DNA of 40,523 bases from Nitrospirales bacterium (GTDB taxonomy: Bacteria > Nitrospirota > Nitrospiria > Nitrospirales > UBA8639). Both the position numbers and the translations under genes were made by a program. The DNA is taken from positions 1 to 40,523 of the forward strand of contig JAJDZI010000056.1 in the NCBI GenBank assembly GCA_022824735.1, read 5' to 3'. Below the pieces are notes generated by a model that saw only the letters and a list, made by a program, of their open reading frames with translations, did not search any database and had not been told where the DNA came from. This document shows positions 1 to 40,523 of the stretch, piece by piece. How positions within the stretch are numbered: the stretch's first letter is position 1; each line of letters opens with the position of its first letter.

Positions 1-226
1 CTTATCAGGGGGACGACAGATTCTTTCCCCCCTGATAAGGGGGGCAGGGGGGTTCAGTAGAGGCGGACTGGAGCATGCCCTGAGCAAAGCGAACGGGTGT
101 CCGCCCTCCCTTCTTGTGGGCCGATCCTCCATTCTGTCAACAAATTACTGAACACATACAAGCATGACAGACGAAGACAAAAATTCGCTTTACACCACTT
201 GCATTCCCTTTTCGTACATGCGTCCC
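1..226. other. non-coding region with dispersed repeats downstream of prfB
   Basis: No credible gene is visible. The first 60 bases are dominated by G and C runs that form imperfect hairpins (the CCCCCTGATAAGGGGGG type). Bases 136-169 are a minus-strand copy of a 34-bp repeat also found at 3084-3117 and 7227-7260. A short open frame here merely runs into the antisense of prfB. Confidence 0.6.
136..169 (-). repeat. 34-bp dispersed repeat, copy 1 (inverted)
   Basis: Read on the minus strand this is TGTCATGCTTGTATGTGTTC followed by AGTAATTTGTTGAC. It differs from the copy at 3084-3117 at only two positions and lies in the opposite orientation, so copies 1 and 2 bracket prfB and lnt. A third, more diverged copy is at 7227-7260. 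Confidence 0.8.
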
Positions 227-1334
227 TTACGACGAACCCGAGGCGGCTTGCTTCAGGTAGGCTTCGATGAAGGCGTCGAGGTCTCCATCCATGACCGACG
301 CGATGTTGCCGGACTCGTGATTCGTTCTGTGATCCTTGACCATTTGATACGGCTGGAACACGTATGACCGGATCTGGCTGCCCCAGGCGATGTCTTTTTT
401 TTCGCCGACGATGGTTTGAAATTCGGACTCCTTTTTGCGTTGTTCCAACTCATAGAGTTTCGCTTTCAGGACGCGCATGGCGCCCATGCGGTTTTGCAAT
501 TGCGAGCGCTCGTTCTGACATTGCACGACGATCCCGCTGGGGACGTGCGTCATGCGAACGGCGGTTTCGACTTTATTGACGTTTTGCCCGCCCGCCCCGC
601 CCGCGCGAAACGTGTCGATCTTCAGGTCTTTGTCGTCGATCTCGACTGCGACGTCGTCATCCAGTTCGGGATAGACCGACACGGCGACAAACGACGTATG
701 GCGCCGTTTGTTGGCGTCGAACGGAGAAATCCGCACCAAACGATGCACCCCGGCTTCCGATTTCAGGTACCCGTAGGCATACGCGCCCTCGATACTCAAC
801 GTGGCGCTTTTGATGCCGGCTTCGTCGCCGGGCTGGATGTCGATGCTGCCGACCTTGAATCGTTTATCCTCGGCCCACCGGACGAACATCCGCATCAACA
901 TCTGGGCCCAATCCTGTGATTCCGTGCCGCCGGCGCCGGGGTTGATCCCCAGGATGGCGGATCGCCCGTCATGTTCGCCGGCCAGCAACTGCTCCGTGCG
1001 CAGGTGCTCCAGGAGCGTTTCCAGCGTTTCAATGCCCTGGGTCAATTCGGCGTGGAGTTCGGCGTCATCCTCCGCCCCGATGAGTTCGAGCGTGGCCTCC
1101 AGGTCGGCCTGCCGTTGCTCGAAGTCGGTGAGGCGGGCAAGGTCCCGTTCAATCCCGGCTTTGCGCCGTCCCACCTTGGCGGCGACGTGCGCATTGTTCC
1201 AGAAACCGGGTTGAGCGCTTTCCTGCTCGAGTTCTTCGAGTTCACGTTGTAGTCGAGGCAGGTCAAAGACGCCTCCGTAAATCTTTGACGTGGGTTCCGG
1301 TGGCGTGCAGACGGGTTCGAATGTCCTCAAGCAT
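227..1334 (-). CDS. prfB: peptide chain release factor 2 with +1 programmed frameshift
   Basis: RF2 recognises UAA and UGA stop codons and triggers peptide release on the ribosome. The start is the ATG at 1334-1332, preceded by AGGAG. Codons 1-23 (beginning MLEDIRTRL) run into an in-frame TGA at 1265-1263. A +1 shift at CTT-TGA-C (1268-1262) continues as [10 protein letters not shown] to the TAA at 227-229, giving 368 aa in total. An SD-like ACGGAGG sits a few bases before the shift site, the classic autoregulatory arrangement. The product carries the SPF anticodon-mimic motif ([12 protein letters not shown]) and the catalytic GGQ loop ([12 protein letters not shown]). The start overlaps the end of lnt by 8 bp, which suggests translational coupling. 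A gene finder that ignores the shift would call a false 401-aa N-terminus inside lnt. Confidence 0.97.
1262..1280 (-). promoter_or_regulatory. prfB: prfB +1 programmed frameshift site
   Basis: On the minus strand the sequence reads ACGGAGGCGTCTTTGAC. An internal Shine-Dalgarno-like GGAGG lies just upstream of the slippery CTT, followed by the TGA stop and a C. When RF2 is scarce, slow termination at UGA permits the shift to GAC, so RF2 regulates its own synthesis. The motif is well known, and here both frames are clearly coding on their respective sides. Confidence 0.95.
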
Positions 1335-2922
1335 ACCTGACTCCTTTGCGTTGCGTTGAAAAGCGGGCGGATGGTCCGTTGATAAAACGAGCAAACCATA
1401 ACAAGAGCAAGGCCATTATAACACAGGCCCATGCAAACACATCGCCAAATTGCGTGTACATCGTCGAGGGCGCGCCCAGGGGGATCGAGCCGATGACGGC
1501 GTGTTCGGTAAAGATGGGCGTGGTCGTGAGAATGCGTCCGGCCGGATCGATCAATCCCGACACGCCGGTATTGGCGGCGCGGGCGAACGCCATGCGATTT
1601 TCCACGGCGCGGAAAACGACCATGCCGAAATGTTGATGTGGGGCTACGGTGTTTCCGAACCAGGCGTCATTGGTGATCGTCACGAGGAAATTCGCGCCTT
1701 CAAAAGCGAGCCGGCGCACAAGATCCGGAAAAATGACCTCGAAGCAGATCGCCACCCCAAACCGGGTCTGCCGTTTGTCGGGTCCCCGTTCAAAGTCCAA
1801 CAGGGTCGGGCCGGGTCCCGGCTCAAAATCACCGATGCCGACGACCAATTTGTCCAGGAAAAACAGGAGCCGTTGCAGGGGAATGTATTCGCCGAAGGGA
1901 ACGAGATGTTGCTTGTCGTACCGGCCGGAGACTTCCCCTGAGGGGGCTAACAGGTACGCGCTGTTGAGTAGGTACGGAGTCCCATCGCTTCGACGACGGA
2001 GGGCCGGACTTCCGAACACGAGCGGCGCGTCGGCGTGTTTCGTCATGTCGGTCACGAGCGCCTGATAGTCCGGCTCCTGTTCAAACAGAAAAGGCGTGGC
2101 GGCTTCAGGCCACAGGATCAACTCGGACTGGGGACTAACGGTTTCCGTGAGCCGGCGGTATCGTTCCAGGGTTTCTACGCGATAGGCTTGATCCCATTTG
2201 TGCGCCTGATCGATATTGGCTTGCACGATCCCGACGGTGAGCCTGTCCACGGGAGACACGTGCAGTTGACTCATCCCATAGAGCCAGACCCCGAGGAAGG
2301 CTGTAACGGTCACGGCGAGCGGAAGCCAGGGTCGAAACATGCGCTGCGGATTTTTGGCCAACATCCACCTGGCGAGCAAGAACACGGCGACGTTCACCAG
2401 CACGATGAGAAACGACACGCCGTAGACCGCGGTGACATTGGCGATCTGGATGAGCGACAACCATTGAAATTGGGAGTAGCCCAACAGGCCCCAGGGCAAT
2501 CCGCTGAACGCGTGCGTGCGCACGTACTCCAGGCAGACCCACAAGCAGGGGGCTGCGATCCAGGTTGCGGCAGGCCATCGTTGTTCAAACCGGACGAAGC
2601 CCCAGGCATACAGGCCGACGTAGAATCCCAGGTATCCCGCCAGGAGAAGCATGAGGACGATGCTGACGGGCAGGGGGACTTTGCCATAGAGGTGCATGGC
2701 GGTCACCACCCAATACATCGTGCCGATAAACGCCAGAAAGCCGGCCAGCCAGCCGCGCCGGAAAGCTTGACCCGCTGTGGCGTCGATCAACACCCGGTGG
2801 AGGGGCAGGAGGGCAATCCAGGCAAACAGACCCCAGGGAATCCCGTCAATCAGGTTGGAAACGGACAGCGCATACGCCATACCCGAGACCAGACAATAAC
2901 ACCACACACGCGCGTTCGACAT
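1327..2922 (-). CDS. lnt: apolipoprotein N-acyltransferase
   Basis: Lnt transfers an acyl chain from phospholipid to the N-terminal cysteine of apolipoproteins, the last step of lipoprotein maturation in the inner membrane. The 531-aa product has about six hydrophobic segments in its first 210 residues, then a C-terminal nitrilase-fold domain. The expected catalytic elements are visible: Glu in [10 protein letters not shown], Lys in [15 protein letters not shown], and the nucleophilic Cys in [12 protein letters not shown], with [10 protein letters not shown] downstream. Length matches the family. It lies directly upstream of prfB on the same strand and overlaps it by 8 bp. No clear ribosome site precedes the ATG at 2922, so a start a few codons inside (MAYALSVSN) is possible. 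Its presence fits a diderm cell, and the TbpB-like lipoprotein at 5095 would be a substrate. Confidence 0.95.
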
Positions 2923-3026
2923 AAGACCATACAGTAGGGGGAAGCAACCAGTAGTTGCAAGGCAGGCCTGTGCCTTCCTTCGACTTCGCCCCTACGGGGT
3001 TATGCTCATGACAGGCGTTGACACAT

Positions 3027-3075
3027 TTCCCCTCACCCCAGCCCTCTCCCACAAAAAGGGGAGAGGGGGTTCCCC
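3027..3075. repeat. CCCTCACCCCAGCCCTCTCCC hairpin repeat
   Basis: A C-rich arm and its complement (GGGGAGAGGGGGTTCCCC) enclose a short A-rich loop. A longer-loop version lies at 7265-7330, and a diverged version around 9672-9735 has created a false N-terminus for the following gene. Such hairpins are common intergenic repeats in many bacteria, and no function can be read from the sequence. Confidence 0.7.
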
Positions 3076-3083
3076 GCCTTTTT

Positions 3084-3117
3084 TGTCATTCTTGTATGTG
3101 TTCAGTAATTCGTTGAC
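3084..3117 (+). repeat. 34-bp dispersed repeat, copy 2
   Basis: It reads TGTCATTCTTGTATGTGTTC then AGTAATTCGTTGAC. It is nearly identical to the inverted copy at 136-169 and related to the copy at 7227-7260. It sits between two other repeat families in the lnt/antitoxin gap. Confidence 0.8.
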
Positions 3118-3158
3118 ACTTTCGCTGCCTTATTCTGTCATCCTCGACGCTCCCCCTC

Positions 3159-3286
3159 TGTCATCCTTGACCATATGGACTGGATCCTCGATTAAGGATG
3201 TCGAGGAGGGATCCAGGGTTGTTCTTGCGTGTGTAGCTGCGCCATCCCGGGTCAAAGTCCGGGACATGCCTTATGGCGCTGTTTTG
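3159..3286 (+). repeat. truncated MITE-like element, left part
   Basis: It begins TGTCATCCTTGACCATATGG and carries the CTGGATCC...GGATCCAG palindrome of the complete 225-bp element at 4167-4391. It then continues into the GTAGC(T/C)GCGCCATC...TTATGGCGC internal segment. It stops before the right terminal repeat. It contains an extra 24-bp-scale hairpin (CCCGGGTCAAAGTCCGGGAC) that is absent from the 4167 copy but present at about 7400. Confidence 0.75.
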
Positions 3287-3305
3287 ATTTGTTTTTGATC
3301 AGTGT

Positions 3306-3335
3306 ATTGCAAATGGTAGCAATGGTGTCTACACT
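3306..3335 (+). promoter_or_regulatory. candidate promoter and operator of the toxin-antitoxin operon
   Basis: A -35-like TTGCAA (3307-3312) and -10-like TACACT (3330-3335) are separated by 17 bases. They overlap an inverted repeat ATTGC-N8-GCAAT (3306-3310 and 3319-3323). An operator over the promoter is typical for antitoxins that repress their own operon. This is pattern-based only. Confidence 0.4.
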
Positions 3336-3366
3336 ATCTTTGACAAGAACCTCATAGGGTACCGCC

Positions 3367-3636
3367 ATGACCAAAACAAAACAGATGCAAATTCGCCTGG
3401 AGCCGGAATTGAAAACTAAGGCCGAAGCCGTGCTCTCTCAGCTTGGACTGAAACCCACGGAGTATATCCGCATGGCGCTACGGCAACTGGTTATGCACAA
3501 CGGGTTGCCGTTTGACGCCCGCATCCCCAATGCTGAAACCATCGCAGCCCTGGAAGAACCCACGAACACTCTAAGGCGGTTTGGCTCTCCGGAGGAACTG
3601 TTCGCCGACCTTGAGGAGCGGAGTCACACCGAGTAG
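3367..3636 (+). CDS. RelB/DinJ-family antitoxin
   Basis: The 89-aa protein has an N-terminal ribbon-helix-helix-like segment (MQIRLEPELKTKAEAVLSQL, residues 7-26) followed by GLKPTEYIRMALRQLV. That pattern is typical of RelB/DinJ antitoxins, which bind operator DNA and neutralise a RelE/YafQ-type RNase. The acidic C-terminus (FADLEERSHTE) would wrap the toxin. The toxin gene starts 3 bases after its stop, as expected for a type II operon. It lies in a repeat-rich accessory region, which fits mobile or addictive behaviour. The family call is firm, but the specific DinJ assignment rests on the YafQ-like partner. Confidence 0.88.
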   Translation: MTKTKQMQIRLEPELKTKAEAVLSQLGLKPTEYIRMALRQLVMHNGLPFDARIPNAETIAALEEPTNTLRRFGSPEELFADLEERSHTE

Positions 3637-3638
3637 GG

Positions 3639-3905
3639 ATGCGAGAGATTTCCTATGCCAACCGTTTTCTCAAGGATTACAGGCAAATCAAAAACCGGGG
3701 CTGGAATATTCAAAAGCTAGAGGCGTTTATCGGAGCGCTGGCCAGTGGTCAGCCGTTGCCGCCGAGCGCCAGACCGCACAAGCTGTCTGGGAAGTATGCA
3801 CGCGCTTGGGATGCCCATGTCGGTCCTGACTGGATTCTGATCTACGAAATCAGTGACGAGCATCTGATACTGCGCCGGACGGGAACACATGCAGATCTTT
3901 TTTGA
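3639..3905 (+). CDS. YafQ-family mRNA interferase toxin
   Basis: The 88-aa protein matches YafQ, a RelE-superfamily endoribonuclease that cuts mRNA on the ribosome. The residues known to matter in YafQ are all present: H47 (PHKLSG), H60 and D64-W65 in DAHVGPDWILIY, H84 in RTGTHADLF, and the terminal F88. It is therefore likely catalytically intact. The gene begins 3 bases after the antitoxin stop. A DUF1640-like mini-ORF follows immediately, so all three may be co-transcribed. Confidence 0.92.
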   Translation: MREISYANRFLKDYRQIKNRGWNIQKLEAFIGALASGQPLPPSARPHKLSGKYARAWDAHVGPDWILIYEISDEHLILRRTGTHADLF

Positions 3906-3915
3906 AGGAGACTGC

Positions 3916-4059
3916 GTGAAGGGCATCGCACAGGCGATTCATGAGCATGAAAGCGAACATTTGGCTACCAAGGCTGACTTGGCTCAACTGCAAGTCAGGC
4001 TAATGACGTGGACCGCCGCATTAGCCGGCATCGTCATTGCCGTACTCAAGCTGACGTGA
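3916..4059 (+). CDS. 47-aa DUF1640-like mini-protein with C-terminal TM segment
   Basis: A GTG start lies 5 bases after GGAG. The reading frame gives a short hydrophilic part containing HLATKADLAQLQVRL and then a hydrophobic helix (AALAGIVIAVLKLT). The LATKADLxxL motif followed by a TM helix and a short LK-rich end is the C-terminal pattern of DUF1640/Bdr-type coiled-coil membrane proteins, and the 113-aa protein at 8324 shows the same pattern in full (LATKADILAL...VALLKILL). This is therefore either a remnant or a genuine miniature form. It lies 10 bases after the YafQ stop, which may make it a third member of the operon. Confidence 0.55.
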   Translation: MKGIAQAIHEHESEHLATKADLAQLQVRLMTWTAALAGIVIAVLKLT

Positions 4060-4166
4060 GTCGGCGTCATTGAGTCAGCAGCGCCGTTCTTCCTTTCTGT
4101 TATTTCCCCAAATTTTTCCCCCTGCCATCCCTGTTTCTCCCTTCTGTCGTCCTTGTATTCTCCTTC

Positions 4167-4391
4167 TGTCATCCTCGACCATATAAGCTGGATCCCCGAT
4201 TACAAATGTCGGGGATGGATCCAGAGTCTTTTTCTGGTCTTCGTAGCCGCGCCATCTTATGGCGCCGTTTTTGGGGGACGGCCTCTCCAAGCCGCATGAA
4301 ATGCGGCGGCTACAACTGCAAAAAACAACAGCACTGGATCCATCCTCGACATCCTTAATCGAGGATCCAGTTCATATGGTCAAGGATGACA
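4167..4391. mobile_element. complete 225-bp MITE-like element with 58-bp terminal inverted repeats
   Basis: The left end (TGTCATCCTCGACCATATAA..., 4167-4224) and the reverse complement of the right end (TGTCATCCTTGACCATATGA..., 4334-4391) match at roughly 50 of 58 positions. Each terminal repeat contains its own palindrome (CTGGATCC...GGATCCAG around a TCGATTAAGGATGTCGA-like core). The interior holds a second nested inverted repeat (CGTAGCCGC...GCGGCTACAACTGCAAAAAA). There is no ORF inside. Partial copies lie at 3159-3286 and about 7366-7500, and a fragment at about 18115-18146. A transposase that could mobilise it is not in the window. Confidence 0.75.
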
Positions 4392-4446
4392 GAGAGGGAG
4401 ATTCCTCGCTATGCTCGGAATGACAATTCTGGTGCAATCAGTTTTT

Positions 4447-4524
4447 GTAGGTCGGGTTAGCCGAAGGCGTAACCCGACGGGCTTGGTCAGCGGTGTCGGA
4501 TTGCGCTCTGCTAATCCGACCTAC
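4447..4524. repeat. GTAGGTCGGGTTAGC...GCTAATCCGACCTAC inverted repeat
   Basis: The two arms, GTAGGTCGGGTTAGC and GCTAATCCGACCTAC, are inverted copies with one difference. They flank a second internal pair (AAGGCGTAACCCGAC / GTCGGATTGCGCTC). This resembles REP-type elements seen across many bacterial genomes. No coding potential is visible. Confidence 0.7.
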
Positions 4525-4535
4525 TCAGACCTGAC

Positions 4536-4631
4536 CCTTCGACTTCAGGCGCGGGGCGCCTTACGCTCAGGGCGAACGGACTACCCCCCTTCGTTCGTCC
4601 TGAGCGTAGCGCGATAGCGCGAAGTCGAAGG
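4536..4631. repeat. CCTTCGACTTC...GAAGTCGAAGG inverted repeat
   Basis: The outer arms CCTTCGACTTC (4536-4546) and GAAGTCGAAGG (4621-4631) are perfect inverted copies. Inside them lie CGCTCAGGGCGAACG and CGTTCGTCCTGAGCG arms. Fragments of the same family appear at about 70-95 and 25015-25040 (CCTGAGC(G/A)AAG...). Probably a palindromic intergenic repeat. Confidence 0.65.
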
Positions 4632-5094
4632 AGCGCAGTCAAAGCGAACGACCGAACACGGGCGGGCGCGTCAAAAATTTCGTGCATAATGTCGTTGACA
4701 TTAGGTGTAACTCTTGCTACGTTTCGCTTACCTCTATCTCACACAGGGCGTCCCCTTGTCGGGTCTCCTGTGAAATACAAGAACTGGATCTGGTGATCGC
4801 GGGTAGCTCCCGTGTTCGGCAGATTGTTTTACCAACAGCAAATACATAGGGTCTCCCTTCAAGCACCTGTGGAGATAGAGGCAGGCCCGGCCCCTTTGTG
4901 GCTGGATTCACTGTCCCTATCGAAAGGAGTGCTCTATGGATCTCTCTCGCCGGCTTTCATCGCCTTGGTCAATGGATGACATCAGAGGCCGAGGGTCGGG
5001 TTCAACGGTGTACCCGTCTCCCGCGCCGGGGGATGGATCCTCTTTCAATACCAATCTCAATACCAATCATTTGATTACTCAAGGGAGGTTTTCA

Positions 5095-6990
5095 ATGCAC
5101 ACGCGAAACGTGATGATGTGGTGTGTAGTGTTCAGTGTGATGTTGCTCCTTGCCGGCTGCGGGGGCAATGGGGGCGGTGTTACTACGCCGCCGGTTGATC
5201 CGCCGTCTCCTACGATGACGGCCGTAGACTTGGCTGGACTGCCTGCCGTGACGGTGCCTGATGGTACTTCGATTGCTGCTGGTGCGTCGCAGACCTTTGG
5301 GGACGTGACCATTAGTTGTCCAGCAGGCGGCATGGCTTGTGCGCTCAGCCAGGACGATGACGGCGATGTGACCTCGACTGGCGGCGCGGCGACGGCCAGG
5401 TTGTCACAAATGGCACAGGACCAAATGGATGCCGCGACTATGGCGATGGTGACAGGATTGACTACGGCTATTGCTGATCCTGATGGGGATGGGCTGCCGA
5501 CTGGTGGCTTGGGTGTGGATGTGCGTCCCGGTGATCCAGATGGTGCAAACACCTTGAGTATGGCCCTAGTAGTGGAACAAGGCGGGGTCTTGAAATACGA
5601 CCTTAACATTGATGGCGATTCTACTACTGTTACCGCTGCTGATCTTGATGAACTTGGCAAGGATGATGAAGCCATTACAGGTGATAATGATGCAATGGAG
5701 TTTGCCAAAAGCACTGAGTCTGCGGCCATGCTAACGGGATTTGACGCCCGCGTGTATGAACGCACAATGACTGATGACGATAGTGGGGACGTGACGAAAG
5801 ATGTGCTTCGGGTGTATATGGACTCCAAGGAAGCCGGTGATGTGGATTATTTTGAGTATTTCGATGCTACTATAGAGTCTACAGCCCCACGGCCAAGCAT
5901 TGTGAGTGGAATTACGGATGCTACGAGCGACTCTGATACTACTACGCCCAATGGAAAATACGACGCAGATCTTACTGGTGATAACTTAAAAAACGAAGGG
6001 GCTTTAGCGTTTAACGTAAGGACCGGTGCTGATGCAGCTACTTCTGTTTCGAAAGATGATGCAGCCTTATTCAGTGCTGTACCATTTAACTTTTCAGAAA
6101 GCTCTAGTCAGCAGACTAAGCAATATGCACCAGCCCCCACAAACCCAACTGAACGGACGTTCGCAGGGTCATTTGCGGGTGTTCCTGGCACGTTTGTATG
6201 TGGAGCCGCTACAACATGCACGACAACCGGGAATGCGAAGGGTCAGTTGATTGGATTAAGCGCAGGTTGGACGTTTCGGCCTACCAGGGCAGGGGCTGAG
6301 GGGAAGGTCGAAGGTGTCAAACTTGATAACGACTATTTGGCCTATGGGTATTGGCTCCAAACAGAAACAAAGGCCGATGGGACCATAACCTACGGCGTAA
6401 ACCCGTTTGCTAGTGGGTCGCTACCGTTTGGTAATGTTGTTGCTGCTGATGGCACTATTGATGCCGCTGGTGTTAGCACAGCAGTTGCGGCTCTTAGGGG
6501 TACGGCGAAATACACTGGCAAAGCTACAGGGATGTATGCCATGAAGAGTTTTGGAACAGGAGCAGGTGTACCAACGGCTGCTGGTCAATTCACGGCTGAT
6601 GCCAGTTTGGAGGCGAATTTTGGTGGAACCTCTGTTCCTTTGAAAGATCACTTTACAGTATCCGGGTCGATTTCCAATTTCCGCGATACAGACGGAGATG
6701 AAATTTCAGGTGGTGGGTGGAATGTGAGTTTGATGCAAGGTAACTTTGCCACTGCTGCTCCACTAGATAGGACTGGAGATAGCATTGCATATAGTGAACA
6801 CACCAACGCGATCACTGGTGGAGTCACGACAGGTGGCGGATCGTGGACAGGGATGTTCTATGGTAAAGCCGCAGCCGCTGCTGCTGATGCTGACGTGAAG
6901 GGCAAAACTCACCCCACCGGTATTGCTGGAGAGTTTAATGCCCATCTTGGCAACGGCCACGTGATTGGTGCCTTTGGAGCTACACGGTAA
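5095..6990 (+). CDS. surface lipoprotein with TbpB-like C-terminal barrel domain
   Basis: The start chosen is the ATG at 5095, 7 bases after AAGGGAGG. It gives a lipoprotein signal peptide with lipobox LLLAGC (Cys22) and a Gly/Pro/Thr-rich linker. The mature 610-residue protein is Ala/Gly/Thr/Asp-rich. Its end carries the pattern typical of transferrin-binding-protein-B-like barrels: GSWTGMFYGK, then HPTGIAGEFNAHLGNG and GAFGA. In Neisseria and relatives such proteins are displayed on the outer surface, often by a Slam translocator, and bind host or metal ligands. Here the ligand is unknown and no Slam-like gene is near. Base composition is visibly more AT-rich and codon use less biased than in the respiratory genes to the right, and repeats flank it on both sides, which suggests horizontal acquisition. 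Confidence 0.75.
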   Translation: MHTRNVMMWCVVFSVMLLLAGCGGNGGGVTTPPVDPPSPTMTAVDLAGLPAVTVPDGTSIAAGASQTFGDVTISCPAGGMACALSQDDDGDVTSTGGAATARLSQMAQDQMDAATMAMVTGLTTAIADPDGDGLPTGGLGVDVRPGDPDGANTLSMALVVEQGGVLKYDLNIDGDSTTVTAADLDELGKDDEAITGDNDAMEFAKSTESAAMLTGFDARVYERTMTDDDSGDVTKDVLRVYMDSKEAGDVDYFEYFDATIESTAPRPSIVSGITDATSDSDTTTPNGKYDADLTGDNLKNEGALAFNVRTGADAATSVSKDDAALFSAVPFNFSESSSQQTKQYAPAPTNPTERTFAGSFAGVPGTFVCGAATTCTTTGNAKGQLIGLSAGWTFRPTRAGAEGKVEGVKLDNDYLAYGYWLQTETKADGTITYGVNPFASGSLPFGNVVAADGTIDAAGVSTAVAALRGTAKYTGKATGMYAMKSFGTGAGVPTAAGQFTADASLEANFGGTSVPLKDHFTVSGSISNFRDTDGDEISGGGWNVSLMQGNFATAAPLDRTGDSIAYSEHTNAITGGVTTGGGSWTGMFYGKAAAAAADADVKGKTHPTGIAGEFNAHLGNGHVIGAFGATR

Positions 6991-7129
6991 TAAGGAAAGT
7001 TCAGGTTAGACAAGCATGATGAGCATTTCACCACTGCTTGATGTTGGTCTGGGCTCGCTGGGTCTTGGGGCTTCCGTCCATGTTGTCCCCATCTCCGCCC
7101 GGCATGGTGGGCCTGGGTGAGAGCAGGAC

Positions 7130-7162
7130 GAGGGCCGAGTCAGTCACCCTTTCTCGGCCCTC
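7130..7162 (+). terminator. GC-rich hairpin downstream of the lipoprotein gene
   Basis: A perfect 10-bp stem GAGGGCCGAG (7130-7139) / CTCGGCCCTC (7153-7162) has a 13-base loop. It lies about 140 bases after the lipoprotein stop. There is no U-tract after the stem, so it may be a weak terminator, an RNA 3'-end stabiliser or simply a repeat. Confidence 0.4.
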
Positions 7163-7226
7163 TCCCACCATCCGATAAGCCAAGGCGAATCGAAGACACG
7201 CCTTTCTACCACACCTCCGCCCTCTT

Positions 7227-7260
7227 TGTCACTAGTGTATGTGTTCCGTAATTCGTTGAC
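7227..7260 (+). repeat. 34-bp dispersed repeat, copy 3
   Basis: It reads TGTCACTAGTGTATGTGTTC then CGTAATTCGTTGAC and is related to the copies at 136-169 and 3084-3117. It is followed directly by a CCCTCACCCC-type hairpin. At 3027-3117 the same two repeats are also adjacent but in the other order. Confidence 0.75.
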
Positions 7261-7365
7261 AGATTTCCCCTCACCCCAGCCCTCTCCCTATTTCCCGCTT
7301 AATGCAGGAAATAGGGGAGAGGGGGTTCCCTTTCCTTTTTCGGTCATTTCTTGCGCACGCGAGAA

Positions 7366-7500
7366 TCCAGGGTTGCTTTTTTGTTGCCATTGTAGTCGCG
7401 CCATCCCGGATCAAAGTCCGGGACATGCCTTATGGCGCTTCTTGCTCTTGGCCTCTCCAAGCCGCATAAGATGCGGCGGCTACAACTGCAAAAAACAACG
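7366..7500 (+). repeat. truncated MITE-like element, internal part
   Basis: This copy carries the interior of the element at 4167-4391: GTAGTCGCGCCATCCCGG, TTATGGCGC, GGCCTCTCCAAGCCGCATAA and GCGGCTACAACTGCAAAAAA. It keeps the CCCGGATCAAAGTCCGGGAC insertion shared with the 3159 copy. Both terminal repeats are eroded to short GGATC(C) remnants. Confidence 0.7.
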
Positions 7501-7720
7501 CGTAATTCCCTTTGCATGGATCTCTAAAATTTCAATTTTGCTCCGTTTTCCTCTTGACCATGACGAAGAATCCTGTTAGGAGATACCCGTCAGCGTGTTC
7601 TGGTTGGCGTTCGGTCAGATTCTATAGGTTGTGTATCAACTGACAGGTCTCCACGAGATATAGTATTTTACTAGCTAAATTTTTTAGGACGTTTCCACAT
7701 GCGATGTTTGTGGAGAGTTT

Positions 7721-7753
7721 GCCCCGAGAGACTCCCGTCTTGAGGGGCTTTTT
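7721..7753 (+). terminator. intrinsic terminator or attenuator before the small-protein operon
   Basis: A GCCCC...GGGGC stem with additional pairing (GAGAC/GTCTT-like) is followed by TTTTT. It ends only 25 bases before the ATG at 7779 and 7 bases before that gene's GGGGGGAGGG ribosome site. It could end transcription from the left or act as an attenuator in the leader of the genes that follow. Confidence 0.45.
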
Positions 7754-7778
7754 GCGTTCAGGGGGGAGGGCGCGAACG

Positions 7779-8027
7779 ATGCAAAAACGACATCTGCTCC
7801 ACAACGAGATCGACTTTTTCAACAAGCATCAGGACGAGTTTGCCGCACAACACTACAGCGAATATGTCCTCATTTACCAGGGATCTCACCGAGGTTTTTA
7901 TAAAACAGGCGGGGACGCGTATCGAGCCGCGAAGCAGGAGGGCTTCAGAAGCGGGGCCTTCTTAATCCGTCAATGTGTCCATCCTGGCGAGGAAAAGAAG
8001 GTTATTTTCCATTCGCGAATCCTGTAA
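7779..8027 (+). CDS. hypothetical 82-aa protein (DUF5678-like)
   Basis: The start at 7779 is preceded by GGGGGGAGGG with 8-base spacing. The longer upstream frame would run through the terminator-like hairpin and is rejected. The protein is small, soluble and lacks a signal peptide. The pattern FFNKHQDEFAAQHYSEYVLI, then GFYKTGGDAYRAAKQEGF and FLIRQCVHPGEE resembles the small DUF5678-type domain often found next to aspartyl-protease-like proteins, which is what follows here. The molecular role is unknown. It appears to form an operon with the ORFs at 8034 and 8324. Confidence 0.6.
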   Translation: MQKRHLLHNEIDFFNKHQDEFAAQHYSEYVLIYQGSHRGFYKTGGDAYRAAKQEGFRSGAFLIRQCVHPGEEKKVIFHSRIL

Positions 8028-8033
8028 CAAGAA

Positions 8034-8327
8034 ATGGGCAAGCAACCACCCCTGGCGTTTACCGTCTCCGTTCCAAGGGGACCGATCAAGAAGGAGATTC
8101 GGCTTCCTGTCAAAATCGGCAACCCCGGTGATCCGGTTGAGAAGGCCATAAAATTCGAGGCTATTTGGGATACCGGAACCACGATGAGCATCATCAGTAC
8201 GGCTGTCCTGAAACGTCTCAAGCTCACCGACGTGATTGATACCATTACTTTCCCCCCACCTCTCCTCATATTAGGACAATCCCGCTGCTTGCAGGGAGTC
8301 GCGTCGTCGCCTATAATCGCTGTATGA
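8034..8327 (+). pseudogene. shortened retropepsin-like aspartyl protease ORF
   Basis: The 97-aa product contains FEAIWDTGTTMSIISTAVLK (residues 39-58), a clear retroviral-type aspartyl protease active-site motif (DTG) with the usual hydrophobic follow-up. The family normally continues for some 50 further residues with a second hydrophobic-Gly half (LIGMDI-type motif). Here the sequence ends in FPPPLLILGQSRCLQGVASS, which does not look like that half. It is probably a C-terminally truncated or decayed gene, although a shortened functional form cannot be excluded. It starts 6 bases after the upstream gene and its stop overlaps the next start (ATGA at 8324-8327). Confidence 0.6.
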
Positions 8328-8665
8328 CTGAAGCGATTGCTTTTGATACCCATCGTTTTATCAAGAACCTGACGGCAAGCGGCTTTACGGAGAAACAGGC
8401 CGAAGCCTTGGCGAATGAGCAGGTTCAACTTCTCAACAGCAACCTGGCGACCAAGGCGGATATCCTGGCTCTCAAGGTGGATATCGAGAAAGTCAAGGTG
8501 GACGTCGAGAAGGTCAAGGGTGACTTGGAGTTAAAGATCGAAAGCGTCAAGGGCGAACTGGGGTTGAAGATCGAGAAGGTCAAGAGCGATTTGTTGAAAT
8601 GGATGGTGATGGCCATGATTGCTCAGGGTGGGCTGATCGTTGCACTGTTGAAGATACTGCTGTGA
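8324..8665 (+). CDS. DUF1640/Bdr-like coiled-coil membrane protein
   Basis: The 113-aa protein has the family layout. An N-terminal DTHRFIKNLTASGFTEKQAE segment (residues 8-27) is followed by LATKADILALKVDIEKVKVD. Then comes a long heptad-like coiled coil built from repeats of (V/I)-(K/E)-x-(V/L)-K-x-D/E, and a C-terminal TM helix (MVMAMIAQGGLIVALLKILL). Such proteins oligomerise and are anchored by the tail; their function is not established. The coiled coil contains tandem near-repeats (VDIEKVKVDVEKVKGDLELK), consistent with repeat expansion. A shortened relative follows the toxin gene at 3916. Its start overlaps the preceding stop by 4 bp. Confidence 0.75.
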   Translation: MTEAIAFDTHRFIKNLTASGFTEKQAEALANEQVQLLNSNLATKADILALKVDIEKVKVDVEKVKGDLELKIESVKGELGLKIEKVKSDLLKWMVMAMIAQGGLIVALLKILL

Positions 8666-8763
8666 GGGGCCACATTGCCTTGACACCCTCAGTTCAGGTT
8701 GTTATAAACGCGGGTTGTTGCGTGACAGGAGATTCGAGGATTTTATCACCAGGAGGAATATCT

Positions 8764-9552
8764 ATGAGGACTCGTCAGTTATTTACGTTGTGCCTTGGTG
8801 GATTGCTGGTTGCAATGCCACTGATTGCTCAAGCCGGCGGAACCATCAAGGGAAAGGTCACGTATTCCGGCAAGCCCGTTCCGCCAAAAGAATTTGCCTT
8901 TTCCAAGTTTCCCAATCCGGCCTTCTGCAAACAGAATCCCAGCCAAAAGGGGGATGACACCCGGTTGCTGAAGGAAGTCGAAGTGGACGGCAGCAAAGGG
9001 CTCAAGAACGCGATCGTGTCGGTGCGCGGGATTAAGGACAAAGGCTTCAAGACGACGCCGACCGTGATCGCCAAGTTGTGTGAGTTTCTGCCGTTTACCG
9101 GCGTGTTGGTGAACAAGGGCAACTTCATCGTGGAAAATACCGATGCGGACGCCAATGATCCCAAGTCCAAGGAAGGGGTATTGCATAATCCCCATAGCTT
9201 CGACGTGTTGGGCGCGAAATCTTCGACCCTGTTCAATATCGGGTTGGCCAAGAAAGGCGACAAGCTGGACAAGAAGATCAAGATGCGGATGGCCAGGAAG
9301 GGTTCCGTGCTTCGTTTGCAATGTGACCAGCATGAGTTTATGCAAGCCTGGTACCTGCCCGTAAGTAACGGTCATTTTGGCGTGTCCGGCGGCGACGGGT
9401 CTTTTGAGATCAAGGACGTTCCCGCAGGCAAGCACAAGGTTCTGGCCTGGCACCCGGTGGCGGGAAACGTGACCGTGGAAGTCGAAGTGAAGGACGGCGG
9501 GACCGTTGAAGCCAACTTCGACATCAAAAAGAAAAACAAGTTCAAAATGTAA
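8764..9552 (+). CDS. exported cupredoxin-like/carboxypeptidase-regulatory domain protein
   Basis: The start is the ATG at 8764, after AGGAGGAAT. Residues 1-24 form a Sec signal peptide (LGGLLVAMPLIAQA). The mature protein resembles periplasmic cupredoxin-like proteins fused to a carboxypeptidase-regulatory-like beta domain. Candidate copper ligands are H141/H144 (VLHNPHSF) and C187, H190 and M193 (LQCDQHEFMQAW). The following GDGSFEIKDVPAGKHKVLAW is the typical regulatory-like repeat. It may act as a small periplasmic electron carrier or copper-binding protein serving the respiratory chain next door, but no experimental function is known for this form. It is a single-gene unit closed by the strong terminator at 9581-9616. 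Confidence 0.75.
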   Translation: MRTRQLFTLCLGGLLVAMPLIAQAGGTIKGKVTYSGKPVPPKEFAFSKFPNPAFCKQNPSQKGDDTRLLKEVEVDGSKGLKNAIVSVRGIKDKGFKTTPTVIAKLCEFLPFTGVLVNKGNFIVENTDADANDPKSKEGVLHNPHSFDVLGAKSSTLFNIGLAKKGDKLDKKIKMRMARKGSVLRLQCDQHEFMQAWYLPVSNGHFGVSGGDGSFEIKDVPAGKHKVLAWHPVAGNVTVEVEVKDGGTVEANFDIKKKNKFKM

Positions 9553-9580
9553 CAACGTCTTTCCTCTTTGCAGTCGTGAA

Positions 9581-9616
9581 AAGGGCGGCAACGGTTCAAT
9601 CGTTGCCGCCCTTTTT
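9581..9616 (+). terminator. intrinsic terminator after the cupredoxin-like gene
   Basis: A perfect 13-bp stem AAGGGCGGCAACG / CGTTGCCGCCCTT with a 7-base loop is followed by a T run. It lies 28 bases downstream of the stop codon at 9552. Confidence 0.92.
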
Positions 9617-9775
9617 CTTGCGTTCGCCGGTTCTTGCCCGTTACTATTTCAATAGACTTTCCTTGGCTGCCCCCCTCACCCTACCCCCCGATTAAAGATG
9701 TCGGGGGCTTCGCCTAATTTCAAAGTGGGGGGAGAGGGTTTTCTGAGTTGTTCGTTCCCGGAGAAAGGACTGGTT

Positions 9776-10786
9776 GTGCCTCGGGAGCTCTCTCTCGCAG
9801 AAATATTTCAGATCGGATATTACTGGGAGACGAAAATTCTCCTCACGGCGATCAAGCTGGATCTTTTTTCGGCTTTGGACGGCCGGTCAGATTCGCCCTC
9901 TGACCTAGCCAAGCGTTTATCTCTGGATGAACGGGCGTTGAGCCTCGTCTTGCACGCATTGGTAGCGATGCGGATCCTGACCAAACACGAAGGGCGCTTT
10001 GCAAATACCAGCGTGGCCCGGAAGCACCTGGTGAAGGTCAGCCCGGATTACGTGGGTCATCTGCTGGTTCTGCACGACTCGGAATGGATGAATTGGGGAA
10101 AACTGGAAGAGGCCGTCCGGACCGGCGCGTCTCCGGTCCGGCAGCACGTCTTTGAGACCGACCCGGAGATGGGCGCCAACGTGTTGGCGGTGTTGGACCG
10201 GATCGGCCGGGGGAGCGGCGTCACCCTCGCGAAGGTGCTGCAACTGAACGGCGTGGACCGGATGCGGATGCTGGACGTCGGCGGGGGAGCCGGGACCAAT
10301 GCGATTGCCTTTTGCCGGGAGTATCCCCATCTCAGCGCCACGGTGTTTGATCTGCCTGCAACCCTCCAGGTGACCGAACGGTCGATCAAGGAAGCCGGGT
10401 TGGAGGATCGAATTGCCGTCATGCCGGGCAACTTCAATACGGATTCATTGGGCGGTCTCTATGACCTGGTGCTTTTGTCCGACGTGCTCCATTACCAGGA
10501 CGCGCAAGCCAACGCCGCATTGGTGCGCAAGGCGTTTGCTCACCTCGCGGACGCGGGCCGGTTGGTCATCAAGGACCGGTTTTTGGATCCGGATCGAACG
10601 AGCCCGGCTTGGACTACGGCCTTTGCCGTGCATATTCTGGTCAATACGGAACAAGGGGATTGCTTCACGACCCGGGAGGCGATGGATTGGATGACCCGGG
10701 CCGGTTTTTCTTCCGTCACGGAACTGGAACCACGGGCGATTGTTCAAGGAATCAAAGGTTCCTCAAATCAGGAGAGAATTCAATGA
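9776..10786 (+). CDS. SAM-dependent class-2 (O-)methyltransferase
   Basis: The GTG at 9776 (GGAGAAAGGA upstream) is chosen because the frame further upstream translates a CCCTCACCC-type repeat. The 336-aa protein has an N-terminal winged-helix dimerisation domain (AIKLDLFSALDGR, LSLDERALSLVLHAL) and a C-terminal Rossmann domain with the SAM-binding motif MLDVGGGAGTNAIAFCREYP and the acidic VFDLP. Downstream SDVLHYQDAQ and GRLVIKDRFLD are typical of the family that includes acetylserotonin O-methyltransferase and the bacteriochlorophyll methyltransferase BchU. The substrate is unknown. Its stop overlaps the start of the DUF420 gene (ATGA), and it heads the oxidase copy 1 operon, so quinone or tetrapyrrole modification is an attractive but unproven role. 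Confidence 0.82.
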   Translation: MPRELSLAEIFQIGYYWETKILLTAIKLDLFSALDGRSDSPSDLAKRLSLDERALSLVLHALVAMRILTKHEGRFANTSVARKHLVKVSPDYVGHLLVLHDSEWMNWGKLEEAVRTGASPVRQHVFETDPEMGANVLAVLDRIGRGSGVTLAKVLQLNGVDRMRMLDVGGGAGTNAIAFCREYPHLSATVFDLPATLQVTERSIKEAGLEDRIAVMPGNFNTDSLGGLYDLVLLSDVLHYQDAQANAALVRKAFAHLADAGRLVIKDRFLDPDRTSPAWTTAFAVHILVNTEQGDCFTTREAMDWMTRAGFSSVTELEPRAIVQGIKGSSNQERIQ

Positions 10787-11499
10787 CCGAATGGTTACGA
10801 GAGCCGGGGTTTGTGGGGACGCATGCGACCATGGGGGCCGATATCAGTCAGTTGATGGCCACGTTGTTCACCGGGTTGTTTATCGTTGGGATGATCCAGG
10901 CCAGAAAGGGTCGCGCGGACGGTCATCATTGGTTGATGCTCGGCGGGATGATTGCCATGCTGGCCTTTTTCGTCAGTTATTATTTGTTTCGCCAGCTTGG
11001 CGTGTTGGCGTTTGAAGGCAAGGAGGGGTTCGGCGGGTCGCAGGCGTTGTACGACAACGTGTTCGTACCCCTGTTGACCTTTCACATTCTTCTGGTCGTG
11101 ATCGGGTTGGTCATGGCTATTTACATGATTGTCCTGGGATTTCGCTCTCAAACGTTTATCAACGGCCGGCGTCAGTTGCAAGAGGCCATCCTGCAAACCA
11201 CCGGAAAAAAAATAGCCGCCATCTTTGGCGGAGTGACGGCGCTCGTGTTGCTGTTGTTTTTCAGTCGCGTGGCGGCCAGCGGTTTTTCCATGGGGAAATT
11301 CGGCGTCTATCTCGGACTCCTTATCCTCATTGCCCTGGTGTTCGGTGTCGAGGTGGGCATTCAACGTTTGTGGCCGAATGGGGCGCGACGACACCGGATC
11401 CTGGGGCGGTTTACCATGGTGGTGTATTGCGTGTTGTTCCTGACCGGCAGTGTGACCTATACCATGCTGTATATCTTGTATCCCGGACGGATCGGATAA
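10783..11499 (+). CDS. DUF420-family membrane protein (oxidase assembly type)
   Basis: The start ATG at 10783 overlaps the methyltransferase stop. The 238-aa protein has about six TM helices. Conserved-looking histidines sit near the membrane faces: H14, H48/H49, H101 and H204 in the ARRHRILGR motif, which is the signature of DUF420. DUF420 includes the Staphylococcus protein CtaM, required for maturation of a haem-copper quinol oxidase, and related proteins occur in many oxidase operons. Its position upstream of bd-like oxidase copy 1 supports a role in building or inserting that oxidase's cofactors. That role is inference from family and context. Confidence 0.78.
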   Translation: MTEWLREPGFVGTHATMGADISQLMATLFTGLFIVGMIQARKGRADGHHWLMLGGMIAMLAFFVSYYLFRQLGVLAFEGKEGFGGSQALYDNVFVPLLTFHILLVVIGLVMAIYMIVLGFRSQTFINGRRQLQEAILQTTGKKIAAIFGGVTALVLLLFFSRVAASGFSMGKFGVYLGLLILIALVFGVEVGIQRLWPNGARRHRILGRFTMVVYCVLFLTGSVTYTMLYILYPGRIG

Positions 11500-11506
11500 C
11501 CCCGTG

Positions 11507-11986
11507 ATGCGCTGTGCCTGTGGCTCGGATTTCCGATGTGAAGCCCTTGAGGAATGGGACGAGGCGCAGGTCTTTCTGCGCTATTACTGTGAACCGTGTG
11601 GGTTTCGTGTGGGAATCGAGACGGACCATCGAGCGGGCGGCGCATTGTTTGACCGTCCGGCCTGGACGGATGAGGCCCGGCATCGGTTGGACCGGCTTCC
11701 CCCGTACGTGGAGCCTCTTGTCCGGCGGGACGTGGAAGATTATGCGAATCGAAACGGTTTCACCGTGATCTCGACCGGCGTCATGACGGAAGCCGGTACC
11801 CAGGGGATGGTGTCCTGGCATCCCGAGGCGAAGCAACGGTTGTCGCGCGTGCCGGGGCCGGTTCGCGCGATGGCGCGCGTGGAGTTGGAGCGGACGGCCC
11901 AGGACAGGGGCCTCCCCGAAGTGACGGTGGAGTTGATGGAAGAAATCAAGGCCCGCTATTTCGGCATGGCCGCCCCGCGGGGGTGA
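11507..11986 (+). CDS. Cys-rich protein with two PCP_red-like domains
   Basis: The N-terminus carries a cysteine cluster (C3, C5, C11, C28, C31) that looks like a zinc-binding or Fe-S knuckle. It is followed by two tandem copies of a small helical domain: WTDEARHRLDRLPPYVEPLV (residues 53-72) and WHPEAKQRLSRVPGPVRAMA (104-123). The second continues with EVTVELMEEIKARYFGM. The motif (W/P)-x-EA-xx-RL-xRVP-xxVR resembles the PCP_red domain found at the end of light-independent protochlorophyllide reductase subunit B and in stand-alone proteins. The function of the stand-alone forms is unknown. It starts 7 bases after the DUF420 gene. A GTG 3 bases upstream is an alternative start. Confidence 0.68.
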   Translation: MRCACGSDFRCEALEEWDEAQVFLRYYCEPCGFRVGIETDHRAGGALFDRPAWTDEARHRLDRLPPYVEPLVRRDVEDYANRNGFTVISTGVMTEAGTQGMVSWHPEAKQRLSRVPGPVRAMARVELERTAQDRGLPEVTVELMEEIKARYFGMAAPRG

Positions 11987-12005
11987 GGCGCGAAACGTCT
12001 CCGGA

Positions 12006-12081
12006 GGGCAGGCACAGGGGCCTGCCCCTACAAATAATACGGGCTCTCCCCAGTCGTAGGGGACGGCCCCTGTGCCGTCCC
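12006..12081. repeat. 76-bp inverted repeat inside the oxidase copy 1 operon
   Basis: The arms at 12006-12031 (GGGCAGGCACAGGGGCCTGC...) and 12056-12081 are inverted copies with about four differences over 26 bases. They enclose an AT-richer 24-base centre. It fills most of the 115-base gap between the PCP_red-like gene and the next gene. The strong predicted RNA hairpin could reduce expression of the distal genes. Confidence 0.75.
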
Positions 12082-12101
12082 GAATGAATTGAGAAATTCC
12101 G

Positions 12102-13190
12102 ATGCTGCATCGACTGGCACTCCGGGTGATTCCCCAACTGAACGCGATCGTGACGGAACCCGGCGTTCGCCGGCGCAAGCGCTGGGTGATGCTCGCTCCG
12201 GGGTTTGTGGCGTTTGTCCTCTATCGTCTCTTGAAAGACGTGCTGCCCTTATCCGACCCGCTGGCGTTGTTGGCGTTCAGCGGCGTCCTTTCGACGCTCA
12301 CCGCGTATTGGGCCTATGCGATGGGACGCGGGGAGCCGTTGCTCCGGATTTGCCGGACCGATCACCCACGTCGTCTTTTCTGGATCGGCGGATGGATCGG
12401 GTTCGTCTACGGCGTGCAACTTTCGTTGCTGGTGCTGGCGATCCTGGCGCTCTTTGTCGATTACAATTTCCTGGTTCATCCCGAAGGTCCGGCCATGATG
12501 GCCCTCATCATCCCCTGTACGTCGGTCACTCGTGACGCCTTTGAAATCGGGCACGTGGTTCGGATGGAAGCCCAAGGCGCAAGGCTGGTGACCTTTCCCG
12601 ACGGCGGATCGCTTCGTGAATTGCTTCAACGCGACTGGCTTCATGCGGCCCCATGGGTGGTTACGGGAATCGTCGCCGGCGGGGGCACCGCGGTCCTGTC
12701 CCGGCTCGGCTGGGCCGTCAACGGGGGGGAAGCCGGTCCGGCAATTCTGGTCTGTATCGTGGCGGCATTTTGCGCCCATGGAGCTTTCTTATCCGGGAAA
12801 CGTCCTCTCGACAACTTCCCTGATCGTTTCAGAATAGAGTCGTGGTTGGAAGCCTGCCGGTTTTGGGCGTGGCCGTGTTTGACTTTTGCATTCACATACT
12901 ATTTAGTGCAGTTCGGCCTCATCGCCTTTGTGTTGCGGGTTGAGGACGCGGCCCTTTTCGTTCACCTGGCGGTTGGCGGGGTCACCGCGGGGATGATGGC
13001 CGGGTACGGCTATTTCCTGGGGGCCCGGGTGTTTGTGGAGGCGCAAACGCAAGGCGGTATCTCCGAAGGCTTGAAACGGTGTCCGTTCGTGATGGAAATT
13101 TTAGCCAAAACCGGGTGGGTGACATCGGAACGGAAGGGAGCGCCCGTCGAGATCAGTCAGGGGGAACCTTCACGAGAGATGCTTTCATGA
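12102..13190 (+). CDS. polytopic membrane protein of unknown function
   Basis: The 362-aa protein has roughly seven to eight hydrophobic segments, grouped as residues 30-75, 92-140 and 185-320, separated by a cytoplasmic-looking loop (DAFEIGHVVRMEAQG, residues 149-163). I do not recognise the family. Its stop overlaps the start of the oxidase by 4 bp (ATGA), so the two are almost certainly translated together. A role as partner, assembly factor or extra membrane subunit of oxidase copy 1 is the simplest reading. The predicted ribosome site is weak, and the hairpin repeat at 12006-12081 lies just upstream. Confidence 0.65.
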   Translation: MLHRLALRVIPQLNAIVTEPGVRRRKRWVMLAPGFVAFVLYRLLKDVLPLSDPLALLAFSGVLSTLTAYWAYAMGRGEPLLRICRTDHPRRLFWIGGWIGFVYGVQLSLLVLAILALFVDYNFLVHPEGPAMMALIIPCTSVTRDAFEIGHVVRMEAQGARLVTFPDGGSLRELLQRDWLHAAPWVVTGIVAGGGTAVLSRLGWAVNGGEAGPAILVCIVAAFCAHGAFLSGKRPLDNFPDRFRIESWLEACRFWAWPCLTFAFTYYLVQFGLIAFVLRVEDAALFVHLAVGGVTAGMMAGYGYFLGARVFVEAQTQGGISEGLKRCPFVMEILAKTGWVTSERKGAPVEISQGEPSREMLS

Positions 13191-15037
13191 AAACCGGCCT
13201 GCCTGTTTTCCTGTTGTGCGTGCTGGGTGTTGTGCTTGCCGCGCCGGTGGCGGGGTGGGCCGGTCAGGATGCTGCCGCCCTGACCGAGGACGTCTATTAC
13301 AAGACCGACGGAATCCCTCAAAGCCCTCCGGCCACGGAAACCGGATCCACCTACCCGCAATGGCAACCGCTCAATAACCGGATCATCATCTGGCTCGTCA
13401 CGCAGCAGCATACCTATTTCGGCGGGTTCGTCCTGGCCCTGCCGTTGTTTGCGTTTCTCCTGGAATTATTGGGCCTGACGCGCCGTGATCCACAGGCAGC
13501 CCAACGGTACGACGGCCTGGGCCGCGACATTCTTCGCGTCGGGGTGGTTTCGCTTTCGGTGACGGCCCTGCTCGGCAGCCTGATGCTTGGGGCGTTCATC
13601 ACGTTCTATCCCGTGTTCATGACGTACATGGGGTCCACGTTCAAACAGATGATGCCGTTGTACGCCGCGGTGTTTTTGGGGGAATCCTTCCTCCTGGTGT
13701 TGTACTACTACAGTTGGGACCGCCTGGCCCAAGGCGCGGGGAAATGGGTGCATTTGTCGATCGGGGTCGTGGCGAACGGCATGGGCGTGATGTTGCTCCT
13801 GCTGGCCAATGCCTGGGCGTCGTTCATGATGGCGCCCGCGGGCGTGAACGCCGAAGGCCAATTTCTGGGGAACGTCTGGCATTTGTTGCATTCGCCGTTA
13901 TGGAATCCGCTGAACGCCCACCGGTTCCTGGCGGATATCATGTCCGGCGGGGCCGTTGTCGTGGCCTATGCCGCGTACCGGTTTTTGAAGACTCACGTCC
14001 GGGAGGAGCGGGCCTATTACGATTGGGTGGGGTACGTGTTCATCGTCGTGGTGGTGTGCGCGTTGCTTCCCATGCCCTTTGCCGGATACTGGCTGATGCG
14101 TTCCGTGTTCGAATTCCGTCAGGAGATGGGGATGACCATGATGGGCGGATTGTTGTCCTGGCTGTTCGTGGTCCAGGCCACCACCATCGGCGCGTTGTTT
14201 CTCGGCATCAATTATTACATCTGGCAGTCTCTGGGACGGTTGCGTGACGGGGAACGGTATCATCCTTATTTCAAATTTATTCTCGGCGGGCTGATGATGT
14301 CGTTCCTGGTCTGGTTCACCCCCCATACCATTGCCATGACGCCGAGCGAAATGAAAGCCATGGGCGCGGCGCAACATCCGGTGATCGGACAGTTTGGGGT
14401 GATGTCGGCGAAAAACGGCGCCATCAACGTCATGATCTGCCTGACCGCCTTGAGCTACCTGCTGTATCGTCGCGCCAATCGCATCATGACCGTGCCGTGG
14501 GCCGCGGCGGGAAACGCGGCGATCGGGGCGTTGTTTGCCGTGGGTATCGCCAATATCGTCTGGGTCTCGGTGTACGGGTTTTTCATTCCCGCTCACGTTC
14601 GGGTCGGCCTCTCCATTCCGCAGGGGGCCACCACGGCGACGGTCCTGATCGGGGGGTTGGTGCTCAATCATTTTCTGTTGAAGGGGAGCGAGATTCGGGG
14701 TCCCATCCAATGGGGCGGGATATCCGTGCGCGGGATGGTGGCGTTGTTCGGGGTCGCCGCGACCTTTTCCTGGGTCATGGGGTTGATGGGGTATATCCGG
14801 TCGGCCGGCCGGTTGGGATGGCACGTCAATGAGCTGATGGCCGACGTTTCCCCTTGGGCGTTTACTCCTGCCATCACGTTTGCGGCCAAAATGGTGACCA
14901 TCAACATGGTGTTGTTCTGGGCTTCGGTGTTTTTCATGTTTTGGCTGGCCACCCGGGACAAACGGCCGGCCGTCGTGGAAAAGGACGAACCGGGCATGTC
15001 GTTCGCGCAGGCGTTCTCCCGGGAGGAATCGGTATGA
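13187..15037 (+). CDS. cytochrome bd-like oxidase, divergent copy 1
   Basis: The start ATG at 13187 overlaps the upstream stop. The 616-aa protein has a signal-peptide-like N-terminus, the motif EDVYYKTDG (34-42), then about 13-14 TM helices. The N-terminal half resembles the CydA family of bd quinol oxidases, with H75 in TQQHTYFGGF, E166, H189, H232/H235 and H245 as candidate haem or proton-path residues. The C-terminal half is unlike CydB and has H380 (FTPHTIAMTP), H397 and H546. Such long bd-like oxidases have been reported in Nitrospira as the probable terminal oxidase. Compared with copy 2 at 18701, the core is colinear with a constant 40-residue offset. Three histidines of copy 2 are replaced here: P157, I454 and P561. 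It may have lost a metal centre or changed substrate. DUF420, DUF3047 and FGE-fold genes surround it. Confidence 0.85.
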   Translation: MKTGLPVFLLCVLGVVLAAPVAGWAGQDAAALTEDVYYKTDGIPQSPPATETGSTYPQWQPLNNRIIIWLVTQQHTYFGGFVLALPLFAFLLELLGLTRRDPQAAQRYDGLGRDILRVGVVSLSVTALLGSLMLGAFITFYPVFMTYMGSTFKQMMPLYAAVFLGESFLLVLYYYSWDRLAQGAGKWVHLSIGVVANGMGVMLLLLANAWASFMMAPAGVNAEGQFLGNVWHLLHSPLWNPLNAHRFLADIMSGGAVVVAYAAYRFLKTHVREERAYYDWVGYVFIVVVVCALLPMPFAGYWLMRSVFEFRQEMGMTMMGGLLSWLFVVQATTIGALFLGINYYIWQSLGRLRDGERYHPYFKFILGGLMMSFLVWFTPHTIAMTPSEMKAMGAAQHPVIGQFGVMSAKNGAINVMICLTALSYLLYRRANRIMTVPWAAAGNAAIGALFAVGIANIVWVSVYGFFIPAHVRVGLSIPQGATTATVLIGGLVLNHFLLKGSEIRGPIQWGGISVRGMVALFGVAATFSWVMGLMGYIRSAGRLGWHVNELMADVSPWAFTPAITFAAKMVTINMVLFWASVFFMFWLATRDKRPAVVEKDEPGMSFAQAFSREESV

Positions 15038-15669
15038 AGACGGGACGTCTGCTCGTCGCGTGTCTGTCCCTGTTTGTGTGTTGTGTTCCCATGCTGCCCG
15101 GAACGGCTTTCTCACAGGTCGTGACGCTGGAAAATTTTGAAAGTCCCGATGAAGAGCAGTTCCCGAAAGGATGGGACGGGTCCCGAAGTACGATCACCGC
15201 CAGAGAGGCCTATGCCGTTCACCGGGAAGAGGATACGGCGTTCCTGAAAGGCAAGGGGGCGAACCAGCGTGTGTACACCAAGAACGTTGATTGGGATCCC
15301 CGCACTCACCCTATTCTCACGTGGCGGTGGCGCCTGCACGCCGTCCCGGAGAAGGCGGAATTCCTTGCGGCGGTTTTTGCGAACCTGGATACGGACCTGA
15401 TGTTTATTCCGGTGTCCACGAAGTACGTCTGGAGCGGCACGAAAGCCAAGGGATCGGTCACGGACGGCGGCATGTTCGGCGCGGCGGAGGTGGTGGTGCG
15501 TTCGGGCGCGCAGCCGGTGGGTGAATGGGTGGAAGAAGAGGTCAACGCGTACGAGGATTTCAAGGAGATCCATCAACATGAACCGGCCGAGCGGGCATGG
15601 GGTCTTTCCCTGCAAAGCGGCCCGGGGGTGGAAATCGATTTCGGTTCGATCGAGGTGCGGGCAGAATAA
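15034..15669 (+). CDS. exported DUF3047-family protein
   Basis: The start overlaps the oxidase stop (ATGA). The 211-aa protein has a signal peptide ([20 protein letters not shown]). Its body contains [39 protein letters not shown] and a C-terminal [20 protein letters not shown]. This pattern of a beta-sandwich with a W-x-W core and a closing GSIEV strand is that of DUF3047 proteins. Their function is unknown; the fold suggests carbohydrate-binding-like or protein-binding roles in the periplasm. Tight coupling to oxidase copy 1 suggests it acts on or with the periplasmic face of that complex. Confidence 0.72.
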
Positions 15670-15719
15670 GGCCTCGCGGTCGCGCGGCGACAAGGAGATC
15701 GGCAATTTCTAAAGGAACC

Positions 15720-16082
15720 ATGATAGACGTCGTCCTTGGCGTGGCGGTCATGGGGACGGTCGGGGTGCTGATCGGCATTCTCCTGGGCGGCTCCTTTCTC
15801 TATTTCGCGTCGGGCCTTGGAGTCCTGTTGGGGGCGGGGATCGGTCTCATTGGCGGACGCCGGTTTTTTCTCGGTATTTTTGTCGGTACGCTTTTGGGGG
15901 GTGCGCTGGCCTGGGCCGTTTCCGGACCGGAAAATATCACGGTCGGCGCGGGGTCCGGCGCGGCGATGGGCGGATTTTTGGGGATTTGGATCTCCATGTT
16001 GATCGACGTGTTTTGGAGAAAACCCGTGCAGGCCGCTCCCGACCACGAAGCGGAGGCGGGGACGGGAAGCGGAGGCGGTTGA
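15720..16082 (+). CDS. small Gly-rich membrane protein
   Basis: The start ATG at 15720 follows AAAGGAACC. Upstream in-frame starts are rejected because they overlap the DUF3047 gene. The 120-aa product has four hydrophobic stretches rich in glycine ([20 protein letters not shown], residues 15-34, then GLIGGRRFF and [17 protein letters not shown]) and a short acidic, Gly-rich tail. Glycine-zipper packing is likely. No family is recognised. It sits between the DUF3047 gene and two membrane-anchored FGE-fold genes, all on one transcript. Confidence 0.6.
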
Positions 16083-16104
16083 CCGTTTATCGGGGATCAG
16101 GGTT

Positions 16105-17028
16105 ATGGAAAATCGCGGGGTGCTGATCGGGTCCATCATCTTTGTGTTTGCTTCGTTCATCCTGATGATGGTGATGCTGATCTATGAAACGTATAAGGGG
16201 CAGCAGGAATTGGACCGGCTGGTATCGAAGTCGCAGACGACCAAGCCCCGGGTCATCGCTCCGGTGAAAGTCCAGGATTTTTCCATGTATCGGACGATGG
16301 TCGGCAATGAAGGCCGTGAGATGGTCGAGATTCCCGAAGGCCCCTTTACCATGGGCAATGATCAGGGCGATCCCGATGAAGCGCCGGCTCATCCGGTGTA
16401 CGTGCGGACGTATTTCATCGATTTGAAGGAAGTCACCCAATCGGAATACGCGCGTTTCGTCAAGATGACCAAGCGGGAGCAGCCCCAGGTGCCGGTTTTT
16501 GAAGAAGACATTGCGAAACTCGTTGACCCGGACTTTCCCGTCGTGGGGATCGGCTGGAACGATGCCTTCGGGTATTGCCGGTGGGCCGGGAAACGATTGC
16601 CGACCGAAGCCGAATGGGAGAAAGCCGCTCGCGGCGAAGGGCGGCGGCTCTACCCCTGGGGGAATGAGTTCAGCTACATGGTTTCCAATATTGACGGGGA
16701 AGAGGACGGGTTTCAATATCTGTCGCCGGTCGGGTCTTTTGAGGGCGGGCGGAGTCCGTATGGGGTTTACGATATGACGGGCAACGTGGCGGAATGGGTG
16801 GCGGATACGTATGATGTCCAATATTATCAGAATTCGCCGTTTCGCGACCCTCCCGGTCCGGACAGTACGGAATTCAAGGTCATTCGCGGCGGGACCTGGC
16901 GCGATTCCAAACTCAACGCGAGATTGACCAAACGGTTTTCGGCCAAAATGTGGCGAACCGACGCGACAATCGGCTTCCGGTGCGCCCAGGACGTCGAGAC
17001 CGCCGAGACTGTCGAACAGGCACCCTGA
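16105..17028 (+). CDS. membrane-anchored FGE-sulfatase-fold protein 1 lacking catalytic Cys
   Basis: The 307-aa protein has an N-terminal TM anchor (VLIGSIIFVFASFILMMVML, residues 5-24), a linker, and an FGE-sulfatase (SUMF1) domain from about residue 70. Family landmarks are present: MVEIPEGPFTMGNDQGDPDE, the GKRLPTEAEWEKAARG motif, LYPWGNEF, SPYGVYDMTGNVAEWVADTY and the closing IGFRCAQ. The RGGTWRDSKLNARLTKRF segment, where true formylglycine-generating enzymes carry a Cys pair, has none, so sulfatase activation is unlikely. Non-catalytic FGE folds serve as binding or scaffold proteins. Its place beside bd-like oxidase copy 1 suggests a periplasmic structural or assembly subunit. Confidence 0.83.
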   Translation: MENRGVLIGSIIFVFASFILMMVMLIYETYKGQQELDRLVSKSQTTKPRVIAPVKVQDFSMYRTMVGNEGREMVEIPEGPFTMGNDQGDPDEAPAHPVYVRTYFIDLKEVTQSEYARFVKMTKREQPQVPVFEEDIAKLVDPDFPVVGIGWNDAFGYCRWAGKRLPTEAEWEKAARGEGRRLYPWGNEFSYMVSNIDGEEDGFQYLSPVGSFEGGRSPYGVYDMTGNVAEWVADTYDVQYYQNSPFRDPPGPDSTEFKVIRGGTWRDSKLNARLTKRFSAKMWRTDATIGFRCAQDVETAETVEQAP

Positions 17029-17064
17029 CGATCCCGGAGCGGGGGCTATTGAGGTTCCGCGCCC

Positions 17065-17979
17065 ATGGACGGAAGACTGAAACTGATCCTGCTTGCCGTG
17101 ATCTTATTCATGGTGGGCATGCCGGTATCGGGCATTCTGCGCGGGACCAAGGCTCCGCCGCCTGACCCCGAACTTGCAGAGGTCGTCGAACCCCTTGGGG
17201 AGACCGGCGATTCCCTGTCCGATCCCTCCCGGCCGATCCTCCCCGAAGACATGGTGTTCATCCCTCCCGGACAGTTCGTCCAGGGGACCAGCCAGGGCGG
17301 GTTCAATGAACGTCCCGAACGTGTCGTGACCCTTGACGGATTCTGGATCGATCGCTATGAGGTCACGAACCACCATTATCTCCGGTTTGTGGAACAGACC
17401 GGACACCGCAAACCCGGTCCTCCTTCCCGCTATGCCAGACGGTTGGCCCAATTGCGCGGGCCCAACCAGCCGGTGGCTTACGTCTCCTGGCATGATGCCG
17501 ATGCGTATTGCCAATGGAGGGGAAAACGCCTACCCGGGGAAGCGGAATGGGAAAAGGCCATGCGGGGGATTGACGGCCGGTTATGGCCCTGGGGGAATTC
17601 TCCGCGAATCCACAAAGCCAACCTGGGCGGGGTGGAGGACGGCTATGAAGCGACGGCGTCGGTTGGTTCGTTCCCATTGGACCGAAGTCCGTATGGTGTG
17701 TACGACGGCTTTGGCAACCTCATGGAATGGACCCATAATTGGTATGAAGAGCAAGTTCGGCATCCCAATGAGCCCGAACCCGAAGAGGCGAATTTTGCCG
17801 ATCGCGGAGGGTATAAGACCCTGCGCGGCGCCGGATATACCAGTTACGGCAACGATTTGCGGATTACAGCCCGGAGTTTCATGGTTCCCGACTTTCGCGA
17901 CGAAACCATAGGCTTCCGCTGCGTGGCGTCAGAGCAAAAACCGTCGGCCCACACGCTTCTCGGAAGTAGCGAAGGCTAA
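17065..17979 (+). CDS. membrane-anchored FGE-sulfatase-fold protein 2 lacking catalytic Cys
   Basis: This is a 304-aa paralogue of the preceding gene, 36 bases downstream. It has an N-terminal TM segment (LKLILLAVILFMVGMPVSGI), a Pro-rich linker, then MVFIPPGQFVQGTSQGGFNE, the GKRLPGEAEWEKAMRG motif, SPYGVYDGFGNLMEWTHNWY and a closing ETIGFRCVASEQ. The segment LRGAGYTSYGNDLRITARSF again lacks the cysteines needed for formylglycine formation. Two adjacent, diverged copies suggest a heterodimer or two distinct docking subunits on the periplasmic side. It is the last gene before a 120-bp hairpin element. Confidence 0.83.
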   Translation: MDGRLKLILLAVILFMVGMPVSGILRGTKAPPPDPELAEVVEPLGETGDSLSDPSRPILPEDMVFIPPGQFVQGTSQGGFNERPERVVTLDGFWIDRYEVTNHHYLRFVEQTGHRKPGPPSRYARRLAQLRGPNQPVAYVSWHDADAYCQWRGKRLPGEAEWEKAMRGIDGRLWPWGNSPRIHKANLGGVEDGYEATASVGSFPLDRSPYGVYDGFGNLMEWTHNWYEEQVRHPNEPEPEEANFADRGGYKTLRGAGYTSYGNDLRITARSFMVPDFRDETIGFRCVASEQKPSAHTLLGSSEG

Positions 17980-17991
17980 AGGAGCCTCTGA

Positions 17992-18111
17992 TTTACTGTG
18001 ATAGCGGGATGCAGGGCAAGGCGTCCCGGAGCGAAACCCGAAGCTTATCATCGAGATAGGTGAGGGTTGAGCGAGGACACAACGCAGCCCTGCGCCCGAT
18101 AGTGCAGTAAA
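17992..18111. repeat. 120-bp imperfect inverted-repeat element
   Basis: The left arm begins TTTACTGTGATAGCGGGATG and the right arm, reverse complemented, begins TTTACTGCACTATCGGGCGC. Both then continue into CAGGGC. The whole element can fold on itself. It lies at the boundary between the copy 1 and copy 2 oxidase regions and is followed by a fragment of the MITE-like repeat (about 18115-18146). No ORF is inside. Confidence 0.6.
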
Positions 18112-18148
18112 CATGTCCTCGACGTTCTTAATCGGGGATCAGAGGTTC

Positions 18149-18253
18149 CTAGAGGAAGTCGAAGTAGTAGAGGATCAGAAAGACGGCCAAAAGAATATTG
18201 ACAACCATTCCGGCCAACACTATAATGTCGAACAATTTTGCGTTATTGCGCAT
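18149..18253 (-). CDS. 34-aa single-TM mini-protein (minus strand)
   Basis: The reverse strand from ATG 18253 to TAG 18149 encodes a short charged start (MRNNAKLFD), one long hydrophobic helix (IIVLAGMVVNILLAVFLILY) and the end YFDFL. The codons are unbiased and the preceding ribosome site is weak (GGTAAG). The clean one-helix layout with charged flanks is nevertheless what a small membrane subunit looks like. It is divergent from the two mini-ORFs at 18357 and 18499. Confidence 0.45.
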   Translation of the reverse strand: MRNNAKLFDIIVLAGMVVNILLAVFLILYYFDFL

Positions 18254-18294
18254 TGTCTTACCGTATCCGCGAACAGTGGTTGTTGAGTACCACA

Positions 18295-18322
18295 TCTTGA
18301 AGAAATGTGTCAAGAGTATAAT
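18295..18322 (+). promoter_or_regulatory. candidate promoter with inverted repeat for the oxidase copy 2 operon
   Basis: A perfect -10 TATAAT (18317-18322) is preceded directly by the inverted repeat TCTTGA-N9-TCAAGA (18295-18300, 18310-18315). No well-spaced -35 is visible, so an activator bound at the repeat is conceivable. It lies 35 bases upstream of the first mini-ORF of this operon. Confidence 0.4.
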
Positions 18323-18356
18323 TTATTAAGGTCAAACATCTAGAAGGAAGATCAAG

Positions 18357-18470
18357 ATGGCAAAAAGTGATCCGCTTCCGATCAAGCTGGGCAAGGCGAT
18401 TTTCTATGTGACCTGCGCCGTGAGCTTGTGGTTCTTTTATTGGTTTGCCGGCATACAATGCCCTTGTTGA
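18357..18470 (+). CDS. 37-aa single-TM mini-protein upstream of bd-like oxidase
   Basis: The ATG at 18357 follows AGAAGGAAG with suitable spacing. The product starts MAKSDPLPIKLGKAIFYVTC, continues with an aromatic helix AVSLWFFYWFAGIQ and ends CPC. One TM helix with positive residues at the start predicts N-in topology. Known bd oxidases use tiny single-helix subunits (CydX/CydH type), and this ORF has the right size, position and topology, although no sequence match to CydX is apparent. It lies 28 bases upstream of the next mini-ORF. Confidence 0.62.
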   Translation: MAKSDPLPIKLGKAIFYVTCAVSLWFFYWFAGIQCPC

Positions 18471-18498
18471 AGAAGGGAACTGAAGGGGAGGAGTTTCT

Positions 18499-18615
18499 AT
18501 GCAAACCGTTCTGTACCTCATCATCTCGATCGTGATCTCCGTGGCATATTTTCAGTTCATCGACTGGGCTCTGATGGATATGCAGGGGTTGGACTATTTC
18601 TACATTCTGAGGTAA
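18499..18615 (+). CDS. 38-aa single-TM mini-protein upstream of bd-like oxidase
   Basis: The ATG at 18499 is preceded by GGGGAGGAG, a strong ribosome site with 6-base spacing. The product is MQTVLYLIISIVISVAYFQF followed by IDWALMDMQGLDYFYILR: one TM helix and a short amphipathic, aromatic C-terminus. It ends 85 bases before oxidase copy 2 and is on the same strand. The strong ribosome site and location make it a likely real small subunit or assembly factor of the oxidase. Confidence 0.65.
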   Translation: MQTVLYLIISIVISVAYFQFIDWALMDMQGLDYFYILR

Positions 18616-18700
18616 GCACTAATCAGTCGTCATTCTGAAAAACGCAACTATAAAGGCTTATTGTTCTTTGAGTAATTTCAAAGAAAGAAGGAGGTTGGTC

Positions 18701-20665
18701 ATGGGTCGCCTCACGAGTGGACGGGCCGGGAAGAAATTTCTGGCAGTCACCGGTCTTTTTGCAATGGGAGCCATGTTGTTGCTCCCGATTTTTGTGGCAC
18801 TGCCGGCGTTGGCCGGCGGGGGTGCTCCCGCAGCAGGCGGGCCGCCTCCGGACGTCGTAGCCGCCCAGGAAGCCGAAGGCGCCGAAGGCGAAGAAGCCAA
18901 GGTCGAAATCGGCAGGGACGTCTACTACAAAACGGAAGGTCCGGTCGTTGGCGCGCCGGCTCCCAAGACTCAAGATACGGCAGAATTTTATCCCCGGTAC
19001 AACTTCGAAAGCCGGGTTCTTCTTTGGGTCGCCAACCAACAGCACCTGTACTATGGCAGCTTTGTGCTGGCCGTCCCGATTTTCTGTATGTGTATCGAGT
19101 TTGCCGGGTTGGTGAGTAAAGACAAGGAGATGGCGAAGAAGTATGACCAATTGGCTTATGACTTCATCAAAATCAGCCTGACCGCGTACTCGCTGACGGC
19201 CATCCTCGGTGGTATTCTCATCTTCACCTTCCTGACGTTGTATCCCGCCTTCTTTGGTTATCTTTCCAGTATTTTCCGTCCCGTGATGCATATCTATGCG
19301 TTGATGTTTGTGGCGGAAAGCGGAACCCTCTACATCTATTACTACGGGTGGGACAAGATGAAAGAGGGGATGTTGAAATGGCTGCACGCCAGCATGTCCG
19401 TCGTGCTGAACGTGATCGGGACGGTGTTGATGTTCCTGGCCAATTCCTGGATCGGTTTCATGATGTCGCCAGCCGGCGTCGATGAGCAGGGCCGGTATCT
19501 TGGTAATATCTGGCACGTGCTGCATACGGCGCTCTGGAATCCATTGAACGTGCACCGGATTCTCGGGAATATGGCTTTCGGCGGCGGCGTGGTGGCGGCC
19601 TATGCCGCTTACCGGTTCCTGTCGGCGAAGAATGATGAGGAGCGCGCGCATTACGATTGGATGGGGTATATCGCCATGGCCCTCGGGGTTGCCTTCCTGA
19701 TTCCCCTCCCGTTTGCCGGCTATTGGCTCATGCGCGAGGTGTATGCCTATCGTCAACAAATGGGTATTACCTTGATGGGCGGGTTGCTGGCCTGGTTGTT
19801 CATCATTCAGGCTACCATGATCGGCATCCTGTTCCTGACGACGAACTACTACCTCTGGCAGGCGCTCGGACGAATGACTGGAGGTGAGCGGTTCCAACGC
19901 TATATCAAGTACTTCGTGTTTATTCTGGTCGTGGGTCTCCTGGTCTTTATTACCCCGCATACCATCGTCATGACGCCGGCTGAGTTAAAGGCCATGGGCG
20001 GTCAGCAGCATCCGGTACTGGGGAACTATGGCGTGATGTCGGCTAAAAACGGCGGCATTAACGCGATCATCATGACCACGATCGCCAGTTTCATATGGTA
20101 TCAACGCGGTAACAGGGTGCCCGCGGTAAAATGGGCGAAGTTCGGGAATATCTTCCTGATCACGTTCTTTGTGGTGGCCCATCTGAACAATATCTGGGTG
20201 GCCTGTTACGGGTACTTCATCCCTGCGAACGTGCGAATCGGTCTCTCGGTTCCACAGGTCGCCGGTACATTGTCCTGCCTGTTTATCGGTTCGGCCTTGA
20301 ACCTGGCCATGTTGAAGCAGTCCAGGGAACTTGGGCCGATCCGGTGGGGTCAGATTGCGCCGCGTTCACAGTATGCCCTGATTATGCTGGCAACGGCCTT
20401 TACATGGATGATGGGACTGATGGGGTATATCCGGTCGTCCGTGCGGTTGTTCTGGCACGTCAATGAGATTATGCGTGACAATTCGCCATGGGCGTACACG
20501 CATACCATTGGTTTTGGGGCCAACGTGATCTCCTTTAACGTGTTGTTCTTCTGGATCACGATCATGTTCGTCTTTTGGCTTGGGGCACTGGGAGCCAAGA
20601 AAGCGCCCGTGCCTGCGACGCAGCCCGTTCCGGGTACCGCGCCGCAACCTGCAACTGGTCATTAA
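18701..20665 (+). CDS. cytochrome bd-like oxidase, copy 2 (probable main terminal oxidase)
   Basis: The ATG at 18701 follows GAAGGAGG. The 654-aa protein has an N-terminal signal/TM segment, an Ala/Gly/Pro-rich periplasmic stretch, GRDVYYKTEG (71-80), then about 13-14 TM helices. Conserved candidates shared with copy 1 are H115 (NQQHLYYGSF), E206, H229, H272/H275, H285, H420 (ITPHTIVMTP), H437 and H586 (FWHVNE). Histidines unique to this copy are H197, H494 and H601, which may complete a metal site. The N-half is CydA-like; the C-half is not CydB-like. In Nitrospira such proteins are proposed to reduce O2. Two mini-ORFs upstream and cytochrome c genes downstream suggest a complex that takes electrons from cytochrome c, not only from quinol; this is inference. 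Confidence 0.88.
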   Translation: MGRLTSGRAGKKFLAVTGLFAMGAMLLLPIFVALPALAGGGAPAAGGPPPDVVAAQEAEGAEGEEAKVEIGRDVYYKTEGPVVGAPAPKTQDTAEFYPRYNFESRVLLWVANQQHLYYGSFVLAVPIFCMCIEFAGLVSKDKEMAKKYDQLAYDFIKISLTAYSLTAILGGILIFTFLTLYPAFFGYLSSIFRPVMHIYALMFVAESGTLYIYYYGWDKMKEGMLKWLHASMSVVLNVIGTVLMFLANSWIGFMMSPAGVDEQGRYLGNIWHVLHTALWNPLNVHRILGNMAFGGGVVAAYAAYRFLSAKNDEERAHYDWMGYIAMALGVAFLIPLPFAGYWLMREVYAYRQQMGITLMGGLLAWLFIIQATMIGILFLTTNYYLWQALGRMTGGERFQRYIKYFVFILVVGLLVFITPHTIVMTPAELKAMGGQQHPVLGNYGVMSAKNGGINAIIMTTIASFIWYQRGNRVPAVKWAKFGNIFLITFFVVAHLNNIWVACYGYFIPANVRIGLSVPQVAGTLSCLFIGSALNLAMLKQSRELGPIRWGQIAPRSQYALIMLATAFTWMMGLMGYIRSSVRLFWHVNEIMRDNSPWAYTHTIGFGANVISFNVLFFWITIMFVFWLGALGAKKAPVPATQPVPGTAPQPATGH

Positions 20666-20693
20666 TCATTAACTTTGCATGAAATACGTGATG

Positions 20694-20732
20694 ATGAGGC
20701 TATCCTGATGCTAACGGTCAGGGTAGCCTCAT
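20694..20732 (+). promoter_or_regulatory. intercistronic hairpin between oxidase copy 2 and the dihaem protein
   Basis: The 15-base arms ATGAGGCTATCCTGA (20694-20708) and TCAGGGTAGCCTCAT (20718-20732) pair with a single mismatch around a 9-base loop. No U-run follows. It ends 4 bases before the GGAGGGG ribosome site of the next gene. It may act as an RNA processing or stability element, a partial terminator, or a translational control hairpin that sets subunit ratios. Confidence 0.6.
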
Positions 20733-20747
20733 TTGTGGAGGGGCAAA

Positions 20748-22067
20748 GTGGTTGAATTACTTACGGAAGCAATTTCGATTGGATGGCCGGCATTCGCCTT
20801 TTTGATAGGGCTGCTCTTTTATTTTCAAGCCAAAGCGACTGATCCCGCTCAAAAAAAGAATGTCACGTTCAAGACGTTTATCGGCATGTTGTGCGCACTC
20901 ATGGCTTTTATTGCCATTGCGAATTACAAGAATAATTTCTATGGAGAAAGCCGCTTGCTGCCTGTCTCTTTGGTGATGATTACGTTCCTGGCCTATATCA
21001 TGGGCATCTATTTCACCAATATCGGGGCACTCATGAAAATCGGCGGCTTTATGTTTTTCGTGGCTGCGGCCTTGTCCGGGTATGGTAATTGGTTGCCCCA
21101 GGTGGAAGGGGGATTCCCGCCGCCGGAAGTCAAGCTGGACTTCCAGAGCATGACGTCCCAGCAGTTGGGTGACGAGGGCGAAAAGATTATCTTCGGCGGT
21201 CTTGGCCAGAGTAAAGTTCAGGGCGCAATCGGGAAAGGCCAGTGTCCTCTCTGTCACGGTTTCAACCAGGGCTTCCTGAGTGAACGGGCCCCGAATTTGT
21301 GGGACGTTCCTGCTCGAGCCGAAGAACGGTTGAAACACGAAAAATATCATATGAACGATCCGGGTTCGCGTGACACCGTGCAAAAGGAAGCGTTTGAGGG
21401 TTCCGGGACGGCGACGACCGGCCAGGAGTATATCGCCGAGTCTCATGCTTGCCCCAGTTGTTTTGTCGTCCCCGGATTCGGCGTGAAAGGAACGAATGAC
21501 ACGGAAAGCCCGATGCCGAGAATCCATAAGCCACCCATTTCTCTGACTATTGGCGAGTTGGCGGCCGTGGATACGTGGCTGTACGTTCGGGAAGGGAAAG
21601 AAGCGCCGACGTACGAGGAAATTCAATCGTCGTATGAAAAATTCATTCCCGAAGCTGACCGGCCCCAGGCGAGTGCCGAAGGGGATGAAGGCGCCGCCGG
21701 CGGTGTGCTGGCCACTGGTGAAGAGCCGATTACGGACCTCTTCATGAAAGCCGGATGTCCGGCCTGTCATACGATTCCAGGGATTGAAGGGGCAACCGGA
21801 AAAGTCGGTCCCCTCTTGATGGAAGGCAGTAATGCTCCCAAGCGGTTGAAGGATCCGGGGTATGCGGGTCATGCCACGTCGGCTCGTGAATACATTACCG
21901 AGTCGATTTTGAATCCGAGCATGTATGTGGTGAAGGATTTCCCGGATAACCAGATGCCGAAAGATTTCGGACTGAAACTCAGCGCGGGAGCCGTTAATAA
22001 AATCGTGGATTACCTGTCCAGCTTGAAGGAAGGACAGGATTTGCCATCATTGGAAGATTTTAATTAA
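20748..22067 (+). CDS. membrane protein with two cytochrome c domains
   Basis: The GTG at 20748 has GGAGGGG 4 bases upstream. The in-frame TTG at 20733 would sit inside the hairpin and is rejected. The 439-aa product begins with four TM helices (roughly residues 10-28, 42-60, 70-90, 94-112), then a periplasmic part with two c-type domains. Haem sites are CPLCH (166-170) and CPACH (337-341), with probable Met ligands at M256 (SPMPRIH) and M403 (NQMPKDF). A third cysteine pair, C235-P-S-C238-F, lacks the histidine; in the second domain the aligned stretch is NPSMY, so this is an added Cys pair and not a lost haem. The gene lies 82 bases after oxidase copy 2 and probably supplies electrons to it. 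Confidence 0.85.
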   Translation: MVELLTEAISIGWPAFAFLIGLLFYFQAKATDPAQKKNVTFKTFIGMLCALMAFIAIANYKNNFYGESRLLPVSLVMITFLAYIMGIYFTNIGALMKIGGFMFFVAAALSGYGNWLPQVEGGFPPPEVKLDFQSMTSQQLGDEGEKIIFGGLGQSKVQGAIGKGQCPLCHGFNQGFLSERAPNLWDVPARAEERLKHEKYHMNDPGSRDTVQKEAFEGSGTATTGQEYIAESHACPSCFVVPGFGVKGTNDTESPMPRIHKPPISLTIGELAAVDTWLYVREGKEAPTYEEIQSSYEKFIPEADRPQASAEGDEGAAGGVLATGEEPITDLFMKAGCPACHTIPGIEGATGKVGPLLMEGSNAPKRLKDPGYAGHATSAREYITESILNPSMYVVKDFPDNQMPKDFGLKLSAGAVNKIVDYLSSLKEGQDLPSLEDFN

Positions 22068-22107
22068 TCCTTAAACTCTGTGAGTCAGAAAACAGGAGTT
22101 TAATACG

Positions 22108-23073
22108 ATGACCTGGTTAAAGTTAGTCGAAGGCTACATGCCGATGCAGATGATTTCGGAGTTGGCCTGTTCGATTCTGGTGTTTGCGCTGATCAACTGG
22201 TCGCTGAATCGGGCGGGCATGGGCATTCCCAAGTTCTGGGCGGGGGTAGGCGTGTGGATCTACATCCAGCTCTATTTGAAATACCGCATTTATCCGCCGA
22301 TCCCCTTCAGTGTGCGAGCGATTTACGGGACGGTGTCCGCCTGTGGCATTTTCATGTGGGTGTCCGGGTCGGAAGACGCGTGGCAGGAATTCAAGCGGCC
22401 GGTGATCAACGTGATGGATGGCATCAGCGGGTTTCACAAGAGTATGCGCACCGTGGCGTTGATTGTCATTCCGCTGGCGTTGGGCGGCTTTGCCTATAAC
22501 TCGTTCCTGCCCAGTTTTGAAGAACCCATCGAGTTGCGGACCGTGCATCCGGCGCCGCCGGCCACGACGAAAGTGCACGGGAAGACCTTTGTGCTGCAAG
22601 TGGTCGAGAACCCCTATCGAGTGAACAACGAGGGGAAGTACGATCAGGCGTACACGGACGCGCGGATCGTGGAGCAGGCCATGGGGCGGTTGATGAAGGA
22701 CGTGAATGACCCGAATTACAACCCGTGGGATCCCAATGCCGAAGGCTATACCAAGTACGTGCGGGAAGGGGGCGAGATCTTCTTTCAGAACTGCCACTTC
22801 TGTCACGGGGACAACCTGAACGGGCGGGGCTTATGGGCGTACGCCTTCAACCCGATTCCGGCGAACTTCACGGATGCGGGTACGATTGCCCAGTTGCAGG
22901 AGACGTTCGTGTTCTGGCGGGTCTCGAAAGGCGGGATCGGCCTGCCTGGTGAAGGGTTCCCATGGGCCTCGGTGATGCCGCCCTGGGAGCAACACCTGAC
23001 GGTGGATGAAATCTGGAAAGTGGTCATGTTCGAATATTGGCACACGGGCTACTATCCCCGGACCTGGGATTAA
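22108..23073 (+). CDS. membrane-bound monohaem cytochrome c
   Basis: The ATG at 22108 follows ACAGGAG. The 321-aa protein has four hydrophobic helices in its first 130 residues (SELACSILVFALINWSL, FWAGVGVWIYIQLYL, AIYGTVSACGIFMWVSG, VALIVIPLALGGFAY). A periplasmic domain follows, with one haem motif CHFCH (229-233), NLNGRGLW, and a likely axial M290 in ASVMPPWEQHLTVDEIW. The layout parallels the preceding gene, with an N-terminal four-helix part then haem c, suggesting they form a complex together with the dihaem EB_dh protein 23 bases downstream. The function as an electron-transfer subunit is inferred from the haem site and operon. Confidence 0.85.
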   Translation: MTWLKLVEGYMPMQMISELACSILVFALINWSLNRAGMGIPKFWAGVGVWIYIQLYLKYRIYPPIPFSVRAIYGTVSACGIFMWVSGSEDAWQEFKRPVINVMDGISGFHKSMRTVALIVIPLALGGFAYNSFLPSFEEPIELRTVHPAPPATTKVHGKTFVLQVVENPYRVNNEGKYDQAYTDARIVEQAMGRLMKDVNDPNYNPWDPNAEGYTKYVREGGEIFFQNCHFCHGDNLNGRGLWAYAFNPIPANFTDAGTIAQLQETFVFWRVSKGGIGLPGEGFPWASVMPPWEQHLTVDEIWKVVMFEYWHTGYYPRTWD

Positions 23074-23096
23074 GCGGAGAGGAGCGGAGACGAGCC

Positions 23097-24923
23097 ATGA
23101 GCAAGAGCAGATATGGAAGTCACTTGGCCCGGTGGGGCGTGTGCTTGAGCGTGAGTGTGCTGCTGGGGTTGGGGCTGCCCCTGAGCAGTGGCGCACAGGA
23201 AGACCTGCCGGAAGGGTTTAAACAGCAGGGCCTGCCGTCGCCCCCGCCTGCGGAGCAGATCGAGGCAGGCAAGCGAGTCTATTTTACCAAATGTGTGTGG
23301 TGTCACGGCGTGGAAGGGGCCGGGGACGGGCCTGGCGCAGTGCGGTTGTGGCCCCGACCGCGGAACTTCAACGCGGGCACCTTCAAGATCCGGCACACGG
23401 CCAGCGGGCAGTTGCCCCTGATTGACGTGGACCTGCTCCAAACGGTCACGCACGGCCTGCCGGGGTCGGCCATGCCGTCGTGGGAAGGCATTCTCACCGA
23501 ACAACAGCGCAAGGACGTGCTGGCTTTCGTGACCACCCAACTGGTCCAGGATCGGTCGTGGCAGGACGAAGAATTTGAAGAACTCTTTGTGTTGCAGTTG
23601 GATCAACTCGCCCCGAAACAGAACACCCCGGAGTCTATCAAACGGGGTTCTGAATTGGTGGTGGAAAAGAAATGCATCGAATGTCACGGCCTGGAAGGCC
23701 GGGGCGACGGGAACGCGTTCAACCTCAAGGATGACTGGGGCTTTTCCATCCAGCCGGCGGACTGGCACAAATGCTGGAACTTCCGGGGCAGTCGTCAGGA
23801 TCCGTACAATGTCCGGAACATCTTCCGGACCTTCTCCACGGGGTTGAACGGGACGCCGATGCCCTCGTTTGCGGACAATACCAGCGTGGACGAGCGGTGG
23901 GACATTGCCAACTACGTCAACTCGCTGTGTGAGCGGGCCAATGAGATTCCCGCGCCGCAAGGGCAGGTGAGCGATGAAACGGCGCAGGTCTTCTCCACGG
24001 CGGCGCCCTTGCCGATCGACCCGCTGACGGACAAACCGAAGAGTAACTTCGTGATTCCGTCAAAATTCGTGGAAGGGGATCTCCCGACGGATGAAAACGA
24101 CGAGCGGTGGAAACTGATCCCCCGGCGGTGGTTGGCCATGGGCGGACAGATCACGCACAAACCCCGTAATTTCGTGAACCGCATTGACGACATGTGGGTA
24201 CAGGCACTGTATAACGAAACGCATATCGAATTCATGTTCCGCTGGGATGACCGGACCAAGAGCATTCAGGAAGATGAAGTCGACTGGGATCCCACGGAAG
24301 TGAACCTGGGTGACTATGGCGTTGAGGAACAGGCCCCGCAGGGCACGACGTTTGCCGAAGATCCGTTCCATCAGGAATCGATTGCGGCCAAGCAAAAAGA
24401 CGGCTATTCCGTGTATAACGACGGCGTGGCGTTCCAATTCCCTGTCAAGTGGCAGGAACTGCCGGCCCCGCGGAAACCGCGCTACTTCTGGGGCGATGAA
24501 ACGTTCTCGGTGGACCTGACCAAATGGACGGCAGACGGGACCTTGGGCGTGTATGAAGGAACCGGCTGGGACCAGGACCTCACCGAGTTGGACTTCCAGG
24601 AAGAAGTGGAAGTGGTGAAAGCGGAGTGGGCGAATGGCCGCTGGACGGTGATTGTGAAGCGCCCCTTGAAAGGTGACTACGAAGAAGTGGCGTACCTGGA
24701 GGCTGGCAAATACATCCCGATGGTGTTTTTTGCCTGGGACGGGCACAACGGGGACGTGGGCCGGAAGATGGCCGTGTCGGCGTTCTATTATCTGGTGATG
24801 GAGCCGCCGATTCCGTTGACCACCTACGTGTATCCGGGGTTGATCACGGTCGGTATCGTGATTATCGAAGGCTGGGTGTTGGGCCGCCGCGCCAACCGGC
24901 GGAAGGAAAAAGGCCAGGCCTAA
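23097..24923 (+). CDS. dihaem cytochrome c-EB_dh fusion with C-terminal membrane anchor
   Basis: The start ATG at 23097 (GGAGAGGAGCGGAG upstream) gives a Sec signal peptide. Two cytochrome c domains follow, with CVWCH (66-70)/M126 and CIECH (193-197)/M255. From about residue 310 the sequence looks like the ethylbenzene-dehydrogenase-type haem b domain seen in gamma subunits of type II DMSO-reductase enzymes (MWVQALYNETHIEFMFRWDD, DGVAFQFPV, GTGWDQD, RWTVIVKRPL). A C-terminal TM helix (YPGLITVGIVIIEGWVLG) anchors it. Up to three haems could be held on one polypeptide. It could be an NxrC-like haem relay between nitrite oxidoreductase and the oxidase complex. It is the last gene of the copy 2 operon. 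Confidence 0.83.
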   Translation: MSKSRYGSHLARWGVCLSVSVLLGLGLPLSSGAQEDLPEGFKQQGLPSPPPAEQIEAGKRVYFTKCVWCHGVEGAGDGPGAVRLWPRPRNFNAGTFKIRHTASGQLPLIDVDLLQTVTHGLPGSAMPSWEGILTEQQRKDVLAFVTTQLVQDRSWQDEEFEELFVLQLDQLAPKQNTPESIKRGSELVVEKKCIECHGLEGRGDGNAFNLKDDWGFSIQPADWHKCWNFRGSRQDPYNVRNIFRTFSTGLNGTPMPSFADNTSVDERWDIANYVNSLCERANEIPAPQGQVSDETAQVFSTAAPLPIDPLTDKPKSNFVIPSKFVEGDLPTDENDERWKLIPRRWLAMGGQITHKPRNFVNRIDDMWVQALYNETHIEFMFRWDDRTKSIQEDEVDWDPTEVNLGDYGVEEQAPQGTTFAEDPFHQESIAAKQKDGYSVYNDGVAFQFPVKWQELPAPRKPRYFWGDETFSVDLTKWTADGTLGVYEGTGWDQDLTELDFQEEVEVVKAEWANGRWTVIVKRPLKGDYEEVAYLEAGKYIPMVFFAWDGHNGDVGRKMAVSAFYYLVMEPPIPLTTYVYPGLITVGIVIIEGWVLGRRANRRKEKGQA

Positions 24924-24951
24924 GCACACGCGCCTGATAGAGAGAACAAGG

Positions 24952-24983
24952 AAGGGGGTGGACCGGCGTCCACCCCCTTTTTT
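24952..24983 (+). terminator. intrinsic terminator closing the oxidase-cytochrome operon
   Basis: A 12-bp perfect stem AAGGGGGTGGAC / GTCCACCCCCTT with a 4-base CGGC loop is followed by a T run. It lies 28 bases after the stop at 24923. Confidence 0.93.
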
Positions 24984-25099
24984 ATTATAGGGAATCACTC
25001 CCCCCTTGATGCCTGTCCTGAGCGAAGCCGAAGGAGGGAGTCGCAGAAGCCGAGCCCTGCGGCGAAGGCTGATGCGGTGAGGGGAAAAGAAAGAACGGA

Positions 25100-25714
25100 A
25101 TGTCAGGGAAGGTGATTCAAGACGTTTCAGGTGTGGTGTTAGCTGGCGGAAAGAGCAAAAGAATGGGGATGGACAAACGCCACCTGTCCGTTCATGGCAA
25201 ACCGCTTCTGGACAGGGTCACTTCCGTTCTACTGGAGCTTTTCCCCGAAGTGCTCCTGGTCCTGGCTGAAGAAGATCTTTCGGGACAAGACGAGAGAATA
25301 CGAATCGTCACTGATCTTGTACCGGCCTGTGCTGCGGTAGGGGGGCTGTATACCGGTCTGTCCCATTCCCGCTCTCCGCGCGTCTTTGTTGTTGCCTGTG
25401 ATATGCCGTTCATCAACCCGGCCGTTATTGAGCTTTTTCTTCAGAAGATCGATGCAACGGATATTGTCGTGGCGCAATTGCTGAACGGGCTTCAGCCCCT
25501 GCACGGGGTGTATTCAAAACAGTGCCTGCCGGTTTTGAAGGACATGATTGATGACCGGGATCTCCGTCTTCAAAACATTGCCGACAAGCCGGGCCTGACC
25601 GTGCATCGTGTTCCCGAAACGGAGATTCAGCGCTTGGATCCCCAGTTGCTTTCCTTTCTGAATTTGAATTCACCGGCCGATCTTGAGCTTGCGAACAAAA
25701 TCACTCCCGGCTAG
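25100..25714 (+). CDS. mobA: molybdenum cofactor guanylyltransferase
   Basis: MobA adds GMP from GTP to molybdopterin to make the MGD form used by DMSO-reductase-family enzymes such as nitrite oxidoreductase. The 204-aa protein has the expected nucleotidyltransferase start VVLAGGKSKRMGMDK (residues 13-27), then GGLYTGLSHS and VVACDMPFINPAVIELF with the metal-binding Asp. A short C-terminal HRVPE...FLNLNSPADLELA segment is typical of MobA. Length is normal. The ribosome site is weak (GGGAAAAGAAAG). It sits between the cytochrome operon and argS, matching the demand of the molybdoenzyme genes at the right end of the window. Confidence 0.92.
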   Translation: MSGKVIQDVSGVVLAGGKSKRMGMDKRHLSVHGKPLLDRVTSVLLELFPEVLLVLAEEDLSGQDERIRIVTDLVPACAAVGGLYTGLSHSRSPRVFVVACDMPFINPAVIELFLQKIDATDIVVAQLLNGLQPLHGVYSKQCLPVLKDMIDDRDLRLQNIADKPGLTVHRVPETEIQRLDPQLLSFLNLNSPADLELANKITPG

Positions 25715-25843
25715 TTCCCATGCGCAGGGAATGCATCGAATGGCCATGACTCCGGCCCGTCCGTTGCTTGCGAGGCCCGGAAAGCCTGTGTTACATTCCG
25801 AAGCCTCTTCTCCCTGAATTCCCACTTATTTTTCGATACCAGC

Positions 25844-27595
25844 ATGTCTGTCGGAATCGTTCAAGAACAGGTTGCCTCTGCCATTACCGGCGCCTTGCTG
25901 GAGGCAAGGAAACGCGGAGCCTTGCAATCAACGAATTTTCCCGAGCCCGTGATTGATTTTCCCAAGCGGGAGGAATGGGGGGATTTGTCCTCGAACGTGG
26001 CCATGAGCATGGCGAAAGAGGAGAAGCGTCCGCCGTTGGAAGTGGCTCAAGTCATTGCGGATCAACTCCGAACCTCGTGTCCCCTTTTGGAAAACGTGTC
26101 GGTCGCTCCGCCCGGATTCTTGAATTTTACGCTTCGCCCGGACTGCTGGTTTTCGGTACTCGAAGAGATTGAGCGGACAGGCGACCGTTACGGCCACGGC
26201 ACGGCTGGACAAGGGCAGCGTGTTCTTCTGGAATTTGTCAGTGCGAATCCTACTGGTCCCCTGCACATGGGACATGGGCGCGGAGCCGCGCTGGGTGAGG
26301 CTTTGGCAAGATTGCTGCGAGCCGCAGGGTATGTCGTCCACAAGGAGTATTATATCAATGATGCGGGTCGCCAAATGAAACTGTTGGCCGATTCCGTGTA
26401 CGCGCGGTACCTGGAACTGCATGGCCGTGATTGTTCGTTTCCCGAGGATGGGTACCATGGAGATTACATCAAAGTTCTGGCGCAAGCGTTGAACCGGGAA
26501 AAAGGCGCGGACGTCCTGACCCTGGACGGTGACGCCGCTCGCAGGGAATGCGGGCAATGGGCATCCGGGCAACTCGTACGAGCCATCAAGGATGATCTTG
26601 AGCGATTCGGGGTGACGTTTGAGACCTGGTACAGCGAAGCCTCGTTGTTTTCTGCGGGGAACATCGAGGCGGCTTTGCAGGACCTCGAACAGCGGGACCT
26701 GGTGTTTATCCGTGACGAGGCCACGTGGTTCCGGTCTTCTGAATTTCAGGATGAAAAAGACCGTGTGGTGCGCAAGCAGGATGGCGACTATACCTACTTG
26801 GCTTCGGATATCGCCTACCATTTCGATAAGTTGCAGCGTGGCTATGAATGGTTGATTAACATTTGGGGCGCGGATCATCATGGTTACGTCCCGCGTATGA
26901 AAGCCGCGGTCAAAGCCTTTGGCTACGGCGACGATCGTTTGCGGGTGGTGTTGGTCCAGATGGTGCGGTTATTGCGGGGCGGGGAAACAGTCGAGATGTC
27001 CAAACGGGCAGGCGAATTTATCACGTTACAGGACGTGGTCGATGAAGTCGGGGCCGATGCCGCCAAGTTTTTTTTTCTGATGCGTCGTTCGGATACGCAT
27101 CTTGAATTCGATCTTGAGTTGGCAAAGAAACAGTCTTCGGACAATCCCGTTTATTACGTTCAATACGCCCACGCGCGGCTGGCCAGTTTGTTCAGGACGG
27201 CCCGAGAACGAGGGTTTCCCGTCCTGCCGGTCGGCGATACGCCGTTGGCCGCGTTGGTCCAGCCGGAAGAACTTCGGCTGGTGAAGCAGTTGTCGAGTTT
27301 CCCCGGGTTGATTGACGCGAGTGCCAAGGCCTTGGAGCCTCATCGCATCACGTTCTATCTTCAGGAGCTTGCGGGGTTGCTCCACGTTTTCTACTACAAG
27401 CATCGCGTTCTTCCGCCCAGGACCGGCGACGTCAAGGACGATGGAGCCGATGAGGATGGAGAACCGGGTGAATCGGTTCGGGAGCATTTATCCAAGGAAT
27501 TGACCATGGCCAGGCTGGTTTTGTTGAAACAGGTTCAAACGGTGATCAAGAACGGACTCGGGTTATTGGGCGTCAGCGCTCCGGAAGCCATGTAG
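25844..27595 (+). CDS. argS: arginyl-tRNA synthetase
   Basis: ArgRS charges tRNA-Arg with arginine. The 583-aa protein has the class I signature HMGH (141-144) within SANPTGPLHMGHGRGAALGE. The N-terminal Add1 domain is recognisable (WGDLSSNVAMSMAKEEKR), as is an MSKRAGEFITL segment in place of KMSKS and the C-terminal anticodon-binding helices ending NGLGLLGVSAPEAM. Near the C-terminus a short acidic insert (DDGADEDGEPGES) is unusual but lies in a loop. No distinct promoter or ribosome site is obvious in the 129-base gap after mobA. Confidence 0.96.
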   Translation: MSVGIVQEQVASAITGALLEARKRGALQSTNFPEPVIDFPKREEWGDLSSNVAMSMAKEEKRPPLEVAQVIADQLRTSCPLLENVSVAPPGFLNFTLRPDCWFSVLEEIERTGDRYGHGTAGQGQRVLLEFVSANPTGPLHMGHGRGAALGEALARLLRAAGYVVHKEYYINDAGRQMKLLADSVYARYLELHGRDCSFPEDGYHGDYIKVLAQALNREKGADVLTLDGDAARRECGQWASGQLVRAIKDDLERFGVTFETWYSEASLFSAGNIEAALQDLEQRDLVFIRDEATWFRSSEFQDEKDRVVRKQDGDYTYLASDIAYHFDKLQRGYEWLINIWGADHHGYVPRMKAAVKAFGYGDDRLRVVLVQMVRLLRGGETVEMSKRAGEFITLQDVVDEVGADAAKFFFLMRRSDTHLEFDLELAKKQSSDNPVYYVQYAHARLASLFRTARERGFPVLPVGDTPLAALVQPEELRLVKQLSSFPGLIDASAKALEPHRITFYLQELAGLLHVFYYKHRVLPPRTGDVKDDGADEDGEPGESVREHLSKELTMARLVLLKQVQTVIKNGLGLLGVSAPEAM

Positions 27596-27621
27596 GGAAT
27601 TCAATGGGTTGAGCGCGTATC

Positions 27622-28806
27622 GTGATTGCTTTTTCCGTAGATCGGCAGGACCCCCGGTGCGCAGCCCGTGCCGGGGTGCTGTCCACCTCTCACGGCGCCG
27701 TCGACACGCCGGTGTTCATGCCCGTCGGCACGCTGGGCACGGTGAAGGGCGTGGCGCCCGGTGAACTGCGGGAATTGGGCTTTGGATTGATGCTGAGTAA
27801 TGCCTATCATTTGTATTTGCGACCCGGCCACCGGCTCATTCAGGAGCAAGGCGGGCTTCATGGGTTTACGGCGTGGAACGGGGCGATTTTAACGGACAGC
27901 GGGGGCTTTCAGTTGGTCAGCCTTGCGGACCTGCGGAAGATCACGGATGACGGAATTTCCTTCAGGTCGCATTTGGACGGATCCCTGCATCATCTCACGC
28001 CCGAGTTGTGCATGGACATTCAAATGGCCCTGGGCTCGGACGTGATGATGACGTTGGATGAATGCCCGCCGCATCCCTGTTCAAACGAGCAGGCCAGGAT
28101 TGCGGTGACGCGGACGACGGCATGGGCGAAACGGTGCGTCGCGGCCGCGCGTGACCGGCGACAGGCGCTGTTCGGGATCGTGCAAGGCGCGCTGGATGCC
28201 GATTTGCGCCGGCAGTCCGCTCGCGAGTTGGTGGAGATCGGATTTGATGGGTACGCCATCGGTGGGCTATCGTTGGGAGAAGACAAGCCTGCCTTGCTGG
28301 CCATGCTTGAAGTTTCGGTTGACGAACTGCCTCCCTCCCGCCCTCGTTACCTGATGGGCGTTGGTCTTCCCGAAGACCTTGTCGAAGGCGTCATGCGCGG
28401 AGTGGATATGTTTGACTGCGTGATTCCGTCTCGTCATGGGCGGACGGGATGGTTGTTCACGACTCGAGGACGGGTCTTGATCAAACAGGCGCAATATGCG
28501 AAGGATAATGGCCCGATCGATGCGCAGTGCGAATGTCCGGTCTGCCGGAAATATTCCCGGGCCTATTTGCGGCACCTGTATCTGTCCAATGAAATGTTGG
28601 GGGTGCGACTGAACACGATTCACAATCTTTGGTATTATCGAACGCTTATGGATGCGATGCGTTCGGCGATTCAGGACGGCGTCTTTCCGGCGTTTCGCCG
28701 GGCTTTCTATGAACAACGCCGTGAGTATGAAAAGAGTGCCGCATATGCAGAACCGGCCGGCGCGGCGGCCGTGGCCGGGGGATCAACAAGCGGAAAGGAT
28801 GGGTAG
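27622..28806 (+). CDS. tgt: queuine tRNA-ribosyltransferase
   Basis: Tgt swaps guanine-34 of GUN-anticodon tRNAs for preQ1. A GTG start at 27622 gives 394 aa. Diagnostic elements are TDSGGFQLVS with D92 (general acid/base), GGLSLGEDKP, MFDCVIPSRHGRTG with the nucleophile D265, and the zinc site CECPVCRKYSRAYLRHL plus a downstream His. The Ala/Gly-rich tail beyond residue 370 is extra compared with the core family. The next gene, yajC, starts at the base after the stop, making a tgt-yajC-secD-secF operon, an order common in bacteria. Confidence 0.96.
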   Translation: MIAFSVDRQDPRCAARAGVLSTSHGAVDTPVFMPVGTLGTVKGVAPGELRELGFGLMLSNAYHLYLRPGHRLIQEQGGLHGFTAWNGAILTDSGGFQLVSLADLRKITDDGISFRSHLDGSLHHLTPELCMDIQMALGSDVMMTLDECPPHPCSNEQARIAVTRTTAWAKRCVAAARDRRQALFGIVQGALDADLRRQSARELVEIGFDGYAIGGLSLGEDKPALLAMLEVSVDELPPSRPRYLMGVGLPEDLVEGVMRGVDMFDCVIPSRHGRTGWLFTTRGRVLIKQAQYAKDNGPIDAQCECPVCRKYSRAYLRHLYLSNEMLGVRLNTIHNLWYYRTLMDAMRSAIQDGVFPAFRRAFYEQRREYEKSAAYAEPAGAAAVAGGSTSGKDG

Positions 28807-29130
28807 ATGGGCATGGAGATCGGCTCGATAGCCTGGGCACAGGGAGGGGCGCCGGAGGGAGCGGCGGGGCTCTTTTCCCTGGTGCCGTTCATTTTGATTT
28901 TCGTGGTGTTTTATTTTTTGTTGATCCTGCCGCAGCAAAGGAAACAGAAACAGCACAAGGAGATGTTAACCAAGTTGAAAAAGGGCGACAAGATTATCAC
29001 GTCTGCCGGTCTGTGGGGGTCTATTACCCGGTTGGATAAAGAGACCGCCACCGTGCAAGTGGATGACAATACGAAAGTGAAGATTCAACGTGAGAACATT
29101 TCCCGGTTACGGACGGACGACGAAGGATAG
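28807..29130 (+). CDS. yajC: preprotein translocase accessory subunit YajC
   Basis: YajC is a small single-TM partner of SecDF in the Sec translocon. The 107-aa protein has a hydrophobic helix (LVPFILIFVVFYFLLILPQQ, residues 24-43) followed by RKQKQHKEMLTKLKKGDKII and the typical TSAGLWGSITRLDKETATVQ beta segment. Its start follows the tgt stop without a gap, and an internal ATG two codons on (MEIGSIAWAQGG) is equally possible. secD starts 9 bases later. Confidence 0.95.
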   Translation: MGMEIGSIAWAQGGAPEGAAGLFSLVPFILIFVVFYFLLILPQQRKQKQHKEMLTKLKKGDKIITSAGLWGSITRLDKETATVQVDDNTKVKIQRENISRLRTDDEG

Positions 29131-29139
29131 AGGACAAGC

Positions 29140-30780
29140 ATGAAAAAAATTCGCGGTCGCTTGTTACTGGTATTGCTCCTCTCCGCGGTGTCCTTCTATT
29201 TGTTTCTGCCTTCATGGCCGGGACTGTACGACCGGATTCCCGAGAGCGTCAGGTGGCTGATTCCTCCCCGCGGCGTCTCGCTCGGCCTCGACCTGCAGGG
29301 CGGCATTCACTTGGTGTTGGAGGTGGAAGAGGAGCGGGCCGTCGAGATTGCCGTTGACCGTGCCGTCAAAGCCATGCGGGATCTGTTGACCGACAAGGAG
29401 ATCGCCTTCGACACCGTTGAACGGGTCGGGAGTCTCCAGGTTCGGCTTGAATTGTCGCGGGAGGAAACGGTCGAAGAAACCGCGGAACTGGTTCGTGACG
29501 AATTCCCTTCGTATTTTCAGGTTTCGCAAGAAGGCCGTATCCTGGTCGTCGAAATCCTCGACAGCGAAGTCAACCGGATCAAGAACGCGGCCATCAACCA
29601 GGCCTTGGAGACGATTCGAAACCGGATCGATCAATTCGGCGTCACGGAACCGCTCCTGCAACGCCAGGGGCGGACGGAACTCGTGATCCAACTTCCCGGG
29701 GTCAAGGATCCCGAGCGGGCGAAAAGCCTGATCCAGGATACCGCCTTGCTGGAATTCAAAATGCTCGACGAGGACAATCAGCCCGGCCTCGGGTTGCCCG
29801 TGCAAGTCGAACGCAGTGAAGAGGCGGGTATTCAAGAGCAATTTGCCGGCAAGGTTCCCGAGGGTTCGGAAATTCTGTTTGAACCCATCCCCGATTCCAA
29901 GGGCGGCCCTCCGGTCTTCAGCCGGCCGTATCTCGTGCGAAAAGAGGCGGCGCTGACCGGGGACGTGTTGCAGGACGCGCGCGTCAATTATACGGAATTC
30001 AGCGAAGTCTACGTGGGGGTGACGTTCGACAGCAAAGGCGCGAAAGAATTCGGACGGATTACCAGTGCCAACGTGGGGAAGTTCATGGCAATCGTGCTGG
30101 ACGGCACGGTCTATTCGGCGCCGCGTATTAACGAACCCATTCTCGGCGGGCGGGCCCAGATCACCGGCAATTTTACCACGGATGAAGCCAATGACCTGGC
30201 CATCGTTCTTCGAGCCGGCGCGCTGCCCGCGCCGATGAAAACGATACAGGACCTGACCGTGGGGCCTTCGTTGGGACAGGATTCCATTGAGAAAGGGCTG
30301 AAGACGACGCTGATTGCCGGCCTGATCGTGCTGATCTTTATGGTGATCTATTACCGGATGTCGGGGGTGATTGCCGATGCGGCCCTGGTGTTGAATCTCC
30401 TGTGTTTGTTGGGCGCGTTATCCGGTCTCAATGCGACGCTGACGTTGCCGGGGATCGCGGGTATCATTTTGACGATCGGTATGGGGGTGGACTCCAATAT
30501 TCTGATTTTTGAACGTATCAGGGAAGAACTGAGGCAGGGCCGTCCCGTTCGCTTGGCGGTCGATGCCGGATACGACAAAGCCTTCTTGACGATTGTCGAT
30601 TCTCACGTCACGACGTTGATTACCGGATTGGCGTTGTTTTTATTCGGCACCGGGCCCATCAAGGGGTTTGCCGTGACCCTGTGCCTGGGTATTGGGATCA
30701 ACCTGTTCACCGCGTTAATCGGGACCAAGGTTGTCTTCGATCTTATCAATCGACGCAAGCTGGAACGATTGAGCATTTAG
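29140..30780 (+). CDS. secD: protein translocase subunit SecD
   Basis: SecD uses the proton gradient to pull proteins across the inner membrane after SecA-driven insertion. The 546-aa protein has a first TM helix (residues 9-27), the LGLDLQGGIHLVLEVE motif (about 48-63), a large periplasmic P1 region and the conserved stretch VGVTFDSKGAKEFGRITSAN. The C-terminal block of five TM helices includes GMGVDSNILIFERIREELRQ. A ribosome site (AGAGGA) precedes the ATG. Length is within the usual range. It is followed 24 bases later by secF. Confidence 0.97.
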   Translation: MKKIRGRLLLVLLLSAVSFYLFLPSWPGLYDRIPESVRWLIPPRGVSLGLDLQGGIHLVLEVEEERAVEIAVDRAVKAMRDLLTDKEIAFDTVERVGSLQVRLELSREETVEETAELVRDEFPSYFQVSQEGRILVVEILDSEVNRIKNAAINQALETIRNRIDQFGVTEPLLQRQGRTELVIQLPGVKDPERAKSLIQDTALLEFKMLDEDNQPGLGLPVQVERSEEAGIQEQFAGKVPEGSEILFEPIPDSKGGPPVFSRPYLVRKEAALTGDVLQDARVNYTEFSEVYVGVTFDSKGAKEFGRITSANVGKFMAIVLDGTVYSAPRINEPILGGRAQITGNFTTDEANDLAIVLRAGALPAPMKTIQDLTVGPSLGQDSIEKGLKTTLIAGLIVLIFMVIYYRMSGVIADAALVLNLLCLLGALSGLNATLTLPGIAGIILTIGMGVDSNILIFERIREELRQGRPVRLAVDAGYDKAFLTIVDSHVTTLITGLALFLFGTGPIKGFAVTLCLGIGINLFTALIGTKVVFDLINRRKLERLSI

Positions 30781-30804
30781 CCTGTCTTGAGGTTGAGGTA
30801 AACC

Positions 30805-31725
30805 ATGCTGGAAATCATCGGCAAAACGAATATCGATTTCATGGGGAAACGCCACGTCGCGTTCGGTATCTCCGGCCTGCTGGTCCTGTTGGGCTTGATC
30901 GCGCTCGTCCAGGTCGGAACCGGAGCAGCCAATCTCGGCATCGACTTTGCCGGCGGCACGGCCGTCCAATTGAAATTTGAGAATGCGATCGGGATCGAGC
31001 AGGCCCGCCAGGCGCTTGGCAGGCATGGTTTGCAGGACGCTGAACTTCAGGAATTCACCCAGGACCATAAACTGTTGATCCGCGTGAAAACGGAAGACAC
31101 GCTGGAACAAAAAATTGCGGAAAAAATCGTGGAGGTCTTCGAAACGGAATTCAGCCGGAACAAGTTCGTGATCGATTCCAGTACGGAAATCGGCCCGACG
31201 ATCGGGCACCGGCTCCAACAGGACGCGTTGCTGGCGATCACGATTTCCCTGATCGGGATCATTCTCTACGTGGCCACGCGTTTTGAATTGCGATTTGGCG
31301 TGGCCGCGGCGGTTGCCACCTTCCATGACGTTCTGGCCGTCCTGGGCATCTATTATCTCCTCGACAAGGAAATCACCTTGTTGGTCGTGACGGCGTTATT
31401 GACCCTGGCTGGATACTCGCTGACCGACTCCGTCGTGGTCTTCGACCGCATCCGGGAAAACCTTCGAGCGCGGCGGCGTGAGACCATCCTGAACATTATC
31501 AACGCCGGGATCAATCAAGTGCTGACCAGAACCTTGATTACGACCCTGACCGTGGTGTTGGTGCTCGTTCCCTTGACGATCTTCGGGGGGGAAGTGCTCC
31601 ATGATTTTTCCCTCGCGCTGTTGTTGGGCGTGCTCATCGGCACGTATTCCTCCGTGTTCGTGGCCAGTCCTCTCCTGTTGATGTGGCCCGGCGGCAAGGG
31701 CAGGCTTCTGAGCCGAGGCACTTGA
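30805..31725 (+). CDS. secF: protein translocase subunit SecF
   Basis: SecF partners with SecD. The 306-aa protein has an N-terminal TM helix, the IDFAGGTAVQLKFENA motif (about 48-63), a small periplasmic domain, and five C-terminal TM helices with LAGYSLTDSVVVFDRIRENL and ITTLTVVLVLVPLTIFGGEV. A GAGGT ribosome site precedes the start. The operon appears to end here, but no hairpin terminator is visible in the 108-base gap before the kinase gene. Confidence 0.97.
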   Translation: MLEIIGKTNIDFMGKRHVAFGISGLLVLLGLIALVQVGTGAANLGIDFAGGTAVQLKFENAIGIEQARQALGRHGLQDAELQEFTQDHKLLIRVKTEDTLEQKIAEKIVEVFETEFSRNKFVIDSSTEIGPTIGHRLQQDALLAITISLIGIILYVATRFELRFGVAAAVATFHDVLAVLGIYYLLDKEITLLVVTALLTLAGYSLTDSVVVFDRIRENLRARRRETILNIINAGINQVLTRTLITTLTVVLVLVPLTIFGGEVLHDFSLALLLGVLIGTYSSVFVASPLLLMWPGGKGRLLSRGT

Positions 31726-31833
31726 AGGCACTGTTGTCTGACGCCCCATCCTTGACAAGGGTTGCCCTCTCTGAAAACATTCTTCGAACGTTCAGCGGTG
31801 AGGCGCCAGTCCGTCTTTAGGGGTATTCCGGCG

Positions 31834-34659
31834 ATGAAACGGTGGCTTTGGTCACAGAGTCTCCAGCGCAAAACGATTCTGGGAATGGTCCTGGTCGGCC
31901 TGCTCCCCCTTGCCCTTTCATTATTCCTCACCTACGTAGAAGAGCGCCGGGCCCTCCGGGAAATTACCGGGTCGAATTTTAAAGGCATCGCCGTTGAAGT
32001 CGCGCGAAAAGTCGAAACCCAGATCATGCGGGGCATCAATGAGGCACAACAGTTGGCCACCATCCCCTTTATTCGCGCCGCGGTGAAGGAAGCGAACCGG
32101 AGTTATGAAGGAAGAGAGTCGGAGAAAATCAAGGCGTTTATCGAAGAATGGAAAGAACGGTGGCGGGCGCGAAAGAATCCTCATGAATTTCCCGCCTTTG
32201 TCAACCGGATTGCCACCAATTACCTGGTTGACTGGCACGCCGTTCGCAAGTCGGACTACCTGGGCATCCTGGTAACCGACAACCAGGGCGCATTGGTTCT
32301 CAGTTCCTTGCCGCAAGTGCGCTTTTACCACGGGGATACGGAATGGTGGGAGGCCGCGTTTCAGCAGGGTCAAGGTCAGATTTACGTGAGTGATTTGACC
32401 TTCGATCCCTCATTTGGAACCCACGTCCTGAACGTCGCCGTTCCCATATTTGATCAAGGCCGTCACCAGGCCCTGGGGACCGTGAGTATTGTCCTTCGAC
32501 GGGATTCGTTGTTCCGGTCGATTTCCGAAGTGACCGCGGGCGTCACCGGCCATGCCATGCTCATCGACGTGGATGGGACCCCCTTGATTTGTCCTGTCCT
32601 GTCGCTGGAGCAGCATACCGCAAATCCCGCCATGGTGGCCGCCATTAACGAAGGGCAGGCCGGATGGGTGCACGTGACGCAGGATGCCCATGGCGCGAGG
32701 GATTCCCTTGTCGGATACGCCCATTTGCGGATTCCGGAAACCTTGGCTACCGAGAGTTTCCGGGGCAGACAATGGCTGACGATTGTGCGGCAGAATCCCC
32801 AGGAGACCTATGCCCCCTTGCAGCAATGGCTGGTGAAGGTGGCGATGTATGGTGTCGTGGTGTTGGGTATTTTGTGGTTGGCGGGCCTGATTGTGGCCAG
32901 AAAACTCGTGAGCCCGATTCAAACCCTACACGAAGGCGTGCAGCGAATCGGCGCGGGCAATTGGGATCATCCTCTCGTCCTGGAGACCGGGGATGAAATT
33001 GAAGCACTGTCCCACGCCTTCAATAAAATGGCCGCCAACCTGAAACAGTCGTTCTCGCAGTTGAATACGCAAATGACGGAAATTCGTCTCCTCGAGGAAC
33101 GCTATCGTGACCTGATCGAGAATTCTCCCGAGATGATTCATCAAATCGACAAGACCGGCCGTTTTGTGCACGTCAATCAAACCGAATTGGAAAAATTGGG
33201 CTTCACGTTGCTGGAAATGCTTTCGATGCATTTGTGGGATATCCTGCCTGCGGAGAGGAAGGCGGAAGCGCTCGACTACGTCAACCGGCTGCCCACGCAA
33301 CCTCGAAGTTCGCTTGAAACGGTGTTTCTGACGAGAGACGGGACCCCGATCGACGTCGAAATTCATTCTACGGCCTTGATCGATTCGGACACGGGCGACC
33401 TGGTGTACACGCGCGCGTTCGTGCGGGACGTGACCGACAGGAAGGCGCTGCAACGACAGGTCGACCGGTATACCACGCACCTGGAACAGGAAGTGGCCGC
33501 TCAAACGCAACAACTCTCCGAATCGGAAAAACGGTATCGCGTGCTCAATGAAGAACTGGAGGAGAAAGTTCAGGTCCGGACCCTGGAGATTCAGAAAACG
33601 CAGAAATACCTGGAAAGCCTGCTCGAAAACGCCAATGACGTGATCTACACGCTTGATCATGATCAACGATTTACCTACGTGAACAACAAGGTGGAGAATT
33701 GGGGCTATCGCAAAGAAGATCTGCTGGGGCGGCCGTTCCTGACATTACTCGCCAAGCGCCATCGCAGTCGTCGTCTCAAGGACACCCTGGAGCTGGAGGT
33801 GAAGCAGGAATATGAAGTGGAGGTGATCAGTCAGAACGGGGAGCTTCGGTCGGTGTTGGTCAGCGTGTCGCCATTGGAAAACGAACGGCGCAACGTGATC
33901 GGCGTGCTGGGCATTGCCCGGGATATTACGGACAGGAAACGCATGGAAGAGCAATTTCGAAACGCCGAGCGATTGGCCTCCGTCGGGAAGCTGGCTGCCG
34001 GGGTCGCGCATGAGATTAACAACCCGTTGGGCGGGATTTTGAATTGTCTCTATAACATCAGGAAAGGCTCGCTGCCGTCGGAGCGCCAGGAAGAATATGT
34101 GACCTATATGGAAGACGGGCTTCGGCGCGCGCAAAAAATCGTCCGGCAATTATTGGACTTCTCCCAACAACACGAGCCGGAGTTTTCCATGAATGACATG
34201 AACGGATTGGTTGACCGTGTCCTGGTGTTGACGAACCATGCCATTGCCGAGAAACGTCTCCAGTTACACAAAGTCTATGACGACGACCTGCCGCCCTTGT
34301 TTGTCGATCCGCAAATGATCGAGCAGGTCTTGACGAACCTGATTCTCAATGCCGTCCAGGCGACCGACGAAGGCGGTTCGATCATCCTGCAAACCCGGGT
34401 CGCCCACGAGTGCTGTGAAATCGACGTGGGGGATACCGGGTCGGGCATCGACCCCGAGGTCAGGCCCCATATTTTCGATCCGTTTTTTACGACGAAAGGC
34501 ACGGGTGAGGGCACGGGCCTGGGGTTGTCGGTGAGTTTGGGTATCGTGGAACGGCACGGTGGCCAATTGACCGTGGATAGTGAAGTCGGGAAGGGAACCG
34601 TCTTTACCGTGAGCCTGCCCTTGAGCGCCAACCGGGCCGCATTGGTGAAGGTCTCCTGA
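31834..34659 (+). CDS. membrane sensor histidine kinase (dCache-HAMP-PAS-PAS)
   Basis: The ATG at 31834 is preferred over an upstream TTG because the TM helix (TILGMVLVGLLPLALSLFLT, residues 14-33) follows directly. The layout of the 941 aa is TM1, a periplasmic Cache-like sensor (about 40-330, with TEWWEAAFQQGQGQIYVSDL), TM2 (about 335-360), HAMP (about 367-420) and two PAS domains (about 420-545 and 590-710) separated by a coiled coil. HisKA follows, with phospho-acceptor H726 in GVAHEINNPLGG, then HATPase with N box and DTGSGIDPEV, FFTTKGTGEGTGLGLS. The signal is unknown, but a Cache domain suggests a small periplasmic ligand. The next gene overlaps by one base (TGATG), so kinase and regulator form a pair. 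Confidence 0.93.
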   Translation: MKRWLWSQSLQRKTILGMVLVGLLPLALSLFLTYVEERRALREITGSNFKGIAVEVARKVETQIMRGINEAQQLATIPFIRAAVKEANRSYEGRESEKIKAFIEEWKERWRARKNPHEFPAFVNRIATNYLVDWHAVRKSDYLGILVTDNQGALVLSSLPQVRFYHGDTEWWEAAFQQGQGQIYVSDLTFDPSFGTHVLNVAVPIFDQGRHQALGTVSIVLRRDSLFRSISEVTAGVTGHAMLIDVDGTPLICPVLSLEQHTANPAMVAAINEGQAGWVHVTQDAHGARDSLVGYAHLRIPETLATESFRGRQWLTIVRQNPQETYAPLQQWLVKVAMYGVVVLGILWLAGLIVARKLVSPIQTLHEGVQRIGAGNWDHPLVLETGDEIEALSHAFNKMAANLKQSFSQLNTQMTEIRLLEERYRDLIENSPEMIHQIDKTGRFVHVNQTELEKLGFTLLEMLSMHLWDILPAERKAEALDYVNRLPTQPRSSLETVFLTRDGTPIDVEIHSTALIDSDTGDLVYTRAFVRDVTDRKALQRQVDRYTTHLEQEVAAQTQQLSESEKRYRVLNEELEEKVQVRTLEIQKTQKYLESLLENANDVIYTLDHDQRFTYVNNKVENWGYRKEDLLGRPFLTLLAKRHRSRRLKDTLELEVKQEYEVEVISQNGELRSVLVSVSPLENERRNVIGVLGIARDITDRKRMEEQFRNAERLASVGKLAAGVAHEINNPLGGILNCLYNIRKGSLPSERQEEYVTYMEDGLRRAQKIVRQLLDFSQQHEPEFSMNDMNGLVDRVLVLTNHAIAEKRLQLHKVYDDDLPPLFVDPQMIEQVLTNLILNAVQATDEGGSIILQTRVAHECCEIDVGDTGSGIDPEVRPHIFDPFFTTKGTGEGTGLGLSVSLGIVERHGGQLTVDSEVGKGTVFTVSLPLSANRAALVKVS

Positions 34660-36101
34660 TGTCCCGGTCGGTCCTCATCATCGATGACGAGCCATTGATG
34701 CGGTTGTCCATGTTGGACGCGCTGAAAGCCGAGGGGTACCAGGTCCGGGAAGCCTCCAACGGCGAGGAAGGCATCAAGCAAATTCACGCGAGTCGCTATG
34801 ACCTGGTCATCACCGATTTGCGAATGCCGCGAAGCGATGGTCTTGAAGTCGTCCGGGTCTGCAAAGAAGCCTCTCCTGAAACCGAGGTCATTGTGATCAC
34901 GGCGCATGGCTCGGTTGACACGGCGGTCCAGGCCATGAAACTCGGAGCCTATGATTACGTCACCAAGCCGTTTTCCATGGATGAATTATTGCTCATCGTG
35001 GATCGCGCGACCAAGGTCCAGGCGTTGCGCCAAGAAAACACGGCCCTTCGACAGGAGCTCGAAGGGAAATTCAATTTCGGCGGCATGGTGGGCAAAAACG
35101 AACAGATGCGGCAGGTCCTGGAAAAAGTCAAACTGGTCGCCACCACCGATGCCACCATGTTGATTTTTGGCGAAAGCGGAACGGGGAAAGAAGTCATTGC
35201 GAATGCCATTCACCGAAACAGCCCGCGCGCCGGACAGGCCCTTATTAAAGTGAGTTGCGCCGCGTTGCCGGAAACGTTGCTGGAAGCCGAATTATTCGGG
35301 CATGAAAAGGGCGCCTTTACCGGAGCCTTGAAGCAACGGCTGGGCCGGTTTGAATTGGCCCATAAGGGCACCTTGTTCTTGGACGAGATCGGAGAAATTT
35401 CCCCGATGGTTCAGGTCAAACTTCTCCGGGTGTTGCAGGAAAAGCGGTTCGAACGGGTCGGGGGCACGGAGACGATCGACAGCGACGTCCGGCTGGTTTG
35501 CGCCACGCAAAAAAATTTAAAGCAAGAGGTCGAAGCCGGACGATTTCGTGAAGACCTGTTCTATCGCCTCAACGTCGTACAGGTGACCCTTCCGCCGCTG
35601 AGGGAACGGAAGGAAGACGTTCTGGTCCTGGCCGAGCATCTTCTGCAACGGAGCATGAGCCGGACCTCGCGCGTCACGAAGGGGTTTTCCGCAACGTCGC
35701 GGGACGTGCTCCTCCGGTATTCCTTTCCGGGTAACGTTCGTGAATTGGAAAACACGATTGAACGCGCGGTGGCGCTGGCGCAGGAGGGCGATGAAATCCA
35801 GGTGTGGGATCTCTGCGGCCAGAGCGGGTGTCCGTTTCTGGGAGGGCCGGTGCAATCCGCATGTGCGTTTTGTCAGGAAGGGTTGTCGAACGCAACGAAT
35901 GCCCGGCAACAAGGCACGCTTGCCGAAGTGCGCGAACGTTGTGAACGGGACTATATCCTGGCCGTGTTGGAGCGGGAAGGGTGGAGTCGAACCGCGGCCT
36001 CAAAATCATTGGGCCTTTCGCGCAAAGCCTTGTGGGAAAAATGCAAACGGTACGGTCTCGCCACACCGGACGGCGATGACGGCGACGAGTCTTCCGGCTA
36101 A
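34659..36101 (+). CDS. sigma-54-dependent response regulator with Cys-rich linker
   Basis: The 480-aa NtrC-family regulator has a receiver domain (phospho-acceptor D53, K103) and an AAA+ domain with Walker A GESGTGKE (171-178), the sigma-54 contact loop GAFTGA (218-223) and Walker B FLDEIGE (240-246). A Fis-type helix-turn-helix lies at the end (SRTAASKSLGLSRKALWEKC). It should activate sigma-54 promoters when phosphorylated by the kinase encoded just upstream. Between AAA+ and HTH lies an unusual cysteine cluster, C386-x4-C391-x10-C402-x2-C405 (DLCGQSGCPF...SACAFC), which could bind a metal or Fe-S cluster. Targets are unknown. Confidence 0.95.
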   Translation: MSRSVLIIDDEPLMRLSMLDALKAEGYQVREASNGEEGIKQIHASRYDLVITDLRMPRSDGLEVVRVCKEASPETEVIVITAHGSVDTAVQAMKLGAYDYVTKPFSMDELLLIVDRATKVQALRQENTALRQELEGKFNFGGMVGKNEQMRQVLEKVKLVATTDATMLIFGESGTGKEVIANAIHRNSPRAGQALIKVSCAALPETLLEAELFGHEKGAFTGALKQRLGRFELAHKGTLFLDEIGEISPMVQVKLLRVLQEKRFERVGGTETIDSDVRLVCATQKNLKQEVEAGRFREDLFYRLNVVQVTLPPLRERKEDVLVLAEHLLQRSMSRTSRVTKGFSATSRDVLLRYSFPGNVRELENTIERAVALAQEGDEIQVWDLCGQSGCPFLGGPVQSACAFCQEGLSNATNARQQGTLAEVRERCERDYILAVLEREGWSRTAASKSLGLSRKALWEKCKRYGLATPDGDDGDESSG

Positions 36102-36117
36102 AGGGTGTGGGTCGCGG

Positions 36118-37215
36118 TCACTCTTCCGACCCGTCTCCCCCTTTCCACAATTTCACCGTGCGGTCCCAGGAAGCGCTGGCGAGATACCGGGCATCCGGGG
36201 AAAAAGCAATGCCCCTGACCGGACCAGTGTGGTCCTTGATCACGCGAACCTGTCGCCGGGTCTGAATGTCCCACATCTTGATGGTGTGGTCGTCACTGCA
36301 GCTCACCAGGAGTTTCCCGTCCGGAGAAACGAGCAAGTCTCGCACCCATTCGGAATGCCCTTTCACGGTATGAACCTCTTTCATGTCGGGCATCTCGAAA
36401 TATTTGATTGCCGTGTCCCGGCTTCCGGTGATCATGGTCTTGCCGTCCGGCGTAAACACGATCGCGCCGACCCAATATTCCATGGGTTTTTGAAATCCAC
36501 CCTGTTCATCCACGAAAAACCCTCGCTGTTCGGTCTCTTCGTCATCGGGTTCGTCGCGCCAATGGCCGTCATGCACGAGTTTCTCTTCCCCGCTGGGCAG
36601 GACTTCGTATAACTTCAATTTGCCGATGTCGCTCCCGCCGACCAAGTGAATGCCGTCCGGAGAAAACGCCGTGCAGACCGTCCAGTTATGGTCATATTGA
36701 TCTTTCCCCAGGAGCGTCATGACTTCGGTGCCGGTGGTGATTTCCCAGATTTTGATGTCTTTATTCTGTCCGGCCCGGGCCAGCATCAAGCCGTCCGGGG
36801 AGAAGGAGAGGCTGGCGACCGCGTGATCGTATTGCGTAAACAGCAGGCGTATGGTTTCCCCCGTGTGAGGGTTCCAGAGCCGGATCGTTCTGTCGTCACT
36901 GCCGGTGGCGAGGATCTGGCCATCCGGACTGAAGGCGACTTGCCGGATATCGTTAGTGTGTCCTTTCAGGGATTTGAGCAGGCGGCCGGTTTCAATTTCC
37001 CAGATGCGGAGAAACCGGTCTGCGCCTCCGCTGACGAGCGTCAGGCCATCGGGGGAATACGCCACGTCCCAGACGCCGTGGGAATGTCCTCGAAAGGTTC
37101 GGATTTCGTGGATGCCGGCCTTCCAATATTCCAAGGCGTCTATCGGCGGCAGTTCACGTTTGGGTTCTTCCGTGAACGTTGGGGGTGCCATGTGCGGGAG
37201 CGGGGGTTGAGTCAT
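36118..37215 (-). CDS. seven-blade WD40 repeat protein
   Basis: The start is the ATG at 37215, after AAAGGA on the minus strand. A GTG 11 codons upstream lacks such a site. The 365-aa protein is made of seven WD40 repeats with the usual GH...V...SPDG...SGS.D..I..W pattern (for example GHTNDIRQVAFSPDGQILAT and DDHTIKMWDIQTRRQVRVIK). They form one complete beta-propeller. There is no signal peptide, so it is probably a cytoplasmic protein-binding scaffold. Blade 4-5 has an acidic insert (WRDEPDDEETEQRG). It is convergent with the response-regulator gene, 16 bases apart. Confidence 0.9.
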   Translation of the reverse strand: MTQPPLPHMAPPTFTEEPKRELPPIDALEYWKAGIHEIRTFRGHSHGVWDVAYSPDGLTLVSGGADRFLRIWEIETGRLLKSLKGHTNDIRQVAFSPDGQILATGSDDRTIRLWNPHTGETIRLLFTQYDHAVASLSFSPDGLMLARAGQNKDIKIWEITTGTEVMTLLGKDQYDHNWTVCTAFSPDGIHLVGGSDIGKLKLYEVLPSGEEKLVHDGHWRDEPDDEETEQRGFFVDEQGGFQKPMEYWVGAIVFTPDGKTMITGSRDTAIKYFEMPDMKEVHTVKGHSEWVRDLLVSPDGKLLVSCSDDHTIKMWDIQTRRQVRVIKDHTGPVRGIAFSPDARYLASASWDRTVKLWKGGDGSEE

Positions 37216-37255
37216 AAACCGAAATCCTTTCAGTGTGATCTCCGTCACCGGGGCC

Positions 37256-37285
37256 TTGCGTTGAAAAAAAGGGCCTGCCTATAAT
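37256..37285 (+). promoter_or_regulatory. candidate promoter in the divergent WD40/HExxH gap
   Basis: A perfect TATAAT (37280-37285) lies 18 bases after TTGCGT (37256-37261), about 140 bases upstream of the HExxH gene. It is the only promoter-like pair I see in the 211-base gap. The -35 match is weak. Confidence 0.35.
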
Positions 37286-37426
37286 GCCGATGACGTTTTC
37301 GGAAAAGGATACTAGCGAGCCGTTACCGGCGTCGTCAAGCAGGTGCGGCAGGCGGCATAGGACGGCTTTCCGGTTTGTGGGCACGGGCCGTCAAGACGGC
37401 AGTCTGGACAGGTAAGGAGTAAGGGG

Positions 37427-38428
37427 ATGGACATTCGATTTCAGCCGGCATTGCTTCAAGAAGTCATTGACTCGTTCGCCGAGAAAACCGAGCGGGAGGG
37501 AGATCCCACCTATTACAATGAGTTCCATGAAGTCGCCGATCCGATTTACGAGAAATTTTCCTTGGACGACCGTGAGCCGGAATTCAAGAAACTCTATCAG
37601 CACCTTTTTGCCAAATGGGGGTTCGCCGACATTTTGAGGGACGGCTTTGACGAATTTCCAGACTTGAAGGAAAAAGTCGGCATCGTGCTCGTCCGAGGCG
37701 TGCTGAAAGAAGGTCAGGAAGGTGTGGACATCCTTAGAAAATGGGGGACCGTGGAGGAGAAGCTGGCCCGTCAATTCGAGGAAAAGGGGCAAAAGGGCGT
37801 CGGGATCAAGTTGATCCCCCGGCGATTTTACGACCCGGCCATTAATCGGTATCTCCGCCATGAATTCACGCACATCTCCGATATGCTCGATCCTGCGTTT
37901 GGATATGATCCCGACACGAAAGTCGGCATGAATCCGGGCGAAGAGCATCTCCTCCTGAATCGTTACCGGGTTCTGTGGAGCTTACACGTCGATAGCCGGA
38001 TTGCCCGGTCCGGGAAGGAACCGATGTTCAGCCGGGAGTACCGGTTGCGGGAATTTCGTTCCTGGTACCGGAAAATTCCGCCCACGCAAGTTGAATCGGT
38101 GTTCGAGGGGCTCTGGCAGACGGAATATTTTACCCATGCCGAACTGGTGGAAATGTCTCAAGATACCGTTCGCGTGATGGAGCGGGCAGTGGAGGTCGAA
38201 GAAGGGGAACTGCCCGAGGACGTGCCGGCCAAACCCTTGCTGATGCCGGGATTTCCGTGTCCGCTTTGTCGATTTCCCACCTATTCCTGGGTCGAGGAGC
38301 TTGAAGAAAAAGTTGAACCCTACGTGCTGGATTACATCAGGGAAAATCATCCGGGATGGGACGTCGACTATGGTGCCTGTGACCGCTGCGTGGAGGTCTA
38401 CAGGCTTCGTGCCGCAGGCGTCGTTTAG
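37427..38428 (+). CDS. HExxH metalloprotein with C-terminal zinc-knuckle, unknown family
   Basis: The ATG at 37427 follows GGAGTAAGGGG. The 333-aa soluble protein has no signal peptide. Residues 141-151 (RYLRHEFTHIS) contain HEFTH, a textbook HExxH zinc-protease motif. H174 (GEEHLL) and H187 (LWSLHVDSR) are possible third ligands. The C-terminus has C278-x2-C281 and C318-x2-C321, a plausible zinc ribbon. I do not recognise the family. It starts a gene run with a Tat-type ferredoxin, a TorD-like chaperone and an NxrC-like protein, so a role in maturation or quality control of the molybdoenzyme is conceivable. A non-proteolytic metal-binding role is the alternative. Confidence 0.68.
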   Translation: MDIRFQPALLQEVIDSFAEKTEREGDPTYYNEFHEVADPIYEKFSLDDREPEFKKLYQHLFAKWGFADILRDGFDEFPDLKEKVGIVLVRGVLKEGQEGVDILRKWGTVEEKLARQFEEKGQKGVGIKLIPRRFYDPAINRYLRHEFTHISDMLDPAFGYDPDTKVGMNPGEEHLLLNRYRVLWSLHVDSRIARSGKEPMFSREYRLREFRSWYRKIPPTQVESVFEGLWQTEYFTHAELVEMSQDTVRVMERAVEVEEGELPEDVPAKPLLMPGFPCPLCRFPTYSWVEELEEKVEPYVLDYIRENHPGWDVDYGACDRCVEVYRLRAAGVV

Positions 38429-38442
38429 GCAAGGGCCGGTGC

Positions 38443-39090
38443 ATGGCGCAATCTCCTCCGGGGTCCTCCAAGCCTCCTGAGCCGTCCTACGGGCGCAGGA
38501 ATTTTCTCAAACAGAGCGTTGTGTCCTTGGGTGTGACCGTGCATGAGTACGTCAAGCACCGGGACGCGGAAGACGTCCGGGAGGAACAACCGGAAAAAAG
38601 ACGAACCGATTGGTTGCGGCCGCCCGGCGCGCTTGAGGAAGCCCTGTTTCTCGAGAGCTGCACGGGCTGTGGAGAATGTGTCGACGCGTGCCCGCACGAC
38701 AGCATCCGTGTCCTCAAAGACCACCACGATTCCGGCGGCTCTGAGCGAAGGGAGACCCCGGTCATCTATCCTGACGAACAGCCCTGTTACCTTTGCGAGG
38801 ATTTTCCGTGTATCGCTGCCTGTGAACCGGAGGCGCTTCGCCCCGTCGGCGGCCTCGTGGACGTCAGCATGGGCATCGCCGCCGTTTCCCAAAGGGTCTG
38901 TACGGCCGGGCAGGGCTGCAACGCGTGCGTGGCCCCGTGCCCGACGCAGGCCCTTGAGATGGATTTTGCTTCGCTGGCCATCCGGGTTGAAGCAGCCCGA
39001 TGCGTTGGGTGCGGGATTTGCGAGCATATTTGCAAGACCGTGAATGATCATGTGGCGATCAGGGTCGTTCCGGCGAGATTAGGGCCATAA
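38443..39090 (+). CDS. Tat-exported ferredoxin with four [4Fe-4S] motifs (NapG/MauM-like)
   Basis: The 215-aa protein begins with a Tat-like signal (GRRNFLKQSVVSLGVTVHEY, residues 18-37), whose hydrophobic part is short. Four cysteine clusters follow: CTGCGECVDACPHD, CYLCEDFPCIAACEPEAL, CTAGQGCNACVAPCPTQAL and CVGCGICEHICKTVND. This is the arrangement of NapG/NapF/MauM-type ferredoxins that move electrons near periplasmic molybdoenzymes. It starts 14 bases after the HExxH gene. The chaperone gene at 39243 is read from a separate promoter candidate. The exact partner is unknown; nitrite oxidoreductase biogenesis or an electron side-path is likely from context. Confidence 0.87.
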   Translation: MAQSPPGSSKPPEPSYGRRNFLKQSVVSLGVTVHEYVKHRDAEDVREEQPEKRRTDWLRPPGALEEALFLESCTGCGECVDACPHDSIRVLKDHHDSGGSERRETPVIYPDEQPCYLCEDFPCIAACEPEALRPVGGLVDVSMGIAAVSQRVCTAGQGCNACVAPCPTQALEMDFASLAIRVEAARCVGCGICEHICKTVNDHVAIRVVPARLGP

Positions 39091-39109
39091 TTTTTGCCGG
39101 TTTTAGAAC

Positions 39110-39138
39110 TTGACTTCGATCAGCAGTTGGCCTATGAT
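39110..39138 (+). promoter_or_regulatory. sigma-70-type promoter upstream of the TorD-like gene
   Basis: TTGACT (39110-39115) and TATGAT (39133-39138) are separated by exactly 17 bases, a near-consensus housekeeping promoter. It lies about 105 bases before the start of the chaperone gene, leaving a substantial leader that contains a GGTGGCGAGGAGTCACCGG hairpin (about 39153-39171). Confidence 0.6.
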
Positions 39139-39242
39139 CTGTCCCCGATTCCGGTGGCGAGGAGTCACCGGATGACCTGTATTTGTATTTTTATTTGAGA
39201 GATGGGAACAGAGACTGTTCCTGTTGAGACGAGCGGGGGTTT

Positions 39243-40205
39243 ATGTCCACGAAAGTTACGGAAGAACAGAACGGGGGGGCAGCAACCTCTTCCATCTCTC
39301 CATCAGTCGGGTCGTCGGTAAAAGACTCTCCAGCCGTTGAGCGGGCTTTAGCCAGGAGCAAGTTGTATCTTCTTCTGTCCTGGAGTTATCTGTATCCCGA
39401 AGACGATGAATTTTTGGATTATCTGCAAAGCGGAGAGTTGGTAGAGGATGGACGAGCCGCGCTCAAGAGTCTAAAAGCGGCTTTGCCGACTCCGATAGAT
39501 CAGGCAACCGAGGAGGTCCTGCAGGGGATCTCGGATCATTTCGACGAGGTCGAGAATTGGGTTTCATCCGAGGGCATGAATTGGGATATCCAGGACCTGA
39601 GGGATGAACACCGGAGGGTGTTCAGTAACGTCATCGCTTTGGATTGCCCGCCGTATGAGACCTTGTTCGGGAATGATCACGTGTTCGGCCAATCCTACGT
39701 CATGGGAGATATTGCCGGATTTTATTCGGCCTTTGGTGTCCAGCTCTCACAGGACATCCACGAGCGTCTGGATCATTTGAGCGTGGAACTCGAGTTTTTG
39801 CATTTTCTGGCCTACAAGGAATCGTATGCGCTGTGCCATGATGGCCCGGAAAAACTCAAGACGGTGATCGAGGCCGAAAAGAAATTCGTGAAGGAACACG
39901 TGGGAAGATGGGTGCCGTTATTTTCAGGCATGTTGAAGAAAAAAGCTGAGTATGGGTTCTATAAACTTGTGGCGGACCTGACTTCTCAATGGGTAGCTTT
40001 TGAAATTGCCTACTTGGGCGTCACGCCTCAACCGTACTCGGAAACGGATTATCGTCCGGCTAGTTTTGTTTCTCCGGAAGGCATTTCCTTCGAATGTGGC
40101 GCGCAGGATAAAGGCAATGAACTCAGCCTCCTGATGGATGAGGTTGGGGCTCAGGCCTATTTGGACAAAGAGAAGCCGGAATCGGGGCAGTCCGGTTCGG
40201 CGTAA
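39243..40205 (+). CDS. TorD/DmsD/NarJ-family molybdoenzyme chaperone
   Basis: The ATG at 39243 is preceded by GAGCGGGGGTTT. The 320-aa all-helical protein has a Ser-rich N-terminal extension of about 30 residues, then the family core. Landmarks are SKLYLLLSWSYLYPEDDEFL, the central DCPPYETLFGNDHVFGQ and IAGFYSAFGV, and LDHLSVELEFLHFLAYKE. Such chaperones bind the apo-enzyme and its signal peptide until the Mo cofactor is loaded. The next gene is an NxrC-like protein, so nitrite oxidoreductase is the probable client. The extension and a charged C-terminal tail (KEKPESGQSGSA) make it longer than typical TorD (about 200 aa). Confidence 0.88.
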   Translation: MSTKVTEEQNGGAATSSISPSVGSSVKDSPAVERALARSKLYLLLSWSYLYPEDDEFLDYLQSGELVEDGRAALKSLKAALPTPIDQATEEVLQGISDHFDEVENWVSSEGMNWDIQDLRDEHRRVFSNVIALDCPPYETLFGNDHVFGQSYVMGDIAGFYSAFGVQLSQDIHERLDHLSVELEFLHFLAYKESYALCHDGPEKLKTVIEAEKKFVKEHVGRWVPLFSGMLKKKAEYGFYKLVADLTSQWVAFEIAYLGVTPQPYSETDYRPASFVSPEGISFECGAQDKGNELSLLMDEVGAQAYLDKEKPESGQSGSA

Positions 40206-40322
40206 GTCCGGCGCAAGAGTGCGCGATACGTTGTTGGGTAGTAACCGTAGTGCAGTTCTAAAGGAAGTGGGTAGTCCGCAGTTATTTTTGTTTTAATCTT
40301 TATCAAAGGAGGATGCGTCATT

Positions 40323-40523
40323 ATGAGAGTGGTGCAGACGCGTAACAAAGGATTGGTGTTCGGCATTCTTCTCTCTGCCCTGGCCGTCGGCGTGATGTTG
40401 ACGATGGGGCAAGTTCCGTTGGCGGTCAGCCAGCCCGTGACCATTCCGGTGGGCAGCATCAGCGGGCCGATCCCGATGGACGCGGCCAACCCGGTGTGGG
40501 AAACGGTGCCGGGGATCGTGGTG
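40323..40523 (+). CDS. NxrC-like exported EB_dh-domain protein, 5' part only
   Basis: The ATG at 40323 follows AAAGGAGG (40305-40312) and the frame is open to the window end (67 codons). The product starts with a signal peptide (LVFGILLSALAVGVMLTMGQ, residues 11-30). The segment PMDAANPVWETVPGIVV follows, the typical first strand of ethylbenzene-dehydrogenase-type haem b domains (D-x-x-x-P-x-W-x-x-x-P). Such proteins are the gamma subunits of type II DMSO-reductase enzymes and the proposed NxrC of Nitrospira nitrite oxidoreductase. The preceding TorD-like gene supports this. The call would need the rest of the gene for certainty. Confidence 0.72.
   Translation, partial: MRVVQTRNKGLVFGILLSALAVGVMLTMGQVPLAVSQPVTIPVGSISGPIPMDAANPVWETVPGIVV

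Follow-up and report, generated by a model that had tools for sequence, protein, structure and literature searches.

A gene set that probably helps a cytochrome bd-like oxidase in nitrite-oxidising Nitrospira-type bacteria

What are a methyltransferase, a DUF420 membrane protein, a short protein with PCP_red domains and an unclassified membrane protein doing directly in front of a cytochrome bd-like oxidase gene? The question is raised by a window of 40,523 nucleotides from a Nitrospirales bacterium (contig JAJDZI010000056.1), the whole stretch of DNA that was analysed. Bacteria of the Nitrospira type rank among the major nitrite oxidisers, and the way in which their respiratory chain reduces oxygen or drives reverse electron flow has yet to be settled. 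Their bd-like oxidases still await experimental confirmation (PMC12342949, PMC10839748), and heterologous assembly of Nitrospira membrane complexes has failed so far (PMC12324825). Judged from sequence, the methyltransferase (MT), the DUF420 protein, the short PCP_red protein and the membrane protein (TM) are probably a helper kit for the oxidase that follows them (OX1). The reading toward which we lean, with modest confidence, is that they would form a maturation cassette dedicated to OX1 and inserted into an older locus of a second oxidase (OX2), cytochromes c and an alternative NxrC. Four accessory genes inherited together with one of these oxidases offer concrete targets for heterologous assembly and make the question of the OX1 cofactor directly testable.

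The genes between 9776 and 13190 are all as the initial annotation described them, running into OX1 (see the table). The "overlapping starts" it mentioned apply to MT/DUF420 and TM/OX1, each pair sharing 4 nt, but the DUF420 and PCP_red genes are 4-7 nt apart and the PCP_red gene and TM 115 nt apart. OX1 also overlaps the DUF3047 gene behind it. An upstream ATG at 9698, considered as the start of MT, is without support from orthologues. Between MT and the upstream gene at 8743-9552 sits a hairpin (-33.3 kcal/mol, z-score -6.1, 0 shuffles equally stable) that a simple scan did not detect and RNA folding did. The 115-nt gap contains an inverted repeat (2 matches vs 0.02 expected), the exact form of which is found only in loci of this genome and is apparently private.

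Table. Features of the OX1 locus and its surroundings, in window positions
Feature	Position	Strand	Basis or remark
Hairpin with T tail, rho-independent terminator-like	9576..9620	+	RNA fold
MT, Methyltransf_2-family SAM methyltransferase, N-terminal dimerisation domain, 336 aa	9776..10786	+	Pfam, GTG start
DUF420 membrane protein (CtaM family), 238 aa	10783..11499	+	Pfam 62.7 bits, cut-off 30.5
Short PCP_red protein, 160 aa, zinc-ribbon-like CxC...CxxC and two PCP_red domains	11504..11986	+	GTG 11504 or ATG 11507
Imperfect inverted repeat, 21-bp arms, PCP_red/TM gap	12011..12076	.	repeat search
TM, unclassified integral membrane protein, 362 aa, roughly 8 long helices	12102..13190	+	no Pfam family
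OX1, cytochrome bd-like oxidase subunit, bd-like_4 type, 616 aa	13187..15037	+	Cyt_bd_oxida_I 54.9 bits
DUF3047 protein, signal-like N-terminus, co-conserved 3' of OX1	15034..15669	+	56.3 bits, cut-off 27
Small hydrophobic protein, co-conserved	15720..16082	+	ORF opens 15597, likely start 15720
OX2, older bd-like paralogue (bd-like_3)	18668..20665	+	context; PMC6606698
Two cytochromes c and alternative NxrC, in OX2 locus	20733-24923		context

Gene order was scored in 41 Nitrospirales loci, wherever contigs allow, and it is operon-like and invariant: MT-DUF420-PCP_red-TM-OX1-DUF3047-small protein-FGE1-FGE2-OX2-cytochrome c-cytochrome c-alternative NxrC. One apparent exception that seemed to miss MT (L050) is an artefact of runs of N, and four others (G259, G270, G391, G359) lie at contig ends. 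Because the order is kept in tens of genomes, the arrangement is not a matter of chance. In relatives without OX1 (L149/L150), c9-FGE-FGE-OX2 is contiguous, so the cassette looks inserted into the older OX2/cytochrome c/alternative NxrC locus of Nitrospirales. Within Nitrospirales the locus passes down vertically as a unit, and synteny there is by itself weak evidence; the genes could share an operon with OX1 through neighbourhood inheritance in one order and have no functional link to it, a view with which the wider distribution of DUF420 agrees. Yet TM, the PCP_red protein and OX1 evolve quickly, with identities of about 45-70% between families, while the gene order never breaks, and co-occurrence holds in nine relatives that carry the genes apart from one another, which makes the absence of any link the least probable of the readings considered here.

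These nine relatives come from a wider survey. Across a phylum sample of 375 genomes, TM is present in 137. An MT orthologue accompanies it in 133, and the remaining four are interrupted by contig ends; among the genomes that lack TM, no MT exceeds 242 bits. Outside Nitrospirales, nine Nitrospiria have MT and TM, each at a locus of its own, with neither MT-DUF420 nor TM beside the oxidase. Exactly the same nine also possess a second, divergent bd-like oxidase. MT orthology scores 100/99. The second oxidase copies form one clade, so the nine relatives stand for few independent events, and in one family (f5) a divergent second copy occurs with neither MT nor TM. Eight sites are common to OX1 and the relatives' second copies, and a single clade of the two is not rejected (p-AU 0.155); a single ancient duplication giving rise to OX1 was tested and is neither rejected nor established. 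Within a class sample of 28 genomes, the short PCP_red protein is found only in genomes with the OX1 operon, whereas DUF420 occurs throughout the class and is single-copy in 27 of the 28, with OX1 present or absent, and therefore cannot be purely OX1-specific. Of the four genes for which the initial annotation proposed a co-occurrence test, then, three pass: MT, TM and the short PCP_red protein are co-inherited with the second oxidase copy, and their phyletic linkage to OX1 is strongly supported.

The client itself belongs to the cytochrome bd superfamily as a subunit I, both by its score (cut-off 26.2 bits) and by the equivalents of CydA H19 and of the b558-type ligands H186 and M393, which are conserved in all 11 aligned OX1 sequences; its N-terminus has a signal-like segment. 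It is not a canonical quinol cytochrome bd. E99 is replaced by Tyr, E445 by Leu, K252 mostly by Arg, and E257 falls in a gap, in an alignment that is uncertain in the C-terminal half. Since OX1 lacks the E99 and E445 equivalents, its second haem site has to be unlike the one in E. coli.

The DUF420 protein raises the prospect of metal supply. It has invariant H48, H49, H101 and H204 and a mean column identity of 79%, and is longer than the Pfam model, which has 130 positions; its predicted model (pLDDT 67.2) is too poor for a comparison with the CtaA-like fold. The label "CtaM-like" is borne out by the domain, but the partners of CtaM, ctaB and an a-type haem-copper oxidase, are missing here. 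For CtaM, the best-studied DUF420 protein, the proposed role is copper export for oxidase metalation and not haem A biogenesis (PMC13344008). One could thus imagine that the cassette supplies OX1 with copper or another metal, with DUF420 as the exporter or metallator and the PCP_red protein as a metal carrier. The invariant histidines of DUF420 would suit such a role, as would the four invariant cysteines of the PCP_red protein (C4, C6, C29 and C32), which account for its earlier description as Cys-rich. A bd-like oxidase of Nitrospira has also been suggested to have copper sites (cited in PMC6606698), but this is the paralogue bd-like_2 and not OX1. In other bacteria CtaM goes together with ctaB and oxidases of the a type (PMC4958251), and metal supply leaves MT unexplained; this explanation is distinctly unlikely.

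The PCP_red domain and MT could instead hint at tetrapyrroles. A profile search of the short protein, suggested earlier, returned two PCP_red copies at 92.4 bits (cut-off 32.5), although it is not BchB (56.8 bits against 490.35 for the full-length model). The domain also occurs in the protochlorophyllide reductase BchB. The genome analysed here has it, too, at the C-terminal end of a radical SAM/SPASM protein whose nearest models are NirJ2 (333 bits) and AhbD (316 bits; cut-offs 500). A tetrapyrrole role is possible, mainly through PCP_red itself and also through this NirJ2/AhbD-like protein: the cassette would make or handle a methylated tetrapyrrole (haem b/d-derived or chlorin-like) for OX1, with a BchU-like MT and with PCP_red binding the ring. 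The retained haem-ligand His and Met of OX1, together with its missing glutamates, would fit. However, OX2 has the identical ligand pattern and occurs in many genomes without the cassette. PCP_red genes also neighbour NUBPL/Mrp-like, haem-oxygenase-like and stress-protein-like genes, and to treat the domain as a clean tetrapyrrole marker is too strong.

MT carries both the Methyltransf_2 domain (75.8 bits, cut-off 22.3) and the dimerisation domain (42.9 bits, cut-off 25.6), and is a SAM methyltransferase of this family. The SAM motif DVGGGAGTN is kept, the His of an LHYQ motif is invariant in 16 of 16 orthologues, and mean column identity is 75%. Its best-scoring NCBIfam model is BchU (TIGR02716), with 70.7 bits where the cut-off is 276.1; the description "BchU/ASMT-type" therefore holds for the superfamily and no further, and MT is nearer to RedM, DSYB and 3mcz (an uncharacterised O-methyltransferase) than to BchU. 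With putative chemistry required as well, tetrapyrrole handling is unlikely, though it carries more weight than metal supply. Its specific form, in which OX1 holds a new methylated tetrapyrrole putatively made by MT with the help of the PCP_red protein, and perhaps with a contribution from the NirJ2/AhbD-like enzyme, is very unlikely, below metal supply as well. If true, nitrite oxidisers would have a new type of haem reserved for one of their respiratory proteins.

The initial annotation had also spoken of a modified haem or quinone. The gene content leaves no room for haem o/a, since CtaA was found in none of the 31 genomes searched, the CtaB model stays under its cut-off in all 31, and the genome has no COX1 and no haem-copper oxidase. 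As for quinones, MT might add a ring methyl, for example one of those on methyl-plastoquinone, and OX1 might react with the product. Nitrospira quinones are only methyl-plastoquinones, which carry an extra ring methyl (PMC12324825), so a modified quinone in a non-phototroph does exist as guessed, and methyltransferases of small aromatics belong to Methyltransf_2. But class relatives (f4, f5, f6, f8, f9, f13) have no MT orthologue, and most of those outside the order keep chorismate-lyase-type (PF01947) and UbiA-family genes. MT is thus not in every genome with benzoquinone-type pathway genes, for which these are proxy markers only, and this distribution disfavours a quinone role. The methyl-plastoquinone pathway has been assigned to the UbiA-E-like MpqA-E (PMC13386864), and bd-like oxidases of OX1's type are reported to be without quinol-binding residues (PMC3578206). 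Of the initial proposal on chemistry, the possible tetrapyrrole role via PCP_red is what is left; the quinone reading has little probability, less than any tetrapyrrole or metal reading.

In a cassette dedicated to OX1, each part may be given a place. DUF420 would carry a metal or haem cofactor through the membrane to the apo-oxidase, and the zinc-ribbon/PCP_red protein could act as a cytosolic adaptor that keeps the cofactor or the client. MT would methylate a small molecule or cofactor used in OX1 maturation. TM, whose AlphaFold2 model (pLDDT 79.7) gave no Foldseek match in the PDB with E <= 0.001, might be a client-specific membrane partner or an additional subunit.

How does this locus compare with known systems? 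The bd-like_3/bd-like_4 locus in the available text of PMC6606698 and PMC3578206 is the same oxidase pair with two cytochromes c and an alternative NxrC, and the duplication giving bd-like_4 is noted there in all Nitrospira. That text has no description that we found of MT-DUF420-PCP_red-TM, and describes neither the phyletic linkage nor a second copy outside the order. MT equals RedM (8tji), DSYB (7wdw), 3mcz and BchU in family, dimerisation domain and SAM motif, while its LHY motif and SPAWTTAFAVH...NTE segment resemble 3mcz. The short PCP_red protein has its domain, here in two copies, in common with the BchB C-terminus and other PCP_red proteins; unlike BchB, it stands alone, has a zinc-ribbon-like N-terminus and is without the nitrogenase-like part. 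Like CtaM/YozB of Bacillus and Staphylococcus (PMC4958251, PMC13344008), the DUF420 protein is a membrane protein, encoded here beside an oxidase-like gene. It differs in its setting, a genome that lacks haem-copper oxidases, CtaA and any CtaB over cut-off, and in its partner, a bd-like protein.

The genes preceding OX1, a cytochrome-bd-like subunit, are best read as a maturation cassette for it, in which we infer all of the biochemical steps. The window's host is a member of the Nitrospirales, and its nearest relatives are MAGs labelled Nitrospira/Nitrospirales. The gene set that the initial annotation placed before OX1 (9776-13190) was confirmed, with a methyltransferase gene (MT), DUF420, a short PCP_red protein and an unclassified membrane protein (TM) all there, and the PCP_red-like domains suspected in the protein starting at 11507 proved to be two PCP_red domains. 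The overlapping starts described for this run hold for MT/DUF420 and TM/OX1 (4 nt each); DUF420 and the PCP_red gene are 4-7 nt apart, and the PCP_red gene and TM 115 nt apart. OX2, the older bd-like paralogue, is accompanied by one or two FGE-sulfatase genes in most class genomes seen.

Features in and around the OX1 operon
Feature	Position	Description
Hairpin	~9576-9620	Strong; between MT and its upstream gene
MT, DUF420, PCP_red protein, TM, OX1	9776-15037	MT: Methyltransf_2 plus dimerisation domain
Short PCP_red protein		160 aa; CxC...CxxC motif, two PCP_red domains
Inverted repeat	12011-12076	Imperfect, 21-bp; PCP_red/TM gap; exact form seen only in own-genome loci
Genes 3' of OX1, in sequence		DUF3047, small hydrophobic protein, two FGE-sulfatase-type proteins, OX2, two cytochromes c, EB_dh/alternative NxrC protein
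FGE-sulfatase gene pair	16105-17979	Formylglycine-enzyme-like, tandem; separates OX1 from OX2
Promoter	18198-18226	Upstream of OX2; perfect sigma-70 consensus, TTGACA-17-TATAAT, 12/12

A contig scan with TM as query gave 41 loci, and gene order is identical across all of them, to each contig's reach. All are labelled Nitrospira, Nitrospirota or Nitrospirae with the single exception of L071, a Nitrospinota-labelled contig that is probably misbinned; its operon copy is Nitrospirales-like (67-84% identity). The sole full-length locus without MT is L050 (CP070743.1), whose scaffold has runs of N there. This "chromosome" record joins unrelated stretches by runs of N around the operon.

Co-inheritance was followed in 375 genomes across the phylum. 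TM is present in 137 (128 within the order and nine in other orders of the class), and an MT orthologue (>270 bits) in 133 of these 137 and 0 of the 238 TM-negative genomes, where the best MT-family scores are <=242 bits. The four TM genomes apparently lacking MT are cases of contig ends, with the cluster running off the contig or MT cut. The proposed linkage to OX1 thus stands for MT, for TM and also for the short PCP_red protein, which scores 170-251 bits solely in operon genomes and ~110 or less elsewhere. It is not supported for DUF420, of which 27 of 28 class genomes have one copy each, with OX1 present or absent.

MT of the Nitrospirales and of the nine relatives outside the order is orthologous (support 100/99). 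In these nine, MT is always followed by DUF420, with no oxidase next, and TM lies at a separate place, adjoining M16-peptidase-, MlaC- and RND-like genes in the inspected cases. The distant TM homologues at two such loci (L093 and L095, in G181 and G201) were placed beside these genes by inspection, and such neighbours hint at an older role of TM in lipid or membrane biology. In the tree of bd-like proteins, exactly these nine genomes have an OX2-type copy plus a second, fast-evolving copy, the second copies forming one clade. Among the 11 class-level genomes without MT and TM, an extra bd-like copy in that range occurs only in the two genomes of family f5, in a separate clade. Eight diagnostic residues are common to OX1 and the relatives' second copies; a single clade uniting them was not rejected (p-AU 0.155), nor did the tree show one. 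Two relatives without OX1 (L149, L150) run directly c9-FGE-FGE-OX2-cyt c-cyt c-EB_dh, which suggests that the OX1 cassette was inserted between c9 and FGE1.

By gene neighbourhood, OX2 matches bd-like_3 and OX1 its duplicate bd-like_4, as published (PMC6606698). OX1 is the less conserved (between-family identity about 65-72% versus 83-87% for OX2). In an alignment to E. coli CydA, whose sequence was checked against 6rko, OX1 keeps the equivalents of H19, H186 and M393. In both OX1 and OX2, E99 is replaced by Tyr and E445 by Leu, the latter call being less certain because the C-terminal half of the alignment is gappy. Proteins of this type are described as without quinol-binding residues (PMC3578206), and OR-N type relatives presumably use cytochrome c (PMC10839748). 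One contig of the window's own genome (G000:C31:22541-34223, mostly covered by L113) encodes two more bd-like paralogues together with several heme-c-motif proteins and one UbiA-family gene.

The initial annotation also suggested a modified haem or quinone made for OX1. Haem o/a is ruled out by gene content. Methyl-plastoquinones are the sole quinones of Nitrospira (PMC12324825), and their pathway includes the UbiA-E-like MpqA-E (PMC13386864). With PF01947 (chorismate-lyase-type) and UbiA as proxy markers, a tie of MT to this pathway appears disfavoured, because class relatives without MT carry PF01947 and UbiA-family genes, often adjacent; PF01947 itself gave no match in any tested Nitrospirales genome. 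A modified haem b/d or chlorin would be a conceivable tetrapyrrole cofactor of OX1.

The PCP_red domain occurs in BchB. In the window's own genome it also ends a radical SAM/SPASM protein (G000:C73; L115:3801-5159) whose top models, NirJ2 at 333 bits and AhbD at 316, fall short of the cut-off of 500, and for these reasons a tetrapyrrole link is suggestive. Most Nitrospirales genomes have comparable frames of 450-500 aa that match PCP_red at their C-terminus. Class-wide, however, PCP_red proteins also adjoin NUBPL/Mrp-like NTPases, haem-oxygenase-like proteins and universal-stress-like proteins (the last by sequence inspection). One class-wide group, often near DUF420, comprises a NUBPL/Mrp-like NTPase, a Zn-ribbon PCP_red x2 protein, a haem-oxygenase-like protein and a PCP_red x4 protein (L149, L150, L154, L159, L160 and own-genome L114). 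The PCP_red protein of the OX1 operon looks like a shortened paralogue from this group.

The AlphaFold2 model of TM (pLDDT 79.7) has a predicted fold with no match among PDB structures. The SAM motif and the LHYQ His are retained in 16/16 MT orthologues. The nearest solved structures to MT are RedM, 3mcz, DSYB and 22ow, whereas BchU ranks only fourteenth and its model score for MT is far under the cut-off. CtaA is absent from all 31 genomes searched, CtaB gave no match over cut-off in the genomes searched, and COX1 was found neither in the window's own genome nor in four same-genus genomes tested; therefore, DUF420 cannot serve an aa3 oxidase here. CtaM, a DUF420 protein of Firmicutes, is needed for their aa3 oxidases (PMC4958251), and copper export has recently been proposed for it (PMC13344008).

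Follow-up and report, generated by a model that had tools for sequence, protein, structure and literature searches.

Four bd-like oxidases have been described in Nitrospira, and a role in reverse electron flow or in anchoring the nitrite oxidoreductase has been suggested (PMC6606698). In the passages of that paper on these genes, bd-like_3, with two cytochromes c and alt_NxrC_2, and a duplicate, bd-like_4, are encoded in all Nitrospira. One Nitrospira variant holds all the heme and Cu residues of heme-copper oxidases, and the variant of the conserved cluster has Gln and Phe there instead (PMC8026999). The Q-loop residues of the quinol site are absent from bd-like oxidases (PMC3578206). Such proteins have been placed in the OR-N family, with OR-N1 and OR-N2 proposed as CydAA' and the NIDE0901-like protein as the OR-N2 of a likely CydAA' pair (PMC12342949, PMC10839748). 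At low O2 most electron-transport proteins stayed similar in abundance, in a passage where the ortholog of copy 1, one of the two genes examined here, is not mentioned by name (PMC8115632). The passages of PMC6606698 on the pair describe no residue differences between bd-like_3 and bd-like_4. None were found either in the literature searched, with Murali 2021 and Lucker 2010 lying outside that search.

The gene pair and its neighbourhood

The window, a stretch of 40,523 nucleotides from a Nitrospirales genome, encodes two bd-like proteins on the + strand among the following genes.

10780..11499, + strand: DUF420 protein (PF04238) upstream of copy 1, in 76/80 paired loci
11504..11986, + strand: PCP_red-domain protein (PF08369, E 1.7e-26) upstream of copy 1, in 78/80 paired loci
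12102..13190, + strand: membrane protein without a Pfam match, directly before copy 1, in 80/80 paired loci
13187..15037, + strand: copy 1, bd-like oxidase subunit of 616 aa (PF01654, E 7e-15), ortholog of N. moscoviensis bd-like_4
15034..15669, + strand: DUF3047 protein (PF11249), directly after copy 1, in 80/80 paired loci
16105..17028, + strand: FGE-sulfatase-domain protein 1 (PF03781, E 2e-57), between the copies, in 80/80 paired loci
17065..17979, + strand: FGE-sulfatase-domain protein 2 (PF03781, E 5.9e-55), between the copies, in 80/80 paired loci
18701..20665, + strand: copy 2, bd-like oxidase subunit of 654 aa (PF01654, E 1.2e-19), ortholog of N. moscoviensis bd-like_3
20733..22067, + strand: c-type cytochrome with two CxxCH motifs and one conserved CxxC-Phe/Tyr
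22108..23073, + strand: c-type cytochrome with one CxxCH motif
23097..24923, + strand: alt_NxrC_2-like protein with two CxxCH motifs and an ethylbenzene-dehydrogenase/DMSO-reductase-II gamma domain

Both proteins belong to the CydA superfamily, as their PF01654 scores (54.9 bits for copy 1, 70.6 bits for copy 2) exceed the cut-off of 26.2. By BLASTP they share 284/572 identities with four gaps, all close to the N-terminus. The first-pass annotation had described a gap-free alignment beyond the N-terminus with a constant 40-residue offset, and this is borne out over a 542-residue core that is 50% identical. Copy 1 matches the N. moscoviensis gene in locus L117 at 61%. The two copies are the published Nitrospira pair bd-like_4 (copy 1) and bd-like_3 (copy 2), CydA-like proteins of the group termed OR-N in the literature. 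They resemble the OR-N CydA and CydAA' proteins of PMC12342949 and PMC10839748 in their CydA-type fold, their co-occurrence with cytochrome c genes, and their presence in Nitrospirota. The OR-N assignment, made at the family level, rests on ortholog identity and the literature. The family was defined in Murali 2021.

The first half of the cluster reads methyltransferase, DUF420, PCP_red, the protein without a Pfam match, copy 1, DUF3047, and a small protein. The second half comprises the two FGE-sulfatase-domain proteins, copy 2, the two c-type cytochromes, the alt_NxrC_2-like protein, a MobA-like protein, and ArgS. For N. moscoviensis, bd-like_3 and bd-like_4 have been described with a pair of c-type cytochromes and an alt-NxrC that has two hemes (PMC6606698), and the gene order is the same in L117, the locus of that genome. 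Of 15 window genes searched for there, 14 are present in the same order, and the remaining query (15718-16079) had been read out of frame. We examined 120 loci, 80 of them with both copies; the others include many that are on short contigs or from outside the Nitrospirales. While PMC6606698 puts the duplicate "a few genes downstream", copy 1 is upstream in L117 and in 80/80 loci with both, on the same strand as copy 2 and 5033-6045 bases from it.

As first noted in the window, the two neighbourhoods differ. The cytochromes and the NxrC-like gene follow copy 2, while DUF420, PCP_red and others surround copy 1, and no gene with a CxxCH motif is present among those tested on the copy 1 side. No copy 1 ortholog was found beside the copy-2-type gene in the six outgroup-family loci listed, where copy 1 is thus not needed by copy 2. 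FGE-type genes precede the copy-2-type gene in the same six loci and so are linked to copy 2 no less than to copy 1. Another bd-like gene is found nearby in two of the six (L064 and L065).

To place the pair among the Nitrospirota, 245 genomes were surveyed. Both queries are strongly matched throughout the genus and the family of the window, without exception, and in nearly all genomes of the order. The window's own genome (98% complete, 151 contigs) encodes four bd-like proteins. It has no match to the heme-copper subunit I family (PF00115) or to CydB (PF02322), the partner in a canonical CydAB. As far as these families show, the four bd-like proteins are therefore its only candidate oxidases.

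One of the four, the paralogue c4 (L005:14030-15886), is taken to be the bd-like_2/NIDE0901-like putative terminal oxidase. Like copy 2, c4 has His at 115, 229, 285, 317, 420, 437, and 586 (copy 2 numbering throughout unless stated) along with conserved Glu residues. It differs from copy 2 in having His at Q436 and F584, Pro at 601, and mostly Leu, Ile, or Met at 197. We read the Gln and Phe of PMC8026999 as Q436 and F584 of copy 2; the passage gives no residue numbers and the mapping is our own. By that mapping, the positions of the CuB and high-spin heme His are Q396/G544 in copy 1, Q436/F584 in copy 2, and His/His in 28/31 of c4. With the NIDE0901-like protein as OR-N2, the CydAA' naming fits c4 rather than copy 2.

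Alignments A2 and A3, of 47 and 45 rows, served as input for AlphaFold models. These are of moderate confidence, with a mean pLDDT of 72 each and pTM of 0.73 and 0.75, and the stretch just past E346 is among the weakest. The models place both copies in the CydA fold. The copy 2 model matches E. coli bd-II CydA (7ose_A) with Z 31.7 and rmsd 3.8 over 348 aligned residues, and the copy 1 model matches CydA 5doq_A with Z 24.0 and rmsd 3.9 over 353. Alternative complex III membrane subunits are among the lower-ranked structure matches. Compared with E. coli CydA (6rko/6rx4), the fold is the same and its H19 and E107 face H115 and E206. However, E. coli E99 faces Tyr199, the Nitrospirales copies are longer, and there is no CydB match in this genome. 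In an hhalign alignment of weak support (probability 40%), H285 lies three residues from E. coli H186, and the two may be equivalent.

Histidines that differ between the copies

The first-pass annotation had proposed that three histidines of copy 2 were replaced together in copy 1, which would thereby lack a metal centre, use another electron donor, or have a substrate other than O2. The three residue pairs are exact, as are their coordinates and frame. There is also a fourth His difference, absent from that annotation.

19289..19291, + strand: H197 of copy 2, facing P157 of copy 1 (13655-13657)
19649..19651, + strand: H317 of copy 2, facing Y277 of copy 1 (14015-14017), a fixed difference
20180..20182, + strand: H494 of copy 2, facing I454 of copy 1 (14546-14548), variable within copy 2
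20501..20503, + strand: H601 of copy 2, facing P561 of copy 1 (14867-14869)

To determine how these positions vary, we aligned 214 proteins, excluding ORFs shorter than 540 aa. By their last 480 residues 20 rows are duplicates. The 194 distinct rows are 76 copy 1, 100 copy 2, 13 copy-2-type from other families, three further relatives, and one each of the paralogues c3 and c4. An extension with 31 rows each of c3 and c4 includes three wrong-frame ORFs among the 62 (L180, L197, and L215), the source of odd letters; such rows were re-picked or dropped for the alignment of distant relatives and for the trees.

The expectation that the three positions separate by clade holds for two of them. Position 197 is His in 97/100 copy 2 rows (three have Ala) and in 13/13 copy-2-type rows, versus 0/76 in copy 1, where Pro is found in 74/76. 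Position 601 is His in 99/100 copy 2 rows (one gap) and Pro in 76/76 of copy 1; the 13 copy-2-type rows have seven His and six Asn. Position 494 does not separate: of the 100 copy 2 rows themselves, 70 have Tyr, 14 have Gln, and only 11 have His. Variability within the copy 2 clade had been named in the first-pass annotation as grounds for refutation, and for this residue it applies. The H317/Y277 pair is His in 100/100 and Tyr in 76/76.

Nor do H197 and H601 always occur together. H601 is found without H197 in three of the 100 copy 2 rows, and H197 is paired with Asn601 in six of the 13 copy-2-type rows. Distant Nitrospirota relatives have Pro601 and no His197, with the exceptions of L235 and L236, where H601 is combined with Trp or Leu at 197. 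As in copy 1, position 601 is Pro in 31/31 of c4 and 29/31 of c3, and position 197 is mostly Leu, Ile, or Met in c4 and Ala in c3. H197 and H601 are thus not family-wide metal ligands; they mark copy-2-type proteins.

The copies have 12 core histidines each, eight of them shared (115, 229, 272, 275, 285, 420, 437, and 586). Four are private to copy 2 (197, 317, 494, and 601) and four to copy 1 (its own residues 270, 359, 470, and 495). Six of those shared (115, 229, 285, 420, 437, and 586) are near-invariant across both copies, and copy 1 also retains Met354/Met359. Retention of eight of 12 at 50% identity is better than that of the average column, so three differing histidines are not beyond chance. 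Fixed differences between the copies number 29 among the 194 columns with at least 97% conservation in both. Two known paralogues have diverged in an ordinary way, and the histidine difference is a minor part of it.

In the copy 2 model, H197 is at the start of a predicted helix (193-215), H601 is just before another (603-630), and H494 is within a third (479-504). H197 and H601 would therefore be at helix ends that should face the same side, with H494 inside a different helix. From the topology of CydA, we take that side to be the periplasm. In the same weak alignment as above, the E. coli CydA residue opposite H197 is A97, which precedes E99 by two positions.

The trees allow either a gain of H197 and H601 in copy 2 or their loss in copy 1. 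A quick tree of 104 rows joined all copy-2-type rows (SH-aLRT 88). The copy-2-type clade was not recovered in a careful tree of 52 rows, from which nine rows that were long or redundant had been removed, as had all those of c3. In AU tests neither a single copy-2-type clade (p 0.194) nor a late duplication in the Nitrospirales (p 0.413) was rejected.

Divergence of copy 1 outside the histidines

Copy 1 does appear to have diverged in function, as the first-pass annotation suggested, but the signs of this are at other residues than the three histidines, namely E346, E206, and position 584.

14102..14104, + strand: S306 of copy 1, facing E346 of copy 2 (19736-19738)

Position 346 is Glu in 100/100 copy 2 and 13/13 copy-2-type rows, and in 30/31 of c4 and 29/31 of c3. 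Copy 1 has Ser in 64 and Ala in 12 of its 76 rows. E206, aligned with E. coli E107, is kept in 100/100 copy 2 rows and replaced in 11 of the 76 copy 1 rows, with a gap in one more. Phe at 584 is present in 98/100 of copy 2 and His in 28/31 of c4, while the residue is varied and mostly small in copy 1.

Over six genome pairs dN/dS is 0.078-0.195 for copy 1 versus 0.013-0.031 for copy 2; in the L036 pair the dS of copy 2 is high (2.95) and that of two other genes is saturated. Purifying selection on copy 1 is weaker than on copy 2 yet evident, and the gene is constrained rather than decaying.

Possible roles of the two copies

We tentatively favor, at somewhat below an even chance, copy 1 as a heme-bearing and catalytically simplified partner or alternate subunit, CydA'-like, and not an enzyme minus a three-His metal centre. 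Copy 2, with heme, would form the membrane core of a complex for electron transfer whose other parts are the two c-type cytochromes and alt_NxrC_2. H197 and H601 would be features of copy 2, probably for its own partner contacts or for local chemistry at one membrane face. Speaking against this reading are the six copy-2-type loci where no copy 1 ortholog was found alongside, and the CydAA' naming in the literature, which fits c4 better than copy 2.

The main rival, which we consider possible but unlikely, is copy 1 as an independent, active oxidoreductase with another donor or acceptor and its own upstream assembly genes (DUF420, PCP_red, and the protein without a Pfam match). Consistent with this, the upstream block is conserved in 76-80 of the 80 loci, and copy 1 keeps heme-ligand-type histidines under purifying selection and carries the 29 fixed differences from copy 2. 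Its faster evolution and its missing E346 are likewise compatible with an enzyme of its own that has acquired a new donor. However, E346 lost in 76/76 rows and the E107-equivalent replaced in 11/76 suggest a reduced catalytic demand, and the copy-1-side genes tested include none with CxxCH.

H197 and H601 could also form a site of copy 2 alone at one membrane face, never present in copy 1 or dropped by it, such as a cytochrome docking surface, a route for protons, or a metal site with two ligands. Both are fixed in copy 2, both are at predicted helix ends that should face the same side, and the cytochrome genes follow copy 2 alone. Their uncoupling across relatives and the facing of H197 with A97 of E. 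coli CydA, in an alignment that is itself weak, argue against such a site, which we regard as doubtful.

Very improbable is the proposal that copy 1 lost a metal centre with H197, H494, and H601 as ligands. H197 and H601 are clade-fixed, and true losses could have occurred if the pair arose late inside the Nitrospirales, as the AU test permits (p 0.413). Yet H494 is His in only 11/100 of copy 2, H197 and H601 are uncoupled and found in no other paralogue of the genome, and the histidine counts are symmetric. Loss of a metal centre is unsupported because the widely conserved histidines remain in copy 1. The three do not co-vary as a set, and the metal-centre inference from them should be dropped. 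A decaying pseudogene, in keeping with the faster evolution of copy 1, is hardly credible with copy 1 in place in 80/80 paired loci, and is refuted by its dN/dS well below 1.

Returning to copy 1 as a partner or alternate subunit, a more specific version, which we think rather improbable, is that copies 1 and 2 pair as a second heterodimer of the CydAA' type, dedicated to the alt_NxrC_2/cytochrome c branch. Copy 1 would be the non-catalytic half, marked by the loss of E346 and the repeated loss of the E107-equivalent. The bd-like_1 and bd-like_2 genes of the same genome are, in parallel, also about 5.6 kb apart. If such a heterodimer exists, reverse electron flow from nitrite may be its use. 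In a genome with no heme-copper or CydB match, the transfer of electrons from nitrite both to O2 and, uphill, to quinone must fall to the bd-like proteins or to something unrecognised. E346 and the E107-equivalent provide concrete residues for asking if bd-like_4 functions as an enzyme itself or serves as a partner subunit.

A third CxxC in the cytochrome beside copy 2

The first gene after copy 2, the bd-like_3 ortholog, encodes a cytochrome (20733-22067) in which a third CxxC lies between two CxxCH motifs, with Phe/Tyr replacing the His. Both Cys of this third CxxC are present in 108 of 109 aligned loci, and it is therefore no sequence error. The residue that follows is Tyr in 72 loci and Phe in 37. 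The third CxxC is thus either a conserved heme-like motif without the His or a disulfide.

Other bd-like genes and oxidase families

Two further bd-like paralogues, c3 and c4, are encoded at another locus of the source genome, and an additional bd-like gene is found in family f5, one of the other families with relatives of copy 2 (copy-2-type genes).

L005:8446-10158, c3, neighboured by Rieske/cytochrome b-like genes
L005:14030-15886, c4, neighboured by cytochrome and NxrC-like genes
L064:10692, +, additional f5 gene, near a copy-2-type gene
L065:11181, -, additional f5 gene, near a copy-2-type gene

Like copies 1 and 2, c3 and c4 form a co-directional pair set about 5.6 kb apart, and their spacing is similar in many other Nitrospirales genomes. 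The additional f5 gene codes for Tyr at position 197 and Pro at 601 (copy 2 numbering). In both loci it is on the strand opposite to the nearby copy-2-type gene. Neither heme-copper oxidase subunit I nor CydB had a match in the source genome (2.3 Mb, rated 98% complete).

Copy 1 block and contig end

11504-11986, short protein whose C-terminal domain (PF08369) resembles that of protochlorophyllide reductase subunit B; its match to TIGR01278 falls short of the cut-off
38443-40205, NapG-like ferredoxin and type II DMSO-reductase-family chaperone, close to the contig end

The PF08369 protein is part of the gene block of copy 1, the bd-like_4 ortholog. A ferredoxin and a chaperone of these kinds would be expected in the vicinity of nitrite oxidoreductase genes.

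What the first reader, a model, noticed from the sequence alone, without database searches (positions are those of the whole stretch)
18149..18615. Three uncalled mini membrane-protein ORFs in front of bd-like oxidase copy 2
Two plus-strand ORFs (37 and 38 aa, good ribosome sites, one TM helix each) immediately precede the oxidase, and one 34-aa single-TM ORF lies divergently. Canonical bd oxidases need tiny subunits such as CydX, but none is known to me for the long bd-like oxidases of nitrite oxidisers. These would be new small subunits or assembly factors.
Basis: partly seen in the sequence, partly recalled or inferred. Interest (0 to 1): 0.85.

Follow-up and report, generated by a model that had tools for sequence, protein, structure and literature searches.

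The report
Three tiny subunits beside bd-like oxidase
In front of an unusual respiratory enzyme of nitrite-oxidising bacteria lie three real, very small membrane proteins that have travelled with that enzyme through a whole bacterial class, and one of their genes also seems to carry the enzyme operon's on-switch on its opposite strand.

Summary
Three single-helix membrane ORFs lie at 18149-18615: p34 (34 aa, minus), p37 (37 aa, plus) and p38 (38 aa, plus). They are real genes: found in 71-77 of 79 relatives, under strong purifying selection (genus pN/pS 0.02-0.11), and in one fixed order with the bd-like oxidase and its three cytochrome genes across Nitrospirales. All three also accompany the orthologous cluster in other families of the class. 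In three genomes outside the class p34-p37-p38-oxidase are adjacent on one strand, which links the divergent p34 to the same unit. The own-genome oxidase paralogues and the anammox versions of the cluster lack them. No Pfam, NCBIfam or PDB family matches; the CydX motif is absent. Best explanation: three new accessory subunits (or assembly helices) of a cytochrome-c-linked bd-family complex. They are not tied to nitrite oxidation, since class members without an NxrB-like gene carry them. Also found: a perfect sigma-70 promoter (18198-18226) antisense inside p34, intact in 58 of 59 genomes; the four codons it overlaps show no synonymous variation while all 18 comparable codons vary. The p34 gene thus probably doubles as the oxidase operon's promoter. 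Subunit status itself is untested.

The parts
18149..18253 (-). p34: 34-aa single-helix protein MRNNAKLFDIIVLAGMVVNILLAVFLILYYFDFL; N-terminus predicted cytoplasmic
   Evidence: 85-100% identical within the family, 122 of 296 phylum genomes at E<=3.4e-14
18357..18470 (+). p37: 37-aa single-helix protein ending in Cys-Pro-Cys; C-terminus predicted periplasmic
18499..18615 (+). p38: 38-aa single-helix protein with conserved Q-(G/N)-L motif after the helix
18198..18226 (+). sigma-70-type promoter TTGACA-17-TATAAT, antisense inside p34, reading towards p37-p38-oxidase
   Evidence: 12/12 in 58 of 59 genomes of three families; zero synonymous variation in the four overlapped codons
18286..18313 (-). 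possible p34 promoter (TTGACA-16-GGTACT; GATACT in most relatives)
   Evidence: read by eye from the intergenic alignment; inference
18701..20665 (+). bd-like oxidase (OR-N-like, 654 aa), proposed partner of the three small proteins
   Evidence: Pfam Cyt_bd_oxida_I E 1.2e-19; predicted fold matches CydA/AppC chains
20733..22067 (+). cytA: membrane-anchored cytochrome c, same cluster
22108..23073 (+). cytB: cytochrome c, same cluster
23037..24923 (+). alt-NxrC: two cytochrome c domains plus ethylbenzene-dehydrogenase-type heme b domain (true start may be later)
17065..17979 (+). membrane-anchored FGE/SUMF1-like protein, constant upstream neighbour

Best explanation
p34, p37 and p38 are three new single-helix accessory subunits of a cytochrome-c-linked bd-family membrane complex (bd-like oxidase + two cytochromes c + a heme b/heme c protein). 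They probably pack against the 654-aa bd-like subunit, as CydX and CydH/CydY do on CydA, and are needed for its assembly, heme retention or contact with the cytochromes. Shown: the genes are real, under purifying selection, and co-inherited with this complex only. Inferred: physical association and structural role. In three families of the order the p34 gene also carries, on its opposite strand, the sigma-70 promoter of the p37-p38-oxidase operon (sequence evidence strong, transcription not measured).
For: Conserved start, length and reading frame in about 60 aligned loci. pN/pS 0.022, 0.075 and 0.108 in the genus and 0.15-0.24 across the order. Gene order FGE - p34 (opposite strand) - p37 - p38 - oxidase - cytA - cytB - altC in the aligned order loci. 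In the 296-genome phylum sample strong p34 and strong cytA coincide: every Nitrospiria genome with the locus intact has both, and outside the class only three have the cluster, all with the small ORFs. In those three, p34, p37, p38 and oxidase are adjacent and co-directional. The other bd-like oxidases of this genome lack them. The oxidase has a bd fold, and small single-helix subunits are a known feature of that superfamily (PMC6853902, PMC8951039, PMC4325964).
Against: No proteomic, Ribo-seq or structural evidence was available. Anammox bacteria keep the oxidase-cytA-cytB-altC cluster without the trio, so the trio is not needed for every version of the complex; the Brocadia/Kuenenia enzyme instead has a 65-residue hydrophobic insertion. 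Conserved linkage alone cannot separate a subunit from a dedicated assembly factor.
Confidence: 0.75

Rival explanations
1. Dedicated assembly or insertion factors: the three helices help heme insertion or joining of the oxidase with its cytochromes but are absent from the finished complex.
For: Three small genes sit before the large subunit; the core cluster exists without them in anammox.
Against: Very high conservation of a bare helix with almost no soluble part fits a permanent helix-helix contact better; known small bd proteins CydX, CydS and CydH are subunits (PMC8951039).
Confidence: 0.17
2. They are subunits or regulators of another system (for example the FGE-like proteins or NXR) and only lie beside the oxidase.
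For: An FGE-like gene is also a constant neighbour; in several class families p34 lies beside another FGE-like gene, apart from p37.
Against: In the distant genomes G101, G105 and G113 the trio precedes the oxidase with no FGE-like match found in the stretches held; class members without an NxrB-like gene keep the trio.
Confidence: 0.06
3. Leader peptides or non-coding conserved DNA; translation of the ORFs is irrelevant.
For: The intergenic DNA is itself conserved and p34 overlaps a conserved promoter.
Against: Third-position divergence with kept amino acids; p34 is kept as protein where the promoter is absent (family f4) and where it lies elsewhere.
Confidence: 0.02

Closest known systems
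CydX / CydS / AppX (single-helix subunit of cytochrome bd)
   Same: About 37 aa, one helix, encoded with a bd-family oxidase; proposed to pack on subunit I
   Different: No YxxWxxG motif in any of 187 sequences, no Pfam match, encoded before the oxidase rather than after cydB, and three different proteins rather than one
CydH/CydY (YnhF) of E. coli bd-I; CydZ (DUF2474)
   Same: Additional single-helix bd proteins
   Different: YnhF is encoded away from the cyd operon (PMC6853902), CydZ after cydB (PMC4325964); no Pfam match here
[quoted passage not shown]
   Same: Same gene context: bd-like oxidase, two cytochromes c and an alternative NxrC
   Different: The small proteins are not mentioned in the passages I read in those papers; equivalence with bd-like_3 and TO_1 is by gene content, not by direct sequence comparison
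Anammox bd-like oxidase cluster (Kuenenia, Brocadia, Scalindua)
   Same: Oxidase-cytA-cytB-altC order
   Different: No small ORFs; the oxidase has a 65-aa insertion (Kuenenia/Brocadia) or a fused cytochrome (Scalindua)

Membership tests
CydX | Motif YxxWxxGx15E/D (97% of homologues, PMC4325964) | tested here: not met
   0 of 187 sequences of p34, p37 and p38 hold even YxxWxxG
CydX / CydZ | Match to a Pfam model of the family | tested here: not met
   No CydX or DUF2474 match for any member of A1-A3 up to E 10
CydX | Gene after cydAB with a long Q-loop CydA | tested here: not met
   p37 and p38 precede the oxidase, no cydB in the cluster
Small bd-oxidase subunits in general | Physical presence in the purified oxidase | not testable with these tools
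   needs proteomics or cryo-EM
cbb3 oxidase FixP/CcoP N-terminal helix (PF14715) | Score above Pfam gathering | tested here: inconclusive
   4 of 15 p37 members match weakly, best E 0.0056; gathering score not compared and the window's own p37 does not match
Cytochrome bd superfamily (partner protein) | Subunit I domain and fold | tested here: met
   PF01654 E 1.2e-19, above cut-off; Foldseek best 9 hits all bd subunit I, probability 1.00; H115, E206 and H285 invariant in 35 sequences
OR-N subtype | Position in the CydA tree; lack of the quinol site | not tested
   assigned from literature context only (PMC12342949, PMC10839748)
NXR-specific accessory | Occurs only with NXR | tested here: not met
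   No NxrB-like hit (about 175 bits in f1 and f3) in class-level trio carriers or f4, only <=83-bit matches

The most novel reading that the evidence does not exclude
The trio is a new three-helix module that turns a lone bd-like subunit into a cytochrome-c-linked complex: p37's periplasmic C-terminus (Cys-Pro-Cys in most Nitrospirales, His-His in one family, His in most other families) supplies a metal or heme ligand near the electron entry, while the p34 gene couples subunit and enzyme by carrying the operon's promoter on its other strand. Evidence against the ligand part: families f6 and f11 lack any such residue at the p37 end.
Probability: 0.12. Interest if true: 0.85.

Novelty: new variant of a known kind. 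Interest (0 to 1): 0.68.

Why it matters
Nitrospira carry out much of the world's nitrite oxidation, and the role and composition of their multiple bd-like complexes are open questions. If true, any purification or structural model of this complex must include three further small chains, and the class-wide marker gives a clean way to tell this complex from its paralogues. Its presence in relatives without an NxrB-like gene argues against a role only as an NXR anchor. The promoter inside p34 is a clear case of a protein-coding gene constrained by a promoter on its other strand.

Tried and rejected
CydX, CydY and CydZ homology: no motif, no Pfam or NCBIfam match. PDB relatives of the peptides: none credible. 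Presence in anammox: whole-genome profile search for p34 plus six-frame HMM searches of ten cluster loci for all three were negative. Presence at the other bd-like oxidases of this genome: negative. Weak p34-like hits in G133, G206 and a second G113 contig: no oxidase beside them, taken as chance. 'Only in nitrite oxidisers': rejected. Nitrospinota could not be reached, because the single genome-contig scan went to anammox. Foldseek supports the bd fold but overall TM-scores are modest (0.34-0.41 by query), so helix positions were not interpreted.

Full report
OBSERVATION. p34: MRNNAKLFDIIVLAGMVVNILLAVFLILYYFDFL, minus strand, 18149-18253. p37: MAKSDPLPIKLGKAIFYVTCAVSLWFFYWFAGIQCPC, 18357-18470. 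p38: MQTVLYLIISIVISVAYFQFIDWALMDMQGLDYFYILR, 18499-18615. Each has one hydrophobic helix. The positive-inside rule puts the N-termini of p34 and p37 in the cytoplasm (mean K+R before the helix 2.1 and 2.9, after it 0), and gives p38 the opposite bias (0.26 before, 1.23 after) (topology is inference). The oxidase is better started at ATG 18701 than at the TTG at 18668.

ARE THEY GENES? Yes. tblastn in 79 relatives finds p38 in 72, p37 in 77 (a few weak) and p34 in 71, without internal stops and almost always once per genome. In about 60 aligned loci the start codon, length and stop are kept, apart from contig ends and a few odd cases. Substitutions fall on third positions: genus pN/pS is 0.022 (p34), 0.075 (p37 core) and 0.108 (p38); across the order 0.18, 0.15 and 0.24.

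WHAT IS BESIDE THEM. The oxidase is a cytochrome bd subunit I homologue (Pfam E 1.2e-19). Its AlphaFold model (mean pLDDT 76.7) matches only bd oxidase subunit I chains at E <= 0.001 (nine hits, probability 1.00). It is followed by two cytochromes c and a protein with two cytochrome c domains plus a type II DMSO-reductase heme b domain. That gene set is the bd-like_3/alt_NxrC_2 cluster described in N. moscoviensis as highly transcribed and conserved in Nitrospina and anammox (PMC6606698, PMC3578206). Members of the 'Ca. Manganitrophaceae' have a probably equivalent TO_1 complex and lack nitrification genes (PMC9040806). Both identifications rest on gene content.

HOW FAR THE LINK REACHES. In the aligned order loci the order is FGE-like - p34 (opposite) - p37 - p38 - oxidase - cytA - cytB - altC. 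In a 296-genome sample of the phylum, p38 (order profile) matches 115 genomes and p34 (wide profile) 130, of which 122 at E <= 3.4e-14. These 122 are 103 of 106 order genomes, 17 of 17 other Nitrospiria genomes and 2 genomes of another class. cytA gives nearly the same set. The exceptions sit at contig ends (G073, G257) or lack both (G018, G231). A third outside genome, G101, has the cluster and all three small ORFs. In G101, G105 and G113 p34, p37, p38 and oxidase are adjacent and on one strand. I take this as good evidence that the divergent p34 belongs to the same unit. Which arrangement is ancestral is inference.

WHERE THEY ARE MISSING. The other bd-like oxidases of this genome (window 13079-15037, and two on contig C31) have no such ORFs. 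Anammox bacteria have the oxidase (41-46% identity) with cytA, cytB and altC, but no trio by whole-genome p34 profile or by all three profiles in six frames of ten cluster loci. Their oxidase carries a 65-aa hydrophobic insertion (Kuenenia, Brocadia) or a fused cytochrome (Scalindua). NxrB-like genes (about 175 bits) were found in families f1 and f3 but not in f4 or in the class-level trio carriers; one f2 genome also lacked one, and MAG incompleteness is possible. So the trio follows the Nitrospirota form of the complex, not nitrite oxidation.

PROMOTER INSIDE p34. The promoter scan found a perfect TTGACA-17-TATAAT on the plus strand at 18198-18226, antisense to p34 codons 10-11 and 17-19. 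It is 12/12 in 58 of 59 genomes of families f1, f2 and f3 and lost in the three f4 genomes, where p34 is kept as a protein. The four overlapped degenerate codons (ATT, ATA, GTT, GTC) show no synonymous variation in 59 genomes, while all 18 other degenerate, amino-acid-conserved codons vary; the chance that these four rank lowest is 1 in 7315 if codons were exchangeable. Transcription from it would start near 18233, about 124 nt before p37. A second conserved element between p34 and p37 (GTGTCAAG...TATAAT) may hold p34's own promoter. If both are used, the two transcripts overlap head to head by about 45 nt (inference).

FUNCTION. I judge it most likely that the three are accessory subunits of this complex (0.75), next dedicated assembly factors (0.17). 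Known single-helix bd subunits support assembly and stability (CydX) or block a gas channel (CydH/CydY) (PMC6853902, PMC8951039). The p37 terminus is CPC in f1-f3, HH in f4, and ends in or near His in most other families, but has neither in f6 and f11. A metal or heme ligand is therefore possible, not shown.

NOVELTY. No family model, solved structure or paper found here describes these proteins. The library holds only open-licence papers. They are three new families of a known kind of thing, small helices of bd-family oxidases, in a new setting.

Noticed in passing
window 18198-18226 (+), inside p34 18149-18253 (-): Consensus sigma-70 promoter embedded antisense in a coding gene, with frozen synonymous codons in 59 genomes.
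   Followed up: yes
window 16105-17028 and 17065-17979: Two membrane-anchored FGE/SUMF1-like (PF03781) proteins next to the cluster; one is a constant neighbour throughout the class. Their role is unknown; FGE enzymes bind copper (own knowledge).
   Followed up: partly
window 17980-18150: Nested imperfect inverted repeats (AGGAGCCTCTGAT/ATCAGAGGTTCCT and TTTACTGTGATAGCGGG/CCCGATAGTGCAGTAAA) enclosing about 170 bp downstream of p34, like a small mobile element or terminator.
   Followed up: no
window 3367-3636 and 3639-3905: RelB/DinJ-type antitoxin and RelE/YafQ-type toxin pair, above NCBIfam subfamily cut-offs (TIGR02384, TIGR02385).
   Followed up: no
L236/L237 (Kuenenia, Brocadia), after window-equivalent oxidase residue 491: 65-aa hydrophobic insertion in the anammox bd-like oxidase, which lacks the small proteins; it might replace a helix.
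   Followed up: partly
L134 4014-4172: An extra p37 homologue (52 aa, ending QCPC) on another contig of G058, away from p34, p38 and the oxidase, with a possible cytochrome c fragment downstream.
   Followed up: no
L232-L235 (Scalindua, Anammoxibacter): bd-like oxidase fused in frame to the cytA-type cytochrome (843-880 aa), supporting a direct oxidase-cytochrome c contact.
   Followed up: partly
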